Part shown: positions 1-64,000 of the stretch, piece by piece
Layout: the number at the start of each line of letters is the position of its first letter
Position numbering within the stretch: the stretch's first letter is position 1
Assembly (NCBI GenBank): GCA_029263455.1
Contig: JAJCXM010000014.1
Span: 248,001-312,000 of the forward strand
From: Holophagae bacterium
GTDB lineage: Bacteria > Acidobacteriota > Holophagae > Acanthopleuribacterales > Acanthopleuribacteraceae
Length of the DNA stretch: 64,000 nt
Direction of reading: 5' to 3'
The notes under the pieces: model-generated
The model's database searches: none
What the model was told of the DNA's origin: nothing
Seen by the model: the letters and a program-made list of their open reading frames with translations, nothing else
Position numbers and translations under genes: made by a program

Positions 1-2
1 TA

Positions 3-935
3 TTCACCTCACTCACATTGATGGCCATCTATATGTTTTTGCGGCTGGAGACTAGGCACCATTGCTTACGATTGGTCCCCATTGGTTTGATATGCGGTTT
101 GATCGTCATTTGCCGATCAAACGGCTTCGTATTGCCAGTCACTATAGTGGCCGTCATGTTCATCACCTATCCAAAAAAAGGGCGCTTTGCTTGCATCATT
201 GCACTCCTGCTTTCTGCCTCATTGCCTGCGGGTCTATGGCGGATATATACACACCAAGAATCCGTTGAATCAGGTGTCGCAACAGGCGTGGGATGGCAGT
301 TACTTAACAATATGGCCTACTTCGGGCTCATAGATGCCAACACATTTCCTGAAGACTATCAGGCAAAGTACACGGACTTCGAGTCGCTTGCCAAAATTCG
401 CCGCATGGTATCTCAAGACCCTACCCTGACTGAGTCTAAGAAGAACCGCATTTTTGGGGCAGTAGCCTGGAAAAATCTAAAAGCTAGGCCCATGGGTTAT
501 CTGTCTAGCATCCCCAAAGCTTTTCTGACACCGAGACATTTCGTCAAAGACGTTACCAGACTCATTGCACAGGAAGATCGGTGGCGCGAAACCGCCGAAT
601 TGGCGCGACAGAATGGACGATCGCAATACATGAAACCTGCTGATAATTTTACAGGTCGCACTTTTCGAGTACTCTATCGATTCCTTCGAATCATCACGAT
701 AATCCCAGGTAAGATCCCTATATTGATGTTTGGCTGTTTGGTTGGGATAGTGCTTGCATGGAGAACAAGACGCGCGGATCTTTTGCTAGCCAATATGATC
801 GCAATGGCTCAATTCATAGGCTTGACCGCCATCCTCAACCCGATCGATCGCTACTATTACCCATTTGAATCGCTGATGGTCATCTCGCTAGTGGCATCAG
901 TGTTACACTTTAGATCCAAAAATCGCGTTGAATAA
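3..935 (+). CDS. Multi-spanning membrane protein, C-terminal part (GT-C glycosyltransferase-like), cut by window edge
   Basis: The reading frame is open to the left edge with no stop, so the gene probably begins outside the window; TTG at 18 and ATG at 21 are only internal candidates. The visible part has several hydrophobic segments (roughly residues 20-40, 45-65, then 220-245 and 260-290) around a soluble stretch. This pattern fits the C-terminal half of ArnT/PMT-type GT-C glycosyltransferases, which use polyprenyl-linked sugars at the membrane, but I see no catalytic motif because the N-terminal part is missing. It lies 21 bases upstream of a sulfoquinovose-synthase-like gene and two further glycan/lipid genes on the same strand, which supports a role in surface glycan or glycolipid assembly. 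The family assignment is tentative. Confidence 0.6.
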   Translation, partial: FTSLTLMAIYMFLRLETRHHCLRLVPIGLICGLIVICRSNGFVLPVTIVAVMFITYPKKGRFACIIALLLSASLPAGLWRIYTHQESVESGVATGVGWQLLNNMAYFGLIDANTFPEDYQAKYTDFESLAKIRRMVSQDPTLTESKKNRIFGAVAWKNLKARPMGYLSSIPKAFLTPRHFVKDVTRLIAQEDRWRETAELARQNGRSQYMKPADNFTGRTFRVLYRFLRIITIIPGKIPILMFGCLVGIVLAWRTRRADLLLANMIAMAQFIGLTAILNPIDRYYYPFESLMVISLVASVLHFRSKNRVE

Positions 936-956
936 CGAGTATTTCAAAAGGTTCTT

Positions 957-2117
957 ATGCGTATCTTAATTGCTGGAATTGACGGTTATTTAGGCTGGCC
1001 TTTAGCAATGAGTCTAGCCAACGAACACGTGCTCGCCGGAGTCGATAATTTGAGTCGACGCCGGTTGGTTCATGAAGGTGGTTCCCAGTCGGCGATCCCG
1101 ATCGCAGATCTACCCCAACGATTACAAGTTTTAGAGACCATCACAAATAGACCCATTCAGTTGTACCAAGGCGACCTGACAGAACATGAATTCACGAAAC
1201 AAGTCATTGGCGAGTTTAGGCCCGAGGTGATCGTATACCTAGCTGAAATACCATCAGCACCATTTAGTATGAAAAATGCTAAACAAGCGATGTTTACTCA
1301 GAGCAACAACGTTCTTGGCACATTGGCGACGCTTTTTGCGATGAACGAATTGTGTCCAGATTGTCACCTACTCAAATTAGGGACGATGGGAGAATACGGG
1401 ACGCCGAAAGTCGATATTCCCGAAGGCTTTTTTGAATTGAGTTTCAGAGGAAAATCAGACTGGATGATGTTTCCTCGCAAGGCAGGCAGCTGGTATCACC
1501 AATCCAAGGTCCACGACACACACAACATCGAAATGGCCTGTCGAATTTGGGGATTAAAGTCGACGGATATTATGCAAGGTGTCGTTTACGGAACCCGTAT
1601 CGCGAATCAATTATCAATTGACGAGCTAAATACGCGCTTTGATTTTGATGAATGTTTTGGAACGGTCATCAACCGCTTTTGCGCGCAAGCGGTTATCGGC
1701 ATGCCACTTACGCCTTTTGGAAAAGGCGAACAGAAAAGGGGCTTTTTACCCCTTAAAGATTCAATTCGATGTCTAACGCTCGCGCTGGAGAACCCGCCAG
1801 ATAGAGGCGAATACCGGACGTTTAATCAATTCGACCAGGTTTATAGTATCAACGAGATTGCTGCCAGCGTTGAACGTGTCGGGAACTCCTTAGGTCTCAG
1901 TGTATGCATCCAACCCATAGACAATCCGCGAATTGAAGAAGAAGTACATGAATACCGACCGGACAATACGGCTTTAAGAGAGTTAGGCTATTGTCCTTCG
2001 GATAATCTTGAAGGTGAAATCAAAACGATCATTGAAGACCTCATCCCGCACGCTGCTCGCATTGAAGAGTACAGACATAACCTTATGCCCAAGATACGGT
2101 GGCAATCCATAGATTAA
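957..2117 (+). CDS. sqdB: NAD-dependent epimerase/dehydratase, UDP-sulfoquinovose synthase-like
   Basis: This 386-residue protein is a short-chain dehydrogenase/reductase of the extended type. The Rossmann nucleotide-binding motif GxDGYLG is at residues 7-13. The catalytic set is Thr143 (in LGTMGEYG), Tyr180 and Lys184 (YHQSK). The spacing of these residues and the stretch following YHQSK (VHDTHNI, then a GVVYGT motif) closely match plant SQD1 and bacterial SqdB, which make UDP-sulfoquinovose from UDP-glucose and sulfite. The length is also usual for that family. The product would supply the headgroup of sulfolipid or a sulfonated surface sugar. The next gene is a membrane-anchored GT2 transferase, not a recognisable SqdX, so the acceptor is unknown. 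A related archaeal-type enzyme (Agl3) acting on a glycan precursor is an equally good reading. Confidence 0.8.
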   Translation: MRILIAGIDGYLGWPLAMSLANEHVLAGVDNLSRRRLVHEGGSQSAIPIADLPQRLQVLETITNRPIQLYQGDLTEHEFTKQVIGEFRPEVIVYLAEIPSAPFSMKNAKQAMFTQSNNVLGTLATLFAMNELCPDCHLLKLGTMGEYGTPKVDIPEGFFELSFRGKSDWMMFPRKAGSWYHQSKVHDTHNIEMACRIWGLKSTDIMQGVVYGTRIANQLSIDELNTRFDFDECFGTVINRFCAQAVIGMPLTPFGKGEQKRGFLPLKDSIRCLTLALENPPDRGEYRTFNQFDQVYSINEIAASVERVGNSLGLSVCIQPIDNPRIEEEVHEYRPDNTALRELGYCPSDNLEGEIKTIIEDLIPHAARIEEYRHNLMPKIRWQSID

Positions 2118-2149
2118 GGACCATTGATTTAGATTTCCAGGAGATTCAA

Positions 2150-3190
2150 ATGACGGTCATGCGGATTTTAGGGGCATTGCTTGGCGCATGGACGATGTTC
2201 TATTACTTTTTTAAGTTCCGACATTACCAAGTTCGACGCCAGGAATTTTCCGTCGCTTTTCTGTTTGGCACCGCATTGCTTGTGGCTTCTCTGCTGCCCG
2301 AATCCGTGACTCTTCTCAGAGATCTGTTGGCGCTAGAGGATCGTCAGTTTAGTCGTCTTATTGCCCTATTGATCATCTCTAACTTGGTCTTATGGTTCCT
2401 TATGATTCATGAACGTGCCAAAGCTAGCCGTGCCTCACGTCAATACGATCTACTCATTCGTCACATGGCTATAGATAAATTTAAGAACACCAACCCAGAC
2501 CTTCGATTCAATCCCATCACTGTCATCATTCCCGCCTACAACGAGGTAGACAATATTCAGTCTGTTCTTGAATCCATTCCAGACCGAGTGGGCACGATAT
2601 CTACGTCTACGTTGGTTATCGATGACGGCAGCCAAGACGAAACCGACATCCTAGTCAGACGATTGGGCGTTCCCTTAGTCGTTCATCCCGTACGCCGCGG
2701 CGGTGGCGCAGCACTGAGGGCCGGCTTTGATGCCGCTATTCTAGGTGGCGCAGAGATTCTGGTCACGATGGACGCTGACGGTCAACACCAAGGCTCCGAT
2801 ATCGCACAGCTTGTAAAACCCATCGTCGATCAACACTTGGATATCGTTGTTGGATCTCGTTTCTTGGGAAAGCGTGAACCTGACAGTCGCTTACGACTCG
2901 TCGGCATCCGCTTCTTCAATATGTTGATAAGGATTTTGACCGATGTGCGCGTTTCTGACTGCTCAAACGGATTTAGAGCATTTAGCGTCGCTGCAATTGG
3001 TCAATTGGATCTGCAACAAGATCAGTACCATACGCCCGAGCTTATCCTAACCGCGAGCAAAAAACGTTTGCGGATTGGCGAAGCACCCGTTTATGTGAAA
3101 CGACGACGCTCCGGGACCAGTAAAAAAGGCAGCAACATAACCTATGGTTTTCGATTCGCGCTAAGCATTTTTCGTAGCTGGTGGCGATGA
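2150..3190 (+). CDS. Membrane-anchored family 2 glycosyltransferase (DPM1/GtrB-like) with N-terminal DUF2304-like region
   Basis: I start at ATG 2150, seven bases after AGGAGA, instead of an upstream in-frame ATG at 2099 that overlaps the previous gene. The first ~110 residues contain three hydrophobic helices of the DUF2304 type. A GT-A domain follows from about residue 120: VIIPAYNE at its start, then DDGS, and the metal-binding DADGQH signature. This is the arrangement of dolichyl/undecaprenyl-phosphate sugar transferases that load a sugar onto a lipid carrier at the inner membrane. Its stop codon overlaps the start of the next gene (ATGA), so the two are translationally coupled. The sugar donor is unknown; the upstream UDP-sugar enzyme is a candidate supplier. 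Confidence 0.8.
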   Translation: MTVMRILGALLGAWTMFYYFFKFRHYQVRRQEFSVAFLFGTALLVASLLPESVTLLRDLLALEDRQFSRLIALLIISNLVLWFLMIHERAKASRASRQYDLLIRHMAIDKFKNTNPDLRFNPITVIIPAYNEVDNIQSVLESIPDRVGTISTSTLVIDDGSQDETDILVRRLGVPLVVHPVRRGGGAALRAGFDAAILGGAEILVTMDADGQHQGSDIAQLVKPIVDQHLDIVVGSRFLGKREPDSRLRLVGIRFFNMLIRILTDVRVSDCSNGFRAFSVAAIGQLDLQQDQYHTPELILTASKKRLRIGEAPVYVKRRRSGTSKKGSNITYGFRFALSIFRSWWR

Positions 3191-4107
3191 TGAAAGGCCT
3201 CTCGAGGCCAAACAACTGGTGGCGATTACTCGGCCCGCTAATTCTGATGGTCATCATCGTGAAAATTGACCTAACAAGTGTCATCGATGTAATGACTCGA
3301 TTTTCATGGTCAATAATCATGGTCGTATCTCTGCTGATGTTACCTATCTTGATTCTGAGGGCCTGCCGTTGGTTCTTATTATTGCCCATGCCGCGCCCCC
3401 AATTCATGCGAGCTGGTCGCGCCTATGCGTTAGCTAGCGCGCTGGGCTCATTGACGCCTGCACAAGTCGGTGAACTCTCAAAGGTCGCTTGGACACGAGC
3501 CCAGGGAATTACATGGGGTCGCTCTCTTTTTAGCGTCATCGGTGACAGATTATTTGACCTCACAACCCTGATTGCCGTCTCCGGTATATGGACCTTCATT
3601 CAGCAAACTTTCGCTAGCTTACGACCATGGATCGTGGTCGGTATCGTTTTGGTGTCACTCATAATTTGGCAGCTTAGCCGAGTCTCAGCCATCAAGTCAT
3701 GGTTTAACAAGAGATACAGAAATCATGGATCCAAGTGGCTAGAATCGCTTAGAGCTGCCCGAAAAGAGCTAGTACTTCGTGATCTGGTTGCGGGATCGTG
3801 CTTAACTCTTTTTTGCTGGCTCCTAAATTGGCTTGCCATTTGGATGTTGGCTCAGTCCATTGACATGCGCCTCGGGTTTTTCGACGTTTGCGGGATGATG
3901 GCGGTCGTTGCACTAATAAGCATGCTGCCGATTACGGCGCTCGGTCTTGGAACGCGAGAGGCAAGCCTACTTTGGATACTCACGCCCCGTGGCTTTTCTC
4001 CAGACTCCGTGATTGCGCTTTCATTCGCTATCTTAGGATTAAGACTCGTGTATTTAACTTATTGTGGTATCTGGTCGACGTTATCACTCGCCGAAATTGA
4101 AGGGTGA
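3187..4107 (+). CDS. Lysylphosphatidylglycerol synthase-like transmembrane protein (UPF0104/AglD family)
   Basis: The ATG at 3187 overlaps the upstream TGA as ATGA; a GTG at 3181 and a second ATG at 3190 are alternatives. The 306-residue product is almost entirely hydrophobic, with about seven to eight transmembrane helices. It carries the family features of a short GLG-TREA motif late in the protein (ALGLGTREAS) and a TPAQVGELSK motif near residue 95. Proteins of this family transfer groups to lipids or act as flippase-like partners of GT2 enzymes in surface glycan pathways. Its coupling to the DUF2304/GT2 gene supports a joint role. It lacks the soluble domain of MprF, so an aminoacyl-transfer role is unlikely. 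Confidence 0.75.
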   Translation: MMKGLSRPNNWWRLLGPLILMVIIVKIDLTSVIDVMTRFSWSIIMVVSLLMLPILILRACRWFLLLPMPRPQFMRAGRAYALASALGSLTPAQVGELSKVAWTRAQGITWGRSLFSVIGDRLFDLTTLIAVSGIWTFIQQTFASLRPWIVVGIVLVSLIIWQLSRVSAIKSWFNKRYRNHGSKWLESLRAARKELVLRDLVAGSCLTLFCWLLNWLAIWMLAQSIDMRLGFFDVCGMMAVVALISMLPITALGLGTREASLLWILTPRGFSPDSVIALSFAILGLRLVYLTYCGIWSTLSLAEIEG

Positions 4108-4251
4108 TCGATTTTTGGCCCGCCTCGATACTCCTTCATACAAATCATGTTTTAATGAAGTGATTTTGCACACAGAATTGAGTGCTTCTGTGTTCATAAG
4201 ACACAATCGGAACCATATTAAGATCATCAAAAAGACCGGGAGCCAAACAAC

Positions 4252-6285
4252 GTGCATTTATTCTTTTGCTTCGTTCTGTTCAACGACCTAACGCCTTTTG
4301 TCGACTTTAATGCGGCTAACGCCATCGACCAGCTTCGATCCGTCCCAATTAACGGCACCATTGAGCTGGAGGGCTTGCAGGCCGAAGGTGAACCATTGCA
4401 GATGGTGCTGCGCATGGATCGCTTTCGCGTCTTTAAGCCTGACACGCGTATTCGTATTAATGACCCAGAGGGCAATTACGACGAATCCGCTCCAAACAAC
4501 ACCTATTTTCGGGGCCGAGTTCTCGGTGACCCCTACTCAACCGCCTTCTTGGCTATCCATGAAGACAACAGCGTCTTTGGCGTGGTCAGTTCGTTGTCAC
4601 AACGCTGGGCAATATCACATGATAATGAAGGCCAGTTGGTTGTTCAGAATGTCACAAGCAGCAAAGCTCTATCCCAAATTAGTGGCTTTCAGTGTGACCT
4701 TGACCGTCTTCCGCTTCCTGACATGGAGTCTCAAAACATCGAAGGACCCATTAACTCAAAAAGAGGCGGCTATTACGAGGTGACCGTTGCCGCTGAAACC
4801 GATTTCGAGTATTACACCAAATTTGGCAACACCTTGGACGCAACCAACTACATTGGCGACTTGATCGGCTTTTCAAGTACCGTATACCTGGCTGAACTCA
4901 ACACAGCCATAGTAGTCGGTGACGTCAGCTTGTGGACCACGGCCGCTGATCCTTGGACACAGAGCACGTCACGTTGTTTGATGTACGAATTTGGTAAGTA
5001 CTGGAATGATAACAATGTTGGTATTTCACGAACGACCACGCACTTTTTTAGTGGGCGCGCATCATTGTCCGGAATCGCTTGGGTCGGCGTGCTGTGTCGC
5101 AGTCCATTTAGTATCGATATTAGCGGACAGGGCTGTTCGTTAGCTAACGTGTCCAACTACGGGGGCAACTATGGCGTATCCATGGGTCTGTCTGGCAATT
5201 TTGACATCAATAACCCCGTCTCCACCTGGGATATCCTAGCTGTTGCCCATGAAATCGGCCACAACTTCAATTCCCCACATACCCACTGCTACAACGGCAT
5301 TGGCGGTAATGCTAGCCCCATTGATCAATGCTTAGGCAATGAGCCAGGTTGTTATTCCGGGTCCACAAGTCTTCCATGTGGCATGCCTGGTGGAGGTTGT
5401 GGAACATTGATGAGTTACTGCCACCTGCTTGCAGGCGGCAACGCCAACACAGCCCTTACGCTTGGACTGGGGCATCCATTTGGGATTGCACCGGAACGCG
5501 TCCCCACCCGAATGGGCAACCATGTAACTTCTATTTCAGGCATGAACCCAGCTTGCCTACCACTCGTCAACGGAGTCGGCCTCTTTGCAGACGGCTTCGA
5601 ATCAGGTAACACCAGCGCCTGGTCGGTAACAGTCCCCAAACGCAACGCGCTTGCGGTCAACGCGCCAGCAGCATTGCTAGGAAGTTTTGGCCTGGAAGTG
5701 TCGATGTTTGACACAGCCAACGCTTATGTTTCAGATCTCACGCCTAACGGTGAAAATACATATCGATATTCCGTCCGAATGGACTTCAACACGTTGAGTT
5801 ATGCTGCTGGAGAAAGTTTTCTCATCTTAGAGACCAGGGACGTCGGCACCATCGGTCGTTTCGGTATCGAGTACAGCACCAAAAATGGCCACCGAATTCG
5901 AGTCATGGTACGCGACGACAACGGCACGGCTCACTACTCGCCATGGTTTATGGTTTCAAGTGGCGAACAGCTGATCGAGGTAGAGTGGCGCCAATCCGCT
6001 GCGCCCGGTGCCAACGATGGTGTCGTCATACTACACTTGAACGGCAACTTCACCACCGCGTTAGACTGTGTGGACAACGACTCTCAAGTCATCAGTTCTA
6101 CGGCGGTTGGTGCCGTACGAGGGCTGGAAGCTGGCGGATCCGGTTCGTTCTACATCGACGATTTTGCGTCGTTCGACGACTCTACGTTGAGTTTTCAAAT
6201 ACCCGTGTTCGACTACAGTAATTGGCCATCACCGCAGTCCGTCGACGACCTCGTTGCTCAACTAAATACCTACCGCTGTTTATGA
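4252..6285 (+). CDS. Secreted zinc metalloprotease, M12B (reprolysin)-like, with C-terminal LamG-like region
   Basis: The only possible start is GTG 4252; a stop lies 11 codons upstream and GGGAG sits nine bases before it. The N-terminus is hydrophobic but lacks the usual basic residues of a signal peptide. Residues ~30-165 resemble a propeptide. The catalytic domain (~175-420) has the zinc site HEIGHNFNSPH with His333, Glu334, His337 and His343, and a Met-turn near Met387 (GTLMSYC), with many cysteines. From residue ~445 (DGFESGNTSAWS) follows a beta-rich region that looks like a concanavalin/LamG-type domain. It should be an exported protease acting outside the cell or at the surface. It converges on the IPTL-CTERM gene across a shared terminator. 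Confidence 0.85.
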   Translation: MHLFFCFVLFNDLTPFVDFNAANAIDQLRSVPINGTIELEGLQAEGEPLQMVLRMDRFRVFKPDTRIRINDPEGNYDESAPNNTYFRGRVLGDPYSTAFLAIHEDNSVFGVVSSLSQRWAISHDNEGQLVVQNVTSSKALSQISGFQCDLDRLPLPDMESQNIEGPINSKRGGYYEVTVAAETDFEYYTKFGNTLDATNYIGDLIGFSSTVYLAELNTAIVVGDVSLWTTAADPWTQSTSRCLMYEFGKYWNDNNVGISRTTTHFFSGRASLSGIAWVGVLCRSPFSIDISGQGCSLANVSNYGGNYGVSMGLSGNFDINNPVSTWDILAVAHEIGHNFNSPHTHCYNGIGGNASPIDQCLGNEPGCYSGSTSLPCGMPGGGCGTLMSYCHLLAGGNANTALTLGLGHPFGIAPERVPTRMGNHVTSISGMNPACLPLVNGVGLFADGFESGNTSAWSVTVPKRNALAVNAPAALLGSFGLEVSMFDTANAYVSDLTPNGENTYRYSVRMDFNTLSYAAGESFLILETRDVGTIGRFGIEYSTKNGHRIRVMVRDDNGTAHYSPWFMVSSGEQLIEVEWRQSAAPGANDGVVILHLNGNFTTALDCVDNDSQVISSTAVGAVRGLEAGGSGSFYIDDFASFDDSTLSFQIPVFDYSNWPSPQSVDDLVAQLNTYRCL

Positions 6286-6292
6286 GCATAAA

Positions 6293-6320
6293 AAAAGGGC
6301 CAGATAATTCTGGCCCTTTT
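6293..6320. terminator. Bidirectional intrinsic terminator
   Basis: A perfect 12-base inverted repeat (6293-6304 and 6309-6320) encloses a TAAT loop. The arms end in four A and four T, so the structure works as a rho-independent terminator on both strands. It lies 8 bases after the metalloprotease stop and 18 bases after the stop of the converging IPTL-CTERM gene. Confidence 0.85.
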
Positions 6321-6337
6321 CAATTGCAAAATCTTAC

Positions 6338-7195
6338 TTAGGCAGCAAGTCTGCGGTTACGTCTAACCATGATGAAACCAGCACCGAGCAGTAGAGCGAT
6401 GAAAATACCAAGTCCCCACTGTCCTAAAGTAGGCACCACAAATCGGTTCAAAGGACCGAAATCGAGTTCGTCAAAATCGCCCGTATCGCCGAAATGGAAG
6501 TTATCAGAAATTAGAACAACTTGCTCCATGGTCGTTCCTCCAACCAATGCATTAGCTGTATAGATCAATCCATCGTTGAGGTAGTAGTTAATGCTTGGAA
6601 CAGAAGGATCAACATCAACTCGCATATTGAACCACTGCCCAACTGGCCAAGTCACGCCCGTATCCACAAAGACGCCGCCATCCAAGACGCGGATAGGACC
6701 GGTGAAACGAAAGTTGACTCGTGCAGTCAAGAACCCTTGAGAAGGCGCTTGAGGGGCAAAGTCATAGTCAGCACCACCAGTTGCCGTGATGAACACGTTA
6801 ACGCTCGCCGTCGTTGGAGCCATAGGATCAGCGGGTACGACAAGTGGGCTAAATCCACCTGTTAAGTTACCGGCCCCAATACCGGGATCATTGTCGATGC
6901 GCAAAGATTGCGTACCAGATGACGCATTGGCCGTTGTGACAACGGGTTGAGCGGCACTCACCAAAAATACAGACCAGCCACTTTGAGTACCAAGGAATCC
7001 AGGGGCAAAGCCTTCGCTCCCCTCAAAACCTGTTCCATAAATGTTGCCACCACCACGAATACTTAACTCTCCGCCTACAGAAAGGTTAGAAGTGCTTGGA
7101 TCCGGCTTTACGCCATCACCTGAATCGCCATCTTCCTTCTGACCAAATGCAGCTACAGAAACTAACAAAATCATAACCGTAATAAATTTCTTCAA
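6338..7195 (-). CDS. IPTL-CTERM sorting domain protein, exported
   Basis: The 285-residue product has a clear signal peptide (MKKF, then a hydrophobic core, cleavage near AFGQ) and a C-terminal tripartite sorting tail: VPTLGQWGL, a hydrophobic helix, then RRNRR. This is the IPTLxxWG-CTERM pattern that exosortase H recognises in other bacteria. The middle, from GFEGSEGFAPG, resembles a beta-sandwich of the LamG-like type, similar in style to the C-terminal region of the neighbouring protease. The protein is probably transiently membrane-anchored, processed by the sortase and placed at the cell surface. GGGAGG lies upstream of the ATG. No exosortase gene is present in this window. Confidence 0.85.
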   Translation of the reverse strand: MKKFITVMILLVSVAAFGQKEDGDSGDGVKPDPSTSNLSVGGELSIRGGGNIYGTGFEGSEGFAPGFLGTQSGWSVFLVSAAQPVVTTANASSGTQSLRIDNDPGIGAGNLTGGFSPLVVPADPMAPTTASVNVFITATGGADYDFAPQAPSQGFLTARVNFRFTGPIRVLDGGVFVDTGVTWPVGQWFNMRVDVDPSVPSINYYLNDGLIYTANALVGGTTMEQVVLISDNFHFGDTGDFDELDFGPLNRFVVPTLGQWGLGIFIALLLGAGFIMVRRNRRLAA

Positions 7196-7344
7196 TTGAC
7201 AAACCTCCCAGGATCACCTAATTCTCTACGAATTGATTTCCGAATTCTAACAAAAATAATGAAGCAACCCGCATTTTATGGTGTAAAGACTGGATTGGAT
7301 AGTCCTTTTTTGATCAAAAACGATCAATTCGATTGAATATTTAT

Positions 7345-9081
7345 CTACAAACCATTGACAACATCCGGTAATTTGCCGTCTACGGCCACGCTTCTTGGCT
7401 CCGAACTCGTCATAGGGTTGTTGGTAATAGCCTGTGCGGCTGTTAACCCGACATCCTGCGGATCTTGATCTAAAGCCAGACGTGCTGCATGTTCTTCTTG
7501 GTATAAATGAAGCGTTTGCGTGGGGAAAGCGAACGAAACATTTAGACTCTCTCCCAGCCGAAGAATATCAAGCAATAAGCGATGTTTCTCTAATAGTTCT
7601 TTTGACCAATCCGGCACCTGCCAAAACACGTACAACAGGATCTCTAACGAATGGGTTGCCATATTATTCAAGTAGACATGGAAATAGTCTTTTCTTGTCC
7701 ATTGATGGGCGATGATGATTTGTCGAATGCCCTCACAGAACGCTTCGATACATTCAGGCGGCGTATCGTAAGTAATCCCGATTTTGGTTGTAAATCGCCG
7801 GAAACTACGGCGACCATAATTGTCAATTTCACTATTGGTGAGATTGGAGTTGGGTACGGAGATCACCGAATCGTAAAAGGTACGAACGCGCGTTGAACGA
7901 AAGCCAACTTCTTCGACAGTGCCTTCGACCTTACCCATACAAATCCAGTCACCTATTTGAAAAGGTCGATCCAACAAGACCGTTATCGAGCCAAACAAGT
8001 TAGCCAACGTGTCTTTAGCCGCCAAAGCTAGAGCCAATCCACCTATGCCTAATCCGGTGAGCAAAGCCGCTAAGTTACTGCCCATGGCCTGCGCCACAAA
8101 CAAGAATGCCAGCAACGTAATCACCACCTTGGCTGATTTATGCAAGAGCGGGATGAGCAAATCGTCGAAGCGGTTCTCTGTTCGTGAGGCCAACTTATGG
8201 AAATAGGTCGCCACCAGGTCAATAATATTCAATGCGGCCCATAGCAAGCCGACAGACAAACTCACGAAGACCACTCGCGCCGCAATCAGCGTCCAGAAGC
8301 TGTTTAAACTGGTCAAGTGAATGCCGAAATTAAGCACCACCGCATAGCTCACAATCCGAAAAGGTAATCGAAGTGAACGAGCCTCTTTATCGGTGAGATT
8401 CGAATGGATGCGCTTAAGCCAACGATTGGCCAATCCCTTTATGCTGAGATTAACCAGCCTCTCAACCAAGATCGCCAACAAAATGATTGCGAGCATGAGT
8501 ACCCATTGAATATTGAGTAGGAGAAAAGTACGGTTTCCTAACCAAGGAAAACGTTTCGTCCAGCGCGTTTCCCAGGTTTCCAGTTCTTGAACACCTTCGA
8601 CCACCGCGCGGTCCAACAAGAAGGCTCGATAAGTGCCTATGCCAGCTACCGTCTCTGGCGTGAATTTCCAACAGCCGTCCTCTGAAACACCAATAGCAAT
8701 CAAGCCTTCGTGCCTGGCGCCTTGATATTCGAATCTCGCCTTACTAAAGACCCACTGTCCCTGTATTACTTCCGGAATGTCTTCAAAGACAACAAAGGCG
8801 ATGCGATCAATACACATCGAAACATCTTCAGCAGCTTTCTTGCCTAAACTACCACGCAAGAGAGGGTCAATTTGGCTTAAGTCCAGGCACGAAACTGCTT
8901 GCGAGAGTGCAGAGCTATCGCCGTTCTTAACCTCTACCATGGCAGTCAAGAATGTGCGCATCGTGGCCCGAGGCGAGGCTAGCTCTAATGGGACTTCTTT
9001 CACTTCATTTACGTCGACCGCCACATTCTCCTGTGCCAGTCCACTCAAACAAAGCCACAAAACAATCATGCTAGCTCTCAT
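7345..9081 (-). CDS. Mechanosensitive ion channel, MscS family, with periplasmic N-terminal domain
   Basis: The protein begins with a signal peptide (MRAS to about residue 16) and a ~170-residue periplasmic region. About five transmembrane helices follow (residues ~185-350). The pore-lining helix and beta domain show the MscS signature: GIGGLALALAAKD, then NLFGSITVLLDRPFQIGDW around residues 345-385. The cytoplasmic alpha/beta domain ends near residue 540. At 578 residues it is longer than E. coli MscS (286) and resembles the YnaI/YbdG or plant-like group. It should open under membrane tension to release solutes during osmotic downshock. The gene stands alone, with a terminator separating it from the upstream lipase gene. 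Confidence 0.88.
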   Translation of the reverse strand: MRASMIVLWLCLSGLAQENVAVDVNEVKEVPLELASPRATMRTFLTAMVEVKNGDSSALSQAVSCLDLSQIDPLLRGSLGKKAAEDVSMCIDRIAFVVFEDIPEVIQGQWVFSKARFEYQGARHEGLIAIGVSEDGCWKFTPETVAGIGTYRAFLLDRAVVEGVQELETWETRWTKRFPWLGNRTFLLLNIQWVLMLAIILLAILVERLVNLSIKGLANRWLKRIHSNLTDKEARSLRLPFRIVSYAVVLNFGIHLTSLNSFWTLIAARVVFVSLSVGLLWAALNIIDLVATYFHKLASRTENRFDDLLIPLLHKSAKVVITLLAFLFVAQAMGSNLAALLTGLGIGGLALALAAKDTLANLFGSITVLLDRPFQIGDWICMGKVEGTVEEVGFRSTRVRTFYDSVISVPNSNLTNSEIDNYGRRSFRRFTTKIGITYDTPPECIEAFCEGIRQIIIAHQWTRKDYFHVYLNNMATHSLEILLYVFWQVPDWSKELLEKHRLLLDILRLGESLNVSFAFPTQTLHLYQEEHAARLALDQDPQDVGLTAAQAITNNPMTSSEPRSVAVDGKLPDVVNGL

Positions 9082-9150
9082 GGAACACGCTCCTTCAACT
9101 CATTACAGACGCGATTGTATCAATTACAGGGTTGGATTCAGACTGTTGCC

Positions 9151-9185
9151 AAAAAAAATGCCCCGGCCTAATTTAGGCCGAGGCA
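9151..9185 (-). terminator. Intrinsic terminator of the lipase lipoprotein gene
   Basis: Read on the minus strand, a 12-base GC-rich stem (9185-9174 with 9170-9159, one G-U pair) with a three-base loop is followed by eight T. It starts 23 bases after the stop codon at 9208 and isolates that gene from mscS. Confidence 0.85.
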
Positions 9186-9207
9186 GTTTCAAGGTGAATT
9201 CGTTGGC

Positions 9208-11244
9208 TTATTTAGTCGGGAAATAGACCAACATGTCGACATTGATTTCAAAACCAAACCTTTGTGGCATGTCCTCAACGTAAGTAATGTTCACGTCTTT
9301 GTTGGCTCCGAAAGGATCGATGATCGTTGGCTGGCCTTGAAGCCCTGTGTAAAGGAAAGTCAAAGCTTGGGTCTGACCTTGAACAACCGTATCCGCTGTT
9401 GGGTCAAGTAAGAAACCATGGCCTCCGGAAGCAAATTGATAGTGTCCAGAACCGATATGTGGGGCACTCACTTGCGCCTGGCCAGGATACTCCCAAAGCG
9501 CATTGACTTGGGGTATACCCATCGCTCTAACTAGGTCGGCAGTTGCAGAATTAGGCACGACTTGATCATTGGCCACTTCTTGTACAAGGACGGCACTGCC
9601 AACCCCGTCTGCAAGTCCGCCATTGGTGATAAATGGTGCATAGTTCATTGGATCCGCATCATCCATTACGGTTTGGAAGATCAAGAAGAATAAGGCGTAG
9701 TCCGTTGTTCCGGGCAAAATACCACTTGCCGCGAGACCGGCATTCACTGCCACACTAATTGAAGCCGAATTGGGAATTAACATGCCAATCCGTCCGCCGG
9801 GCACGTTCAGTGATGCCAGACTCACGTTTGGCTCCAAAGCAGCAAAAGCCGTCCCCAAAAGTGCGCCCAATGACTGACCCACATAGGTCAAGCCGATAGG
9901 GGCAAGTTCAGGAACAGAGTCGCCATTAAAGTCAGCCGCTCCGCTTGTAATCATACGTGTCAAAACAAATTGATCGGAAAGCGTTTGTCGTGCGTTGTCA
10001 CGAGCCATCAGCGGAAATGCTACATTGAGGAAAAATGTTCCAGATGGATCTGGATTACCGTCAGGACCAACTTCTCCGGTCGTGTTGTTGGCGAAATCAC
10101 CTACGCGGTCACCGTGAAGGACGACGTCGATACCAATCATGGCCACACCGGAAGCACAGGCGCCATTGGCTATGGCAAACATATCCTCTTTGGTTCGCGT
10201 CAGACCGTGTTGGAAGATAGTGACAGGAACAGGACCCTGTGCACCTGCAGGAATGGCCGCCCAAAATCGAATATCATGCCGCCCAGCGGGAGTAAGCGCA
10301 TCACCTTCGCCATTGAATGGTCCGGCTAGAGGGTGGTTGATGTAGTTAGGCGCGTTAAACGAACCGTAATAGAGAGAGCCGATCGCGTTGTGGGGTGCTG
10401 CACCCAAGCCAATACTTTGAAAGAAGGCGTCAACGGCTTCTGCTGAAGGTAGAGCTGTCAGGATTGTTGGCGTTGGTGTCTCACTTTGAGCACGCGCACG
10501 TAGCGTCCTTGCCGTAACCGTTAGTGGCTGAGTTGAAAACGCAAACGCAAACGGAATATTGATACGCGCCTGTCCGGTGATGGCTTCAGCTGCGCCCCAA
10601 ATGCTTTGGTAAGCGGCCCTCAATGGTTCCAAAGCAGCAGCATTAGCATTACTTAGGACGCTTCGGGTTGAATTGCCATTGGCATCAAGAAAGGATGAGG
10701 TGCCCTTGAGCAAGATCGTCGTCACTTCAGACTCAACCGGTAGGCCCGAAGGTAAACCGCGTACACCTTTGGTTACAACAACAACATGGGTTCGACCTGC
10801 ACCCAAGGGTACTAGTGGAACGATGGCAACCGTTGAGTTTCCAGTTGTCGGATTGGTGGAGACTTGATACGCACAAGCTGCTGGCTGTAAGGTTGTTGTG
10901 TCAATAACAGGCAGCGTGTCTGCATTTACCGAACTGGGGTCTACTTCACCGTCAAAGGGGATGACCATCGGTGCCAGCGTCGAAAAGCCAAATAACGTAT
11001 TCGCCGAATCAAACGGCTGTCCGCTCAAAGGCAACGCCAAGCGACCTGTGGCAGGGTTTCTCAAAATATCGTTGGGAAGAGCGATGTCAGCGGGATTGCC
11101 TGATGCCACATCGAATTTCACAAACGTGTAGTCAATCGTTGGACTTGGTGTCGGTGGTGTATTCTCGTTTTTATCGAGACTCGAACAGCCCACCGTCAAA
11201 AATAACAAAGTCGCGCTCAAAGGAGCGAGTAATCGTCTTAACAC
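9208..11244 (-). CDS. Outer-membrane or surface lipoprotein lipase/phospholipase, VolA/Pla-1-like
   Basis: GTG 11244 is the start, with GGAGG six bases upstream. The leader ends in a lipobox (LTVGC) with Cys20 as the likely lipidated residue, followed by SSLDK, so export past the inner membrane is expected. The N-terminal ~280 residues match the pattern of bacterial virulence-factor lipase N-terminal domains, with beta-rich, Ig-like sequence. An alpha/beta-hydrolase domain follows: an oxyanion HG motif in IFQHGLTRTKEDM and the nucleophile elbow GQSLG with Ser458. The 678-residue length fits Vibrio VolA, a surface-exposed lysophospholipase that frees fatty acids. Substrate here is unproven. 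The gene is monocistronic with its own terminator. Confidence 0.8.
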   Translation of the reverse strand: MLRRLLAPLSATLLFLTVGCSSLDKNENTPPTPSPTIDYTFVKFDVASGNPADIALPNDILRNPATGRLALPLSGQPFDSANTLFGFSTLAPMVIPFDGEVDPSSVNADTLPVIDTTTLQPAACAYQVSTNPTTGNSTVAIVPLVPLGAGRTHVVVVTKGVRGLPSGLPVESEVTTILLKGTSSFLDANGNSTRSVLSNANAAALEPLRAAYQSIWGAAEAITGQARINIPFAFAFSTQPLTVTARTLRARAQSETPTPTILTALPSAEAVDAFFQSIGLGAAPHNAIGSLYYGSFNAPNYINHPLAGPFNGEGDALTPAGRHDIRFWAAIPAGAQGPVPVTIFQHGLTRTKEDMFAIANGACASGVAMIGIDVVLHGDRVGDFANNTTGEVGPDGNPDPSGTFFLNVAFPLMARDNARQTLSDQFVLTRMITSGAADFNGDSVPELAPIGLTYVGQSLGALLGTAFAALEPNVSLASLNVPGGRIGMLIPNSASISVAVNAGLAASGILPGTTDYALFFLIFQTVMDDADPMNYAPFITNGGLADGVGSAVLVQEVANDQVVPNSATADLVRAMGIPQVNALWEYPGQAQVSAPHIGSGHYQFASGGHGFLLDPTADTVVQGQTQALTFLYTGLQGQPTIIDPFGANKDVNITYVEDMPQRFGFEINVDMLVYFPTK

Positions 11245-11410
11245 AGCACCCTCCAGTGTTGATGATGACTCCTCTAAAGGGCATTTTGAACGCGCCTTTT
11301 GATGAGTTTAAAGTAGTCGGGTTTCTCGACCTAACTATAACGCAAATCAAGGAGTTCAACAACAAAGCTAACACAGTCATTGGCGGCTGATGCCATCGAA
11401 CAAACAAGAT

Positions 11411-11428
11411 ACTGAATAGAAATTCAGT
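11411..11428 (-). terminator. Weak hairpin after the bat operon
   Basis: A 7-base inverted repeat (ACTGAAT ... ATTCAGT) lies 22 bases beyond the stop of the last bat gene. It is AT-rich, and the minus-strand side has only a poor T-rich tail, so it is at best a weak terminator. The plus-strand side is followed by TTT. Confidence 0.3.
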
Positions 11429-11449
11429 TTTATCTTCGATCAGGTAGAC

Positions 11450-12178
11450 CTAAATTCGTTCGACTTTGCTACGCGGGACCCAGCCGTTGTAACCGTTGGC
11501 TAGACGAACGCGTACCCAATCGTCCGATTCGCCCATAATCTGGCACCGTATGCCTTCGTGCACGGTAAAACTGACGGCTTCTCGACGCGACGGACCAGCC
11601 ATCACCTGAAGTTCTTGGGCCACCACAATGGCAAAATCATGGCGCGCCAACTGGCGGTATTGGACAAACGATAAACCTGTAATCAGAACTGCCAAGATTC
11701 CGGCAATCACCATCGTGTAACTGGCCCTTCTTGTTTTTTGACGTTGGATGATAAGGGCCATCGACGCGATGCCAGCCATTATCCAACAGATCAGCGCAAG
11801 ATAAAAAGGGATGCGAGCATCCACCGCATTGACGACGTGGTCCAGCCCTCTAAGAAAGGCATCCTCCTCTTCGTCTATGACGGGATCTTTTCGTAACTGG
11901 TTGGCATAAGACAGGTTATGAGCTAAGTCAGAATCGTACGGCATATACCGTTCAGCCCGATAGAAGTGGACCAATGCTTTTCCCAACAGACCTTGCTTGA
12001 GATAGGCGTTTCCGATATTGAAGTGCAAGGGTCCGTTATTCGCGCCTGTTTCCAAGAGTTGTTCGTATGTCTGGGCCGCCGCCTCAAAATCGCCAGACTT
12101 ATAGGCCTCATTGGCAGATTGCCATTGCGATTCTAGCTCTGGTGTAGACAACCAAAAGCACAAACATAGGATCATCAC
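11450..12178 (-). CDS. batE: BatE-like protein: TPR plus membrane helices plus SH3 domain
   Basis: The 242-residue product starts with a short signal-like hydrophobic stretch. Two or three TPR helical pairs follow (AYKSGDFEAAAQTYEQLL, then a second pair of helices, residues ~20-90). Two transmembrane helices (~122-165) and a C-terminal bacterial SH3 domain ending in NGWVPRSKVERI complete it. This order is typical of BatE, the last member of the Bacteroides aerotolerance operon. It would sit in the inner membrane with its SH3 domain facing the periplasm. The start overlaps the batD stop by four bases. The exact role of Bat proteins (aerotolerance, stress, envelope integrity) is not settled. 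Confidence 0.82.
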   Translation of the reverse strand: MMILCLCFWLSTPELESQWQSANEAYKSGDFEAAAQTYEQLLETGANNGPLHFNIGNAYLKQGLLGKALVHFYRAERYMPYDSDLAHNLSYANQLRKDPVIDEEEDAFLRGLDHVVNAVDARIPFYLALICWIMAGIASMALIIQRQKTRRASYTMVIAGILAVLITGLSFVQYRQLARHDFAIVVAQELQVMAGPSRREAVSFTVHEGIRCQIMGESDDWVRVRLANGYNGWVPRSKVERI

Positions 12179-13950
12179 GGTAAAGCCTCGTCAGCCAATT
12201 TGATCGTTTGTCTAGCGCGCTCCAGTAGCTGCTCTTTTGACGACGATGAACTAGGCGTGAAGCGCGCAAAATCACAAGCTTCTACTAAATCGACCACCTG
12301 GCGGTACAGCGGATCGTCAATATTCTTGAGCCTGAAAACATCGTGAATGGTTTCCAATGATATTCCGTTAGCCGGCCTCTCCCACTTATCGCCAAAATAC
12401 GAGAATAACGCGGCAGACAGACGCGTAAAAAAGATATCGGATTCTAATTTGTCCGATTGCGCGCGTAATCTCGACAGTTCCGTTTTGAATGAACGATAGG
12501 CGTATTTCGGGCGCAACTCCACCCGCCTTTGAGCGGATCGACCGCGGACGGCGAAAAAGGCTAATAAAATGACGTTCAACAGCACAAAGACCATTGCCAC
12601 TTGAATGATGCGGATGGGATTTGGTGGATCAAGCCGATGATCGCTCGTTCCCCCCTTCAACTTAATGAAGTGCATTGACTGATCGCTCATCTTCAGTTGA
12701 GACTGAGCCAAAGGCCCGCCTGTCAGTGCCGTCCCATCGCCAGGAGAAACGTTGATCACAAAGGGTCCCTGCTTGAGCGTGCTGTAGCTGCCCTGGTTTG
12801 GGTCGAGAAAACTGAATGAGACCTCTGGAATTTCGTAGCTACCTTCACTTTTAGGCACAAACGCATGGGTCCAAGTCTTACTCGCTGCACGGCCTTCACG
12901 ATGGCCAACCTGTGGTGAACCGCCAGCAAAGAATTCAAAAGATGGATCTAGTCCCTTTATTGGGAAGTCATTGATCGCCGAGAAATTACCCTGACCCGAC
13001 ACCGTGATTTTCAAAGACACAGACTCTCCAACTTTGACTTGGTCACGGTCCAGGACAGCTTGTAAATCGAATTTGCCAACCACGCCCGAGAAACCCTTAG
13101 GCGCGTTGGCTGGGTGTGGTTTGATTATCAGCTCGACTGGTTCTGTCTCACGGTAAATCGATTGAGCTCGGCTCATGAATGAGCCCGTAGAGACGTTGAG
13201 ATTAAATTTTGCCGGCGGGATTATGATGGTCCCTGGCTTATTTGCATAGACTAAGCGTGCGTCAACGACAGCTGTATCATACGATTTGTTATCGATGACA
13301 ACCGATTCAGACTCGATAGCTGTGCGGTCTAGCTCCTCGACCCAAAATCCCTCAAAAGCAGGCATATCCATTCTGGAGCCATCGCTATAGACACGGACCC
13401 CTCGCAAATAGATACGCGTGATAAACGTGATCGCTTCACCAACAAAATAGGTTTTCTTCGGGACTTCTGAACGCACGAACATTTCAGGTTGGCCTGCGTC
13501 ACGGCGGCGCTGATTAAAGAAACTGTCAAACGGGTCAGCGCCATTGGGTGACGAGCCTGCGCGCGATTGAATGCGGGTATTGGGCTCCGAAACTGTTATT
13601 TCGACCGCTTCGCTACGAAACTCTTTTCCTCCGTAGCTGGCGACCTGAGCTGGAAAAACGAATTTGCCCTGCGACTTGGGTCTAAATTGATAATTCAATG
13701 TTTGAACGTGGCTTGCTCGTCCATTGACAATGCTCATGGATGTTTGCGAACTGGTCGAGTTGCGAATCCACTCAAACTCACCGCCGTTTAACCCTTTGGG
13801 CCATTCCAACTCTTGGTCACTCGTTGGGTTATTTATGGTGACAGAAAACACCAATACGTCGTTCTGCGCCAATTGACGTGCAGACAACGAGAATTCCACC
13901 TGAGCCCAAACGAACGCAGGGAAAAGCATGAGGCAAAGACGCACTACCAA
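12175..13950 (-). CDS. batD: BatD-like membrane protein
   Basis: This 591-residue protein has a signal peptide ending near VWAQ. A long periplasmic part follows, built of repeated beta-sandwich modules typical of BatD (VEFSLSARQLAQNDVLVFSV at the start; a later copy near residue 290 with RDQVKVGESVSLKITVSGQG). One transmembrane helix (~450-470) and a cytoplasmic helical tail follow. BatD works with the VWA proteins BatA and BatB in the membrane, possibly as a scaffold. It overlaps batC by seven bases and batE by four, so all are co-translated. The length matches the family. Confidence 0.85.
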   Translation of the reverse strand: MVVRLCLMLFPAFVWAQVEFSLSARQLAQNDVLVFSVTINNPTSDQELEWPKGLNGGEFEWIRNSTSSQTSMSIVNGRASHVQTLNYQFRPKSQGKFVFPAQVASYGGKEFRSEAVEITVSEPNTRIQSRAGSSPNGADPFDSFFNQRRRDAGQPEMFVRSEVPKKTYFVGEAITFITRIYLRGVRVYSDGSRMDMPAFEGFWVEELDRTAIESESVVIDNKSYDTAVVDARLVYANKPGTIIIPPAKFNLNVSTGSFMSRAQSIYRETEPVELIIKPHPANAPKGFSGVVGKFDLQAVLDRDQVKVGESVSLKITVSGQGNFSAINDFPIKGLDPSFEFFAGGSPQVGHREGRAASKTWTHAFVPKSEGSYEIPEVSFSFLDPNQGSYSTLKQGPFVINVSPGDGTALTGGPLAQSQLKMSDQSMHFIKLKGGTSDHRLDPPNPIRIIQVAMVFVLLNVILLAFFAVRGRSAQRRVELRPKYAYRSFKTELSRLRAQSDKLESDIFFTRLSAALFSYFGDKWERPANGISLETIHDVFRLKNIDDPLYRQVVDLVEACDFARFTPSSSSSKEQLLERARQTIKLADEALP

Positions 13951-14792
13951 TCTTTGGCCCTCCGTTTAGTGGTTCCAATTTTGCGCTTCTGAAATTCTTT
14001 TTGTTGCTGGATCTCCTGATCTTGTAACGCTTGCAAAATCTGTTCTTTCATTTCTTCATTATAGGGATCCTTAGATTCTTGAGGATCGGAAGATTGCGAG
14101 GACTCGGGATTTGATTCAGGTTGATCTGGTTGCGCACCTTGCTGTTCACCTTGATTATCGCCTTCTTCTTCGTTTTGGGATTCAGACTCAGAATCCTGGC
14201 CCTCGGACGGCTCTTGATCTGAAGAATCCTGCTCGCCCTGATCACCTGATTCTTGCTCTTGGTCTTGCTGATCTTGCTGACCACCACCCGATTGCGAGTC
14301 CTCAGATTGCTGACCGTCTTTATTATCTTGAGATTCATCAGACGATTCATTCTGTTGCTGCTGTTGCTGTTCGAGCTGACGAAGAGCGAGTTCTAAATTG
14401 CGTTTTGCATCCAGTTCATGGGGGTTCTCTTTGAGAAAATCGATATATTGTTGAACAGCCTCGGCCGGATTCTGACCCTGCAAATTTAGATAGCCGAGAT
14501 TGAACTTAGAACGCTTCTTGGCTTCGGAATCATCAGATTTCAAGGCTCTTTCGTAAAACTGTTTGGCCTTCTCCTGGTCGCCCAATGCCAAATAGGTGTT
14601 GGCGATGTTATACGCCACCGCGCCGTTGGTCGTGTCTTGACCATAAAGATCCAAGTATTCTTTAAGGGCATCTTCGTATTTGCCATCCTCAAACGCCTTG
14701 TTCGCCGAGCGATTGGCCAGAGGCAAGCTATCCCTTAAGAAGTTTTGGCTCATGGCACTAGCACACACAAAGAACATCATCATCCACTTCAT
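13944..14792 (-). CDS. batC: BatC-like TPR protein with Gln/Glu/Ser/Asp-rich tail
   Basis: After a short signal peptide (MKWMMMFFVCASAMSQ), residues ~25-135 form three TPR units (for example GKYEDALKEYLDLYGQ and GDQEKAKQFYERALKSDD). From about residue 140 to 250 the sequence is extreme low complexity, made of Q, E, S, D and G, starting with a run of six Q. The C-terminus turns basic (KRKIGTTKRRAKDW). BatC proteins in other phyla often carry such acidic, disordered segments before the tail. The TPR part should mediate contacts in the Bat complex. It overlaps batB by four bases. Confidence 0.82.
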   Translation of the reverse strand: MKWMMMFFVCASAMSQNFLRDSLPLANRSANKAFEDGKYEDALKEYLDLYGQDTTNGAVAYNIANTYLALGDQEKAKQFYERALKSDDSEAKKRSKFNLGYLNLQGQNPAEAVQQYIDFLKENPHELDAKRNLELALRQLEQQQQQQNESSDESQDNKDGQQSEDSQSGGGQQDQQDQEQESGDQGEQDSSDQEPSEGQDSESESQNEEEGDNQGEQQGAQPDQPESNPESSQSSDPQESKDPYNEEMKEQILQALQDQEIQQQKEFQKRKIGTTKRRAKDW

Positions 14793-15823
14793 GACGTCAC
14801 TCCTTGTGTTCGACGCAATTTCTTAAAGCTGCGGTCTCCCATTGCAAAGGCCAATACGAGACACACGAGAGAAAAGATCAACGGTATTTGAAATCGGTCT
14901 TCCTTTTGATGGTGCAGACGCGAACTAAATTCGGTTTCTTCCATGGCTGATAGGTGCTGATAAATTTCGGCCAGTTCCGTACCACTTTGGGAGACACGAT
15001 AGTACTGGCCTCCGCCTTCATCCGCGATCTGTTGCAAGGTTCCTTCATCCAGCATCGTGATGACGAGGTTGCCGCTCTGATCCAACTTGAATACTTCTTC
15101 TGTGCCCCGTGATTCCAACGGAATTCGCTCGCCCGACATGGCGGGATTGCCAATACCAATGGTGTAGACCTGAATGCCTTCGGCAACCGCTTCACGGACC
15201 ATAGGCAATGGATCCTTTTCGTGATGTTCGCCATCCGTAAAGAGTACAAGCACTCGGTACGACGTCGACTTTGACCGTTTAAATGTTTCAATGCCTTCCT
15301 CGATAGCGGCATTGAGATCGGTGCCACCGTCCTCAATGACTCCGGGCTCAAGCCCGTCGAGAAATAACCGTACGGCCCTGTAGTCAACCGTTAACGGGCA
15401 GTAGGTAAAGGCACTACCGGCAAAGGCAATGAGCCCGATGCGGTCACCTTCGAGCATGTTCAGGAATTTATCAATCTCTTGTCGCGCCTTCGAGATTCGG
15501 TCGGGTGACACATCCCGTGCGCGCATGCTCTCCGACACATCAACAGCGACCAACACATCGATGCCGCGGTGAGTAATCGTCTCGAGTTTTGTGCCCCATT
15601 GAGGGCGAGCGGCCGCAACTGCCAATGCCGCCACACCGAGCGCTAGCAAAATCATCGTGACTAGCCGACGCTCAAATGCTGCGCCCATAACCAAATCCGG
15701 GCGCGACGAGTTAACCATTGAGGCCAGTCGAGTTTTGCGTTTTCGCTCCGAGGCAATAAAAACCATCGGCAACAAAAATACAACCACCAAGGCATACAAG
15801 ATTTCTGGATTAGCAAAACTCAT
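14789..15823 (-). CDS. batB: BatB-like membrane protein with von Willebrand A domain
   Basis: Two N-terminal transmembrane helices (residues ~8-22 and ~55-72) precede a VWA domain from about residue 88. The metal-binding MIDAS motif is DVSESM, followed by the conserved Thr and Asp of later MIDAS loops (CPLTVDYRAV; LFTDGEHH). A C-terminal helix (~312-330) closes the protein. The architecture is that of BatA/BatB, whose VWA domain faces the periplasm or cytoplasm depending on the topology model. One base separates it from the batA stop. It shares clear sequence similarity with the upstream BatA, consistent with an old duplication. Confidence 0.88.
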   Translation of the reverse strand: MSFANPEILYALVVVFLLPMVFIASERKRKTRLASMVNSSRPDLVMGAAFERRLVTMILLALGVAALAVAAARPQWGTKLETITHRGIDVLVAVDVSESMRARDVSPDRISKARQEIDKFLNMLEGDRIGLIAFAGSAFTYCPLTVDYRAVRLFLDGLEPGVIEDGGTDLNAAIEEGIETFKRSKSTSYRVLVLFTDGEHHEKDPLPMVREAVAEGIQVYTIGIGNPAMSGERIPLESRGTEEVFKLDQSGNLVITMLDEGTLQQIADEGGGQYYRVSQSGTELAEIYQHLSAMEETEFSSRLHHQKEDRFQIPLIFSLVCLVLAFAMGDRSFKKLRRTQGVTS

Positions 15824-15824
15824 A

Positions 15825-16784
15825 TCAAGGCACCCGACGACAAATTAAGTTACGTAGGATGATCTCCAACAAGACTAACCCGCATCCAGGCCACAAGAAC
15901 CACGTGAACCACTCATCCCAGCGCTGGAAATTCTTCACAACAACTTCACTCTTTTCTAAATCATCAATGAGTTCATAGACCCGTTCCAAATCTTCAAGCG
16001 AGGTTGATCGAAAAAATTGACCACCTGTCTTTTCTGAAATTTCTTTCAATAACTGCTCATCGACATCAGATCGACCGGGACTGCCAAAACCAATGGTGTG
16101 AATTCGAATCTTCTCCGATAGCGCGATATCCGAAGCCGTCAAGGGTGCCACGTTACCGGCTGTATTTGCCCCGTCGGTCAACAGAATCATGACTTTGGAG
16201 CGCGCATCCGATTTCCATAACCGAGAAACGCCGGTCGCGATGGCGTTGCCGATCGCCGTACGGCGCATTTCCTCGGGGAACAGGTTCAAGTTGATCTCTT
16301 CCAGTGCTAGCGATACCAAATCGTAATCAACGGTAAGGGGACAACGCGTTAAGCTTTGGGTAGCAAATGCGATTAGCCCGATACGATCAGACGTACGGCC
16401 GTTGACAAATCCAGACATAACTTGCTTCGCAGCCGCTAGACGAGAAATGTCTCTGCCTTTAGCCGACATATCCTTCTCGCCCATGGTTCCTGACACATCG
16501 AGTATCATCATAATGTCAACGCCATATGTCTCGATTTTTTGCACGGCATTGCCAGTCTGAGGCCTTGCGAGGGCAAAAATCAGTAGCACCAAGCCTGGGT
16601 ATCTAAGCCAGTGCGTGTGCGGAGCGATGACTGTACGCCAACTACCGGGCAAGTCACGAAGCAGGTGTCCGCCGCTAAAAAGTAACGAAGAGCGGCCTTT
16701 TCGATAGGCAATTCGGTGCCAAATCAAGAGCGCAATTGGCAAAATAAGTAGAGCCAAATACCATGGACTAGCCAACCGCCACAT
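15825..16784 (-). CDS. batA: BatA-like membrane protein with von Willebrand A domain
   Basis: I chose ATG 16784: AGGAGG ends six bases upstream, whereas the longer frame from TTG 16799 would contain that Shine-Dalgarno site inside its coding region. The 319-residue product has two N-terminal helices, a VWA domain with MIDAS DVSGTM and a LLTDGANTAGN loop, and a C-terminal helix near the end. It pairs with BatB. The start overlaps the end of the upstream DUF4381-like gene by 17 bases. In this operon order the MoxR AAA+ ATPase probably acts on the VWA proteins. Confidence 0.87.
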   Translation of the reverse strand: MWRLASPWYLALLILPIALLIWHRIAYRKGRSSLLFSGGHLLRDLPGSWRTVIAPHTHWLRYPGLVLLIFALARPQTGNAVQKIETYGVDIMMILDVSGTMGEKDMSAKGRDISRLAAAKQVMSGFVNGRTSDRIGLIAFATQSLTRCPLTVDYDLVSLALEEINLNLFPEEMRRTAIGNAIATGVSRLWKSDARSKVMILLTDGANTAGNVAPLTASDIALSEKIRIHTIGFGSPGRSDVDEQLLKEISEKTGGQFFRSTSLEDLERVYELIDDLEKSEVVVKNFQRWDEWFTWFLWPGCGLVLLEIILRNLICRRVP

Positions 16785-17694
16785 GAGCATCCTCCTCAAA
16801 GGTTGGCTTCAGCTTTTCTATGATCTGGTGTGCCAAATTCACAACCTCATTGTGCTCAGACTCAACCGGCTCATATTTGGCATACTTCACCATGTCACAC
16901 AATTCCTGAAATGGGTCATTCAACGGCCCAACTTCCGCCTTCATACGGTGATCCACAAACCACGAGCCCAATTCATAGGTCGTCATTTCTTCGGCCGGAA
17001 TGCCAAAGAGACGTCCGTAATAGTGTCGGATGATTAAGTTAATTTCGACATAGAACGGCTTGAACTTGCCTTCTTTCAAGAGGGAACCGTGGGTCAATTC
17101 ATGTAATCGGGCAAGCGCTTCTTCGTAAGCAGGTTTGGGCGGAATCACGGGAACTGGCTTCGGCTCACCGCCTCGGCGCCAACGGTAAATCAACACAATC
17201 GCCAGCGCCAGAATGACCAAAGCCGCCATCAACAACCAAGGCCATAGTTCGTGGAATTGCAAATCAACTTGTCCCCGTGGAGGCGCGACTGCGGTATCCG
17301 ACTCATCGAGCATGGCCTTGATTTCGATTTCCAAATTTGGGGTTGAGAATACGTGAGCCTCGCCGGCACCGTCTGTGCCTTTGAGTTCGATGGTAGGTAC
17401 TTTAAAGGTTCCAATCTTGTACCAAGCTAGCTCTGCTTTGAGCTCTAATACATTAAGCCCCGTATCAAGATCTTTGTGAACTTCCAACCAGCGATGGTTC
17501 AAGACAGAGGCCTCTGCTAGAGACTTGTCCAGCGGCGTTAGCTCAAAAGACCAACGGTCATCAAAATGAATGCGTATTTGTAAGTCGACAGGGTCGGCGA
17601 CCCATGCATCTCTGGTGGATAGCTCAGCGGTCACAATAGGCTCTCCGGCCAGCCCAAGCGAGACCAGAAACATACAAAAAACTAGTTTCATCAA
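16768..17694 (-). CDS. DUF4381-like membrane protein of the MoxR/Bat operon
   Basis: This protein has a signal peptide (MMKLVFCMFLVSLGLAGE), a periplasmic beta-rich region to about residue 145, one transmembrane helix (~150-170, flanked by YRWRRGG) and a cytoplasmic helical region. The latter has the typical motif of the DUF4381 group (FYVEINLIIRHYYGRLFGIPAEEMTTYEL). Such proteins are regular members of moxR-DUF58-bat loci and resemble a mini-BatD. The start overlaps the DUF58 stop by four bases. Biochemical function is unknown; position suggests a membrane component of the same complex. Confidence 0.75.
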   Translation of the reverse strand: MMKLVFCMFLVSLGLAGEPIVTAELSTRDAWVADPVDLQIRIHFDDRWSFELTPLDKSLAEASVLNHRWLEVHKDLDTGLNVLELKAELAWYKIGTFKVPTIELKGTDGAGEAHVFSTPNLEIEIKAMLDESDTAVAPPRGQVDLQFHELWPWLLMAALVILALAIVLIYRWRRGGEPKPVPVIPPKPAYEEALARLHELTHGSLLKEGKFKPFYVEINLIIRHYYGRLFGIPAEEMTTYELGSWFVDHRMKAEVGPLNDPFQELCDMVKYAKYEPVESEHNEVVNLAHQIIEKLKPTFEEDAHVAVG

Positions 17695-18566
17695 CGCCTT
17701 AACTCCCTAGTTTTGAAAAACTTAACGAGGTCCTGCTCGTAGGGTTGTCCACACGCAATGGGAATATAATCGACCTTTGATTTGCGTAAACTGTGTTCAA
17801 GCTCTGCCTTTTTGCCCAGTGCGCCCAAAGCATAGGCCTCGCGAACTCGTTTACTGGAAAAGTCCACCATGATTTCCTGACCAGTTTCGCCGTCTTCCAA
17901 AGCGAACAGACCACCGAGCGGTGGCTCATGTTCACGTGGATCATAAAGAGGCAGCGCTATTAGGTCATGTTTGCTTTGTATGTTTTGCATTGGTCGAAGA
18001 TAGTCATCGTCCATGAAGTCAGAAATCAGGAAGACCACGGCACGGCGTTTCATTATCTTTGAAAAGTAGCGTAGTGCCGCACCCAAATCTGTTTTCAGTC
18101 CCTTTGGCTTAAACGCCAAGATTTCCCGAATCAAGCGCAAGACGTGGTTCTTTCCCTTCTTAGGTGCGATATAAAGTTCCACATGGTCGGTGAAGATGAG
18201 ACAACCAACTTTGTCTTGATTGCGAATGGCAGAGAACGCAAACAGCGCGGTCAGTTCTGCCGCAACGTCTCGCTTCGATCGTTGCGATGAGCCATATTCA
18301 GTTGACCCGGACATATCTACCAACAACATGACGGTTAGCTCGCGTTCTTCGACGAACTTTTTAATAAAGGGTTCGCCCATGCGAGCAGTCACGTTCCAGT
18401 CGATACTACGAATATCATCGCCGGCCTGGTAAGCGCGTACTTCGGAAAATTCCATGCCCTGGCCCTTAAAGGCAGAGTGGTATTTTCCGGCGAGATTTTC
18501 ATCGACAATACGGCGTGTCTTGATCTCAATACGACGGATTTGACGTAGCAGGTCGCGGGTCAACAT
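17691..18566 (-). CDS. DUF58 domain protein (VWA-like)
   Basis: The 291-residue soluble protein matches the DUF58 family over its whole length. The hallmark is the block with GxGxEFSEVRAYQAGDDIRSIDWNVTAR near residues 38-65, followed by a VWA-like fold with DMSGS as its metal-site motif (residues ~87-91). DUF58 proteins are near-constant partners of MoxR ATPases. The gene lies four bases after moxR and overlaps the next gene. The likely role is to link the ATPase to the membrane Bat proteins. Confidence 0.88.
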   Translation of the reverse strand: MLTRDLLRQIRRIEIKTRRIVDENLAGKYHSAFKGQGMEFSEVRAYQAGDDIRSIDWNVTARMGEPFIKKFVEERELTVMLLVDMSGSTEYGSSQRSKRDVAAELTALFAFSAIRNQDKVGCLIFTDHVELYIAPKKGKNHVLRLIREILAFKPKGLKTDLGAALRYFSKIMKRRAVVFLISDFMDDDYLRPMQNIQSKHDLIALPLYDPREHEPPLGGLFALEDGETGQEIMVDFSSKRVREAYALGALGKKAELEHSLRKSKVDYIPIACGQPYEQDLVKFFKTRELRR

Positions 18567-18570
18567 CGGA

Positions 18571-19563
18571 CTATGGCACCTCTATATGATCAAACAAGTT
18601 CTGAATAATCTCATCGGTACTGATGTTTTCGGCTTCAGCCTCGAAGGTAAGACTCAATCGGTGTCGTAGGACATCGAAGCCAACCGCCTTGATATCTTCG
18701 GGTATTACATACCCACGACCGCGCAAGAATGCATGAGCTTTAGCGGCAGTCATTAAGGCAATTGACGCACGAGGTGACGCACCATAATCAATGAGATCCG
18801 CTAGATCGGGAAGTCCATGTTCGCCTGGTTCACGTGTTGCGAACACAAGATCGATGATGTAATTTCGGATGCGCTCGTCCACATATATCTCATCGACGAC
18901 GGCACGAGATTTAAAAATATCTTCTGGATTTGCGACGGGCTTAGGTTGGACACGGTTGCCTTCGGTCATGCGATCCATGATATTTCGTTCTTCAGATTTC
19001 GTCGGGTATTTCACGTTTAGTTTCAACATGAAACGATCAATTTGCGCTTCAGGCAATCGATAGGTGCCTTCCTGCTCGATCGGGTTCTGAGTTGCAAGTA
19101 CAAGAAATGGGTTAGGCAGTTTGTACGTTTGATCACCGATCGTGACTTGTTTCTCTTGCATCGATTCAAGCAGCGCGGATTGAACCTTGGCTGGCGCACG
19201 GTTAATTTCATCCGTCAAAACAAGATTGGCAAAAACGGGACCTTTTTTAGGCTCAAACGAACCTTCTTTTTGGTTGTAAATCATGGTGCCAAGTATGTCA
19301 GCTGGCAATAAGTCCGGCGTAAACTGAATACGCTTAAATTCCATATCTAATGAGGCTGCCAACGTGTTAACCGATAAGGTTTTAGCGAGACCGGGCACAC
19401 CTTCCATCAAAATGTGTCCTTCCGTGAGTAGGCCAATCATGAGACGGTCTAACATATACCGTTGACCCACAATCACCTTCCTCATTTCCATCATAACCAG
19501 ATCAATGAATTGGTTATGGGCCTGCACCTTTTCGGTGATGACCTTGATCGACTCCTCCATCAT
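18571..19563 (-). CDS. moxR: MoxR-family AAA+ ATPase
   Basis: First gene of the eight-gene Bat operon. ATG 19563 is preceded by GGAGG with a six-base spacer. The protein has Walker A GVPGLAKT (residues ~55-62), Walker B LVLTDEIN, sensor 1 ATQNP and the C-terminal AAA lid. The length of 330 is normal. MoxR proteins act as chaperone-like ATPases that mature metal-centre enzymes or membrane complexes through VWA-domain partners. Downstream order is DUF58, DUF4381-like, batA, batB, batC, batD, batE, all within a few bases of each other. Confidence 0.92.
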   Translation of the reverse strand: MMEESIKVITEKVQAHNQFIDLVMMEMRKVIVGQRYMLDRLMIGLLTEGHILMEGVPGLAKTLSVNTLAASLDMEFKRIQFTPDLLPADILGTMIYNQKEGSFEPKKGPVFANLVLTDEINRAPAKVQSALLESMQEKQVTIGDQTYKLPNPFLVLATQNPIEQEGTYRLPEAQIDRFMLKLNVKYPTKSEERNIMDRMTEGNRVQPKPVANPEDIFKSRAVVDEIYVDERIRNYIIDLVFATREPGEHGLPDLADLIDYGASPRASIALMTAAKAHAFLRGRGYVIPEDIKAVGFDVLRHRLSLTFEAEAENISTDEIIQNLFDHIEVP

Positions 19564-19882
19564 GAAGACCCTCCGCAGGATTCAAATTCCGAATGCGGAG
19601 AAGCAAATCTGATACCAAGCGAAAAATCCGCTGTAGCCGAGCATGATCCCACCGTGACTGAAAATAATGTGGCTTGCCTGGGTGTCAAAATGGCGCGATG
19701 TAAAGAGAAACGAGACGTAAAAAGACGCAACAGATGTGACAATTTTATTGACAATTGTGGCGATTCTGCTTTGCTTGTGAATATCTATCCTCGACACCGG
19801 ACACACTTTGACGTGTGAAGATGGCGGGAGATGCCGCATCAAAAACGGCGACTCTAATTTGGTATGGAGGACTATTATTCTC
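19564..19882. promoter_or_regulatory. Divergent promoter region between moxR operon and susC
   Basis: This 319-base stretch separates two divergent operons, so it must hold promoters for both. The clearest element is a plus-strand TTGACA at 19748-19753, with no good -10 box at the right spacing. Nearby, GACAATT occurs twice (around 19738 and 19750), which could be a binding-site repeat. Short open frames across the region on both strands lack ribosome sites and protein-like composition, and I do not call them genes. Confidence 0.4.
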
Positions 19883-22852
19883 ATGAGGGTTCAGCGTTTT
19901 CTTATGCTAGCCGCGCTAGTCATGTTCAGTATGGGACTACTCGCGCAAGAGTTAGCGATTTCAGGAACGGTCACCAACGAAACGGACGGCAATCCCCTTC
20001 CAGGCGTCACGATCGTGGTAAAAAACACAACAATATCAACTGTCTCAGGCGAAAGCGGAGCATTTGACTTAAAAGTAACGGGCTTCGAATCCGTAACGTT
20101 ACAATTCAGCTTTATTGGCTTCGCGGCAAAAACCGAGACTGTCAGTGCAAGCACAGACAGTCTTAATGTTGCGCTTAAAGAGGCACCTCTTGCATTAAGT
20201 GAAGAGATTGTCGTTACTGGCTTTGCAACGTCCGTTAAACGACAAAACTTGGCCAATTCGGTCGCCACTATAACGGCCGAAAAAATTGCCCGCGCACCAT
20301 CTCAGACATTAGACGGCGCATTGAGTGGTAAGTTTGCTGGCGTTCTAGTCAGTCAAAACACCGGCGCACCAGGCGGCGGTATCTCAATGACATTGCGTGG
20401 CGTGTCTACGATCAATGGATCTTCACAACCGCTCTACGTTGTTGACGGTGTCATCGTCAGTAACACCGAAGTTCAGTCGGGTGTGAACGAAGTTACAGCG
20501 GCAGCTGCTGCTGGTAGCAGGAGCCCACAAGATCAGCCTAGTAACCGCATCGCTGATTTGGCACCTAGTGATATTGAAAGCATCGAAATCCTAAAGGGCC
20601 CAAGCGCAGCTGCGCTCTATGGTGCCAAAGCGTCAAATGGTGTGGTCATTATCTCCACCAAAAAAGGGCGCGCTGGTGAAACGGTGTACAACATATCTCA
20701 ATCATACGGACAACGTTCTATTATCAAAAAACTTGGTGTACGTACTTTCACTGCTGAAACAGCTTTCGCGACCTTTGGTCAGGCTGGCTTGGATGTATTC
20801 AACCAAGGTAATTTTGTCAATTACGAAGACGAAATTTATGGAAACAAGGGCGATATCTTTGAAACCCGCTTCAATGCTTCCGGCGGAAACGAAAAAACGC
20901 GATTCTACTTTTCGGGTTTAGCCTTGTCAGATGAGGGAATCATCGAAAGGACCGGCTACGAGAAGTACGGACTCCGTATTAACCTGGACCACCACTTCAA
21001 TGATCGGTTCACGGTTTCCTTGGCAACTAACTTCGTCAAATCGAGCGCTGATCGCGGATTGACGGGCAACGACAACACAGGCACAACCTTTGGCGTTTCT
21101 TTGTCTTCAACGCCAAGCTTCATGGATTTACGACCCGTAGACGGTGTTTATCCAATTAATCCATTTGCCCAATCCAATGCGGTTCAAACGCGTGATCTAA
21201 TTCGCAACCGAGAAACCGTCAATCGCAGCATGGTTTCGGCCAAGTTTGACTGGAGCGTGTTTGAGTCAGCGCGCCAATCACTTGACTTCAATCTTACAGC
21301 TGGCACGGACTTCTTTACGCTTCAAAACGATGCACGTTTCCCACGAGACTTGCAATTCGAACAAGTAAGCGATCAGCCCGGTACAGCCATCTTGGGTGAA
21401 ACCGAAAGCGAATTGACGAACTTGTACCTGAACTTAACGCACACCCTTTATTCGACGGGCGGAATCTCTTTCCGAACGACGGGCGGTGTCCAGTTCGAAG
21501 AGGGCGATCTCAACAACATCAATGTTGTTGGCAGTAACCTAATTGAAGGTCAGTTCAACTTAGATAACGCCGCTGGCGTGACCGTTACACAAAACCGTAT
21601 TATTCAAGTAGACCAAGGCTACTTCTTCCAAGAAGAAATTAACTTCAACGACAAGATCTATTTCACCGCCGGTGTACGAGGCGATTCGTCGAGTGCCAAC
21701 GGTGACACAGACAAGTACTACACCTTCCCCAAGTCTTCATTATCCGTACGCTTGTCGGAATATGAATTCTGGTCGGGTTTGAAAGACATTTTCACAGAGT
21801 TCAAGTTGCGAGCTGCATGGGGCCAAACGGGCAACCTACCTCCTCCATTCGCAAAATACACCTCATTCAACAGTGTCAACATTGCTGGCATGGGTGGACT
21901 GCTGCCGAGTACCTTGGCTGGTAACCCGGACATCGAACCAGAAACATCTGAAGAACTGGAAATAGGATTCGACGCCACTATCCTCAACGGAAAAGGCACC
22001 ATCGAATTCTCATATTTCCAACAGGACATTTCAGACTTGATCCTCTTCCGTCAAGTTCCACCATCGACAGGCTTCACGCAAGAGGTCATCAACGGTGGCG
22101 AAATGACAACAGACGGTATGGAGTTGGCACTTAATTTCAACCCTGTGCGAACGAGCAACTTCAACTGGACAACGGGTATTAACTACTATACCTACGATTC
22201 TGAGATCACCAGGCTCGACGTCACTTCATTTACCACGGGCGGCTTTGCGGCCTTCCTTGGTCAGTACTTGCTTCGTGAAGGCTATTCACCAACGACCATT
22301 ATTGGGTCTGAACTCTTGCCTGAAGGACCAGAGCGTACGGCCCTGGAAGCACAAGGGTTAGTGCCTTATCAACCATTAGGAAATGAGACACCTGACTTCC
22401 AAGTAGCTTGGGACAACGTGTTCACCTACAAGAACTTCAGTCTCTCCGGCCTCATCGACTGGAAAGAAGGCGGCGATATCATCAACCTCACCGTGTTGTT
22501 AACTGATCTAGGTGGCACCACGTATGATTTAGATGATCCCGTTGCTCAACAGCGCTTAGCTGGTCTTGGTACCAGTACCGCTCCTTTCATCGAAGATGGC
22601 GGATACATCCGCTTACGCGACCTACGTCTACAATACGAAATTGGCCGTTCAGGCTTAGACAATATTGTGTACGGCAAATTGCACCACCTGCGATTCGCTT
22701 TGACTGGTCGTAACCTGTGGACAGATACAGACTACTCTTCCTATGACCCAGAAGTAAGTAACTTTGGCAGCGTGGCCATTGGACGTAGCGTTGAAGTTAC
22801 GCCATTCCCGTCATCCAAATCCTACTACTTCGAAGTCTCGGTTGGAATGTGA
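19883..22852 (+). CDS. SusC/RagA-family TonB-dependent outer membrane transporter
   Basis: I place the start at ATG 19883, after GGAGG with a longish 12-base spacer and at the head of a good signal peptide (MRVQRFLMLAALVMFSMGLLAQ). The 989-residue protein then has a carboxypeptidase-regulatory-like domain (ISGTVTNETDGNPLPGVTI, residues ~25-105). Next come the plug domain with the SusC hallmark (TLRGVSTINGSSQPLYVVDG) and a C-terminal beta barrel ending in an aromatic strand (YYFEVSVGM). These proteins import oligomeric nutrients with TonB energy and a SusD lid. The susD-like gene follows directly. No glycosidase, protease or regulator is linked, so the substrate is unknown. Confidence 0.93.
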   Translation: MRVQRFLMLAALVMFSMGLLAQELAISGTVTNETDGNPLPGVTIVVKNTTISTVSGESGAFDLKVTGFESVTLQFSFIGFAAKTETVSASTDSLNVALKEAPLALSEEIVVTGFATSVKRQNLANSVATITAEKIARAPSQTLDGALSGKFAGVLVSQNTGAPGGGISMTLRGVSTINGSSQPLYVVDGVIVSNTEVQSGVNEVTAAAAAGSRSPQDQPSNRIADLAPSDIESIEILKGPSAAALYGAKASNGVVIISTKKGRAGETVYNISQSYGQRSIIKKLGVRTFTAETAFATFGQAGLDVFNQGNFVNYEDEIYGNKGDIFETRFNASGGNEKTRFYFSGLALSDEGIIERTGYEKYGLRINLDHHFNDRFTVSLATNFVKSSADRGLTGNDNTGTTFGVSLSSTPSFMDLRPVDGVYPINPFAQSNAVQTRDLIRNRETVNRSMVSAKFDWSVFESARQSLDFNLTAGTDFFTLQNDARFPRDLQFEQVSDQPGTAILGETESELTNLYLNLTHTLYSTGGISFRTTGGVQFEEGDLNNINVVGSNLIEGQFNLDNAAGVTVTQNRIIQVDQGYFFQEEINFNDKIYFTAGVRGDSSSANGDTDKYYTFPKSSLSVRLSEYEFWSGLKDIFTEFKLRAAWGQTGNLPPPFAKYTSFNSVNIAGMGGLLPSTLAGNPDIEPETSEELEIGFDATILNGKGTIEFSYFQQDISDLILFRQVPPSTGFTQEVINGGEMTTDGMELALNFNPVRTSNFNWTTGINYYTYDSEITRLDVTSFTTGGFAAFLGQYLLREGYSPTTIIGSELLPEGPERTALEAQGLVPYQPLGNETPDFQVAWDNVFTYKNFSLSGLIDWKEGGDIINLTVLLTDLGGTTYDLDDPVAQQRLAGLGTSTAPFIEDGGYIRLRDLRLQYEIGRSGLDNIVYGKLHHLRFALTGRNLWTDTDYSSYDPEVSNFGSVAIGRSVEVTPFPSSKSYYFEVSVGM

Positions 22853-22863
22853 GGAGCAAAACC

Positions 22864-24138
22864 ATGAAAAACCTAAAAACAGTCTCCCTTCTTTGTGGTA
22901 TTTCGGCCTCACTATTCTTCTTTGGATGTTCATCCGAACAGGATATTGATGACCCAAATGCAGCCAGTGAAACCAGTGCCTCCATCGCGTTCTTGGCAAC
23001 AGGAATCGAAGCTGGCATACGCCTTGACCACCAAATCTACTTGCGCTCGGTTGCCGTAATGGGCCGAGACATCTATTACTTCGAACCTTCTGATCCACGC
23101 TACACGCAAGAACTCATGCGCGGTCCTATTGACGCCAACGGATTCTTGCTGACACGACCGTGGGCTTCCCGCTATCGCGTCATTCGTGATTGCAACACGC
23201 TGATCGATCGCGCTGCAGAATTAAGTGGTGGCGACGGCAACAGTACTGCAGGATTCGCGAGAACAATGATGGCTTATCAGCTACTCATTAATCTCAACTA
23301 CACCGACGAGAATGGCATTCGTGTTGACGTGAAAGGCACGGTTCCTGGTCCTTTCGTTGGACGTACAGAAGCATTGGCAGCCATCGGTGGCATGCTGGAC
23401 ACCGCCAACGGCGAGTTACAGGGTGGCAACGCAACCTTCCCGTTTCGGCTTACGTCGGGATTTGCAGGCTTTAGTACGCCAGCAAGTTTTGCACAGTTCA
23501 ATCGCGGATTGCGCGCCCGGGTAGCCGCCTATCAAGGTGACTTCCAGACCGCACTGAATGCACTTCAAGGTTCATTTATCGATGCTTCTGGTGACATGAA
23601 GAATGGCGTCTATCACGTCTATTCTACCGGCAGCGGCGACCAACTCAATCCTATCTTTGAAAACCCGTCAGCTGACTTCGTCAAGGCACTTGGGCATCCG
23701 TCCTTTGAAGCCGATGCAGAAGCAGGCGACACCCGGTTCTCAAGCAAGGTTCTTAAACGCCCAGCCGCAACCACCTTTGATGACTTAACAAGTGATCTAG
23801 GCGTGGTCGTCGCTACCAGCTCCGTATCCCCCTTCCCTATTATTCGTAATGAGGAATTGGTTTTACTACGAGCCGAGGCAAATATAGGACTAGGCGAGCT
23901 AGGAGCCGCTGAAAGCGACATCAACGCCGTTCGTGCCAATGCTGGATTGGGTGCTGTCAGCCTTACAAGTGCTGATCAAGCCCTAACACAGCTATTACAT
24001 GAACGTCGCTATTCGCTCTGGCTGGAAGGCCATCGTTGGGTTGATATGCGACGCTATGGACGATTTTCGGAATTAACGATTGATCGTGCTGGCGACGTCA
24101 TCATTCCTATGATGCCTATCCCTACCAACGAAAACTAA
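22864..24138 (+). CDS. SusD/RagB-family nutrient-binding lipoprotein
   Basis: ATG 22864 has GAGGAG seven bases upstream; the longer frame from GTG 22849 is unlikely. The leader ends in a lipobox (FFFGC, then SSEQDIDD). The 424-residue mature part is mostly helical and ends with the SusD C-terminal signature: a LLHERRYSLWLEGHRWVDMRR-type motif near residues 375-395. It would sit on the outer leaflet as the lid over the SusC barrel and capture the substrate. It is co-transcribed with susC (11 bases apart), and a strong terminator follows. Confidence 0.92.
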   Translation: MKNLKTVSLLCGISASLFFFGCSSEQDIDDPNAASETSASIAFLATGIEAGIRLDHQIYLRSVAVMGRDIYYFEPSDPRYTQELMRGPIDANGFLLTRPWASRYRVIRDCNTLIDRAAELSGGDGNSTAGFARTMMAYQLLINLNYTDENGIRVDVKGTVPGPFVGRTEALAAIGGMLDTANGELQGGNATFPFRLTSGFAGFSTPASFAQFNRGLRARVAAYQGDFQTALNALQGSFIDASGDMKNGVYHVYSTGSGDQLNPIFENPSADFVKALGHPSFEADAEAGDTRFSSKVLKRPAATTFDDLTSDLGVVVATSSVSPFPIIRNEELVLLRAEANIGLGELGAAESDINAVRANAGLGAVSLTSADQALTQLLHERRYSLWLEGHRWVDMRRYGRFSELTIDRAGDVIIPMMPIPTNEN

Positions 24139-24157
24139 TCTCGTTTTCATTAATTTG

Positions 24158-24184
24158 AGGGCGCCCACCTGGGCGCCCTTTTTT
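24158..24184 (+). terminator. Intrinsic terminator of the susCD operon
   Basis: A perfect 10-base GC-rich inverted repeat (24158-24167 and 24170-24179) with a two-base spacer is followed by a run of T. It begins 20 bases after the susD stop codon. Confidence 0.9.
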
Positions 24185-24229
24185 ATTTCCACGTCGAGAC
24201 AAGCACCCGCGTGCGCTAGAATCGCAGCT

Positions 24230-25390
24230 ATGACATGGATATTCTTATTTCTACTAACGATGGACGGTCTCCAAGGGGATCCCAAATGGGCACAACCTGC
24301 ATTCGGCGAATCGATTTGGGTCATGGCTCAAGAAAATGGCGCCCTACCGAGTCTCTATCTAGCCGATCACGTCAAAGCTCGTCCCATGAACTTACAAGCC
24401 AATACATGTGTTGCCACACAGGCAGGTCGGCTATTCATCATCGACGAACAAGGCATAAGGATCCACCAATTTGAACCCAGTGGTGAGCAGCATCAGCCAG
24501 AAATAAAGTTTGAATCGCCGCAAGCATTACATAACCCTCATTGGTTACCGGCTACCGTTTTACAAAACGGGAATAGTACTTGGCTAATCTGGTCATCTAG
24601 GCATTCTATTCACCTTTCAAAGCTGGGAAAAGACACATGCGATTTGTTTAATTACCCGCTCACGCCAATAGAGAGTCGGCTATCTAATTTAGACCGACAC
24701 CCTTTTCTGACACCAGCGGTGGAAAAACGACATCAATTAGCTTTGTGGATGGACGGCGATCGCGTCCACAGCTTTAACTTCACCCGTAAACAAAAAATTG
24801 AACATCCGACACCACCCATGTCTGGCACACATCGAGCTATCCCTTTACTTACCGATAACTCCGAACAATGGCTGGTGATCGGTGGCGAGACAGGCGATCT
24901 CGACAGTTTGGGCTATTCCATTACCGAGCAGTCCACCCGTGAATCGGGTATTGTCATGCGCGTCATCTTTGATAGCTTGCAAGCCGGGACACGATTCGCC
25001 GTGTTTACGACCGAATCTGGCTTAGGGACCCAACTAATGTCGTCTCTTTCCAACTCTCGCAAGATCAATTGTCACATCTACCGCCGTATTGGCGTGTTAT
25101 GGCGTGAAATCAGCTCATTCACTTTTAAGCTAGATACGGAAGAGCGTAACGATAACCACCAAGTCAACTTCGACATGCAACTGGATTGGAATGGTGACGG
25201 CTTCTCGGATCTCGTCATCAACGACGGTAAGAAGAACGTTCGCTGCTATCTGTCAACCGTAGCTGGGGGCCTGCACGAAGATTCCAAAGCTATCGGATCG
25301 ACTGCAGACATTCTCTTCCAATCCCCTACCGCCGCCATAAGATTTGACCGCAATGGTAAATCCTGGGCCTGGCAATTCCTGAAGCCATGA
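24230..25390 (+). CDS. Secreted protein of unknown function with one FG-GAP/VCBS-like motif
   Basis: ATG 24230 begins a signal peptide (MTWIFLFLLTMDGLQG); the longer frame would start inside the upstream terminator. The 386-residue product has no strong family match that I can name. Many short beta-strand-like stretches suggest a propeller, and DWNGDGFSDLVIND near residue 323 is the calcium-binding loop typical of FG-GAP/VCBS repeats in secreted or surface beta-propellers. Its stop overlaps the next start (ATGA). The gene heads a run of four plus-strand genes and its role is unknown. Confidence 0.7.
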   Translation: MTWIFLFLLTMDGLQGDPKWAQPAFGESIWVMAQENGALPSLYLADHVKARPMNLQANTCVATQAGRLFIIDEQGIRIHQFEPSGEQHQPEIKFESPQALHNPHWLPATVLQNGNSTWLIWSSRHSIHLSKLGKDTCDLFNYPLTPIESRLSNLDRHPFLTPAVEKRHQLALWMDGDRVHSFNFTRKQKIEHPTPPMSGTHRAIPLLTDNSEQWLVIGGETGDLDSLGYSITEQSTRESGIVMRVIFDSLQAGTRFAVFTTESGLGTQLMSSLSNSRKINCHIYRRIGVLWREISSFTFKLDTEERNDNHQVNFDMQLDWNGDGFSDLVINDGKKNVRCYLSTVAGGLHEDSKAIGSTADILFQSPTAAIRFDRNGKSWAWQFLKP

Positions 25391-26439
25391 ATATACTTCT
25401 GCTTGCCATCTTCTCTTGGCAAAACCTGATCGTAGACGCACCAAATCAGGTGATGTTGGTTGACACACATAATCGCCGCAGCCAACCGTACCCAGGCCTG
25501 TTGATCACACAAACAGGCGCAGGCGCCGTGATTCAACAAGGCAACGATCTCCATTGGATACCCGAGAGCGGTCAGCCGCTTAAACTTGGGAACGCACCAT
25601 TGGCCGGATTAGTGCCCATGCAATTGCCTTTCGTTTCCACGCCTGTCGCTGTTGGAATTGAAAAAATCGCGATTTGGCACGACCAGAAGTGGCACTTGTT
25701 CGATTTGGCCATGTGGACCGAATTCAGTCCTGACGCTAACTTGGTTGGCGGATTCAAAGGTTTCACCGCAATCGCCTACCAACTAGTCCAAATGGATAGA
25801 AACCGGTTCATTGCTTACAACCCTAAAACCGGCGTTTCGACAACGATTGGTCTGGCTCCACAAAAAGTGCAGCAAGTTGTCTTATCGAAGCGATTGCATC
25901 TACTGCGCGGATCGAAAGGACCCATTTGGATGGGTCTACCCAAAGAGGGACGATTGGGGTTGGCGACGTGGGATCGGCCTTACCAGATCAAGAGCTCCCA
26001 GAAAATCGATTATTTAAGTGAACACAGTTTTGCGTTGGTGCAGGGAGAAACGCTTTGGGTAGCCACCTTCTCAGAACGGATATCGGACTTGCTGGCAAAC
26101 TGGAAAACGGAGCTGATGACACTGCTTGTGACTCCGGTTAGTTTGCGGCTAGGCACAACCGGCTCCACATCCAAACTGGAATTGCCCGTAACCTTCGAGG
26201 TGGGTACATCCGATAGCGGCTCGCCGCGCCTGAACCCAAAACTAGGCTTTCGTTTGTACGGAGTTCTGGGAACGTCCGATTTGGCCATCCACTCAGAATC
26301 ATCGATACATTTGATCAACAAATCCGGGTCAATTACCAGGTTCAAGAACGACTCGATGCCTCTCGCCATTTTTGCCATTGAAGACACTATCTCCGTGATC
26401 CGTAATAGCGGACAAATCGTTGATTTGGCCCGGGAGTAA
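25387..26439 (+). CDS. Exported protein of unknown function
   Basis: ATG 25387 overlaps the stop of the previous gene. The product (350 residues) starts with a short hydrophobic leader (MNILLLAIFSWQNLIV). It contains repeated beta-rich blocks with tryptophans and glycines, again suggestive of a propeller-like or beta-sandwich protein. I recognise no catalytic motif. The coupling to the preceding secreted protein suggests they work together. A thioesterase gene follows after three bases, though this may be simple operon sharing. Confidence 0.65.
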   Translation: MNILLLAIFSWQNLIVDAPNQVMLVDTHNRRSQPYPGLLITQTGAGAVIQQGNDLHWIPESGQPLKLGNAPLAGLVPMQLPFVSTPVAVGIEKIAIWHDQKWHLFDLAMWTEFSPDANLVGGFKGFTAIAYQLVQMDRNRFIAYNPKTGVSTTIGLAPQKVQQVVLSKRLHLLRGSKGPIWMGLPKEGRLGLATWDRPYQIKSSQKIDYLSEHSFALVQGETLWVATFSERISDLLANWKTELMTLLVTPVSLRLGTTGSTSKLELPVTFEVGTSDSGSPRLNPKLGFRLYGVLGTSDLAIHSESSIHLINKSGSITRFKNDSMPLAIFAIEDTISVIRNSGQIVDLARE

Positions 26440-26442
26440 ACA

Positions 26443-26847
26443 GTGAAGTGGTTTGAAACTCAAGTAGATGTCCGCTATGCAGATACCGATCAGATGGGCA
26501 TCGTGCACCATGCCGTTTTCGCGTGTTACTGCGAAATCGGGCGTACCTATTTATGCGCACAACTTGGGCTAGCCTATGCAGATTGGGAAAAACGTGGCGT
26601 TTTTTTGATGGTGGCTGCCATGCAATCCCGATTCATTGCCCCAGCCCGCTACGGCCAACCCTTAATGGTGCAAACGGCCATTAGCCGTTTAAACCGTAGA
26701 ATTCTCGACTTCAGCTATCAAATTTTGGATGCCCATTCAAAGCAACTATTGTTTTCAGGATCCACGACCCACGTATTTACAATGGGTGTGGGTCGCCCTT
26801 TTCGCCTTCACGACGATCTTTACGATATGTTGATGACGGCCGTATAA
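26443..26847 (+). CDS. Acyl-CoA thioesterase, 4-hydroxybenzoyl-CoA thioesterase/YbgC type
   Basis: A GTG start at 26443 gives a 134-residue hotdog-fold protein. The active-site region is RYADTDQMGIVHHAVF, in which Asp at residue ~13-15 is the catalytic acid of the YbgC/4HBT family and the following HH and glycine shape the acyl-CoA pocket. It should hydrolyse short or medium acyl-CoA thioesters in the cytoplasm. In many bacteria ybgC sits with tol-pal genes; here it does not, so I leave the symbol blank. Confidence 0.87.
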   Translation: MKWFETQVDVRYADTDQMGIVHHAVFACYCEIGRTYLCAQLGLAYADWEKRGVFLMVAAMQSRFIAPARYGQPLMVQTAISRLNRRILDFSYQILDAHSKQLLFSGSTTHVFTMGVGRPFRLHDDLYDMLMTAV

Positions 26848-26898
26848 CCTTAGCGGACCTGATACGTAACAGGATGCATCATCCAATAAAGGCGATTC

Positions 26899-28329
26899 AT
26901 GCTTATATCCACACTAACCCTTCTAATCACGGCATTCAGTAATCCTGAATATAACTTGCAACGGGTGCAGGATACGCTAAGCGCCCATGTCCGATTTCTA
27001 AGCAGTGACGAGCTTGAAGGTCGCGAAACCAGTTTTCGCGGCCAGAAGCTCGCGGCCAACTATTTGGAGACCCAATTTCGCCTGTCAAACGGATCTGCGC
27101 CATTTGAAGGCTCGTTCATCCAGCCGTTTGATTTGTTTGTTAATGGTTTAGATAGCGACCGAACTTTAATTTCCACAAGTGGTCGGGGATCCAAGAAACT
27201 ACAGCTCTACCGCGACTTTTATATGGACGTACGTTACACCGACGTAGGTCGTTTTGAAGCGCCAATGGTCTTTGCCGGGTACGCCACTGGTCTTTTCACC
27301 GTTTCTTTGCAAGGTAAATGGGCATTGGTCATTGAAGACGATCCAAATGACGCCACCCATGCAAACGTTTTGACCAAAATCATCAAAGTAAGGGAGGCTG
27401 GTGCAATTGGAATAATGTTCATGCCTCACCCGGAATCGTCAGATCGATTAATCAGGTCAGGCACACCATCGCGACGACAAATGAGTCTTTCAGACCTCGG
27501 GTTTAGCCCAGCAATGACCTTTCCGTCTGTTCGCCTAACCCGTGACGCAGCCTCTGAATTGATCGGCAAAAAGAGCTACGACCGGGTAACCGATGAGATT
27601 AAACAGTCCGTCCCTGGTATGTTCAGTATACGTAGAGCCCGTGTTTCGTTGACCGTCAATAAAGTCCAAGAATCCAGAACCGCGGACAATGTAGCAGTAC
27701 TATTGCCAGGGCAGCATCCTGATTTGCGCGAGCAATATGTTGTCGTTAGCGCGCACTACGATCATTTAGGCCGATTTGGCGATCACATCTTCAACGGGGC
27801 AGACGACAACGCAACCGGCACAGCAGCCCTGCTTACCTTAATCGATCGCATTCAACACTTAGATCGCAAACGCAGCCTAATCGTATTGGCCGTTTCGGGC
27901 GAGGAAGAGGGATTACTGGGCTCAAAATTTTTCGTTGCCAATCCGCCCGTGCCTAAATCACAGATTGTGGCCAACATAAACATCGACATGATTGGACGTA
28001 ATCAAGCTGGCCAAATTGGCATTGTTCCGGCCAATATCGATACCTCAACATTGACGACGCGTATTCGGGCCTTGGCTCAGTCACCTGATCACAAAATTGA
28101 GTTGCTCGAAGATTTGGACCGTTATCATCGGCGAAGTGATCACTATAGCTTCATCAAAGCTGGCATCCCGGCGTTGTTTTTGTTCTCGGGTGTACACGAC
28201 GACTATCACAGTGTAGACGACGATTGGCAGCAGTTGGACCTCAATAAATTGACCCATGTCTACATGCTCATGGAAGCGCTTGTACTGGATACACTGAATG
28301 GCGATTCGGACCCGCGCTTCTTAGAATAA
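26899..28329 (+). CDS. M28-family metallopeptidase with PA-like insert, exported
   Basis: The 476-residue product has a short signal-like N-terminus. A protease-associated (PA)-type region (~90-230) precedes a zinc peptidase domain. Metal ligands visible are His286 and Asp288 (AHYDHLG), Asp302 (NGADDNATG), the catalytic Glu335 followed by Glu336 (SGEEEGLLGS), an Asp in INIDMIGR and a final His in DDYHSVDD. This is the full aminopeptidase S/Y set. It should cut amino acids from peptides in the periplasm or outside. Together with the M12B protease it points to peptide use. Confidence 0.9.
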   Translation: MLISTLTLLITAFSNPEYNLQRVQDTLSAHVRFLSSDELEGRETSFRGQKLAANYLETQFRLSNGSAPFEGSFIQPFDLFVNGLDSDRTLISTSGRGSKKLQLYRDFYMDVRYTDVGRFEAPMVFAGYATGLFTVSLQGKWALVIEDDPNDATHANVLTKIIKVREAGAIGIMFMPHPESSDRLIRSGTPSRRQMSLSDLGFSPAMTFPSVRLTRDAASELIGKKSYDRVTDEIKQSVPGMFSIRRARVSLTVNKVQESRTADNVAVLLPGQHPDLREQYVVVSAHYDHLGRFGDHIFNGADDNATGTAALLTLIDRIQHLDRKRSLIVLAVSGEEEGLLGSKFFVANPPVPKSQIVANINIDMIGRNQAGQIGIVPANIDTSTLTTRIRALAQSPDHKIELLEDLDRYHRRSDHYSFIKAGIPALFLFSGVHDDYHSVDDDWQQLDLNKLTHVYMLMEALVLDTLNGDSDPRFLE

Positions 28330-28358
28330 CGGTAGTCAAATGTCCGTAAAGTCACGCT

Positions 28359-28386
28359 TTGCGTTTGGTACAGAATATGCTACTCT
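28359..28386 (+). promoter_or_regulatory. Candidate sigma-70 promoter for secG
   Basis: TTGCGT at 28359-28364 and TACTCT at 28381-28386 are 16 bases apart. The -10 box has an extended TG two bases before it. It lies 66 bases before the secG start, in a gene-free gap. Confidence 0.4.
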
Positions 28387-28452
28387 TCTGGGCTTGTGAG
28401 TTTACGTACCGGCTTAGGCTTAGCTGCGGTGCACACCTAAGGAGAAACATCC

Positions 28453-29010
28453 ATGCAAATGATCTACGTGTTACATATCGTCATCTGCGTATTTCTTGTT
28501 CTTACGATACTCTTTCAGGACGGTAAGGCAGGTGGCTTTGCAGGACCTGCAGATAATGCGGCAGCAAAAGCTGTGTTTGGAGCCAAAGGCGCAGGCGACT
28601 TTTTAACCAAAGTAACGACGTATCTCGCAATTTTCTTTATGGCTACATCACTCACCCTGGCATTGGTTGATACCGACCCCTCAAAGAGTATTGCGGATGA
28701 TTTCGCACCATCCTCTCAGGAACAACCAACCAGCTTAGATGCCACGGAAACGAATTCCGACAGCCAAACGGCCGATTCCACCAGTGCCCCTGAAAGCACC
28801 GGTGATGTGGTGATTACGGATGAAGAAGGTAATAAAACAACGGTACCATTGGGCGAAGCCATCGAGGGCATGGATGTAGTTCCATGGGACGAGGTGCCTG
28901 AAGAGTTAAGAGAAGGTCACCGAAAAGATCGAGCCCGCATTGAAGCGGAAAAGAAAGCTGCCGAAGGCAAATCCTCAGCAGCCACAGAAGAAGAAAAAGA
29001 GGAAGAATAG
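28453..29010 (+). CDS. secG: Protein translocase subunit SecG with long acidic tail
   Basis: AAGGAG lies upstream of ATG 28453. The first ~75 residues are a standard SecG: two transmembrane helices flanking the conserved loop (LFQDGKAGGFAGP...AKAVFGAKGAGDFL). SecG helps SecYE and SecA in preprotein export. Unlike the usual ~75-110 residue protein, this one has an extra ~110-residue tail rich in Ser, Thr, Asp and Glu that ends in EEEKEEE and is probably disordered. Such tails occur in SecG of several phyla. tRNA-Leu follows, as in other genomes where secG and a Leu tRNA are neighbours. Confidence 0.92.
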   Translation: MQMIYVLHIVICVFLVLTILFQDGKAGGFAGPADNAAAKAVFGAKGAGDFLTKVTTYLAIFFMATSLTLALVDTDPSKSIADDFAPSSQEQPTSLDATETNSDSQTADSTSAPESTGDVVITDEEGNKTTVPLGEAIEGMDVVPWDEVPEELREGHRKDRARIEAEKKAAEGKSSAATEEEKEEE

Positions 29011-29025
29011 TCGCGGCTGTTGGCC

Positions 29026-29055
29026 TTGATTTCAAGGTCAAGTCTGCGTATGATG
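29026..29055 (+). promoter_or_regulatory. Candidate sigma-70 promoter for tRNA-Leu
   Basis: TTGATT at 29026-29031 and TATGAT at 29050-29055 are 18 bases apart. The tRNA begins 21 bases downstream, allowing only a short leader. Confidence 0.5.
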
Positions 29056-29076
29056 GCAACGAAAAACAGAACACTG

Positions 29077-29162
29077 CCCAAGTGGTGAAATTGGTAGACA
29101 CACTATCTTGAGGGGGTAGCGCTCTTACGGGCATCCCGGTTCGAGTCCGGGCTTGGGCACCA
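29077..29162 (+). tRNA. tRNA-Leu (anticodon GAG)
   Basis: The 86-base gene folds as a class II tRNA: the 7-base acceptor stem GCCCAAG pairs with CTTGGGC. A D-arm with TTGGTAGA, an anticodon stem CTATC/GGTAG with loop TTGAGGG (GAG at 29110-29112), a long variable arm typical of Leu, and a T-arm CCCGG-TTCGAGT-CCGGG follow. CCA is encoded at 29160-29162. It reads CUC and CUU codons. Confidence 0.95.
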
Positions 29163-29170
29163 CCACACTT

Positions 29171-29207
29171 TGACGGTTTGATGCGAATGAATTATGCTCA
29201 ACCGTCA
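29171..29207 (+). repeat. Perfect 8-base inverted repeat overlapping a start codon
   Basis: TGACGGTT at 29171-29178 and AACCGTCA at 29200-29207 are perfect reverse complements with 21 bases between. The right arm ends on the A of the next gene's ATG. There is no T-tract, so it is unlikely to end transcription; an operator or a start-masking hairpin is possible. Confidence 0.45.
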
Positions 29208-30085
29208 TGTTGCTATTATTAGCTCTTCATTTTGTCATCGCGGGCGATACCGAGCTGCTCGCGATCTCTCAGACCCAATCGGTTGCACGCATCGTTTCGC
29301 CTAGCGGCATGTTGTTAAGAGATAGCGAATTCATTGTTTGTACCGGCCGTCTGGATCCTATCCCGAGTATCTTAAGCTGGCCTCTCACCGCTCAACAACC
29401 ACAGCCCAGCCAACAAATTGCGTTGAGTTCTTACTATTTGTACGACCTGTTTGAAGACGAGCAAGGCGCTTGGTTACTCACATCCAAAACATCGCCTTAC
29501 TATTCACAACGAACTATCGAACTACACCAACTGGACTTGGCATCTCGCAACATTGCGTTCTCAGCGCAAGTAGACCTTGCCGAATATTGCAGCGTCAACG
29601 AGTTCTGCCCGCTTAGTAGCGCCGTTACGTTTGCGGACAATATGATTGCGGCCACCAGCGAAACACCCAGTTCATTGCTGATCCTCAAGAAAGACCCTAA
29701 GGGCAGATATGTGGCCAAAACAAGAAGGCATATATCCCTGAATAGGCGCTTCTGTTCAATAAGTGACATATTAATCGTGGAAGACCATCTGTGGTTGCTT
29801 GTCCGCAACCAATGGACGATCGCACGAGCGCCTTTGGCTGAATTAATGGGCGACTCTTACCGCAGTATCGCACTTGAGGGCCTATACAGCTTTGACGACC
29901 TCAAAAAGACGTTTAGCACTCAAAATGGTCTGCACGCAAGCCAAGGCTTGGCTGAAGCGATGACGGTCGATGGTAAAGGCAAGCTATGGTTGCTCTTAAG
30001 TCCAGCCGGCGATGTTTTTAATGAAACAGGTAATGCCCAACCCGTTTTGATAGAAGCCGCCACACGGACAGAGCTGAATCCTTAG
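29207..30085 (+). CDS. Exported protein of unknown function
   Basis: The 292-residue product begins with a hydrophobic leader (MLLLLALHFVIAGD) and continues as a soluble, beta-rich protein. Repeated phrases such as DHLWLLVRN and GKLWLLLSPAGD recall blades of a propeller. I recognise no catalytic site. No clear Shine-Dalgarno site precedes ATG 29207, and the start sits inside an inverted repeat. The end overlaps the converging zinc-ribbon gene by four bases. Confidence 0.65.
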   Translation: MLLLLALHFVIAGDTELLAISQTQSVARIVSPSGMLLRDSEFIVCTGRLDPIPSILSWPLTAQQPQPSQQIALSSYYLYDLFEDEQGAWLLTSKTSPYYSQRTIELHQLDLASRNIAFSAQVDLAEYCSVNEFCPLSSAVTFADNMIAATSETPSSLLILKKDPKGRYVAKTRRHISLNRRFCSISDILIVEDHLWLLVRNQWTIARAPLAELMGDSYRSIALEGLYSFDDLKKTFSTQNGLHASQGLAEAMTVDGKGKLWLLLSPAGDVFNETGNAQPVLIEAATRTELNP

Positions 30086-30381
30086 TCTTGGGGATCCATC
30101 AGACCTGAAAACGGGCATTTGCCACCACTGCCCGTGGTGGCAGAAGTAGATCCGTGCATGTGCGTACGGATAGTTTCCAATGGTGCGGAAGGCACGGTAT
30201 TACCGCCTATTTTTACGCCCAAAGAGCGAACCATTTGAGTTTCTTGCGGATTTGTCCACATCACAAATCCCCAATCACAGCTTGGGCATGCAAATCGCAC
30301 GGAAAAGGTGCCATCCTCTTCCAGCCCTCCAGCTTTATCAAGCTTCATGGGTTCCGTACATTCAGAGCAAACAAATTTCAC
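30082..30381 (-). CDS. Small zinc-ribbon protein coupled to Mrp ATPase
   Basis: The 99-residue product has two CxxC pairs (CSEC at residues 5-8 and CPSC near residue 32) that form a likely zinc ribbon. A conserved-looking stretch NPQETQMVRSLGVKIGG and a Gly/Ser-rich end with KCPFSG follow. Its start overlaps the Mrp-like stop by four bases, so the two are coupled. From memory it resembles the N-terminal part of proteins named PCP reductase family, but the WTPEA-type PCP_red domain itself is missing here. That domain does occur elsewhere in this window. Function unknown; an Fe-S or metal-linked partner of the ATPase is a guess. Confidence 0.7.
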   Translation of the reverse strand: MKFVCSECTEPMKLDKAGGLEEDGTFSVRFACPSCDWGFVMWTNPQETQMVRSLGVKIGGNTVPSAPLETIRTHMHGSTSATTGSGGKCPFSGLMDPQD

Positions 30382-31271
30382 GAAATCTCCTTCGCGGCCA
30401 GTTTATTAAGTAGCTGATCAGCAACTGCGTTAAGTGCTACAGAGGTTGGGGAATGGGGATATTCCTCGGGAAATGAACGACCTTGATCACCGCAGCTAAG
30501 CAGTCTTGGATCGAATGGGATATCTGCGAGCATCGTCAATTGATGCAATTTGGCTTCATCCTCACTTAAGAAAAGGGGCATCAGTCGCTTCGTCGCTGGG
30601 TCAAAATAGTGACGCATATTATAGACGATGCCCAATAACGGTTGCTCCAAAACTCGACGCGCCAGGGTCACCGACTTGCCCACAATTAGCTGAGACAGAT
30701 CCGACCCAATTCCGACAGCTATAAGGTGATCCATACGCTTTAAGGTATCGCACACCATGGTTAAGCGGTCACTTCCCGGAGGCAGATCGATCAAAAGAAC
30801 GTCGAGTTCGCCCCAATCCGTGTCGGCAGCTAATTCGCGCAACGTATTGGCTTCCAGCAAGCCACGCCAAACATGTTGATCGCTCGTTGGACCCTGCCAT
30901 TGCAAAGGATCTTCATCTGCATCCAAAAAAAAGTCCATCGACATGATGCGTATACCGTCTTTTGACAACGCGGGAACGACACCTTTTTCTGAGACGTCCG
31001 GCTTGTGACCTCTGACACCTAATAACTTGGCCATGGATGGGCCATTGAGGTCTGCATCTAAAACGCCGACGCTTTTGCCTCGTATGGCCAGAATACGCGC
31101 CAAATTGGCGGTCACGGTACTCTTGCCTACACCACCTTTACCACTCATGATGCCGAGTATGCAGCCAACTCGACTCAACCTTTGCGACAGACGATCTTGC
31201 TGAGCCTCAACTTGATCTAAGACATGAGAGCCACCATCACCGACGATATCTTTGTATTTGAGTTCAGGCAC
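30378..31271 (-). CDS. Mrp/NBP35-family P-loop ATPase (Fe-S cluster carrier type)
   Basis: The deviant Walker A SGKGGVGKST spans residues 43-52, followed by the MinD/Mrp hallmark DADLNGPSM and a LLIDLPPGS motif. These mark the Mrp/NBP35 branch of the SIMIBI NTPases, which carry Fe-S clusters to apo-proteins. It has no N-terminal DUF59 domain, and the C-terminal CPxC pair of many Mrp proteins is not visible, so it may depend on the adjacent zinc-ribbon protein for cysteines (inference). It lies six bases after a small membrane protein gene and is coupled to the zinc-ribbon gene. Confidence 0.83.
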   Translation of the reverse strand: MPELKYKDIVGDGGSHVLDQVEAQQDRLSQRLSRVGCILGIMSGKGGVGKSTVTANLARILAIRGKSVGVLDADLNGPSMAKLLGVRGHKPDVSEKGVVPALSKDGIRIMSMDFFLDADEDPLQWQGPTSDQHVWRGLLEANTLRELAADTDWGELDVLLIDLPPGSDRLTMVCDTLKRMDHLIAVGIGSDLSQLIVGKSVTLARRVLEQPLLGIVYNMRHYFDPATKRLMPLFLSEDEAKLHQLTMLADIPFDPRLLSCGDQGRSFPEEYPHSPTSVALNAVADQLLNKLAAKEIS

Positions 31272-31276
31272 CCGCT

Positions 31277-31732
31277 TTAACCCAACAGACGTGGAAGAAT
31301 TCCCAGCCCCAGTCCAACGGTCAATCCGTAAGCGATATGTGAAATAACATGGGCGGCCATATCACCGGGTTCCAATTTCTTGAATTGGTCAAGTGGGTGA
31401 TATTGCGATACTGAGATCACCAGGAACAAGGTAACAACCAACCCGTGTACCAAACCCATCAATGTACATGCGACGACGTACACCATCAAACTTCCTTGAG
31501 TGTCGGGTGCGGTCGACAAAAGGAAGGCATAAACATAAGCGAAAAAGATCCCGCCAACAGTGTGTATGATTGTGCCCGGCAATAATGCGTTGTCTGCATT
31601 TCGTGTGATCGAAGAACCGATTGCGCGAATCATCTGTGTTTCTGGCAAATGAAGAAAGCGTGCGCGGCGAAGGAAAAAATTCATCACAACAACGCCCGTT
31701 AATCCGGCAATCAGGGGAAAAAACTCAGCCAT
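31277..31732 (-). CDS. Small four-helix membrane protein of unknown function
   Basis: I start at ATG 31732, where GGAGGT sits four bases upstream; the longer open frame to 31837 has no such site. The 151-residue product has about four transmembrane helices with a GTIIHTVGGIFFAYVYAF segment and a late HVISHIAYGLTVGLGLG segment. Several histidines lie in or near helices. I do not recognise the family. It precedes the Mrp-like gene in the same operon, five bases away. Confidence 0.65.
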   Translation of the reverse strand: MAEFFPLIAGLTGVVVMNFFLRRARFLHLPETQMIRAIGSSITRNADNALLPGTIIHTVGGIFFAYVYAFLLSTAPDTQGSLMVYVVACTLMGLVHGLVVTLFLVISVSQYHPLDQFKKLEPGDMAAHVISHIAYGLTVGLGLGILPRLLG

Positions 31733-31955
31733 AACACCTCCAGGAGCATGTAAGACATTTATGTGTAGGTTAAGGTCACCCCCATTAGAGCACATCCCCT
31801 TTCCAGGCATCAATGTTAATTCGGCGGCAGCGTGCAATCGAGGAAGGCCGCTAGCCTGGGTGGAAAAATACCACCGATATCTCCGATCATCGTTTTAAAG
31901 CTTGGTGAAGATCGCTATGCTAATGCAGTCAAACACGACCGACAAGGACCCAAGA

Positions 31956-32186
31956 ATGGATCGTCTCCCGCCCTTTTTGTCTCAGCTGGCAAAACGTCAA
32001 CATTTGTTTGCTGTTTTGTGTGCTGTTGGCTGCCTAATTGGTCTGTGTTTTATTTTGTATGCCCTTTTTTCTGATACGCCCAATCGCTCCACGACTTGGG
32101 TTGTCGCCATCCTAATACTGCTCAACGCACGAATGAATATGCGCATGTACCGCATTGCGCGCTGGCTTAATACGGATTACAAATAG
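31956..32186 (+). CDS. Small two-helix membrane protein
   Basis: AAGGA lies seven bases before ATG 31956; GTG 31902 and ATG 31917 are alternative starts. The 76-residue product has two hydrophobic helices (HLFAVLCAVGCLIGLCFILYAL and TTWVVAILILLNA) and a basic end. No family recognised. A competing frame (31832-32074) over the same DNA has weaker membrane character and no ribosome site. Confidence 0.5.
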   Translation: MDRLPPFLSQLAKRQHLFAVLCAVGCLIGLCFILYALFSDTPNRSTTWVVAILILLNARMNMRMYRIARWLNTDYK

Positions 32187-32301
32187 CCACACTGCAAGCG
32201 CTAGCCGCACCCGACTGCAAATGGTAGAATCAGCCGCAAGTCATTTTGTTACACCACCGTACATAGACAAAAAGTCAGGTCGGTATTATTCGGAGGCTGA
32301 T

Positions 32302-32844
32302 ATGTTATTGATTTCGGGACCCGGTCTCATTGGAATCGTCATCCTGTTAACCGTGGCATCCTATGCCGCAGGTTATTTTCGAGTGCGTAAAACCACCGAT
32401 TTTTCGCACTTAGAGGGCGCTTTGCCCAATGATTCTGATGGCTCGATCCGTGCGGTATACGAGTCATACGGCACCGAAATTCAAGCAAAATATGCCCGTA
32501 ACCACAGTCGACGACATGCGGACAAACGACTTAAAGAGTTTGCCTTGGCGTCAGTCCACTTTTTCGTGTTTACGGCAACCACAGCGCTTACGGTCTCAAT
32601 CCCCGAACTTGAAGCAGGTTTTGGGGCATCCGTTTTTCTTTTGGCTCTGACTTTAATCGCCATGGCCCTCAAGGCCGGACAACTGACCGCGGCCCAGGAA
32701 GACATCGAAAACAAAGAAAGGCTGCTCGTCAAAGCAACCGAACGCGTCAGCGAAACACGCAGCAACGCCTTTGATCATTGCTCGAGTGATCTGTGGCACG
32801 ACCTGGTTACGGCGCGTGAAGACCACCCGGCTGCAACCTATTAA
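32302..32844 (+). CDS. Membrane protein of unknown function
   Basis: ATG 32302 has GGAGG with a five-base spacer, better than the upstream candidates at 32155 and 32221. The 180-residue product has an N-terminal helix (ISGPGLIGIVILLTVASYAAGYF), a charged middle and two further helices around residues 90-130. The C-terminal ~45 residues look coiled-coil-like and charged. The downstream frame begins within two bases of its stop. Family not recognised. Confidence 0.55.
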   Translation: MLLISGPGLIGIVILLTVASYAAGYFRVRKTTDFSHLEGALPNDSDGSIRAVYESYGTEIQAKYARNHSRRHADKRLKEFALASVHFFVFTATTALTVSIPELEAGFGASVFLLALTLIAMALKAGQLTAAQEDIENKERLLVKATERVSETRSNAFDHCSSDLWHDLVTAREDHPAATY

Positions 32845-32845
32845 T

Positions 32846-33118
32846 TTGCGCAGCCTGCCGTGGGCCTTAATCATGGCATTGATACATTTTGTTTGGATGT
32901 TGGTCGCCTTAGTCTTACAAATACTAGGTCGTGAATTCACGATTGTAGACGGCGTCTATCCATTTTCCATCATTGTCTATTTCTGGTTACCTATCTACGC
33001 TCGCGAGATCTGGCAAAACAAATCTAAGAATTTAAAGATAGGCAAGCATACTCAATTAAGCGTGGTCGCGGTCCTGCTCTCATCTATCCTTTACCCCATC
33101 ACATTTCATTGGTGGTAA
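32846..33118 (+). CDS. Small three-helix membrane protein
   Basis: Start uncertain: TTG 32846 follows the previous stop by one base, ATG 32873 is an alternative, and the open frame extends back to 32771. The product has three likely helices (ALIMALIHFVWMLVALVLQI, FSIIVYFWLPIYA and LSVVAVLLSSILYPI). It ends inside the converging GNAT gene (20-base overlap). Family not recognised. Confidence 0.5.
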   Translation: MRSLPWALIMALIHFVWMLVALVLQILGREFTIVDGVYPFSIIVYFWLPIYAREIWQNKSKNLKIGKHTQLSVVAVLLSSILYPITFHWW

Positions 33119-33944
33119 ATATTTGCCATATCTGATGTTCACCTCGCGTTATGAAGCCCTGCGTTTGAAGCAATCCTGTGGCGACACCTTCGTTCCATTT
33201 AATGGCTTCCACGACGCCGTCCGAAGTGGCACAGACATCGATCAATAGGATCGTCGCGGCGGCCAAGCCCGAGCGATCCTGTTCCCAAGCCAGCACTTTA
33301 AGCTGACGAACGCCCTCGAAGTCCCGAAATACAGCGACGGCCTCCAATCGATCCGACACCAGTGCCCAAACGGTCAAATCATCAGCGATTGCGTCTAGTA
33401 CCTGCCGTGCTGAACTCCACGCACAAGGCTTTGCGACCTCCAGCAAGGCGTGATCACACACGTCACGCCACTCCAGTACACTTACATGCGGCCCTGCTCT
33501 AGCTGGCTGAGGCGACCCACGCCAAACCAAGTCCTTAAGAACCGGTGCAACCGGCTCAAAGCCCTGAGCCGAAAACAGTGCCTCTGCAATTTGATGGGTT
33601 ACGGGTATCTCAGCACACACGTGGGCTGGGCCCAGAATGGCCATCTTTCGCAATAACGAATTGATCAGGTGACTGGCATGTCCACGACGTAGGCAGTCAG
33701 GATGAACGCCTACGCGCGATATCCAAGTCGAATCGACACGCTTGCTGCCCACCACAACGGCCACTGGATCGTCGCCTTCAAGTGCAATCATTGAACTACT
33801 TGCCCATAGCTGCAGTTCGTGGACCTCACGTTTGTAGCCACGCACATCTAAAGGAGCTCCCTCAAAATGCGCATCCCAACAATGGTTAATAACGTTTAAT
33901 AACAGGGGTGCATCGTCAGGCCGGCAAAAACGATAAGAAACCAT
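33099..33944 (-). CDS. GNAT-family N-acetyltransferase
   Basis: The N-terminal half carries a GNAT domain: RPDDAPLLLNVINHCWD at the start and the acetyl-CoA loop VGVHPDCLRRGHASHLI, an R/Q-x-x-G-x-G/A variant, near residues 77-93. The C-terminal half (from ~145) looks like a second, degenerate GNAT-like domain, making it a tandem of 281 residues. Substrate unknown. It starts two bases after the radical SAM stop, making it the last gene of the hemY operon. Confidence 0.75.
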   Translation of the reverse strand: MVSYRFCRPDDAPLLLNVINHCWDAHFEGAPLDVRGYKREVHELQLWASSSMIALEGDDPVAVVVGSKRVDSTWISRVGVHPDCLRRGHASHLINSLLRKMAILGPAHVCAEIPVTHQIAEALFSAQGFEPVAPVLKDLVWRGSPQPARAGPHVSVLEWRDVCDHALLEVAKPCAWSSARQVLDAIADDLTVWALVSDRLEAVAVFRDFEGVRQLKVLAWEQDRSGLAAATILLIDVCATSDGVVEAIKWNEGVATGLLQTQGFITRGEHQIWQIFTTNEM

Positions 33945-33946
33945 CG

Positions 33947-35263
33947 TCAGTTATCAGCCCTGAATCGTTTAATAAACGAAGGCACGCCGCCCATTCGGCC
34001 ACCCATCTTTTCACGAATCTCGTTCATCATCTCTACGGTAATAATGCTCGCATTACGTTCGCTCGCATATGTCTCCACCCGTTGTACAACCATGCCGCGT
34101 ACGAACGACGGGATCCGCTCCAGCCGTTGTTTCGCTGCAGGTGTCCAAGTAATGGAAGAGGCGACGGCTGCGCCATATGTCACTGCCGGACGAGGTAGAT
34201 TTACTTCTCCCAATGATCCTGGTTCATAAACGCACCAAGGATCTTCGGCCATCAAATCGTGTTTAGAACCCAACGATCTGGCTCTACAACCCCCACACAC
34301 TTCGGCAAATTCACAGCCTCCGCATCGGCCACCAAGTTGGCTGCGATCCCGTATTGTTCGAAACACGTCCGAGTCATTCCATATATCGGCAAAACTTTTG
34401 TCTCGCAGATTGCCGCCGTACTCAGGAATGTAAGGACATGGGGTCATATCACCATTGGGTCGAATACCACAGTAGTGCGTGCCAGCAGGACACCCGCCAG
34501 CTCCGGATCCATAAGCCTTTAGCATGTCTGACTGAGGTTCATTTTGGTACAGGACACGCTGATAATGGGGCGCACACTTCGAGTTAACTAACATGCGACC
34601 GCGGTAGGTCTTCTGTAAATGATAGAGCCGCTGCATGATAGCTTCATATTCGTCAGGCGATACGTCTGTAACGTAGCTACCACGGCCAGTGGCGACCAAA
34701 AAATAGACGTTAAATACGCGGGCGCCCAATTGATGTGCAAATTCCGCGATTGCTTCAAGGTCAGCTGCATTATGACGCGCAACGGTGGTTTGGATAATGT
34801 AAGGGATGTCCCGATCAGCCAGTAACCGCGCGCCTTGGACCGTATTGTCAAATGCACCTTTGACGCGTCTAAACCAATCGTGCTTTTCCGCTGATAACGC
34901 ATCTAAGGACAAGCTCAATCCCTTTATAGAGGCGGCTTCAACGCGGTCAAGTAACTTTTCGCTAATCAAAACACCATTGGTGCCCACGACAACCCACAAG
35001 CCACGTTGTCCGGCGTGTTTCGCGATTTCAAATACATCCGGCCTCAGAAACGGCTCGCCACCCGTCAAGATTAGAAGGGCATTGGCATTGACTTCCACGA
35101 TTTGGTCGATTACTTGGAAACATTCCGCGGTAGTCAGTTCACCATCCAACTCTTTCTTGTCTTTGATCGGTCCTGCGTCGATGTAACAGTGATCGCATTC
35201 AAGATTACAGCGTTTCGTGATATTCCAGGAGATCACGTGTGACGTAAAGGCTGCTAAATCCAA
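33947..35263 (-). CDS. Radical SAM/SPASM protein with C-terminal PCP_red-like domain
   Basis: A TTG start follows the hemY stop by one base. The radical SAM cluster motif is Cys19, Cys23 and Cys26 (CNLECDHC), with the GGEP motif near residue 65. A SPASM-type region with many cysteines (CPAGTHYCGI...CPYIPEYGG...CGGCEFAEVCGGC) occupies ~265-335. The domain style recalls AhbC/AhbD/NirJ enzymes of haem and haem d1 synthesis. From Trp373 a PCP_red-like domain follows (WTPAAKQRLERIPSFVRGM...), the small domain named after protochlorophyllide reductase. Next to hemY this suggests a job in tetrapyrrole metabolism, but a peptide-modifying role cannot be excluded. Confidence 0.8.
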   Translation of the reverse strand: MDLAAFTSHVISWNITKRCNLECDHCYIDAGPIKDKKELDGELTTAECFQVIDQIVEVNANALLILTGGEPFLRPDVFEIAKHAGQRGLWVVVGTNGVLISEKLLDRVEAASIKGLSLSLDALSAEKHDWFRRVKGAFDNTVQGARLLADRDIPYIIQTTVARHNAADLEAIAEFAHQLGARVFNVYFLVATGRGSYVTDVSPDEYEAIMQRLYHLQKTYRGRMLVNSKCAPHYQRVLYQNEPQSDMLKAYGSGAGGCPAGTHYCGIRPNGDMTPCPYIPEYGGNLRDKSFADIWNDSDVFRTIRDRSQLGGRCGGCEFAEVCGGCRARSLGSKHDLMAEDPWCVYEPGSLGEVNLPRPAVTYGAAVASSITWTPAAKQRLERIPSFVRGMVVQRVETYASERNASIITVEMMNEIREKMGGRMGGVPSFIKRFRADN

Positions 35264-35264
35264 A

Positions 35265-36677
35265 CTAGGAGGCCTCGCCCACAGCGTTTTCGTCCTGTAA
35301 ATCTACCTCTTTCAGTATTTGTGTAGCCGCTTGCCGTGCAAGATGCACACAGTCCGGTATGCCCACACGTCCAAGTGCATTACCCAGAATATGCAGACCT
35401 TTATGTTGCTCAACCATTGACTGGATTCGCTTTAGTTTAATGTGATAGCCAGGTTCAAATTGGGGCATCGCTCTGGGGAATCTAAACAGGAAGGTATGTT
35501 TGGGAGCCTGGCTAACTAATCCTAGTCTCTTCAAGCTGTTATGCGCCAGATCTTCCAGGCTGCCGGCACCCTCATCCTTACAACGAACAAAGGCCCGGAT
35601 CGCTGTCATATCGGCCGGAAAGCGATCAGGGAATTTTCCACTCATGAAATTTGCTGCCACTAAGGATCCGCCTTCCTGTTTGCCTGAAAAGAATCCGAAC
35701 GAGGATTGTGGAACCTTGGTAGCCGATTTTTCATACAAAAATGTCACCGTCGCACAAGACGCGTAAGCTTGCTGCTTGAGCGTATCGGATAGCTCAGGTA
35801 ATTGGCCGCTCAATAAGCGAGCAATTTCGTGACCGGGACATGCCAGTACCAGGTGATCGGCTGCTAGTCTTCTACCATCGTCCAATCCAATTTCCCAGCC
35901 GGCAGAGCGTCGCTGTATGTGTCTCACCGTGGCATTGGTTTCTAGACAATCTTTGGGGATCCGCGCAACAAGCGCCTTGATCAAGGCGAACATGCCATTT
36001 TTCAAAGCGACAAAAGCGGGCTTAGAGTTTTGGGCATGACGTGACTCAGCCAGTTTCTTGAGGCCTTGGGTCACGCTGCCATGATTTGATTCAAGGTCCA
36101 GGAAAGCTGGCATTGTTTGCCGCAAACTCATGGACTCAGCCTCACCCAAAAAGAGTCCAGCCATGACTGGTTCCGCAGCTCGCTCGAGGATTTCACGCCC
36201 AAATCGTCGGCGCACAAAAGCAGCGATTGATTCATCTTGCGTTTCAACACCACGAGACGGAATATGTGGTTCTTGAAGTGCTCGCCATTTACCGCGCCAG
36301 CTAAACAAAGGAGAGCGCAAGAAGGCAGCTTTGTCCGTCGGAGCCATCATAAAGAAGCCCTTAGGTAAAGCTTCTAGTTTCCCTCGATGGGCGACATACA
36401 AGTCTCGTGAACGCGGATCAAGACCCTTCAAATCATCAAGCAGCCCCAATTCACGACATAGATCAAGGGCCGCAGGTTTCCTTGCCAATAATGTGTCTGG
36501 TCCCGCTTCAAGGACACCCTGAGCATGATTAACCGTTTGCACCAAACCACCAAAGCGGTCGCCTGACTCCAACAGGGTCAAATCCACAGATCGACCGGCA
36601 AGACGATGAATATCGTAGGCCGTTGTTAGACCAGATACGCCGCCACCAACCACTACGACACGAGTTCGCTGCAACAA
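35265..36677 (-). CDS. hemY: Protoporphyrinogen/coproporphyrinogen oxidase, HemY type
   Basis: TTG starts at 36677 or 36674 are supported by AGGAG just upstream. The FAD-binding Rossmann motif GGGVSGL is at residues 11-17, followed by the dinucleotide-site acid in LLESGDRFGG. The 470-residue length and the late motif with LGNALGRVGIPDCV fit the oxygen-dependent HemY/HemG(PPO) family, which oxidises protoporphyrinogen IX or coproporphyrinogen III in haem synthesis. It heads an operon with a radical SAM protein and a GNAT. Haem supply fits the very haem-rich gene island that follows. Confidence 0.87.
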   Translation of the reverse strand: MLQRTRVVVVGGGVSGLTTAYDIHRLAGRSVDLTLLESGDRFGGLVQTVNHAQGVLEAGPDTLLARKPAALDLCRELGLLDDLKGLDPRSRDLYVAHRGKLEALPKGFFMMAPTDKAAFLRSPLFSWRGKWRALQEPHIPSRGVETQDESIAAFVRRRFGREILERAAEPVMAGLFLGEAESMSLRQTMPAFLDLESNHGSVTQGLKKLAESRHAQNSKPAFVALKNGMFALIKALVARIPKDCLETNATVRHIQRRSAGWEIGLDDGRRLAADHLVLACPGHEIARLLSGQLPELSDTLKQQAYASCATVTFLYEKSATKVPQSSFGFFSGKQEGGSLVAANFMSGKFPDRFPADMTAIRAFVRCKDEGAGSLEDLAHNSLKRLGLVSQAPKHTFLFRFPRAMPQFEPGYHIKLKRIQSMVEQHKGLHILGNALGRVGIPDCVHLARQAATQILKEVDLQDENAVGEAS

Positions 36678-36812
36678 AGCGCTCCTTGATTAAGGTCTAT
36701 CGCTGATTTTTAGTGGTAGAACCACAATGAAGTGGCCGATCAGCGTTGTTCGATTAGATCTGTTGCGCCATTATACCTGCAAGCGAGTCGAATTCCAGTC
36801 CGTTGTCGAAGA

Positions 36813-37382
36813 TCAAATCAAGGAGTTCAAATCCAAGATTAATTGATCCACCGAAGTTGCGTCTGTCCCGAGGTAATAACCACGGATCTGTCCTTGCCCA
36901 TCGACCAGCGCAAAGCGTTGACTATGGGCAATCACGTCATCGGGGTTACCCATCTTAAAGCCCTCAACCGTCAGCTTCAGTACCTCTTCTTCGGGCGCAT
37001 GTAAAAAATGCCATTGCCTGGTGTCGGCATCAAAGCGCTTCGCGTAATCTGCCAAGATCGCGGGCGTGTCATAAGCCGGATTCACTGATATGCTGACCTG
37101 GTGAACACGACTAACTGACCGAAATTGGTGGTGAATGCGCGACATTTGTTGCGCCATTGCGGGACATGGGCCCGGACAGGTTGTGAAGATGAAGTCCACC
37201 ACCCAAACTTGGCCCCTTAAATTTTCAAGTCCAAAGTCTTGCTCACTTGTATCTGTGAACTGAAATGATGGCACCGATCCCAGTACAGGCAGGACGGTGG
37301 CGTTCGACTTTAGAAAGATTCGCAGTCCCAATCCCATGGAGATTAGGAAAAATATGGCAATTACAGCAATCAACCCACGCAT
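36813..37382 (-). CDS. SCO1/SenC-family copper chaperone
   Basis: A single N-terminal membrane anchor (residues ~3-22) holds a thioredoxin-like domain in the periplasm. The copper site CPGPC is at residues ~69-73 and the third ligand His is in the AHSQRF motif near residue 157. SCO proteins load copper into the CuA centre of oxidase subunit II. It is the last gene of the first oxidase cluster, 68 bases after coxB, which fits that role. A second SCO gene serves the other cluster at 50.9 kb. Confidence 0.88.
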   Translation of the reverse strand: MRGLIAVIAIFFLISMGLGLRIFLKSNATVLPVLGSVPSFQFTDTSEQDFGLENLRGQVWVVDFIFTTCPGPCPAMAQQMSRIHHQFRSVSRVHQVSISVNPAYDTPAILADYAKRFDADTRQWHFLHAPEEEVLKLTVEGFKMGNPDDVIAHSQRFALVDGQGQIRGYYLGTDATSVDQLILDLNSLI

Positions 37383-37450
37383 GTTCTCTCCTTAAAGGGA
37401 GCATTCTACCCCAAGACCATCAGCCAAGGGGTAGCGTTGTTGGCGTCAGG

Positions 37451-38221
37451 TTATTCCCAGAAATCATCGCCCTCTTCTTCTTCGGCGAGTAATGCTGCTT
37501 CCTCATCAAGCCAAGCTTGATAACCCGCGCTATCGTGGACCGTGACATAACCCTTCATGCGGTAATGGCCTAAACCACAGAGCTGAGCACAGGCTATTTC
37601 GTAGTTACCTTCCGTGATGGGCGTAAACCAGACCGGTATGCTCATGCCGGGAATAATATCCTGTTTGATGCGCATTTCAGGAATACCAAAACTGTGAATC
37701 ACGTCTTTTGAACTCAAATGGATAATGACCGGTTTGTCGTTCTCTAAGTGCAATTGATTAATTGTTGTTACATCATCAGCCGCAGCCGGATCGTCGCGGT
37801 CTAAACCAATTGGATTCGTCTCGTTATTTACCAATTCAAAGGAGGTTTTACCAAACACGCCATCGGGTCCCGGATAATGAATATTCCAGGCAAATTGTTC
37901 AGCAACCAGTCGCACCACATTGGTGTCTTGGGTGGGAAACTCATTGACTCGTTTGGCCCAAAGTGGAATTGAAAAACCAATCAGAAGTACGGCCTCAATG
38001 ACGGCGACGACCACTTCTAAATAGGTCGAGAACTTACCCTTGGCGCCTGCATAGTTAGCTGGACCAGGACGAGAGCCCCGAAATTTGATGAGCGTCAAAA
38101 TAAAGAAACCGCCCCAAAAAATGAACAAAGCAAACATGAGGTAGTGAACATACCCAATTAGTTGGTCGATTTCAGCACCATGAGCCGACGCAATATCTGG
38201 CATTCCCCAAAACTTATCCAT
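37451..38221 (-). CDS. coxB: Cytochrome c oxidase subunit II (CuA, no cytochrome c domain)
   Basis: Two transmembrane helices (~20-45 and ~68-90) precede a cupredoxin domain. The CuA ligands are in CAQLCGLGHYRM (two Cys, one His, one Met) with the upstream His in VIHSFG. It accepts electrons from a soluble or attached cytochrome c. Unlike the subunit II at 51.7 kb it has no haem domain. The C-terminus is strongly acidic (EEEEGDD...). It lies downstream of two small membrane genes in the order coxA-coxC-coxD-orf59-orf79-coxB-sco. Confidence 0.92.
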   Translation of the reverse strand: MDKFWGMPDIASAHGAEIDQLIGYVHYLMFALFIFWGGFFILTLIKFRGSRPGPANYAGAKGKFSTYLEVVVAVIEAVLLIGFSIPLWAKRVNEFPTQDTNVVRLVAEQFAWNIHYPGPDGVFGKTSFELVNNETNPIGLDRDDPAAADDVTTINQLHLENDKPVIIHLSSKDVIHSFGIPEMRIKQDIIPGMSIPVWFTPITEGNYEIACAQLCGLGHYRMKGYVTVHDSAGYQAWLDEEAALLAEEEEGDDFWE

Positions 38222-38240
38222 TTAGTCCCTCACTTAGCAT

Positions 38241-38480
38241 TCAATTGACTCTTTGACATAATTTGGCTCGATGCCAGAGTACGAAGATAAATCCTGCAAT
38301 GGTCATTAAGACCATGAGAATGATGACGAGCAAAAAGGCAATAGCCATACTCATCCCTTGCACCTGCGGTGATTCGATATTGCCATAACAAACATCACAG
38401 GCCAGCAGTTGCCACCCAAAAAAGAAACCTGCCATCAGGATCCACCTTGGATTAGCCAAACGCAATCGCCGATTAGACAT
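38241..38480 (-). CDS. Small membrane protein with CDVC motif, oxidase cluster
   Basis: The 79-residue product has a first hydrophobic stretch (residues ~14-27) ending in CDVC (Cys28, Cys31), then a second helix (~44-70) and a basic tail. The CxxC could bind a metal such as copper. It starts within the end of the 59-residue gene upstream (8-base overlap) and lies 19 bases before coxB, so it is part of the oxidase operon. I recognise no named family; an assembly role is inferred from position only. Confidence 0.65.
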   Translation of the reverse strand: MSNRRLRLANPRWILMAGFFFGWQLLACDVCYGNIESPQVQGMSMAIAFLLVIILMVLMTIAGFIFVLWHRAKLCQRVN

Positions 38481-38652
38481 GACGGAATTTTCCGATGATC
38501 TTTATTCCATAGACCACCAACAAAACAGCCGCCACTAGTGAGCCCCAACCCAGGACCGTATTTTGACCCTGGCGCAGGGACCAAATGCCAAAAAACACAG
38601 CACAAGCGATGGACGCTACAATAAAGACATAGTGGAAAAATTTAAGTGACAT
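38473..38652 (-). CDS. Tiny membrane protein (59 aa) in oxidase operon
   Basis: A 60-codon frame fits exactly between coxD and the next small gene: its ATG lies one base after the coxD stop, and its stop overlaps the next ATG by eight bases. The product is two helices (YVFIVASIACAVFFGIW and GWGSLVAAVLLVVYGI) with a basic end. Codon placement and the membrane pattern support a real gene. A small accessory subunit is possible. The ribosome site is weak, consistent with coupled translation. Confidence 0.6.
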   Translation of the reverse strand: MSLKFFHYVFIVASIACAVFFGIWSLRQGQNTVLGWGSLVAAVLLVVYGIKIIGKFRHV

Positions 38653-38653
38653 A

Positions 38654-38953
38654 TCAAAGATGGATAGGATCTAGCGATTGTCCCGTTGGCAGGAACATTA
38701 GTCCAATAAAGAACAAAGCCGCGATCAACAGGGTGTAATAGATCAGTTTCTTTTCTGAGATCAAGTGCATAAAGTAAGCCGCAACCAGAGATGCCTTAAT
38801 AGTCGCAATCACCAGTGCCAACACAATATTCATGGTATGGCCCATATCCACATAGCTGATCCCAACCGTAACACCGGTCAGAAACAACAACACGACAAAG
38901 ACCATCACATAAGTTCGTACATGTTTTTTGATGTCTTCTACAGAATCACCCAT
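38654..38953 (-). CDS. coxD: Cytochrome c oxidase subunit IV (prokaryotic type)
   Basis: The 99-residue product has three transmembrane helices and the family motif around IATIKASLVAAYFMHL (residues ~50-65). Prokaryotic subunit IV stabilises the oxidase core. It follows coxC after nine bases. Its homologue at 54.8 kb carries an extra cytochrome c domain, which this one lacks. Confidence 0.9.
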   Translation of the reverse strand: MGDSVEDIKKHVRTYVMVFVVLLFLTGVTVGISYVDMGHTMNIVLALVIATIKASLVAAYFMHLISEKKLIYYTLLIAALFFIGLMFLPTGQSLDPIHL

Positions 38954-38962
38954 AAGTGCCTC

Positions 38963-39553
38963 CTACAGTAAGTAAAGGACGGGAAACAAGAATATCCAGA
39001 CAAGATCCACAAAGTGCCAATAAAGGCCCACAATCTCGATCCGGTTGGTGAAATGCTCAGGTTCAGTCTTCCACATCTTCGCGCCCGGACCCCAGAAATA
39101 AGCAAATACGATCATGCCGCCTAAAACGTGCAGACCATGTAAGCCCGTTAAGGTGAAATAGATGGCCATGAAGGTGCTCTCACTTGGGAACAGCCCATGA
39201 TGGAACTTCGTATTGTACTCGTACGCCTTGACACACATGAATGTGAGCCCAAGCAAAAAGGTTATCAGGATGTACATCCGACCTTTGGATAAGTTGCCCA
39301 TTTTTAATGACGCCCAGGCCATGATGACCGTGATTGACGAAGAAATCAGGACCACCGTATTGAATGCCGCGATCGGTACCGATAAGATCGTGGAACCCAC
39401 TGGCCAGTCGACCGAATTCACGCGCAACAATATATACGATGAGAACAACGCGCCAAACAGCATCACTTCAGACGCCAGAAACAACCAAATACCAAGTTTA
39501 GAGTTGATTAGCCCCGTATCAGGGCGTGGCTTCACCGTGTAAGGAATAAGCAT
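38963..39553 (-). CDS. coxC: Cytochrome c oxidase subunit III
   Basis: Five transmembrane helices over 196 residues with the family signatures: [18 protein letters not shown] near residue 22 (conserved Glu), [12 protein letters not shown] in the middle and [16 protein letters not shown] at the end. Subunit III keeps the oxidase stable and feeds proton uptake. It lies three bases after coxA. The length of ~200 is normal for the short bacterial form. Confidence 0.93.
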
Positions 39554-39556
39554 GGA

Positions 39557-41311
39557 TTAAACCTCCGCCGCTTCGCACTGAGGCGTGTAATCTTTTTCGG
39601 CGCCGGGCACACTATATTCATAGGGACCACGATAAGCGACCGGTGGCGTATCAAAATTGCCATGAGGAGGAGGCGAAGGGGCTTCCCACTCCATGGTTGT
39701 TGATTGCCATGGGTTGCGATCTACTTGCTTCCCTTTCCAGATGGAATAGAAGAAGTTGATTATGAAAGGCAACTGAAAGACCGCAAGCAGCCAAGCGGCA
39801 TGTGACATGGCCGCATTGTAGTGCAGGACCGGTTCAGCGAATTCATAGGACGCGCCACCGTCATACAAGCGACGGGACACCCCTGCTAAGCCTTGAATTA
39901 ACATTGGGAAAAAGATCATGTTCATGCAGACGATTGAGCCCCAGAAGTGAACCTTTCCCCAAAATTCGTTCATGATGCGACCTGTCGCTTTCGGGAACCA
40001 ATAATAAATACCGGCAAACAGCGCCAACAAGGTGCCAGGCGCAACGACATAATGGAAGTGCCCAATAACGTAATAGGTATCGTGGAGCGGAATGTCGGCT
40101 GCCGACAATCCCAGAGGTAAACCCGTCAATCCACCGATTCCGAACATCGGTAAAAAGCCTAGAGCAAACAACATGCAGGTATTGAAACGTATTCTGCCAC
40201 CCCACAACGAAATGAAGAATACGGTTAGGATCACGACCGACGGAATCGAAATGATCATGGTTGTCGTTTGAAAAAACGCACTTATCGTCGTACCCATGCC
40301 CGTTAAGAACATGTGGTGAGCCCAAACAATGAACGACATGAATCCGAGGAAAATTAATGAATACACCGCAGATTTATAACCAAACAAAGGCTTACGGCTG
40401 TTATTAGCGATGATTTCCGCCACGATTCCCATGGCTGGCAATATCAACACATAAACTTCAGGGTGAGCCAAGAACCAAAAGAGGTGCTGCCACAGCAGCG
40501 GACTGCCACCACCACTCACCTGCAAGGCGTCGCCCGTCACCACCAAACCGGTAGGCAGGAAGAATGACGTATCAGCAAGACGATCCATCAACTGCATGAC
40601 ACCTGCCGCTTCTAGCGGCGGGAATGCCAACAACAGTAAGAATGCAGTCACTAACTGGGCCCATACGAAGAAGGGCATACGCATGTAGGTCAAACCCTCA
40701 ACGCGTAGCTGAATGATGGTCACAATGAAGTTCACCGAACCCAACAACGACGATGTAATCAGGAAGATCATCCCAATCAGCCAATAGGTTTGACCGGCGG
40801 TTGCGATATCCGATAATGGTGGATAGGAAGTCCAACCGGAGTTCGCAGCACCGCCCGGAGCCATAAAACTGTACAACATGACAACGCCACCGGCAAAGAA
40901 GCTCCAATAACTGGCCATATTCAATTTAGGGAATGCCATGTCCGGTGCCCCGATTTGAAGCGGGACGACAAAGTTACCAAAGGCTCCAACGGCCAGTGGC
41001 ACGACGCCTAAAAACACCATAATCGTGCCGTGCATTGCACCCAGGCTGTTATAGAACTCAGGGAGCATAACCCCGCCTGGCATGGTCGCATCCGAGAAAA
41101 GGCTACCGAAAATAGGTAACGCTTGTCCCGGATAAGCCAATTGCCAACGCATTAACATCATCAGGCAAAAGCCAAAGAATAGGAAAACCAGTGCCGTTAA
41201 ACCGTACTGGATACCAATCACTTTGTGATCGGTTGAGAAGACGTAGGCTTGCCAGAACCCTAGTTTAGGGTGTTCGTTGGCGTGCTCGTCGTGATGATCG
41301 GATTGACTCAT
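39557..41311 (-). CDS. coxA: Cytochrome c oxidase subunit I, A1-type haem-copper oxidase
   Basis: The 584-residue protein has about twelve helices and all key sites. A haem a His is in AMHGTIMVF. His283-Pro-Glu285-Val-Tyr287 (HPEVY) gives a CuB His, the D-channel glutamate and the cross-linked Tyr. A HH pair in WAHHMF and the haem ligands in HDTYYVIGHFHYV complete the set. The Glu marks a canonical A1-type proton pump. It is transcribed from a cupredoxin-like gene through coxC, coxD, two small genes, coxB and sco. No haem A synthase gene (ctaA/ctaB) is nearby. Confidence 0.95.
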   Translation of the reverse strand: MSQSDHHDEHANEHPKLGFWQAYVFSTDHKVIGIQYGLTALVFLFFGFCLMMLMRWQLAYPGQALPIFGSLFSDATMPGGVMLPEFYNSLGAMHGTIMVFLGVVPLAVGAFGNFVVPLQIGAPDMAFPKLNMASYWSFFAGGVVMLYSFMAPGGAANSGWTSYPPLSDIATAGQTYWLIGMIFLITSSLLGSVNFIVTIIQLRVEGLTYMRMPFFVWAQLVTAFLLLLAFPPLEAAGVMQLMDRLADTSFFLPTGLVVTGDALQVSGGGSPLLWQHLFWFLAHPEVYVLILPAMGIVAEIIANNSRKPLFGYKSAVYSLIFLGFMSFIVWAHHMFLTGMGTTISAFFQTTTMIISIPSVVILTVFFISLWGGRIRFNTCMLFALGFLPMFGIGGLTGLPLGLSAADIPLHDTYYVIGHFHYVVAPGTLLALFAGIYYWFPKATGRIMNEFWGKVHFWGSIVCMNMIFFPMLIQGLAGVSRRLYDGGASYEFAEPVLHYNAAMSHAAWLLAVFQLPFIINFFYSIWKGKQVDRNPWQSTTMEWEAPSPPPHGNFDTPPVAYRGPYEYSVPGAEKDYTPQCEAAEV

Positions 41312-41356
41312 GGATCCAACCTCTTCAATTTCATTAGTGTGTAACGTGTGGGAAGT

Positions 41357-42055
41357 TTATTTAGAAGGCATCGAAAAAGAAAAATCGACGGCTTTACTCT
41401 CGTCCTTAGTGATCGTAACCTTCTGGGTACTGGTCCCTAACTTCTCATGCCAGACTTCAACTTCATAGGTGCCAGCATCTAGTCCTTTAATGGCGAACTT
41501 GCCGTCTTCGCCGGTCACGTCAAAGAACGGATGGCTAGAGACGCCAATGAAACTCTTCATCCATGGATGAACATTACATTTAACTTCGATCATTAATTCT
41601 TCACGAGTGAATTTCTGTTCCGACTCACGCAGAGAGGTCGGCATCCCCAAGTTAAAACCACGATTCTCTTTGGCTTTCACGTTGACGTTATGTAACGTAT
41701 CGTCTGAATTCTTGAAGAGGAATGTTTGATCGACCATAACTCCAACAACATGCGGGTGATACACACAGCCTTTTTGGTCCATGACTGCAGATTCTGAAGG
41801 AGTGGGGTACGTTTTGTCAGCTAATCCACTGGAAATACGTACAAAGATATTGGCCATCGTATTGCCTTCGCCTAAGACCAAAGTCTCAGCGCGGGCAGCA
41901 TCACCTGTATATGCAGCTGCGCAAACAGGGTCCGCATCCATTTTTAATGCTTTCATCTTAGGAGCATTGCCATCCCACTTCACTACTCCAGTAATTTCAC
42001 CGGCAAAAACGACTGATGTCAGCATCAGCCCCATCATAATTACGCGAATCTTCAT
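41357..42055 (-). CDS. Exported cupredoxin-like protein with carboxypeptidase-regulatory-like C-terminus
   Basis: I use ATG 42055, eight bases after GGGAGAG, rather than TTG 42070. A signal peptide (MKIRVIMMGLMLTSVVFAG) leads a 232-residue protein. The middle holds plausible copper ligands: His in CVYHPHVV, His in DDTLHNVNV, Cys and His in VKCNVHPWM. The order is that of plastocyanin-like or methylamine-utilisation proteins. The last ~80 residues (VTGEDGKFAIKGLDAGTYEVEVWHEKLG) look like a CarboxypepD-regulatory fold. It lies 45 bases upstream of coxA behind its own likely promoter. It could carry electrons or copper to the oxidase. Confidence 0.75.
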   Translation of the reverse strand: MKIRVIMMGLMLTSVVFAGEITGVVKWDGNAPKMKALKMDADPVCAAAYTGDAARAETLVLGEGNTMANIFVRISSGLADKTYPTPSESAVMDQKGCVYHPHVVGVMVDQTFLFKNSDDTLHNVNVKAKENRGFNLGMPTSLRESEQKFTREELMIEVKCNVHPWMKSFIGVSSHPFFDVTGEDGKFAIKGLDAGTYEVEVWHEKLGTSTQKVTITKDESKAVDFSFSMPSK

Positions 42056-42144
42056 GAACAGCTCTCCCAATATTTTGAATAGGCCAGAAAAGCTCGAAAA
42101 CTTCGCTGACCCAAGTAACTTTTAATTAGCAAAAATGCCACTCC

Positions 42145-42172
42145 ATCGTAGCACAAGTCGTTGGTGATGCAA
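42145..42172 (-). promoter_or_regulatory. Candidate sigma-70 promoter for the cupredoxin-coxA operon
   Basis: Read on the minus strand, TTGCAT (42172-42167) and TACGAT (42150-42145) are 16 bases apart, with TG one base before the -10 box. It lies in the 121-base gap between the electron-transfer operon and the cupredoxin gene, so the A1 oxidase can be expressed on its own. Confidence 0.5.
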
Positions 42173-42176
42173 GATT

Positions 42177-42704
42177 TCACTTGTTAGCTGTCAATGCGCT
42201 GGCGACTGATTTATTGTCGACGGCATAAACTAAGAAGCCATTTTGAAAATAATAGATGGCACTTGGCGGATTGGCAGCCCGTGATCCAAATAAGACAACG
42301 GGTTCGTCGCGGTAAAGCCAGCTCTCAATCACACCCATGCGATGGTCCACTTGGTGTATCTCGGTTGCCATTGGCATGATGCACAAGAAGATCTCTTGGG
42401 ACATACCCACATGGATCAATCCGCTTGCTACCTGATCCCATTGCTCTGGCGTGAAATCGTATTTCAGATAGGGATCTTCGCGAAAGGCGTAATCGTCGGT
42501 GAAGTCGGCTTTAAGGTAGTACTTCTTGTTGTCACTGAGAATGACACGTACTTCCTTCATCATGATTTCCCGCGCCTTTAAGACCTCCATCTTTGAGGCG
42601 AACGGGAGTCCATAACCCTTGGCCATCCCGTATCCAACCCACAACGTATCGCCAGGATTGATGCCGTCACCTGAAAGCCAGAGGCACAAACATAGAATCA
42701 TCAT
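42177..42704 (-). CDS. Exported protein of unknown function, end of cytochrome operon
   Basis: The ATG overlaps the stop of the cytochrome gene upstream (TGATG). The 175-residue product starts with a hydrophobic leader (MMILCLCLWLSG) and is then soluble with no cysteine pair or haem site. I recognise no family. Its place as the last gene of a tightly coupled operon suggests a periplasmic accessory part of the same complex. Confidence 0.65.
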   Translation of the reverse strand: MMILCLCLWLSGDGINPGDTLWVGYGMAKGYGLPFASKMEVLKAREIMMKEVRVILSDNKKYYLKADFTDDYAFREDPYLKYDFTPEQWDQVASGLIHVGMSQEIFLCIMPMATEIHQVDHRMGVIESWLYRDEPVVLFGSRAANPPSAIYYFQNGFLVYAVDNKSVASALTANK

Positions 42705-44380
42705 CAGACGGCTAACTCTTCAGACTGAGGGTTGCTCTGCTCTGGTGCTTCAAGCGCTCTACGCTTAGCGGTGCGGGTGGCCCACCATAAGAAGAGCAGC
42801 GTCAAGGCGACGGCAGCCGCAGTCTTGACATAAACCTTCTTATCGACAGGCTGTTCTAAATTCAAAAAGTACCAAGAAGAAATACAGGCTTTGGCATCGC
42901 TGTCTTGGCGGTGTCCATCCCAAGCCCAAAATAGCATGGGCACAAAACGGCCCGGCTCAAGCTGAATATCGTTATCGGAACCGCCTTGCAGATCACGCGT
43001 TAGCATCAATCGGTATTGGCCGTTGCGGTAGTGAAGTTGACCTTTGATTTCCAAAGCCTCGCTATTCTCGCTCACCTTATCGCGGCCTTTCGCAATCTGG
43101 TTACTGATGGATACCGGCCCCACAAATTCCGTCCACAGGTTCTGATGTCCGGTTTGTCCATCAGCGGCCGCTTCTACAGCAGTCAGAGAACCATCATGCG
43201 ACCAGCGCCAGAGGTTTACAGCGTTTTTATCGTCACCCATTACAAAGTAAGGGCGTTCATTGTCTGCCGGAATGCCTGTTGGAAATTGAATCGCAAATTG
43301 ATCAGGTAAGACAGACACGTTTGAGCTTTCTTCTTCGTCAGAGAAGAAGTCGTCAAAATCGCCTTCTTCCTCACTTCCCTCTTCTTCAAAGCCCCAATCG
43401 TCATCATCGCTCGCGGCCTCGGGCGCACTTGCCCCTTCGAAGCTATACGAAGGATCATCCCACTCACATAAAAGGACCAACTTAGTGCCGTCATGAACGG
43501 CACGTACGCTAACGCTACGAATCATGGGATGAGTGTTGACCGGGTCCCACATCATTTGTCCTGTCAATGGGAAATAGGCCTTTTGAGCCGTATCCCAAAT
43601 TTCGTCATCCATCGTCTGCGGTAACTCGTCAACCAAAGCGCCGGTTACTTGAGGGGAAGTCGGGTATTCTTCTGCACTCGAGAGACTGGCTACATAAGCA
43701 GCTAGATCCCAACGATCATCGACAGAAATAGCGTCTGCAAATGAGGCCATCGGTGTGCCTGAAATGCCGGTCGTAAACGCTTTAAAGATGTCCTCTAAGC
43801 TATGGCCGGAGCGGAACTCCCAGCCACGATGTAAATTCGCTGGCAGAATGGCGGCATCGTAATCATCAACTAAGGTCAAGGCTGAAGGCCCATCAGCGCG
43901 GCCCTGATATCCATGACAATCACCGCAGCCACTTTCCAAATACACTTCTCTACCATGAGCGATTTTGGCGTCATTTATTTTGGGTGGGTTTCCGGTCTCA
44001 GCCACCTGTGGTGGATAAAAACCTTCCTCTTTATCGCGATCGATAGTGGCCTGATAAAAAGGCTGGATGTGTTTGACTACCGCATTCACTTTGGCGTCGC
44101 CAATATGACCAAAAGCGGGCATGGACGTACCTGGGATACCATCGCGCACGACGCGAATCAAATCTTCTTCCTGAGGGAGTTGACCCGATTGCGTGGAGCG
44201 GAACTTAAATACGCCCGTGGTGAAATCACGCGGTTTAGGATCCACAAAATCAGCGGCCGGACCATCTCCAGCACCCTGATCACCATGACACTGAGAGCAG
44301 TACTTATCGTAAACCGCAGTTCCTTCATCCGTTTGCCCAAATAGGAGCAACGACACACTCAACACAAGCAGGACTTTCAT
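42704..44380 (-). CDS. Dihaem cytochrome c fused to ethylbenzene-dehydrogenase-type haem domain
   Basis: ATG 44380 overlaps the upstream stop (TAATG) and has a GGGGG-rich ribosome site; a longer frame to 44461 lacks one. After the signal peptide, two cytochrome c domains show CxxCH at Cys28 (CSQCH) and Cys152 (CGDCH). From about residue 250 the sequence (WDTAQKAYFPLTGQMMWDP...) matches the haem-b-binding gamma-subunit domain of ethylbenzene dehydrogenase/NxrC-type proteins. It is interrupted near residues 335-365 by a very acidic insert rich in D and E. A single C-terminal helix (~525-545) anchors it, with a cytoplasmic end. It should relay electrons in the periplasm. Confidence 0.8.
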   Translation of the reverse strand: MKVLLVLSVSLLLFGQTDEGTAVYDKYCSQCHGDQGAGDGPAADFVDPKPRDFTTGVFKFRSTQSGQLPQEEDLIRVVRDGIPGTSMPAFGHIGDAKVNAVVKHIQPFYQATIDRDKEEGFYPPQVAETGNPPKINDAKIAHGREVYLESGCGDCHGYQGRADGPSALTLVDDYDAAILPANLHRGWEFRSGHSLEDIFKAFTTGISGTPMASFADAISVDDRWDLAAYVASLSSAEEYPTSPQVTGALVDELPQTMDDEIWDTAQKAYFPLTGQMMWDPVNTHPMIRSVSVRAVHDGTKLVLLCEWDDPSYSFEGASAPEAASDDDDWGFEEEGSEEEGDFDDFFSDEEESSNVSVLPDQFAIQFPTGIPADNERPYFVMGDDKNAVNLWRWSHDGSLTAVEAAADGQTGHQNLWTEFVGPVSISNQIAKGRDKVSENSEALEIKGQLHYRNGQYRLMLTRDLQGGSDNDIQLEPGRFVPMLFWAWDGHRQDSDAKACISSWYFLNLEQPVDKKVYVKTAAAVALTLLFLWWATRTAKRRALEAPEQSNPQSEELAV

Positions 44381-45153
44381 TAGTGTCCCCCTTCCGCTGC
44401 CGAAGTCTGGCTGCGCGGCTCTTTGCCGATCGCATCGTATAAGTACATGATGACAGACCAAATCTCATTCTCTGTCAGGCGTCCCTCCCAAGCAGGCATG
44501 GCGGAGTTCCATGGCGTCGCCTCGCGAGGCAAGCCCGGTCCGCCTTTAGCGATGCGCCAGAACACGTAGGACTCAGACAAAATAGCCAAGGTCTCATCAC
44601 CGGTGAACTTGGCTGGTCTTGGTACGTATCCGCGTGCAAAGTGTCCGTCACCTTCCCAGGTATCACCATGACAAAAGAAACATTTTTCGTAATAGACTTT
44701 CTTGCCAACGGCCAAATGTTCGGCGTACTTTTCGTGATCCGCGCGCAACGGATTACGCTGCGTGATCATATCGATCGTTTTGCCATTGAATTGGATGGAA
44801 TCGGGATTGGCTGGATGCACCGTTCGGAACGGTGGCGGCGCTTCCGTCTTTGGGCTGACCATCTGGTAGGTCTTGTAGCCCGCAAACAAAGGCAAGACAA
44901 CCAGAGCCACGCTGCGCACCGTCTTGTGCAACGGGGTCAAAGCAATCAGTGTTTCGTAGATGGGGCGTTTGAACTCGTTCCACATGTCGTCACTAGAGGC
45001 CGCATACAGAAAAACGACTCCCAAGGTGATGACCATATATTGAGTGACTAGAGATGACGGGATGGGTTTGCTTAAAAAGCCAATTCCATACGTGTAAAAC
45101 AGGTAAGCCAACACAAGCAGAATAAAGGTGCGGAATAAGGGGTTCTTGGTCAT
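44380..45153 (-). CDS. Membrane-anchored monohaem cytochrome c
   Basis: The 257-residue product starts with three hydrophobic segments (residues ~8-26, ~38-52 and ~80-97). The cytochrome c domain has CFFCH at residues 158-162 and a Met in NSAMPAWEG that may be the sixth ligand. It overlaps the CydA-like gene by four bases upstream and the dihaem gene downstream. It probably forms the link between the CydA-like membrane protein and the dihaem cytochrome in one complex (inference from gene order). Confidence 0.8.
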   Translation of the reverse strand: MTKNPLFRTFILLVLAYLFYTYGIGFLSKPIPSSLVTQYMVITLGVVFLYAASSDDMWNEFKRPIYETLIALTPLHKTVRSVALVVLPLFAGYKTYQMVSPKTEAPPPFRTVHPANPDSIQFNGKTIDMITQRNPLRADHEKYAEHLAVGKKVYYEKCFFCHGDTWEGDGHFARGYVPRPAKFTGDETLAILSESYVFWRIAKGGPGLPREATPWNSAMPAWEGRLTENEIWSVIMYLYDAIGKEPRSQTSAAEGGH

Positions 45154-47699
45154 GGTGTAGCGCCCCCTTTCAGCGACATCATATAGGCCATCAAATCGTT
45201 GAATTCACGTGCCGTTAACATGTCGGCAATGGTCGGTGGCATGATGGGCTGATAGCCTGTGACCACCACCTTTTGAGGTTCCAGAATCGATTCTTTAATG
45301 TAATCAGAGGTGTTGATCATGGCAATTTCCGTCAGTTCGGGACCTAATCCCGCAGGCGATCCCTCGCCGCCTACTAAGTGGCAGGTAAAACAAATACCCT
45401 TACCAAAGAAGATCTCTTTGCCCTTAATTGCATCGCCATAGGTTTCTTGCGCGACGGCCATATCAGCGCCACCTGACGCGTCCTCCGGTACATCTGCCTT
45501 CGTCACCGTGATCTCTCCAGACAAACTCTCAAGATAAGCGGTAACCACAAAAAGCTCAGAACCGGTTAGCGAGATCGGGGGCCGATTAACGGCGGGCATG
45601 ATGTTGCCGAAGCCTTCAACCACCAGGGCACCGGGATCAACCATGGATTCCACTATATAAGCTGATGCCGATATGTCTGGGTTTCTTTCACTAGCCAATT
45701 TGGCGACAGGCTTTAGATCTGGCGCTCTAGGCCCGGCTTCGCCGACACCGTGACATAAGGCACAGGTGCCTTTGCCATAGAAGACTTGTTCCCCTAATGC
45801 CACGACTTCACTTTGTTCCATGGTGAAAACATCTTGGTCAGACGAAAGTTCAACGGGTGGTCTATGTTCCACTTGAGGAATCTTGTTGGCAAAAATCACG
45901 AAGCAGCCAATGACCGCTAAACCAAATGCCGTCACCTTGATAAAGACTTTCACCCCGCGCCAACCGCTTCCGCTACTGCCTTCAGCCTTTTTGTTACCCA
46001 GACTGCCCAGCCACATTACAAAACTGGTCATTAATAGGAAGATAATGACGGCAGCCGAAATCTTGATCGAGGCTTCGCCAAGCGTTGGCAGGAATGCGTC
46101 GGCCGACGTATCACGCAAAACACCGTACACATGCCAATGCTGACGCAGAGCAGAACGCGCGTAGCCCATTAAGCCCATGGTCCAGCAGAAGGTGATGGCC
46201 ATAAGAAACAGCGCATACTGTGCGCGATCGGGTATTTTGCCCCAGCGAATCTGACCGACCACTTTCGCATTCTTGAACAAGGCCAAATCAATGCCCGTAA
46301 AGGCCACGATCGCCAATAGCACCGCCATCACTTGTTTAGGCGCATAACCGATGCGCGTGGCTGCATCCACGAAATAACCGCGGATACCAAACCCGATCAC
46401 AATGGCCGCTGCCAATACCAGCACAGACCACTGGATAATCATGCCAACGCTGCGCCAACTCACGGTGGCCTCTTTATTACCTCGCCGATAGAGCATGAAA
46501 CTTAAGAAGGTCGTTAAGATCATGATGTTGACAGCCGTGTTCTTGGCCGACATCACGCCCAATACGCCAAGTAGCGGATGGTGTGCTCCACCCATTTTTC
46601 GCGCTTCCTCTAATGAGGCAACTAACGAGTGCGGCGTCGCCCACACAAGGACACAAATCAACAGGATCGCGAGCAGATACTTGATGTATTTTTTATATCT
46701 TTCAGCACCCTCAATGCGTTCCATGCCAATCCACAAATAGAAGTTTGCGGACAAGAACAGCGTCCCGATCATGACAGCTTGAATGATCCATAACCAAGAC
46801 AAGAACCCGCCCATCAGCGTGATACCCATCTGTTGGTTGTGGTCATAAATCTCTTTACCCAACCAGTAACCGGCGAACGGCAGTACCAAAAATACGCTGA
46901 CCGCCACGAAATTACCTATATAGCCCATCCAATCGTAATAGGCGCGTTGTTCATCGGTTTCAGCGGTCAGGAAACGAAAACCCGCATAGGCACCAGCAAT
47001 GGCACCGCCGAAAACGGCATTAGCGATGAGACGGTGAATATTAAGCGGCTGCCAGGTGGCGTTATTGATCGCGTCCCAAACACTTATGACGGCGCCTGTG
47101 TCTACATCAATACCGTTTGGCGTCATCATAAATGTGGCCCAGGCGTTGGTTAACACCACCAGAGCCGTGCCAAATAGATTAAGCAACACACCCAAGAATA
47201 AGTGCCACTTCTTTTTGTCGCCTTTGAGCCAGTCCCAGCCATACCAATACAAGTAGAGCGTGAAGGACTCACCAAAGAACAGCACCGGGTAGATCCACAT
47301 GGTGGGTGCGAAAACGCCACTCATGTAGTTCCAGAAGGTGGGGTAAAGGGTGATCAACATAAACAATAAGATCGCGCCCAACGTCGCGGTCGCCGAAAAA
47401 GCGATCAATGAGAGCTTGATGAATTCGCGTGCTAATTTGTCGTACTTATCGTCTTTGGTGAGGTACCCAATGTATTCGATGATGAGCGCAAACATGGGGA
47501 CGCCTAAAATGAAGGCGGCAAACATGAGTTTTACCTGCGCAATGATCCACACCAGGTTACGCGATGACATACCGCCAAACTGTCGATATGGAGGAGCCTG
47601 TGACGCGGCCCCATCGGCCATCACCGCGGTCGCTATAAATAGAATGCATGCAATGGAAACCCAACGCCATGTACGATTCGACTTCACCCTATCCTCCAT
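45150..47699 (-). CDS. CydA-like membrane protein fused to two cytochrome c domains
   Basis: The first ~240 residues align by eye with cytochrome bd subunit I: AQVKLMFAAFILG aligns with AMYHFLFVPLTLG of E. coli CydA, and FFGESFTLYLYWYGWDWL with FFLESTFVGLFFFGWDRL. His222 matches the b558 ligand His186, and Glu144 matches Glu107. The b595 ligand His19 is replaced by Lys57. The quinol-loop GRQPW motif is absent. More helices follow to about residue 600. Two cytochrome c domains end the protein: CALCH 646-650 and CFTCH 770-774. No cydB is present. It is unlikely to be a normal bd oxidase; electron transfer from quinol to cytochrome c is my best guess. Confidence 0.82.
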   Translation of the reverse strand: MEDRVKSNRTWRWVSIACILFIATAVMADGAASQAPPYRQFGGMSSRNLVWIIAQVKLMFAAFILGVPMFALIIEYIGYLTKDDKYDKLAREFIKLSLIAFSATATLGAILLFMLITLYPTFWNYMSGVFAPTMWIYPVLFFGESFTLYLYWYGWDWLKGDKKKWHLFLGVLLNLFGTALVVLTNAWATFMMTPNGIDVDTGAVISVWDAINNATWQPLNIHRLIANAVFGGAIAGAYAGFRFLTAETDEQRAYYDWMGYIGNFVAVSVFLVLPFAGYWLGKEIYDHNQQMGITLMGGFLSWLWIIQAVMIGTLFLSANFYLWIGMERIEGAERYKKYIKYLLAILLICVLVWATPHSLVASLEEARKMGGAHHPLLGVLGVMSAKNTAVNIMILTTFLSFMLYRRGNKEATVSWRSVGMIIQWSVLVLAAAIVIGFGIRGYFVDAATRIGYAPKQVMAVLLAIVAFTGIDLALFKNAKVVGQIRWGKIPDRAQYALFLMAITFCWTMGLMGYARSALRQHWHVYGVLRDTSADAFLPTLGEASIKISAAVIIFLLMTSFVMWLGSLGNKKAEGSSGSGWRGVKVFIKVTAFGLAVIGCFVIFANKIPQVEHRPPVELSSDQDVFTMEQSEVVALGEQVFYGKGTCALCHGVGEAGPRAPDLKPVAKLASERNPDISASAYIVESMVDPGALVVEGFGNIMPAVNRPPISLTGSELFVVTAYLESLSGEITVTKADVPEDASGGADMAVAQETYGDAIKGKEIFFGKGICFTCHLVGGEGSPAGLGPELTEIAMINTSDYIKESILEPQKVVVTGYQPIMPPTIADMLTAREFNDLMAYMMSLKGGATP

Positions 47700-47728
47700 C
47701 TCCGCCGTATGATCGTGCCATGCGCTAA

Positions 47729-49777
47729 TTATGAATCAGTAGGTTGACTCTGCTTGCTGTACTCCAGCATTTGTCGCATAAATCCAACTTCGTTGATGGC
47801 CTCATCATTTGAAGTCTTACCCTCATTAACAGCTTTAACGTGGAAGGGACAAACACCTTCAGTTGCGGTCACTTCTGGTTCGGTCTTATCCATAAACCCT
47901 GCTTGACGCAGTAGGTCGTTCATCATTGAGCGTCCCATGTCCAAGCCACCCTCAACTGTCTCCATCTGAATCGTTTCCAATGTCTTCTCTTGAGCAATCT
48001 GCTCAACACGCTGTTGTGTACGGTCCCGCATGAAACCCGCTGGCACACGTAACATGCGATCCAGAGCTTCCGGTGACCACGCATAAGAAGAACGAAACTC
48101 GATGCCTTTTTCGTCATGAGCCAAAACGGGCACTTCGGATCTAGGCAGTTTTTCCTCGATCTCGGTGACAACGGGGCTAATCATTAAGTCGCCTAACTCT
48201 TCAAGAATGATTTGTCGGGCAAACTCTAAAGTCACCGTATTCAATTGATTCATGCGAGCCGATTTCTCGATGCGAGCCTTGGCGCGACGTCGTTTGTAGG
48301 CATCGGTAATGCCTTTCATTTCTAATCGGGCCTCTCGCGTCCAAGTCAGTTTGCGGCCATCATAGGTGGTTTCTTCCTCTAACCCACCCTCTGCAGCGGC
48401 AATTTCACGCACGCGTTCCTGCGAGATGAACTCAAAATCGCTAGCGCCACAAACGGCACAGGCTTTTGGCTCAGGTTCTTTCGCGGTGACACCACAACTT
48501 CGGCAGAGCGCGATTTGTTGTTGCTGCGCGGCATGCTCGATGGCCAAATGTTCGGCTAGCTTCTCTGTCGCGTTAGCCGTGTATTTCGGCATAAAGCGAT
48601 CCATGGCTTCGTCGATCACATGGTTGGTAATCACGCTGTGGCCCTGTTCCATAGCGATACGGAGGATGCCGGTTCTGGCGATACCACGCATCAGGCTAGG
48701 CACTTTGGTCATGCGTTCCTTGGCTTCATCCGTCCAGCGAATGCTTTCCTCAGCTTTAAGATCAAGCTTAGGTACGACGACGCGCGTGCTCAGTAACAAA
48801 TCGCAGGGGCACAGGCGCAACAGATTCTCGGTTGTGTTACCCATACCTTCTTCTTCATCGCCACTATGGACGCCCACACGACCCATCACCAACAACCAAG
48901 GCTCAGTCTTGCGTACGTGATTAATGATTTTCTGGAAGGCTTTACCGTCTAGCAATGTTTTGGTGACCGTGACACCTTCATCGCGTGCAACGGTTTCCGC
49001 CACATTCAAATGGGACTGATAGATCTGTGCTAATCCCGTATCAATGATTTCTTCGTGCAATTGGTTTTGTTCTTCGAATCGGAAGATCTTTTTGGCGCGT
49101 TCAGAAAGGATATCGACGATGCCATTAAAAACCGCGTAATGCAGGTAGGGGTCGTAGACAGAAATGATCTCGATTTTTTTGTCATAGGCTTTAGCTAACT
49201 CAATGGCCGTCATCAACGCACCAAAGGCGTGAGGACTACCATCGATGGCAACTAAAATCACGTCGTTGGTTTCTGTCGCCTGTTTGCCATGACGACGCAT
49301 GACCCACAAGTCGCGATCCAAGTGTCGCGCCACCTGTGCGCATACACTGCCTAGCTGACTGTCGCGTGATTGACCAATACCCTGGGCACCTAGTACCACC
49401 AAGTCATAGTCAGATTCATCAATGTCCTTGTTTATTTCTACGTAATGCTTGCCATCCATCATTTTGCGTGTGAACGGGATTTTCTCCTGGGCACACTTCT
49501 CGCCCATCTGATCGAGGTAACTATCCGAAATGAGCTCTAAACCCATCGTGATCAAGCTATCGTGAATCTTGCGCTGACGCTCGATTTCCTGTTCTTGTAA
49601 GTACTCTTCAGGAAGGGTGTATTCCATTTGCTTAAATCGGTAATCATGCATCCGCGCTGCGTACACATGGGAACCTGTCACCTTTGCGCCAAAAGTCTTG
49701 CCTATGTCGATGGCAAAATCCGCTGCGCGGTTGGAATACGCGGAATTATCGACAGGTACGTAAACACTCTTGTACAT
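47729..49777 (-). CDS. Double universal-stress protein with three PCP_red-like repeats and zinc ribbon
   Basis: ATG 49777 has AAGGAGAGG three bases upstream; the longer frame to 49822 is discarded. Residues ~1-165 and ~170-335 are two universal-stress (UspA) domains, with a DGSPHAFGAL-type nucleotide loop in the second. Then come three PCP_red-like units starting at Trp348 (WTDEAKERMTKVPSLMRG), Trp479 (WTREARLEMKG) and Trp567 (WSPEALDRMLRVPAGFMRD). Two CxxC pairs near 428-445 form a zinc ribbon between the first and second units. The C-terminus ends with a VCPFHVK stretch. It heads the cytochrome operon (29 bases before the CydA-like gene) and may sense redox or nucleotide state. Confidence 0.8.
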   Translation of the reverse strand: MYKSVYVPVDNSAYSNRAADFAIDIGKTFGAKVTGSHVYAARMHDYRFKQMEYTLPEEYLQEQEIERQRKIHDSLITMGLELISDSYLDQMGEKCAQEKIPFTRKMMDGKHYVEINKDIDESDYDLVVLGAQGIGQSRDSQLGSVCAQVARHLDRDLWVMRRHGKQATETNDVILVAIDGSPHAFGALMTAIELAKAYDKKIEIISVYDPYLHYAVFNGIVDILSERAKKIFRFEEQNQLHEEIIDTGLAQIYQSHLNVAETVARDEGVTVTKTLLDGKAFQKIINHVRKTEPWLLVMGRVGVHSGDEEEGMGNTTENLLRLCPCDLLLSTRVVVPKLDLKAEESIRWTDEAKERMTKVPSLMRGIARTGILRIAMEQGHSVITNHVIDEAMDRFMPKYTANATEKLAEHLAIEHAAQQQQIALCRSCGVTAKEPEPKACAVCGASDFEFISQERVREIAAAEGGLEEETTYDGRKLTWTREARLEMKGITDAYKRRRAKARIEKSARMNQLNTVTLEFARQIILEELGDLMISPVVTEIEEKLPRSEVPVLAHDEKGIEFRSSYAWSPEALDRMLRVPAGFMRDRTQQRVEQIAQEKTLETIQMETVEGGLDMGRSMMNDLLRQAGFMDKTEPEVTATEGVCPFHVKAVNEGKTSNDEAINEVGFMRQMLEYSKQSQPTDS

Positions 49778-49869
49778 ACACCTCTCCTTAAGTGGCGGAC
49801 CCAGGTCCCAAAAGGCGACCAAAATCCTAACTTCTTGATGAATTTTCTGATGGCTACTTTACTGCACCT

Positions 49870-49899
49870 ACCCTAGTGTCGATGCCACTATGGTGTCAA
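49870..49899 (-). promoter_or_regulatory. Candidate promoter for the USP-CydA-like operon
   Basis: On the minus strand TTGACA (49899-49894) is a perfect -35 box. A weak TAGGGT lies 18 bases downstream. It is in the 190-base divergent gap, about 90 bases before the first gene. Confidence 0.35.
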
Positions 49900-49945
49900 T
49901 AGCAAAAACCGAGTAATGCGATCCCCTTCTTGCCACGACAAGGGC

Positions 49946-49951
49946 TATAAT
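49946..49951 (+). promoter_or_regulatory. Candidate -10 box for the surf1-oxidase operon
   Basis: A perfect TATAAT lies 16 bases before the GTG start. No good -35 box is seen at normal spacing, so the transcript would have a very short leader or an activator would be needed. Confidence 0.3.
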
Positions 49952-49967
49952 TCCAGCACCAAGCGGG

Positions 49968-50717
49968 GTGAACGTGTTACGCGGCAAGACATTCAAATTC
50001 TCATTCGAAAAGACGTTTCTTGCCCTGCTCGCAGGAATCACCTGTTTTGCCATGAGCTACTGGCAACATACACGTTACCTTTCCAAGCAAGTCTTTTTTG
50101 AACGACTTGAGGCCATGAGCGCGGCCGGCACTCAGGTGTTTGATCCATCAACTAAGGATTGGGACGCGCTTGTCTACGCATCAATCAAAGTGAGTGGAAC
50201 CTGGGACCACGACGGCGAAATCCTCATCATGAATCGTTCGCTCAACGATCAACCTGGCGTTAAACTGATCACACCATTAAAGGTAGAAGGTACAGACAAA
50301 AGATTGATGGTCGATCGCGGATTTGTGCCTTACGAAATGGCTCAAGACGAGGGGCTGAAAACCTACCATTCAGATGGAATAGTGCAGATAGAAGGTCTGG
50401 TTCGACCCAGCCAAGTACCCCAATTCCTTTTTGCCACACCAGCCGTCTCTGCAGCCGATGCCAGCCGAAAACACTGGTTGCGCGTTGACCTCGATGAGCT
50501 GGCCAAAGGTAGGTCATACGAGTTGTTTCCCGTATTCATAGAAAACACGAAAGCCGTCGCTGGCGGTCCCATCCCCTTTGAACAAGTGGAATTACCTGCA
50601 AGTCGTCATCTCAACTACACCTTGCAGTGGGCCAGTTTCGGATGCTTCGCTCTTTTTCTTGGCTTCTTCTTCCAATTCAAGCGCCGCAAGGTAATGGCGG
50701 CACACAAGAGCGCCTGA
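49968..50717 (+). CDS. SURF1-family cytochrome oxidase assembly protein
   Basis: GTG starts at 49968 or 49974 are both possible. The 249-residue product has an N-terminal helix (~15-30), the long periplasmic SURF1 domain with VDRGFVPYEM near residue 118, and a C-terminal helix in the family motif HLNYTLQWASFGCFALFLGFFF. SURF1 helps place haem a into subunit I. It leads the second oxidase cluster, 142 bases before the SCO gene, which fits that role. Confidence 0.88.
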   Translation: MNVLRGKTFKFSFEKTFLALLAGITCFAMSYWQHTRYLSKQVFFERLEAMSAAGTQVFDPSTKDWDALVYASIKVSGTWDHDGEILIMNRSLNDQPGVKLITPLKVEGTDKRLMVDRGFVPYEMAQDEGLKTYHSDGIVQIEGLVRPSQVPQFLFATPAVSAADASRKHWLRVDLDELAKGRSYELFPVFIENTKAVAGGPIPFEQVELPASRHLNYTLQWASFGCFALFLGFFFQFKRRKVMAAHKSA

Positions 50718-50859
50718 GCTTCAAATTTCGCACAACTAATGGCTAAATCTCCTTGAAAAATAGGCACCATTACCGCTATGATCTTCCCCCGAGCGCGTCC
50801 AGTCGGATTTACTGTTCCGTCCATTGAATATACTGCGCAAACGGGGTCTGGTTCATATC

Positions 50860-51666
50860 ATGAGGAGTGCGTCTTTAATAAGCTGTCTGATGGCCTTTTT
50901 GTGGGTTCAGGCTTTTGCTCAAATCGATTCGACGCCCCTAGTTGATGGCGTCGGTGTGCAAGAACACCTCGGCGAATGGCTGGATCTTGAGCTGGAATTT
51001 AGCGATCAAAACGGGAAAGCCGTGCAGCTAAAGGACTATTTCCAAGCAGGACGACCCGTCATCATCGCCCCTGTTTATTACACGTGTCCGCGTATGTGTA
51101 CATTGGTATTGAATGGCGTGGCACAAATGATTCGTGACGTTGACATGCAGCTAGGCGACGATTATGTCGTCTTGAATATCAGTTTTGACGCCACCAACAC
51201 ACCTGCGATGGCAAAAGCCAAAGCGGCCACATACTACGATTCGGTCAAACCCAAACAGGCTGATGGTCATTGGCAATTTCTAACCGGTAGCCAAGAAGCC
51301 ATTGATCAAGTCATGAACCAGATTGGCTTCAAATACAAATGGATCAATGACGCTTATAGTCACGCTTCTATCATTACGTTCCTCGGCGACGACGGCAAAA
51401 TCACGCGCTACCTTTATGGCGTTCAATATCCGTCGCGGGACGCACGTCTTGCGCTTGTTGAAGCTTCAGAAGGCAAAGTGGGTACGACGCTAGATCGCTT
51501 TCTCATTTTCTGTTTTCACTACGACCCATTGGCCGGTAAGTACACGTTTATGGCCACCAATATTATGCGCGTAGGTGGTGTGCTTACCATCCTCGCCTTA
51601 TCTATCCTCGGATACTTTCTCTTTAAGAAACCATTGCATAAACAAAGGATGGAACTGAATGGATAA
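50860..51666 (+). CDS. SCO1/SenC-family copper chaperone with C-terminal anchor
   Basis: ATG 50860 starts a good signal peptide (MRSASLISCLMAFLWVQAFAQ); the longer TTG frame at 50824 is less likely. The thioredoxin-like domain has the copper motif CPRMC near residue 80 and a His in YSHASIITFLGDDG near residue 167. A C-terminal transmembrane helix (~235-258) anchors it, unlike the other SCO in this window, which is anchored at its N-terminus. It should load CuA of the subunit II encoded next, whose start overlaps its stop by eight bases. Confidence 0.88.
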   Translation: MRSASLISCLMAFLWVQAFAQIDSTPLVDGVGVQEHLGEWLDLELEFSDQNGKAVQLKDYFQAGRPVIIAPVYYTCPRMCTLVLNGVAQMIRDVDMQLGDDYVVLNISFDATNTPAMAKAKAATYYDSVKPKQADGHWQFLTGSQEAIDQVMNQIGFKYKWINDAYSHASIITFLGDDGKITRYLYGVQYPSRDARLALVEASEGKVGTTLDRFLIFCFHYDPLAGKYTFMATNIMRVGGVLTILALSILGYFLFKKPLHKQRMELNG

Positions 51667-52594
51667 GCTGTTTTGGAACGGCCTGACCGACTTGGGAGCC
51701 AGGGTCGACAACGTTCAGATCTTTATTATTGCGTTGATGGGTGTGTGCTTTATTGCGTGTAACGCCGTACTCATTTACTTCATGCTGAAGTACCGCCGTA
51801 AGACTGATAATGATGTCACCTCAACCGTTAGCGGAAACCAGTTACTAGAAATCGTTTGGACCGTGATTCCAGCCGTTATCATGTTGTTCGTTTTCTGGTA
51901 CGGCGTAACCGTTTGGGGCGATCTACGTACACCTCCCGAGAATGCCATGACCATCAATGTCACGGGCGTGCAATGGGCGTGGCGTTTTGAGTATCCAGAT
52001 GGCCGTATCGAAGCCGAAGATCTCTATGTACCCAAAGGCGAAGCCATCCGCTTGAATATGATTTCGAGTGATGTACTGCACTCGTTCTTTATACCTGCTT
52101 TCCGGGTCAAGGAAGACGTGGTGCCTTCCCAATACACGCAACTCTGGTTCCAGGCTGAAAAAGAAGGTAGTTTTGATATCTTCTGCACCGAATACTGTGG
52201 CGATAACCACTCGTTCATGTTGGGCAAGGTACACGTTTTGGGTCCTGAAGCTTGGGACCGCTGGGTACGCCGTGTGCCCGATCCCAATTCCATTCCTCTA
52301 ACCCCTGTGCAACGTGGCGAAAAGCTGTTCTCTAAGTGGGGCTGCGCTGGCTGTCATTCCATCGACGGTTCACCCAATATTGGACCCACCTTCAAGAGCT
52401 TAATGGGTCGCGCCGAATCCATGTCTGATGGTCAAAACATCATCGTAGATGAAAACTACATTATGGAATCCATCAATCAGCCCGATCGCCAAATCGTGGC
52501 TGGTTACCCTAAAGGCCAAATGCCTGCATTCGAAGGTCAATTAAGCCAACAGGACATTACCGACATTATTGACTACATTAAGTCGGTTGAATAA
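51659..52594 (+). CDS. coxB: Cytochrome c oxidase subunit II with C-terminal cytochrome c (caa3 type)
   Basis: Two transmembrane helices (~20-42 and ~62-82) lead a cupredoxin domain with the CuA site CTEYCGDNHSFM and an upstream His in VLHSFF. A cytochrome c domain follows, with haem motif CAGCH at residues 229-233 and a Met in GQMPAFEG as likely axial ligand. The fused haem lets the oxidase take electrons without a soluble cytochrome. It is coupled to the SCO gene and lies 13 bases before subunit I. Confidence 0.94.
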   Translation: MDKLFWNGLTDLGARVDNVQIFIIALMGVCFIACNAVLIYFMLKYRRKTDNDVTSTVSGNQLLEIVWTVIPAVIMLFVFWYGVTVWGDLRTPPENAMTINVTGVQWAWRFEYPDGRIEAEDLYVPKGEAIRLNMISSDVLHSFFIPAFRVKEDVVPSQYTQLWFQAEKEGSFDIFCTEYCGDNHSFMLGKVHVLGPEAWDRWVRRVPDPNSIPLTPVQRGEKLFSKWGCAGCHSIDGSPNIGPTFKSLMGRAESMSDGQNIIVDENYIMESINQPDRQIVAGYPKGQMPAFEGQLSQQDITDIIDYIKSVE

Positions 52595-52607
52595 AGGAGC
52601 CTCTGGA

Positions 52608-54218
52608 ATGTCGACGCATAGCGAAAACACTCACTATCTCGAAGCTAAGGGCTTCAACAACTGGTTCTTCTCGGTGGATCATAAGCGTATTGGCATCATG
52701 TATTTGGTGGCCATCCTCTTCTTTTTCATCTTAGCCGGCATCGCTGCCATGGTGGTCAGAGCGGAACTCTTGTATCCGGGTCAACAGATCATTGATAGGC
52801 ATGGCTACAACGTTGCCTTTACCCTGCACGGGGCCATGATGGTCTTTCTGTTCATCGTGCCCGGTATCCCGGCAACCCTAGGCAATTTCTGTTTACCAAT
52901 TATGATCGGCGCCAAAGACGTCGCCTTTCCAAGGCTCAACCTACTAAGCTTCTGGATTTACTTGCTAGGCGCCGCCATCATCGTCTTCTCATTGATTGGT
53001 CCTCCTGGAGAGTCTTGGTTGGACACGGGTTGGACGCTATACACACCTTATTCGGTGGAGTCGTCCTCAGGCGTAATCCCAGTAACACTGGGCGTATTTG
53101 TGCTGGGGTTCTCATCCATCCTTACAGGCCTCAACTTCGTGGTAACCATCCACAAGATGCGCGCCCCTGGCATGACATGGCACCGGCTACCCTTATTTGT
53201 ATGGGCACTTTATTCAGCTTCATTGATCCAGATCTTGGCCACACCGGTGGTGGGCATTACCTTATTGTTGTTGGTCATGGAACGAACCTTCCAAATTGGA
53301 TTCTTCACCGCCAGCCTTGGCGGCGATCCCATCCTTTTTGAGAATTTTTTCTGGTTCTACTCCCATCCGGTGGTCTACATCATGATCCTCCCGGCCATGG
53401 GCGTGGTCGCGGAAATCCTGCCCGTCTTTTCGAAGAAACCCATCTTTGGCTATCGCGCCATTGCCTATTCGAGTTTAGCGATTGCGCTTGTCAGCTTCTT
53501 TGTTTGGGGCCATCACTTATTTGTTAGCGGAATGTCTGATTGGTCACGCTGGGTATTCTCACTACTCACCTTTGCGGTGGCTATCCCAACCGCCATCAAA
53601 GTATTCAACTGGATAAGTACGCTGTACAAAGGTTCTATCCAACTGGATTCACCCATGCTATATGCATGCGCCTTCATTTTCCTTTTCACCATTGCTGGCT
53701 TAACGGGATTACCTTTGGCAACTTTGGCAACGGATGTCCATCTACATGACACCTACTTCGTGGTTGCCCATTTCCACTACACCATGCAGGGCGGCACCGT
53801 GATTGGCCTTTTAGCTGGCATTCACTTCTGGTTCCCCAAAATATTCGGCAAGATGTATAGCGAAAAGCGAGCAAGGATCGGCTTCTGGATGCTGTTCATC
53901 GGCTTCAATGCCACCTTCATGCCCCAGTTCGTACTTGGCTACATGGGCATGCCGCGCCGTTACTTTGATTATCTTGATCAATTTGCCACGCTACATTTCA
54001 TGAGTTCCATCGGTGCCTTCATCAACGGCATTGCTTACCTCTACATCTTCGGCAACCTCATTCATGCCGTGGTTAAGGGCAGAGCGGCTGAGAAGAACCC
54101 CTTTGGCTCACTTTCCTTGGAGTGGACGGTCCCTTCACCTCCTCCTTTAACCAACTTTGATGAAATTCCGATAGTCACCGACTGGACCTATGGCTACGGC
54201 ACTGAACAGACCGTTTAA
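52608..54218 (+). CDS. coxA: Cytochrome c oxidase subunit I, A2-type haem-copper oxidase
   Basis: ATG 52608 follows AAAGGAG; the longer frame from 52569 overlaps coxB. The 536-residue protein has twelve helices and the usual ligands (TLHGAMMVF, a HH pair in WGHHLF, HDTYFVVAHFHYT). The motif around the CuB His is Tyr251-Ser252-His253-Pro-Val255-Val-Tyr257. The D-channel Glu of HPEVY is a Val, while the YS pair of the A2 subfamily is present. It is therefore an A2-type pump, different from the A1 type at 39.6 kb. Confidence 0.94.
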   Translation: MSTHSENTHYLEAKGFNNWFFSVDHKRIGIMYLVAILFFFILAGIAAMVVRAELLYPGQQIIDRHGYNVAFTLHGAMMVFLFIVPGIPATLGNFCLPIMIGAKDVAFPRLNLLSFWIYLLGAAIIVFSLIGPPGESWLDTGWTLYTPYSVESSSGVIPVTLGVFVLGFSSILTGLNFVVTIHKMRAPGMTWHRLPLFVWALYSASLIQILATPVVGITLLLLVMERTFQIGFFTASLGGDPILFENFFWFYSHPVVYIMILPAMGVVAEILPVFSKKPIFGYRAIAYSSLAIALVSFFVWGHHLFVSGMSDWSRWVFSLLTFAVAIPTAIKVFNWISTLYKGSIQLDSPMLYACAFIFLFTIAGLTGLPLATLATDVHLHDTYFVVAHFHYTMQGGTVIGLLAGIHFWFPKIFGKMYSEKRARIGFWMLFIGFNATFMPQFVLGYMGMPRRYFDYLDQFATLHFMSSIGAFINGIAYLYIFGNLIHAVVKGRAAEKNPFGSLSLEWTVPSPPPLTNFDEIPIVTDWTYGYGTEQTV

Positions 54219-54232
54219 CGAAGGATTGAACT

Positions 54233-54832
54233 ATGAGTGAACCTGGAACCTTTTTTCACCTTCACGAAGAGGACCCTGTCGAGGCTTATGAAAACTTTAA
54301 GCTAGGCATGTGGATCTTCTTGGCTACGGAGGTCCTGTTGTTTGGCGGGCTCTTTGCCGCTTATTTCATTTTCAAATTCATTTGGCCGGATATCTTTGAA
54401 GCGGGTTCTTCTCACTTGAACCGCTTCTTGGGTGGCCTGAACACTCTGGTCCTAATTTTCAGTTCCTACTTCATGGCTATGTCGGTTGACGCAGCACAGC
54501 GAAGTCAGCAAAAGAAGCTGATTCGGAACTTGGCCTTAACGCTGTTTTTTGCATCGGGATTCATCATCATTAAAGGATTTGAATGGATACCGAAACTCAA
54601 TCACGGCATCACGCCAGGCAGCGATGTCTTCTTTTCGGTGTATTACATGACGACCGGATTGCATTTGCTACATGTCGTCATCGGTATGTCATTCATTGGT
54701 TTGTTGTTGAAACGAGCCATAGGCGGTCGCTATCACTCAGAAAATTTTGGTGGCGTTGAAGTAGGTGGCCTTTATTGGCACTTAGTCGACGTGATCTGGA
54801 TTTTCTTATTTCCGCTCCTGTATTTGATCTGA
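54233..54832 (+). CDS. coxC: Cytochrome c oxidase subunit III
   Basis: The 199-residue product has five helices and the family signatures FKLGMWIFLATEVLLFGGLF near residue 22, a HGI/TPGSDVFF loop and GLYWHLVDVIWIFLFP at the end. It follows subunit I by 14 bases and precedes a subunit IV fusion. Close in form to the subunit III at 39.0 kb but clearly a different sequence. Confidence 0.93.
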   Translation: MSEPGTFFHLHEEDPVEAYENFKLGMWIFLATEVLLFGGLFAAYFIFKFIWPDIFEAGSSHLNRFLGGLNTLVLIFSSYFMAMSVDAAQRSQQKKLIRNLALTLFFASGFIIIKGFEWIPKLNHGITPGSDVFFSVYYMTTGLHLLHVVIGMSFIGLLLKRAIGGRYHSENFGGVEVGGLYWHLVDVIWIFLFPLLYLI

Positions 54833-54844
54833 TGAGGTGGCAAC

Positions 54845-55636
54845 ATGAGCGAACATAAAATGGGACACATTCAAGACTTTTCTATTTACATCAAAGTACT
54901 CTTGGCTTTGATCGGCCTTACTTTTGCCACCGTATTGGTTTCGTTGGTAGATTTTGGCATCTTCAATACTTTAGTGGCTCTTTTGGTTGCTTTTATTAAA
55001 GCTTCCTTAGTTGTGCTGTACTTCATGCACGGCAAATATGAGGACCGCGTTACTTGGGCGTTTGTTTACTACCCCATCTTCCTTTTGATGACCTTAATCG
55101 GTGCATTATTTTTGGATTACGGGTTCCGGGACCACACCCACTTCGCCAATATCCCGCAATCCTATGATCAGAAACATCCAGAGGCCGCTCACGGCGCGAC
55201 CACGGAAGAACATGGCGATTCACATGAGGCAGTCGAGGTTCACAGCGAAGAGACCGCAACCGACGACGGCCATAGCAGTTCGCCTGCAGCAGCCATCGAA
55301 AGTTCGGATCATGCCGCACCAGCCGTTGACGAAATGATCGAAAGCCATGAAGTAGAAAGCCAAACGACCGCCATCCATGGAGATATTGAGGCAGGACGCG
55401 CTAAAGCTAAAATCCTCTGCATCGCCTGCCACAAGGTTGATGGTAACGGCAACGAACTACCGGGCGCTCCTCCCTTTGCACAAACAGCCAACGACGCAAG
55501 CAAAACGCCCGAGTTATTGCGCAACTGGATCAAAAACCCTCAAGAAGTGAAGGCTGGCAGCTTAATGCCGAATTTAGGACTCTCTGATGAAGAGGTCGAC
55601 AACCTAATCGCTTACATTAATACCTACAAGAAATAG
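54845..55636 (+). CDS. coxD: Oxidase subunit IV fused to a cytochrome c domain
   Basis: Residues ~1-95 are a prokaryotic subunit IV with three helices and the motif AFIKASLVVLYFMH. A ~80-residue linker rich in His, Glu, Ala and Ser follows. A cytochrome c domain then carries CIACH at residues 192-196 and a late Met in GSLMPNLGLSDEEVD as likely axial ligand. A haem on subunit IV is not part of standard oxidases. The complex from this operon would carry two covalently bound c haems, one on subunit II and one here. A strong terminator follows. Confidence 0.88.
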   Translation: MSEHKMGHIQDFSIYIKVLLALIGLTFATVLVSLVDFGIFNTLVALLVAFIKASLVVLYFMHGKYEDRVTWAFVYYPIFLLMTLIGALFLDYGFRDHTHFANIPQSYDQKHPEAAHGATTEEHGDSHEAVEVHSEETATDDGHSSSPAAAIESSDHAAPAVDEMIESHEVESQTTAIHGDIEAGRAKAKILCIACHKVDGNGNELPGAPPFAQTANDASKTPELLRNWIKNPQEVKAGSLMPNLGLSDEEVDNLIAYINTYKK

Positions 55637-55654
55637 TCTCCTTGTACTAAATGA

Positions 55655-55690
55655 AGGGCCCAGCAGCTAAAAGCCGCTGGGCCTTTTTTC
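55655..55690 (+). terminator. Intrinsic terminator of the A2 oxidase operon
   Basis: An 11-base GC-rich stem (55657-55667 with 55673-55683, one mismatch) and a five-base loop are followed by six T. It begins 20 bases after the subunit IV stop. Confidence 0.88.
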
Positions 55691-55841
55691 GTTTGCAGCG
55701 GCCATGGGCTTGATTGACTAGTCAGCCTAGGACAACATTTAGGCCCTACCAAGCTTCAATGAAAATCTTTCTCAATTTTACCCATTGAAGCATTTTTGTT
55801 TTTTTGTTGGAATAGGGTTGCCTAATTGAGTTGGAGGTATC

Positions 55842-57137
55842 ATGCGTCCGCTCGTCTTTTTGCCCGGCTACTACGGGTCTAAGCTGCGTGTTCGACAAAC
55901 CGGTGAAATCGTCTGGATTGAATTAGACGACGTGCTGAACCCGGAACGGACCATGCGCGTGATCACACTCGATGGTCAAAACGACTTGGAAGTCGCCGGC
56001 GTCCTTGACGAATTCCTTCTCTTCCCATTCCTGGCTCCAGATATCTATAAGAGTCTATTTCGTTTTCTACGTCGATTAGGCTATCGCGCCGCCACCATGC
56101 ATGCGGTCGGCGTTGATTGGCGCCAGTCACTAATCGATTTGGCCGATCACCTGCATCGCGAAATCCAGCAGTTGGGTGCCTCCCGAGTCGACCTGTTGTG
56201 TCATAGTCACGGTGGATTGATTGCTAGAGCCTATATGCAACGGCACGGTCATCAAAAAGTTGCCCGACTGATCACCATGGGAACGCCACATACCGGCATG
56301 TTAAAAGTGCTTCAAGCGGTGCACGAAGGCATCGAGTTAGCTTTTTTTGGCCGATCTATGAGCAAACCGGCCGCGCGCTCGTTCCCGTCTGCATTTGAGC
56401 TTATGCCAAGTCGCGCCAGAGATGACATGTTCCGCTGGCAGGGCATCGCCAGCACCCCTTTTGAAACAACACAATGGACAGCCGAGGAAGCTGACCCTAT
56501 CGCACGTGCAAAACTCCAAGCATTCACGGCAGACGCCAAGCAGGTGACTACTCAGCTATTGCCTGAAACCATCCCAGTACCTGCTTATTTCATTTATGGA
56601 ACTCGGCTCGATACTTTGATACGAGCTCAAGGCGGGCCCGGACCGCTTCAATTCGTGCGCGATGACGACGGTGACACCACCATAACCAGACTATCTGCGT
56701 CTGGATCAGGTTTGATCGGCAATATTCAACGTTGTGCCTTCCCCTTCGCCAAACACATGTTGATCTTCAATCAGTCTCAAATTCGTAAGACACTGAAATC
56801 GATCTTATTAGACGATAAACTACCGCATACGAACTTTCATGCCGCCGCGCGCCTGGGCCACTCAAATTTCCATACGCCTAACCAACCGTTTGCAGCTGTG
56901 GCCGAAGTCCGTACATTAACCGGAGAAACGATCGCTGGACTCACGGCAACACTTACCATTAAGCGTGGGTCTCAGACCATCCTAGACACACCACTACCTC
57001 AAAGTGACCGCGGTGACTATGTCCGCAACATAAGTTTACCTGCCAGCAGCCAGCCTCACAGGTGGACGATAACGTTCTCTGGCTTTGCACTACCTGAACC
57101 CATAAGCAAGATGACCGGCACCTTCCTGATGCGCTGA
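55842..57137 (+). CDS. Alpha/beta-hydrolase of the LCAT-like lipase/acyltransferase type
   Basis: The 431-residue product lacks a signal peptide and opens with VFLPGYYGSKL, the usual LCAT-type oxyanion region. The nucleophile elbow is CHSHGG with Ser122; the first Gly of GxSxG is replaced by Cys. A MGTPHTGM loop follows, as in LCAT-fold lipases. The catalytic Asp is probably in the FIYGTRLDTLIRA region and the His in FAKHMLIFN. The C-terminal ~90 residues look like a separate beta-rich domain. It could act on phospholipid or esters. It stands alone between two terminator-bounded units. Confidence 0.75.
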   Translation: MRPLVFLPGYYGSKLRVRQTGEIVWIELDDVLNPERTMRVITLDGQNDLEVAGVLDEFLLFPFLAPDIYKSLFRFLRRLGYRAATMHAVGVDWRQSLIDLADHLHREIQQLGASRVDLLCHSHGGLIARAYMQRHGHQKVARLITMGTPHTGMLKVLQAVHEGIELAFFGRSMSKPAARSFPSAFELMPSRARDDMFRWQGIASTPFETTQWTAEEADPIARAKLQAFTADAKQVTTQLLPETIPVPAYFIYGTRLDTLIRAQGGPGPLQFVRDDDGDTTITRLSASGSGLIGNIQRCAFPFAKHMLIFNQSQIRKTLKSILLDDKLPHTNFHAAARLGHSNFHTPNQPFAAVAEVRTLTGETIAGLTATLTIKRGSQTILDTPLPQSDRGDYVRNISLPASSQPHRWTITFSGFALPEPISKMTGTFLMR

Positions 57138-57204
57138 CTTCGCCTGCAAGCCACATAATTACAAAGAGTTACGCGCCCGTTCTGTTGACCACCCAAAAAC
57201 TTTC

Positions 57205-57280
57205 GAAATGATATTGAGACTCGATTGCAATTTCATAGATACCTGTTATGATAGGCGTGCTGGCCGCCATATTCCGGCCA
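57205..57280 (+). promoter_or_regulatory. Candidate promoter and leader hairpin of the feo operon
   Basis: TTGCAA (57225-57230) and TATGAT (57247-57252) are 16 bases apart, a good sigma-70 promoter. Just upstream, AAATGATATTGAGACTCGAT is AT-rich with weak likeness to a Fur box. A hairpin TGGCCG...CGGCCA (57261-57280) lies in the leader, 31 bases before the first ATG. Iron regulation is an inference. Confidence 0.4.
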
Positions 57281-57311
57281 GCCATTTCATAGCTGACCGA
57301 GGATTCAGACG

Positions 57312-57464
57312 ATGGAAGGTCTTGTTGTTTTTTTAATTGTCGCGGGCGCATTAGCTTATGTGGGTCGAAACCTACTAAGCACAATACGGCCACATAACGA
57401 CAAAGCTACCTGCCACGGCTGCGATCAAGGATGCGAGACGAGTAGTCAAGGATGGTCCGTATGA
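57312..57464 (+). CDS. Small FeoB-associated Cys-rich membrane protein
   Basis: A 50-residue frame begins at ATG 57312, GAGG at 57299-57302 being the weak ribosome site. The product is one N-terminal helix (VVFLIVAGALAYVG) followed by a polar tail with CHGCDQGC near residues 34-41. This is the typical size and pattern of the FeoB-associated Cys-rich proteins that accompany feoAB operons. Its stop overlaps the feoA start (ATGA), supporting co-expression. Function in ferrous uptake is not settled. Confidence 0.72.
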   Translation: MEGLVVFLIVAGALAYVGRNLLSTIRPHNDKATCHGCDQGCETSSQGWSV

Positions 57465-57703
57465 CACTTGATGGATTGCGCCCGGGCCAAACCGGTATCA
57501 TCAAACGGTTGGATCCGAACCACCCTAGCCTAATTAGATTGGCCGAAATGGGTATGATCAATGGGCAGAGCGTGACCTTGATACGGCGTGCACCCTTAGG
57601 AGAACCAATTAAGGTACGCGTCATGAATTATGATTTGTGCATTCGCAAATCCGAAGCACGCGCGATTCACGTTGATTTAATTGAAGAGGTTGTTAACGCG
57701 TGA
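57461..57703 (+). CDS. feoA: FeoA-family ferrous iron transport protein
   Basis: ATG 57461 overlaps the preceding stop; GTG 57452 is less likely. The 80-residue SH3-like protein has the FeoA pattern (LRPGQTGIIKRLD...RLAEMGMINGQSVTLIRRAPLGEPIKVRV). It binds the cytosolic side of FeoB and supports Fe(II) uptake. The stop overlaps the FeoB start (GTGA). Confidence 0.93.
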   Translation: MTLDGLRPGQTGIIKRLDPNHPSLIRLAEMGMINGQSVTLIRRAPLGEPIKVRVMNYDLCIRKSEARAIHVDLIEEVVNA

Positions 57704-59853
57704 CGCCATCGCAAGCCGTTTTGGCGGCACCGGTCAATAAAACCAAAAAGAGTCCTGTTCTGGCACTGGTTGGAAACCCAAACACGGGGAAAACAACTGT
57801 TTTTAATGCACTTTGCGGTGCGCGTCAGAAGGTAGGCAATTACCCGGGCGTCACCGTCGAAAAAAAGTCAGGGACCATAAAATTAGACAGCGGCACGGTG
57901 GAATTGGTCGATTTACCCGGCCTCTACAGTCTCAATCCCCTATCACCTGACGAACAAGTCGCCACTGATGGCATTCTGGCCCACTTACCCGGCATGGCGG
58001 AACCCGACCTGCTCATATTTGTCTTGGATGTCACCAATCTCAAACGCAATCTCTATTTGCTGAGTCAGGTCGCAGAAACGGGCCGCCGCATGTTGGTGAT
58101 TGCCACCATGACTGATTTGTTGCAATCGGAAGGTATCGAAACCGACTTACAGCGGCTAGAAAAATCGCTGGCACTACCTGTCTTGCAGCTTACTGGCAAA
58201 GATTCAAGCCAAATAGATCTCATCAGAAAGGCCATAGCAACTACACTTAGCCAAGACCATCAGCGACAAAACTATTTGACCTACCCCGAGCCCATCAATG
58301 AAGCGCTGTTATCCATTGAAAGCAAATTCCCCGATTTGTCGCGCTTCGAAGCAACCACCTTGCTGTTCGACTCACAGAAACTGACTACCGACGCCGGAAC
58401 CGAAGAGGCAACGAGCTTCGCAAACCAACATGCAAGCGAGTTAACGACTGCCGGGCACGAATTATCGCCGCCCTCGCTAGCAACGCTTCGTTATGCTTGG
58501 GCCGAAGAAGTGGTCAAGTCATGTGAAAAAAGAGAAGGCCAGGCTCAAACCATTAGCCGAAAGATCGATCGTGTGCTGACCCATCGCGTTTTTGGTTTGA
58601 TCATTTTCGCCGCCATCATGTTCCTCACATTTCAGTCGATCTACACTTGGGCTGTTCCGTTCATGGACTTAATCGAATGGGGTACGGGCTCTTTATCGGC
58701 CGTAGTTTCGAGCTGGTTGGCCGCCTATCCTATGGGTCAGTCGATTGTGGTGGATGGCATGATCGCGGGCGTAGGCTCGGTCATCATATTTGTCCCTCAG
58801 ATCGTCATTCTATTCCTCTTTGTGGCTGTGCTTGAAGACAGTGGTTATTTGGCTAGGGCCGCATTCTTGATGGATAAATTACTTGGTTGGACCGGTCTAA
58901 ACGGTCGCGCTTTCATTCCCATGCTCTCAAGTTTTGCGTGTGCGGTTCCTGGCATTATGGCCGCGCGTGTGATGCCAGACCCCAAGGCACGCATGACAAC
59001 CATTCTGGTCTCGCCATTGATGAGCTGCTCGGCACGACTGCCTATTTATATACTCTTCATTAGTGCTTTCATCGAGCCTCAGTTTGGACCCGCATGGGCA
59101 GCTGTCACGCTATTTGGCATGCACATCATTGGCCTGGTACTGGCCTTACCGATTGCTTGGATCCTCAATCGGGGTGTGCTCAAAACGCCCGACATGCCCT
59201 TTATCTTGGAGCTACCCGCTTACCGCATCCCCAAACCTTTTAACGTTGGCTACCGCGCCTTTGAAGCCGGCAAGAAGTTCACCATCCGCGCCGGTACCGT
59301 CATCTTCGCCTTCTCAATCATCATATGGGCCTTGAGCTATTTTCCACGACCAGAGCATGTCGCCGATGAAGTACGTGCCTCAGCCCCTACTGCCGAAGAA
59401 TCTGTTATGAACAATCTCATTGCTGCCGCCTATTTAGAACAGAGCTATCTTGGACGTTCCGGCAAAGCGATTCAGCCCATATTCGCGCCCTTGGGTTTTG
59501 ATTGGAAAATTACGGTCGGCATATTGGGTGCCTTCCCTGCCCGCGAAGTCATTCTCAGTACGCTCGGTATCATCTATCAAATCGGTGAAGCCGATGAAGA
59601 GAGTGCGGACCTCAAGTCCACGATGCTAGCCGAAACTTGGCCGGACGGCAGGCCTATTTTCACGCCGTTAGTCGCCATCGTATTGATGATTTTTTTCGCC
59701 TTGTGTAGCCAATGTATGTCGACGCTTATTACCGTTCAAAGGGAATTGAACTCCTGGAAATGGGCCGCATTCCTCTTTTTCTATATGACCGGACTTGCCT
59801 ATGTCGTCTCACTGGGTGTTTATCAATCAGGTCGTGCCTTAGGCTGGGGATAA
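57700..59853 (+). CDS. feoB: Ferrous iron transport protein FeoB
   Basis: GTG 57700 overlaps the feoA stop. The 717-residue product has an N-terminal G domain: P-loop GNPNTGKTT at residues 25-33, switch region VGNYPGVTVE and DLPGLYSL. A long linker is followed by about eight to ten helices with the gate and nucleoside-gate motifs of FeoB, including the Cys-rich segment MSCSARLPIY near residue 450. It imports Fe(II) across the inner membrane. Full length and intact. Confidence 0.95.
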   Translation: MTPSQAVLAAPVNKTKKSPVLALVGNPNTGKTTVFNALCGARQKVGNYPGVTVEKKSGTIKLDSGTVELVDLPGLYSLNPLSPDEQVATDGILAHLPGMAEPDLLIFVLDVTNLKRNLYLLSQVAETGRRMLVIATMTDLLQSEGIETDLQRLEKSLALPVLQLTGKDSSQIDLIRKAIATTLSQDHQRQNYLTYPEPINEALLSIESKFPDLSRFEATTLLFDSQKLTTDAGTEEATSFANQHASELTTAGHELSPPSLATLRYAWAEEVVKSCEKREGQAQTISRKIDRVLTHRVFGLIIFAAIMFLTFQSIYTWAVPFMDLIEWGTGSLSAVVSSWLAAYPMGQSIVVDGMIAGVGSVIIFVPQIVILFLFVAVLEDSGYLARAAFLMDKLLGWTGLNGRAFIPMLSSFACAVPGIMAARVMPDPKARMTTILVSPLMSCSARLPIYILFISAFIEPQFGPAWAAVTLFGMHIIGLVLALPIAWILNRGVLKTPDMPFILELPAYRIPKPFNVGYRAFEAGKKFTIRAGTVIFAFSIIIWALSYFPRPEHVADEVRASAPTAEESVMNNLIAAAYLEQSYLGRSGKAIQPIFAPLGFDWKITVGILGAFPAREVILSTLGIIYQIGEADEESADLKSTMLAETWPDGRPIFTPLVAIVLMIFFALCSQCMSTLITVQRELNSWKWAAFLFFYMTGLAYVVSLGVYQSGRALGWG

Positions 59854-59860
59854 AACACGG

Positions 59861-61168
59861 TTAGCTAGCACCTAGATATCCCTTACGATGGGCAAGCTTC
59901 ACACCTTTACGCTTGCATTTGATGCGGATGTCTCTGAAACGACCTGGTTCCGTGGATGGACTGGTATAGCCCAGCACGTAAAATAGTCGATTATTCTTTA
60001 TGCTATTTGCGATCAGCTCAGGAATCATTCTGACCTGATGGAACGACCCGCCGGAATCGTCAGCTAGCTTTTCTAAGCCACTATCCATATCCATTTGAAA
60101 CTGGAACTCGATGCCTGAAACCGACGATCCGAGATTCACTGATCCAAAGCCCGTTTGATCGATACGGTTCGTCATCTTGCCATTGAACATGTCAACGGTA
60201 TGGAAAATGACACGGTTTCGCACGAACCCATGCACCACGCGCTGGTATTCGTCCTCCAACTTGTAACCGCCATAGAATCTCGACATCGGATCAGCACCGG
60301 AACGATCGCCACGAATCTTGTTCAAATGTGCGCGTGCTAGCTGCTGAGGCGCTTGCGGTGCCCGCACGCTAAAGCCGGGTGAAACGAAATAGATCATCTT
60401 TAGACCATCAGTCTCTTGGAACTTGTACATCAAGCTCTCAATTTGGTTGATGACCCTTAGGGCGCGTAGTTCCTGTTCCTCGAGGATTTGATTCAACGTG
60501 TCTTGAATGCAGGCCGCTGCCCCTCCGCCAAACAGATGACACTGCTGGAAAGCGTCGGCGATGTCACTCATGTTCTTGGCACCCGACAACATGCCTGACG
60601 GGGTGCGTGAACCAAGAGACTGGCTTTGATATTCGCCCTTCATTTCAGAAAACGGTTCGCCTCTATCATCGAACATACGGGCATAGGTTCTGTCCACATA
60701 TTGATCAAAATCCAGTAAGGCAACATTCGTATCGCTCACGAAGCCATCAGTGATATTGCCATTTTGCAGGCTATACAGACACAACAACACATGTTGCTCG
60801 CCCAATTCTGCTAAGAACTTACGCGTTTGATCAAAGGCATCAAGAAGATGAAAATGCTCTACGGAATCTAGATCCAGTACCAGAATGATTTGGGGCACGT
60901 CCTGAGGATCAGCCGCGACCTTAAGGACTTCATCTGTTTGATCGACTTCGGGCACACGCAGATCGAGAATTTCAAAATAGGTGATGTCCACTTTTTGGCG
61001 ATTCTCAGTCACTATGAAATCTTCGATGGACAGGTCTGAAATCAGCTCACCACGCTTGGTGGTGGCAAGTACATCAAGCACTACAAACTCAACGCGAAAG
61101 CGCTCGTCGACTAGGATGTCATCATTCTGAAAGAGCCATATGGCAAGCCAAATCGCCAATTTGTCCAC
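59861..61168 (-). CDS. VWFA-related Acidobacterial domain protein, exported
   Basis: A short signal-like leader (MDKLAIWLAIWLFQ) leads a 435-residue protein. The first domain has the pattern of this family (FRVEFVVLDVLATTKRGELISDLSIEDFIVTENRQ). A VWA-like core follows with LVLDLDSVEHF in place of a classical DxSxS motif, and a cysteine pair occurs near residue 220. The family is abundant in Acidobacteriota and largely uncharacterised. It converges on feoB with a seven-base gap. Confidence 0.82.
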   Translation of the reverse strand: MDKLAIWLAIWLFQNDDILVDERFRVEFVVLDVLATTKRGELISDLSIEDFIVTENRQKVDITYFEILDLRVPEVDQTDEVLKVAADPQDVPQIILVLDLDSVEHFHLLDAFDQTRKFLAELGEQHVLLCLYSLQNGNITDGFVSDTNVALLDFDQYVDRTYARMFDDRGEPFSEMKGEYQSQSLGSRTPSGMLSGAKNMSDIADAFQQCHLFGGGAAACIQDTLNQILEEQELRALRVINQIESLMYKFQETDGLKMIYFVSPGFSVRAPQAPQQLARAHLNKIRGDRSGADPMSRFYGGYKLEDEYQRVVHGFVRNRVIFHTVDMFNGKMTNRIDQTGFGSVNLGSSVSGIEFQFQMDMDSGLEKLADDSGGSFHQVRMIPELIANSIKNNRLFYVLGYTSPSTEPGRFRDIRIKCKRKGVKLAHRKGYLGAS

Positions 61169-61345
61169 CTCTTATTTTTCGCCGAAAGAGCCTATTGAAG
61201 ATCCATGCAAATCAACCAGCAAATTCCATTCCACGGAACCGATTCACGTCATTTGTATTGATCATGTGCGATTCACACTTTGCCAAATTCACATTCAAGG
61301 CCTATGTTACTTGTACACATCTACTTAAGTTAATTGGGGTTTGAT

Positions 61346-63313
61346 ATGAAATGTTGTTCTATCGTCTTATTCTGCTTTGCCTCTTTGTGCCTATTCGCGT
61401 CCGACGAAGAGGGGCGCATATCTCTCTTTGTGGTGGGCTGTTTTACACCCGAGTTTCAAGATATTTTTGATGGCGACTTAGACGGTTATCTGCTCATTGG
61501 TGATAATGGCGATATCGACGGATCCTACCTGCCGCGCAACTACGACAATGAAATACACGGCCAAGATTGTGATTTGCCTATCCGTCGCAATAAAGCGGAT
61601 ACCTTTAATATCATCCAAGGTACCTTTTTTGAGTGCCAGGCATTGGTAGACAATACCAGTGAAGCCGGCGGCGGTCCTTTTGATGCGCCATCGACCATGA
61701 TTACAATCGATTTCCCCGATGGCATCATCCCGGTCTCATCATCACGAGATGTCACCGTCTCGGGCAACCGCGTTACCTGCAGCCTTGGGACCTTGAATGC
61801 ACGTGCAAAAAAGGGTGTCTCAATTCGCTGCCTCGCCACCATGACCGGCTCATTTGAGATCAAGGCCACCGTGTCCAGCGCTATTTTTGATCCTGACCCT
61901 AGCAACAACACCCCTTCCTATTCCTTCGACGTGGTCGCTCCTGGCACACACCTTATCTATCCTTGGATCTCGAAAAACGCGCAATTCGCAAGTGACATTG
62001 TCATCAATAACTACGGTTCTTTGGATGCGTTAGTCCTGCTTTCGGCCGTGCGCGCCGAAGGCGAATTTCACACCAGAGCCATGATGGTGCCTGCACGTGG
62101 GTTTGTCAGAGAAACGACCGAGAATTTGTTCCCGGAAATTGGAGAGGGAGCTGGCTACTCCATGCGTTTGATGTCGGAATCTCAATCCATTCAAGGTCGC
62201 TGGGTTACCAACAACTTGACCGCCGCATCCGGCAGCTCACCTTCGCAGGGAGTTGCCATTAATATGCTCGACGAGTTGCAAGCCAAGGACGGCGCTGGCA
62301 TGGAAATCCTTTACGGCTATCTACCCATTTCAGAAACACTCGTTTCAGCACCGGTTATCGTGAACATGGGCAGCAGTGCGACGGACGTACAAATGGATTT
62401 TTATGACCGATCCGGCCAGTTAGTGTTCTCAGATAACCAAACCTTGGCTGCGCAACAACCTTACCGACCATTCGCTACGGTGGCCAATAACCTTGTCCCA
62501 TCTGAGAGTGGTGACCTGTACATGCTCGCCTCATCGGACTCAGAAACATTAACCGGCGTAGGTTTCGTCTTTAACACCAGCGCTGAACCGGCCATCGGCA
62601 ACGTATCCAACATCAACTTCAGCCAGTCATCGGGAACACGCCTGGTGTTGCCATGGATCTCTAACAATGCCCAATTTGAAAGTATTATCGTCGTCAACAA
62701 CCTAGGTAATTCCGAGGCCAATGTGCAATTGACAGCTCAAAGGCGTACCGGCGACGGCGAAAGCATTAATCGCCAAATCCCCGCCAACGGTTTCTTGGCC
62801 GAATTTGCCAGTAACTTATTCGCTAGTTTAGGTGATGGATCCGGATATTCGGTTCAGGTTAACGCCAACAGCCCAAACATTGCAGGTGGATGGGTGACCA
62901 ACAACCTCACGACCGCATCGGGCAGTTCACCGTCTCAAGGTGTAGGTATCCGCTTGGACGACCCAAACACGACACGCTACGGACAGCATTTGCTGTTTGG
63001 TTTCTTGCCGCTAACCAACGGTTTAACATCGGCACCTGTGGTGGTGAATGTGGGCGATTCGGCGGCCAATATAACCTTGCGATTTTATGATGTCGATGGC
63101 GCATTGATTCAAGAAGACACCACAAGTTTGGCTGGCCTGACACCACATCGACCCTTCGCTACCGTGGCTAACACATTGGTGCCTGCGGGAAGTGGCGATG
63201 TGTATATGGTTGCCTCGTCAGATGGCGAACCGATAACGGGCGTCGCATTTGTCTTTAATGACGGCGCAGAACCCGCCATTGGCAACGTCACCGCCATCGA
63301 TTTCCAACCCTAG
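61346..63313 (+). CDS. Secreted protein with DUF11-like domain and two ~230-residue repeats
   Basis: ATG 61346 begins a signal peptide (MKCCSIVLFCFASLCLFAS). Residues ~90-200 resemble a DUF11/CARDB-like beta-sandwich (DPDPSNNTPSYSFDV at its end). The remainder is two tandem copies of a ~230-residue unit. The copies share the blocks PWIS.NAQF, VTNNLT.ASGSSPSQGV, FATVAN.LVP and EPAIGNV. There is no sorting tail. The Ser/Thr/Asn-rich, beta-strand composition suggests a surface or extracellular adhesive protein, but no function is proven. Confidence 0.8.
   Translation: MKCCSIVLFCFASLCLFASDEEGRISLFVVGCFTPEFQDIFDGDLDGYLLIGDNGDIDGSYLPRNYDNEIHGQDCDLPIRRNKADTFNIIQGTFFECQALVDNTSEAGGGPFDAPSTMITIDFPDGIIPVSSSRDVTVSGNRVTCSLGTLNARAKKGVSIRCLATMTGSFEIKATVSSAIFDPDPSNNTPSYSFDVVAPGTHLIYPWISKNAQFASDIVINNYGSLDALVLLSAVRAEGEFHTRAMMVPARGFVRETTENLFPEIGEGAGYSMRLMSESQSIQGRWVTNNLTAASGSSPSQGVAINMLDELQAKDGAGMEILYGYLPISETLVSAPVIVNMGSSATDVQMDFYDRSGQLVFSDNQTLAAQQPYRPFATVANNLVPSESGDLYMLASSDSETLTGVGFVFNTSAEPAIGNVSNINFSQSSGTRLVLPWISNNAQFESIIVVNNLGNSEANVQLTAQRRTGDGESINRQIPANGFLAEFASNLFASLGDGSGYSVQVNANSPNIAGGWVTNNLTTASGSSPSQGVGIRLDDPNTTRYGQHLLFGFLPLTNGLTSAPVVVNVGDSAANITLRFYDVDGALIQEDTTSLAGLTPHRPFATVANTLVPAGSGDVYMVASSDGEPITGVAFVFNDGAEPAIGNVTAIDFQP
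61949..63310 (+). repeat. Two tandem repeats of 690 and ~672 bases inside a secreted protein gene
   Basis: Unit 1 spans 61949-62638 and unit 2 spans 62639-63310, in phase with the reading frame (230-codon period). The units agree at the protein level over most of their length, and in DNA over short blocks (for example around 62209 and 62893), so the duplication is old. Confidence 0.85.
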
Positions 63314-63416
63314 GCAAAAAAGCCAAATGAACATGTGAGTGGCCCAATTTCTCTAACTTAGACACCAAGCAAATCATGTTAGTCTGATGTCTCATTTCGA
63401 GACATCGGACGGCTAC

Positions 63417-64000
63417 ATGTACATCCCAAAACGTTATCAAGAGACACGATTAGACATCATGTACGACTTGATTCGTGATCATCCTCTGGCGACCTTGATC
63501 ACCCATAACGGCCAAAGCCTATCCGCCAACCACATTCCCATGCTGCTGGGTGCAGATGATTCTGCGTTTGGTCTGCTCAGCGGTCATGTTGCACGCGCTA
63601 ACCCTGTTTGGCGAGAACATCAACCGCACATAGACGTTCTCGCCATATTCCAAGGGTCAAATGCCTACATAAGCCCCTCTTGGTACACGACTAAAAAAGA
63701 GACAGGTCGTGTTGTTCCCACCTGGAATTACGCGGCCGTTCACGTCACCGGATCTTTGAAATTTTACGAAAATACCGACAAGTTACGCGCCCACCTCATC
63801 AAATTAGTTAACACCCACGAATCTGGCTTCCCACAACCCTGGCTGTTCAGTGACGCCCCCGCCGCTTACACGGACAAGATGCTGACTTCAATCATCGGTT
63901 TTGAACTGACGATTCGCGATTTGAAGGGCAAATGGAAAGTGGGGCAAAATCAACCTGAAGCAAATCAGGTGAGTCTAAAGCGCGCTTTGCGAAGTCAATC
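63417..64000 (+). CDS. PaiB-like FMN-binding protein, cut by window edge
   Basis: I use ATG 63417 (MYIPKRYQE), the usual N-terminus of the PaiB family; ATG 63387 is in frame upstream. The frame stays open to the right edge, so the end is missing. Visible motifs are LATLITHNGQSLSANHIPM, ISPSWYTTK and VPTWNYAAVHVTG, all typical of this FMN-binding split-barrel family, first described as a transcriptional repressor of sporulation and protease genes. A role as a small oxidoreductase is also possible. Confidence 0.87.
   Translation, partial: MYIPKRYQETRLDIMYDLIRDHPLATLITHNGQSLSANHIPMLLGADDSAFGLLSGHVARANPVWREHQPHIDVLAIFQGSNAYISPSWYTTKKETGRVVPTWNYAAVHVTGSLKFYENTDKLRAHLIKLVNTHESGFPQPWLFSDAPAAYTDKMLTSIIGFELTIRDLKGKWKVGQNQPEANQVSLKRALRSQ

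Follow-up and report, generated by a model that had tools for sequence, protein, structure and literature searches.

A radical SAM–PCP_red fusion from a conserved gene set: a probable producer or carrier of a special haem for a cytochrome bd-like oxidase

Introduction

Among the radical SAM/SPASM enzymes that act on tetrapyrroles are the haem b synthase AhbD (TIGR04545) and NirJ of haem d1 synthesis (TIGR04051). In dark protochlorophyllide reductase, the PCP_red domain has a role in ring binding. The substrate site of this reductase, located in BchNB, is treated in an excerpt of PMC7948495. A 2026 trait study counts PF08369, the Pfam model of PCP_red, among the commonest phototrophy-linked Pfams and uses it in a phototroph pre-screen, as stated in an excerpt of PMC12815261.

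In the present work, a gene was analysed in which a radical SAM/SPASM protein carries a PCP_red domain, and which lies in a module with a cytochrome bd-like subunit I. Within the cytochrome bd superfamily, the groups OR-C and OR-N, associated with Murali et al. 2021, are reportedly c-linked and devoid of a quinol site. We know of no maturation genes of c-linked bd-type oxidases and, to our knowledge, the route of haem d synthesis is known in no organism. For OR-N, use of cytochrome c is given as probable in an excerpt of the Nitrospinota paper PMC10839748.

Results

The window, i.e. the whole 64,000-nucleotide stretch of DNA that was analysed, contains on its minus strand an open reading frame of 438 aa with a TTG start (33947..35263), designated rSAM-PCP; the plus-strand frame of the same interval is full of stops. 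Three domains were assigned with Pfam: Radical_SAM at residues 14–176 (78.3 bits, cut-off 29.5), SPASM at residues 258–317 (38.2 bits, cut-off 21.5) and PCP_red at residues 373–416 (55.0 bits, cut-off 32.5), the latter starting with Trp373. The radical SAM motif C19-X3-C23-X2-C26 (CX3CX2C) and the C-terminal cysteine motif C314-X2-C317-X5-C323-X20-C344 were both invariant in an alignment of seven sequences; CX3CX2C and the C-terminal motif CX2CX5CX20C are given for AhbD of M. barkeri in an excerpt of PMC3942049. rSAM-PCP is separated by a gap of one base from hemY, which ends at 35265. The domain make-up with PCP_red from Trp373 and the gap to hemY, as stated in the original prediction, were thus confirmed by ORF and Pfam analysis, the minus strand having been left unmentioned there. 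Its view that the fusion is not a standard one holds insofar as no family model among those searched describes a radical SAM–PCP_red fusion; it does not hold with regard to distribution, as the fusion is conserved across at least three phyla (Acidobacteriota, Gemmatimonadota and Chloroflexota).

The surrounding module genes are likewise encoded on the minus strand and, unless otherwise stated, were assigned by domain scan. At lower coordinates than rSAM-PCP lie a small CxxC/CPF protein of 99 aa without PCP_red (30082..30381; ORF and comparison with relatives), an Mrp/NUBPL-type Fe–S P-loop ATPase belonging to the module (30378..31271; domain scan and NCBIfam), a small membrane protein which, in the window's genus, separates mrp from rSAM-PCP (31277..31837) and a GNAT acetyltransferase, which is a module member in many Acidobacteriota (33099..33944). 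At higher coordinates, hemY (35265..36677; TIGR00562) is followed by a cytochrome oxidase operon adjoining the module, with coxA, coxC, coxD, coxB and an SCO1-like gene (36813..41311), and by a carboxypeptidase-regulatory-like domain protein conserved beside this operon (41357..42070). Two cytochromes conserved in the module come next, one with two cytochrome c stretches and an ethylbenzene-dehydrogenase-type (EB_dh) domain (42704..44461), the other a cytochrome c that begins with a membrane-like stretch at its N-terminus (44380..45153). The cytochrome-bd-like subunit I (CydA-like, 849 aa, 45150..47699) carries C-terminal cytochrome c domains, and uspPCP3 (697 aa, 47729..49822) comprises two Usp and three PCP_red domains (Pfam) as well as a CxxC pair and, close to its end, a CPF motif. 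This second PCP_red protein and the oxidase module had gone unmentioned in the original prediction. A second cytochrome oxidase operon (49968–55636), divergent to the module, encodes SURF1, SCO, CoxB with cytochrome c, CoxA, CoxC and CoxD with cytochrome c.

In NCBIfam searches, rSAM-PCP of the window scored highest with AhbD (319.9 bits), NirJ2 (TIGR04055; 299.3 bits) and TIGR04053 (275.5 bits), without reaching the respective cut-offs of 500, 500 and 395 bits; NirJ (193.3 bits, cut-off 515.45, also not reached), a haloarchaeal pseudo-SAM family (187.7 bits), NirJ1 (184.5 bits) and AhbC (161.4 bits) followed, and the peptide maturases came last, with MftC at 144.6 bits and the others below. 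Nine further fusion proteins gave the same three leading families, AhbD being the best profile in six and NirJ2 in three of them (L054, L057, L043). No scanned fusion protein passed any family cut-off, and the reaction is therefore not readable from the sequence. L010, which was scanned together with the fusions, is a NirJ2 above its cut-off.

A radical SAM tree of 74 rows, containing neither AhbC nor any AhbD above cut-off, united the 34 fusion rows in one clade of their own (ultrafast bootstrap 96), the support of which is modest in view of an SH-aLRT of only 66; one of these rows, L086, is long-branched. The clade stands beside, and not inside, the AhbD-like rows (402–499 bits) and next to the TIGR04053 rows. 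NirJ2 and NirJ fall within the same large group, NirJ on a separate branch with 100/100 support that it shares with one pseudo-SAM row. MftC and PqqE lie outside; their long branches join, which the program flagged as possibly false, the fusion clade being unaffected. By profile scores and tree position, the radical SAM part is assigned to the haem-pathway enzymes AhbD, NirJ2 and TIGR04053, apart from MftC and PqqE, in agreement with the resemblance originally predicted. No grouping with peptide-modifying enzymes that have a precursor nearby was observed, the scan of neighbours being systematic for ORFs of 80 aa or more only.

The AlphaFold model, computed from seven sequences, reached a pLDDT of 68 and a pTM of 0.67, with the linker 324–366 below 50, and therefore gave no usable domain orientation. 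Comparison with the PDB using Foldseek confirmed the general radical SAM fold, with SkfB, PqqE and BlsE ranking first; haem enzymes were not among the matches, which were peptide and nucleoside/sugar radical SAM enzymes instead, and this model-based fold match is taken as uninformative on the substrate.

The window copy of hemY is a divergent protoporphyrinogen oxidase gene (229.2 bits with TIGR00562, cut-off 97.85; 228.7 bits in the genome-wide search), the other hemY of the home genome, on contig C35, reaching 326.8 bits. HemN (577.1 bits) and HemH were found in the same genome (G000), in which HemF and ChdC gave no match. As a complete ordinary haem route is therefore present elsewhere in the genome, the window hemY is a second, extra copy, and with HemN, HemH and a second HemY at hand, replacement of a lost hemN by the fusion was ruled out for the home genome. 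A check for missing haem genes (hemN, ahb) had been proposed: hemN is present, and AhbA/AhbB (PF17805) gave no match in the home genome, so that haem is not made there via siroheme. With PF17805 in one of 18 module carriers, the siroheme (Ahb) route was ruled out.

Two hemY copies, one of them adjoining the fusion, also occur in G198 from the window's genus and in G116 from another family. The adjacency is limited to this genus and G116, where the gene order is swapped, and hemY coupling as a general rule was ruled out accordingly. From this coupling, tetrapyrrole modification or repair had been predicted; a second, dedicated hemY fits a tetrapyrrole role, but the link is local, and evidence in support of repair was not obtained. 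In G008 (L143:6563-9246), a radical SAM/SPASM protein without PCP_red adjoins a second hemY, forming a parallel radical SAM–hemY pair.

Haem genes near the module differ between carriers. In G167, the stretch upstream of the module (L135:6442-11662) codes for HemH and HemY together with a ChdC-like fragment and a class-III aminotransferase, presumably HemL, and another ferrochelatase is found elsewhere in the genome; hemC lies near the module in 3/12 Gemmatimonadota loci. Among 17 carriers tested, HemN was above cut-off in nine, HemF was present in five and a chlorite-dismutase-family match in seven (three of them weak), and G213, G237, G248 and G249 had neither HemN above cut-off nor HemF and lacked a strong ChdC. 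The haem b routes underlying the module thus differ from carrier to carrier. This argues against a plain haem b step, although a strong alternative is missing in the four genomes just named.

The home genome (6.2 Mb) has four PCP_red matches, all of them in rSAM-PCP and uspPCP3, and a PCP_red-bearing BchB is therefore absent from it. In Acidobacteriota, uspPCP3 is a conserved neighbour of the CydA-like gene, and in Gemmatimonadota it takes a more divergent form; the stress-protein list used for checking the CPF motif held one entry (L050) that is a spurious match to the small protein. Most relatives of the small CxxC protein contain PCP_red (55.3 bits with Pfam in L055), the signature being detected by regular expression in 21 of 24, and the window copy ends after its CPF motif without a C-terminal PCP_red. 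A short ORF in G028, a genome without the CydA-like gene, encodes a fusion-type PCP_red without the radical SAM part (L088:2987-3262) and is either a stand-alone domain or a remnant.

Thirty genomes with PCP_red loci were fetched; they were chosen for their PCP_red matches, so the following counts are biased, several contigs end inside the module, and the clustering, which also took in antisense ORFs, was used solely for those clusters that match the window. The fusion was found in 29 of the 30, cydA in 28, the Usp-PCP protein in 27, the two cytochromes in 26 each and the small protein in 24, followed by Mrp (22), coxB (19), coxA and coxC (18 each), the carboxypeptidase-regulatory-like protein (16) and GNAT (14).

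Co-occurrence was assessed in 247 Acidobacteriota genomes, a CydA-like protein being called at E below 1e-80 and weaker matches (E 2.7e-15 and above) being scored absent. PCP_red was detected in 29 genomes, CydA-like in 26 and both in 25, which belong to 12 families; 25/26 genomes with CydA-like thus contained PCP_red, compared to 4/221 without (Fisher p = 5e-29, shared ancestry ignored). The four exceptions with PCP_red are G028 and three genomes of one family, whose PCP_red frames of 557–569 aa have BchB-like ends, and the sole genome with CydA-like and without PCP_red, G226, is 77% complete. The fusion itself is present in 24/26 genomes with CydA-like versus 0/221 without, sharing the contig of cydA in 21 of the 24 (within 13 kb in 18, at 25–29 kb in three) and lying on a different contig in G008, G172 and G246; in G222, which has CydA-like and PCP_red, no fusion was seen.

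For Gemmatimonadota, the phylum of G247, named from the organism of L007, 200 genomes were searched, with PCP_red in 73 and CydA-like in 52. All 52 genomes with CydA-like contained PCP_red, compared to 21 of 148 without (Fisher p = 3e-31, shared ancestry ignored). These 21 include G249 as well as G265, the match of the latter lying near a contig start; the other 19 mostly have one or two PCP_red matches, and in the subset inspected, L061 combines a nitrogenase-type domain with PCP_red and L062, L064, L067 and L070 have BchB-like ends. In 11 of the 12 fetched Gemmatimonadota loci cydA is located directly downstream of the fusion, and the called frames of the two genes overlap by 4 bases in L072. 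Outside the window's genus and G116, the gene next to the fusion is either bd-like cydA or that of the small PCP_red protein. A conserved gene set, of which the fusion is a member, travels with this unusual bd-like respiratory oxidase.

The CydA-like protein of the window matched Cyt_bd_oxida_I with 79.3 bits (cut-off 26.2). Positions E107, H186, R391, W441 and R448 of E. coli CydA align in all 11 module sequences compared, M393, E445 and the Q-loop residues K252/E257 are not conserved in them, and the position of H19 is occupied by His in nine and by Lys in the two of the window's genus. The pattern fits a bd-type core that would take electrons from cytochrome c.

Discussion

The PCP_red module with its fusion protein probably produces or delivers a special haem for the bd-like oxidase. 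It is best explained as a system dedicated to this oxidase that modifies or supplies haem, in which PCP_red would serve as a tetrapyrrole-handling domain and the chemistry is inferred. That rSAM-PCP in particular is a radical SAM enzyme which acts on tetrapyrroles, forms a sister to AhbD/TIGR04053 and serves specifically the bd-like oxidase's cofactor is given about even chances. Its Fe–S sites would then generate a radical acting on a porphyrin or haem side chain, comparable to AhbD on iron-coproporphyrin III, while its PCP_red domain may bind or position the tetrapyrrole and subsequently pass the ring on. The PCP_red domains carried by the stress-protein homologue and the small CxxC protein could form a relay, the Mrp-type ATPase might be a source of Fe–S clusters or of energy, and the product would be inserted into the CydA-like subunit; a second hemY, or the hemC or chdC-hemH-hemY sets nearby, may supply the precursor where present. 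Substrate, reaction, relay and target are what we infer from the observed domain make-up, family placement, module conservation, co-occurrence and second hemY, and the same co-occurrence would equally be expected with another module protein as target. The separate contigs of fusion and cydA in G008, G172 and G246, as well as G222 without the fusion, stand against a dedication to CydA. A wider proposal, that c-linked bd-type oxidases receive a modified haem (a haem d-like chlorin or a new side-chain-modified haem) which the module synthesizes and inserts, PCP_red being a domain for tetrapyrrole handling in general, common to chlorophyll synthesis and respiration, is put forward as an unlikely, speculative extension.

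Several other functions were weighed. An AhbD-like coproheme decarboxylase, forming haem b without oxygen and paired with HemY/CgoX and ferrochelatase, would agree with AhbD as the best profile, with the AhbD cysteine motif in rSAM-PCP, with the four tested carriers devoid of HemN above cut-off, HemF and strong ChdC, and with the neighbourhood of hemY and a radical SAM/SPASM protein in G008. However, HemN, HemH and another HemY are already available in the home genome, HemF or ChdC in other carriers, rSAM-PCP falls outside the AhbD-like group, and a general haem b enzyme would not be expected to track one oxidase; we consider this function quite improbable. SPASM proteins often modify peptides, and a maturase introducing a crosslink or other change into a module protein (CydA-like, a cytochrome or the small CxxC protein) would suit both the top folds SkfB and PqqE and the tight genetic link with a protein complex. 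It is nevertheless judged unlikely, as the scores with peptide-maturase profiles (at most 144.6 bits) are far lower than those with the haem profiles, MftC and PqqE lie outside in the tree, and neither a PqqD-like domain nor a precursor-like gene was present among the scanned neighbours; a peptide maturase is disfavoured by profile scores and tree.

Radical chemistry might also be dispensed with altogether, rSAM-PCP being an assembly factor or haem carrier whose PCP_red and Fe–S sites serve haem delivery or redox sensing. Two partners with PCP_red and no enzyme domain, and CPF motifs in part of the set, would be consistent with such a role, but the CX3CX2C and SPASM cysteines are invariant in the seven aligned sequences, and the role is held to be very unlikely.

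A gene set travelling with one c-linked bd-type oxidase is a direct, testable candidate for its maturation. Moreover, PCP_red alone is an unsafe marker of phototrophy, since in the present case the domain points to a respiratory module, in a genome without PCP_red-bearing BchB; PF08369 matches of the module would give false leads in a phototroph pre-screen such as that in the excerpt of PMC12815261. Searches of the open-access literature for PCP_red with radical SAM, for PF08369/IPR013580 and for the combined gene names gave no description of the system, and among the matches listed there for bd-like oxidases and haem d nothing on it was seen, so that a PCP_red module for a respiratory oxidase appears to be undescribed there.

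Comparison with known systems

The CydA-like subunit is putatively akin to the c-linked cytochrome bd branch (OR-C/OR-N), with which it shares the Cyt_bd_oxida_I domain, c-type cytochromes, conservation of H186 and E107 and the lack of quinol-loop residues. With BchB/ChlB of dark protochlorophyllide reductase, rSAM-PCP shares a C-terminal PCP_red with an IP.FVR-type signature; BchB carries this domain on a nitrogenase-type domain (as in the BchB-like control L061), which rSAM-PCP does not possess. NirJ is likewise a tetrapyrrole radical SAM/SPASM enzyme, but differs by its separate branch and by a score of 193.3 of 515.45 bits. NirJ2 and TIGR04053, a gene of the latter family following nirS in Thermus (L123), are the second and third best profiles and belong to the same large tree group, whereas their fetched reference members lack PCP_red. 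AhbD has the radical SAM/SPASM architecture and the motifs CX3CX2C and CX2CX5CX20C in common with rSAM-PCP and gives the best-scoring profile; rSAM-PCP differs from it by a score below cut-off (319.9 vs 500), a separate clade, the additional PCP_red domain, the link to a bd-like oxidase and a home genome without AhbA/AhbB. rSAM-PCP is a variant of the AhbD/NirJ kind.

Follow-up and report, generated by a model that had tools for sequence, protein, structure and literature searches.

A tandem universal stress protein with three PCP_red units belongs to a conserved gene set co-inherited with a cytochrome-bd-like oxidase

In a 64,000-nucleotide stretch of Holophagae bacterium DNA (family Acanthopleuribacteraceae; hereafter the window), we find a 682-amino-acid protein, here called UspPCP, in which two universal stress protein (USP) domains are followed by a PCP_red unit, a knuckle of two CxxC pairs, two further PCP_red units and a tail. 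UspPCP and its partners form a conserved gene set that is co-inherited with a bd-like oxidase across two phyla, Acidobacteriota and Methylomirabilota, and a probable role of UspPCP, as a hitherto uncharacterised factor, is to help assemble or regulate that oxidase. PCP_red is familiar as a small domain that ends an enzyme of chlorophyll synthesis, and from unexplained stand-alone proteins; the molecular roles of the USP family are, to our knowledge, mostly unexplained. The features of the gene are as follows.

47729-49777, minus strand: UspPCP coding sequence, 682 aa
49292-49777, minus strand: USP domain 1 (Pfam), with the invariant ATP-site motif G130-x2-G133-x9-G143-S
48782-49264, minus strand: USP domain 2 (Pfam), with the motif G299-x2-G302-x10-G313
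48605-48736, minus strand: PCP_red unit 1, residues 348-391 (44.2 bits, E 1.5e-10)
48449-48505, minus strand: four-Cys knuckle, C425-x2-C428-x11-C440-x2-C443
48215-48343, minus strand: PCP_red unit 2, from W479, apparently divergent (27.8 bits, E 2.1e-5)
47951-48079, minus strand: PCP_red unit 3, from W567 (37.1 bits, E 2.5e-8)
47786-47851, minus strand: disordered tail of low pLDDT, with CPFH (643-646) and an [LIM]NE[VAIE] motif (661-664)

The preliminary description gave the correct coordinates for this gene, with one correction: the gene lies on the minus strand, and the plus-strand translation is full of stops. Its ATG start, with AAGGAG just before it, is the same in aligned orthologues. 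The proposed order of two USP domains and then three PCP_red units was borne out by Pfam, which found Usp in two stretches (E 7.4e-40) and PCP_red in three (E 4.3e-25). AlphaFold modelled the whole protein with a pLDDT of 72 and the C-terminal arm, when taken separately, with a pLDDT of 81. Foldseek also aligned the whole model with KCC/NKCC transporters, a likeness that was rejected, as the superpositions were long and poor. Full-length orthologues, about 50-75% identical, are found both in Acidobacteriota and in Methylomirabilota/Rokubacteria, and one genome scan of these groups yielded 28 loci with relatives of UspPCP, in addition to family members. Across 26 aligned orthologues, W348, W479, W567 and the four knuckle cysteines are invariant. 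Other PCP_red arrangements were also seen: a reading frame with a weakly matching PNPOx-like region and a C-terminal PCP_red adjoins the same cluster at one locus (L068, 16228-17157, minus strand), and three Methylomirabilota frames carry three or four PCP_red copies each and no USP domain (L111, 1034-2728, minus strand; L114, 1269-2225 and 12783-13877, plus strand).

The tandem USP core scores 137.2 bits against PF00582 (cut-off, 24) over its two stretches. Domain 1 contains the G-x2-G-x9-G-(S/T) motif of the ATP-binding USP subclass, and this motif (G130 to S144) is invariant across the 26 orthologues; the corresponding motif of domain 2 is one residue longer, with 10 residues instead of 9. 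When the whole model was searched with Foldseek, tandem USPs came first, headed by TTHA0350 with ATP (3ab8). This protein, Rv2623 (3cis) and UspE (5cb0) likewise have two USP domains and the domain 1 ATP-site motif, at a sequence identity to UspPCP of about 12-18%. Unlike these solved tandem USPs, UspPCP adds an arm of ~350 residues containing the PCP_red units and the knuckle, and has strongly conserved helical stretches in both USP domains.

We scored the three units one by one within the genome against PF08369, for which the gathering score is 32.5 bits. Units 1 and 3 lie above this score and unit 2, as a single unit, lies below it; all three nevertheless match the model, and the absence of significant matches in units 2 and 3, the outcome that the preliminary description had named as fatal to its reading, did not occur. 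The unit starts that it gave at Trp348, Trp479 and Trp567 are exact. Its WxxEAxxxMxxVP-type pattern does not extend to unit 2, which has no VP and reads WTREARLEMKGITDAYKRRRAKARIEK. A phmmer match of unit 2 to Asr4154 (PDB 2l09; E 6e-4) agrees with its HMM score, and by these sequence comparisons unit 2 is a divergent PCP_red copy. The arm model matched 2l09, the BchB PCP_red domain 2kru and ChlB (2ynm) in Foldseek. Unit 1 superposed on 2kru (VIA Z 8.4, 56 residues, 1.7 A) and unit 3 on 2l09 (VIA Z 8.9, 61 residues, 2.2 A); among the matches listed (VIA, one alignment per entry), unit 2 aligned only to RuvB lids. The resemblance of PCP_red to AAA+ lids (Z about 7) was set aside as a common helical arrangement. 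Among orthologues, PCP_red units are 57-74% identical within a position and 19-29% identical between positions, which indicates that the three copies either diverged before the sampled phyla split or spread as a unit.

The PCP_red domains of BchB/ChlB and of stand-alone Asr4154 are, by HMM, the same 45-residue domain as the UspPCP units, and their fold is common to modelled units 1 and 3. The existence of stand-alone copies such as Asr4154 fits the earlier remark that PCP_red has no known function alone. UspPCP itself is not a BchB: it scores 46.1 bits against NF002789 (cut-off, 509) and 42.3 bits against TIGR01278 (cut-off, 490), and both matches are confined to its C-terminal domain. In contrast to BchB/ChlB, it has three PCP_red copies and lacks the nitrogenase-like catalytic domain, and a profile search found no BchB in the window genome.

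The CxxC pairs noted earlier between units 1 and 2 are C425/C428 and C440/C443. The two pairs expected of a zinc ribbon or rubredoxin-like knuckle are thus present, but the suggestion of a zinc ribbon specifically has to be widened. The segment aligns ungapped to the rubredoxin-like knuckle of rubrerythrin with equal cysteine spacing, so zinc is just one option for this candidate metal site. Zinc-ribbon and rubredoxin profiles scored below their cut-offs on UspPCP (RUBY_RBDX, 13.0 versus 26.5 bits; DZR_2, 12.5 versus 27). The tail varies in length among orthologues, with the [LIM]NE[VAIE] motif conserved. CPF was rejected as a general feature of the tail, since it was found in Acanthopleuribacteraceae and few others only.

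UspPCP was previously placed at the head of a respiratory operon, and this position holds: it is the first gene of a minus-strand block, with the bd-like oxidase gene 29 bp downstream. The block continues with a cytochrome c, a di-haem cytochrome c/ethylbenzene-dehydrogenase-like protein, a haem-copper oxidase, SCO, HemY, a radical SAM/SPASM protein and a GNAT acetyltransferase. The genes of this region that bear on the argument are listed here.

45150-47699, minus strand: cytochrome-bd-like subunit I fused to c-type haem domains
44380-45153, minus strand: cytochrome c, 257 aa
42704-44461, minus strand: di-haem cytochrome c with an ethylbenzene-dehydrogenase-like haem b domain
35265-36677, minus strand: HemY-type protoporphyrinogen/coproporphyrinogen oxidase (TIGR00562, 229 bits; cut-off, 97.85)
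33947-35263, minus strand: radical SAM/SPASM protein, AhbD/NirJ-like, with a C-terminal PCP_red at 34013-34147
33099-33944, minus strand: GNAT acetyltransferase, a conserved neighbour in Acidobacteriota
30378-31271, minus strand: Mrp/NUBPL-type ParA ATPase (Fe-S carrier family), a conserved neighbour
30082-30381, minus strand: 99-aa protein with CxxC/CPxC and CPF, overlapping the ATPase gene by 4 nt

The literature describes OR-N bd-like oxidases as putative oxidisers of cytochrome c and treats their composition as uncertain (PMC10839748, PMC12342949). The window oxidase combines a CydA-like protein with c-type cytochromes, as do the non-quinol bd-like oxidases OR-N/OR-C, CydAA' of Nitrospinota and Nitrospirales, a likeness that we draw at the level of the class and not to one subfamily. 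The cytochrome part of the subunit I fusion matches a di-haem protein whose structure has been solved (7zs0), and the di-haem cytochrome c/ethylbenzene-dehydrogenase-like gene is conserved next to the oxidase. A second oxidase operon, of the haem-copper type, runs divergently from the UspPCP operon (49968-55636, plus strand; SURF1, SCO, COX2, COX1, COX3 and COX4-cytochrome c), and the two have one intergenic region in common.

The radical SAM gene, which the preliminary description did not mention, as it did not mention the conservation of the set or its co-inheritance with the oxidase, lies ~14 kb from UspPCP in the same block, with HemY 1 bp upstream, and encodes the sole PCP_red of the window genome outside UspPCP (58.8 bits). 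In all seven members tested, the two best NCBIfam models for this protein are the haem b synthase AhbD and NirJ2. It differs from these enzymes in carrying a C-terminal PCP_red and in scoring about 290-320 bits against an AhbD cut-off of 500 (TIGR04545, 319.9 bits in the window and 289-308 in six orthologues). The 99-aa protein is the orthologue of a small protein that is longer in other genomes and usually ends in PCP_red; the window copy has lost this domain and kept Cys-Pro-Phe, a motif that all 27 small-protein sequences contain and that we take to be reminiscent of haem regulatory motifs. In a typical genome PCP_red occurs five times, spread over UspPCP, the radical SAM protein and the small protein. 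These three, the bd-like oxidase, the cytochromes and the ATPase are largely found together in both phyla, with a gene order that differs between them.

We compared the distribution of PCP_red with that of the bd-like oxidase in 297 Acidobacteriota genomes. PCP_red was present in 33 and the oxidase in 30, with 29 genomes having both, 4 PCP_red only, 1 the oxidase only and 263 neither. In three of the four genomes with PCP_red only, the domain ends a protein of roughly 570 aa, which, from its length and the size of the genome, fits the BchB of phototrophs. Of 95 Methylomirabilota, 57 had both and 29 had neither, 7 had PCP_red without the oxidase and 2 had the oxidase without PCP_red, so that the correspondence is almost one-to-one for genomes with the oxidase (29/30 and 57/59, respectively, have PCP_red). 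UspPCP itself occurs in 57 of these 95 genomes: 51 have it together with the oxidase, 6 have it with no oxidase detected, 8 have the oxidase and no UspPCP, and 30 have neither. Incomplete drafts may explain some of these mismatches. The Fisher P values (9e-35, 1e-15 and 9e-12) ignore shared descent and overstate the evidence, because the genomes are related. In the window's family, the small protein is found in the four genomes that encode UspPCP and is missing from the other three.

This gene linkage suggests that the set serves the bd-like oxidase, and an accessory domain common to three unlike proteins suggests that PCP_red is a docking or hand-over module. We tentatively favour UspPCP as the cytoplasmic nucleotide-binding hub of a helper set for this cytochrome c-linked oxidase. 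In the mechanism that we infer, the tandem USP core would bind ATP and act as a nucleotide-dependent switch, and the three PCP_red units and the knuckle would form an arm that docks the PCP_red-tailed radical SAM protein and the small CPF protein, and perhaps also the Mrp ATPase. For the oxidase, the set would then prepare, carry or insert haem or another tetrapyrrole, along with Fe-S cofactors. A role in cofactor supply or assembly is favoured because the other known home of PCP_red is a tetrapyrrole enzyme, because the radical SAM protein is nearest to tetrapyrrole enzymes and is adjoined by HemY in the window, and because Cys-Pro-Phe is invariant in the small partner. Against this, the radical SAM protein falls short of the AhbD cut-off, and ferrochelatase is encoded in all seven genomes of the window's family, with or without the system, so the set explains no missing haem step. 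The idea that the radical SAM protein fills such a step was rejected on this ground, and HemN_C proteins, present in six of the seven genomes irrespective of the system, gave it no support. HemQ is absent from all seven, though each has ferrochelatase.

The architecture was initially described as sensor-like. USP proteins are often regulators, and UspPCP, as the first gene of an operon divergent from that of a second oxidase, could use its USP pair to sense ATP/AMP or redox state and its PCP_red arm to control respiratory gene expression or activity; the knuckle, with its rubrerythrin spacing, may hold iron or zinc. In Foldseek the arm also weakly matches NrdR, a repressor of zinc-ribbon/ATP-cone type. 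However, Pfam found no DNA-binding domain in UspPCP, and the co-inheritance of a radical SAM protein, an Fe-S carrier ATPase and a common PCP_red looks more like a biosynthetic set. We consider signalling somewhat unlikely, and the wider context favours assembly or cofactor supply for one oxidase at least as much as a sensor.

PqqD-like domains serve as recognition modules in peptide maturation, and PCP_red, found on both the radical SAM enzyme and the small protein, could do the same if the enzyme modifies a peptide, perhaps the region around CPF in the small protein or else a subunit of the cytochromes. The SPASM domain and the constancy of CPF agree with such a modification, but the best models for the enzyme are tetrapyrrole enzymes rather than peptide maturases, and the window small protein keeps CPF without PCP_red, making this explanation distinctly improbable. 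It is very unlikely that PCP_red is an inert helical add-on linked to the oxidase by shared ancestry alone, as its AAA+ lid-like fold might suggest, since unit conservation is position-specific and the set stays together while gene order changes.

The hub reading also has a bolder extension, in which PCP_red is a general tetrapyrrole hand-over module and the set an undescribed ATP-gated modified-haem pathway for the bd-like oxidase. We regard this extension as unlikely; if true, UspPCP, the radical SAM protein, the CPF protein and the Mrp ATPase would make or deliver a modified haem, gated through the USP core.

The joining of USP to PCP_red has a precedent in archaea. In the available portion of one report, the automatic annotation of Methanomicrobiaceae proteins includes USP joined to LI-POR_suB-like_C (PCP_red), which is called unusual there (PMC12159084). 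UspPCP shares this joining and, compared with the proteins as that portion describes them, has the triple repeat and the bd-like oxidase linkage as its own. Our literature search, which is not proof of absence, found no paper on a triple-PCP_red protein, the gene set or the oxidase linkage, nothing relevant on PCP_red and Asr4154, and nothing usable on haem d synthesis. PCP_red appears here on three different proteins of one set, in genomes without the chlorophyll enzyme, tied to an oxygen reductase. Through this oxidase-linked gene set the function of PCP_red becomes testable, a USP gains a defined partner set, and UspPCP becomes a candidate factor for cofactor supply to a poorly known class of bd-like oxidases.
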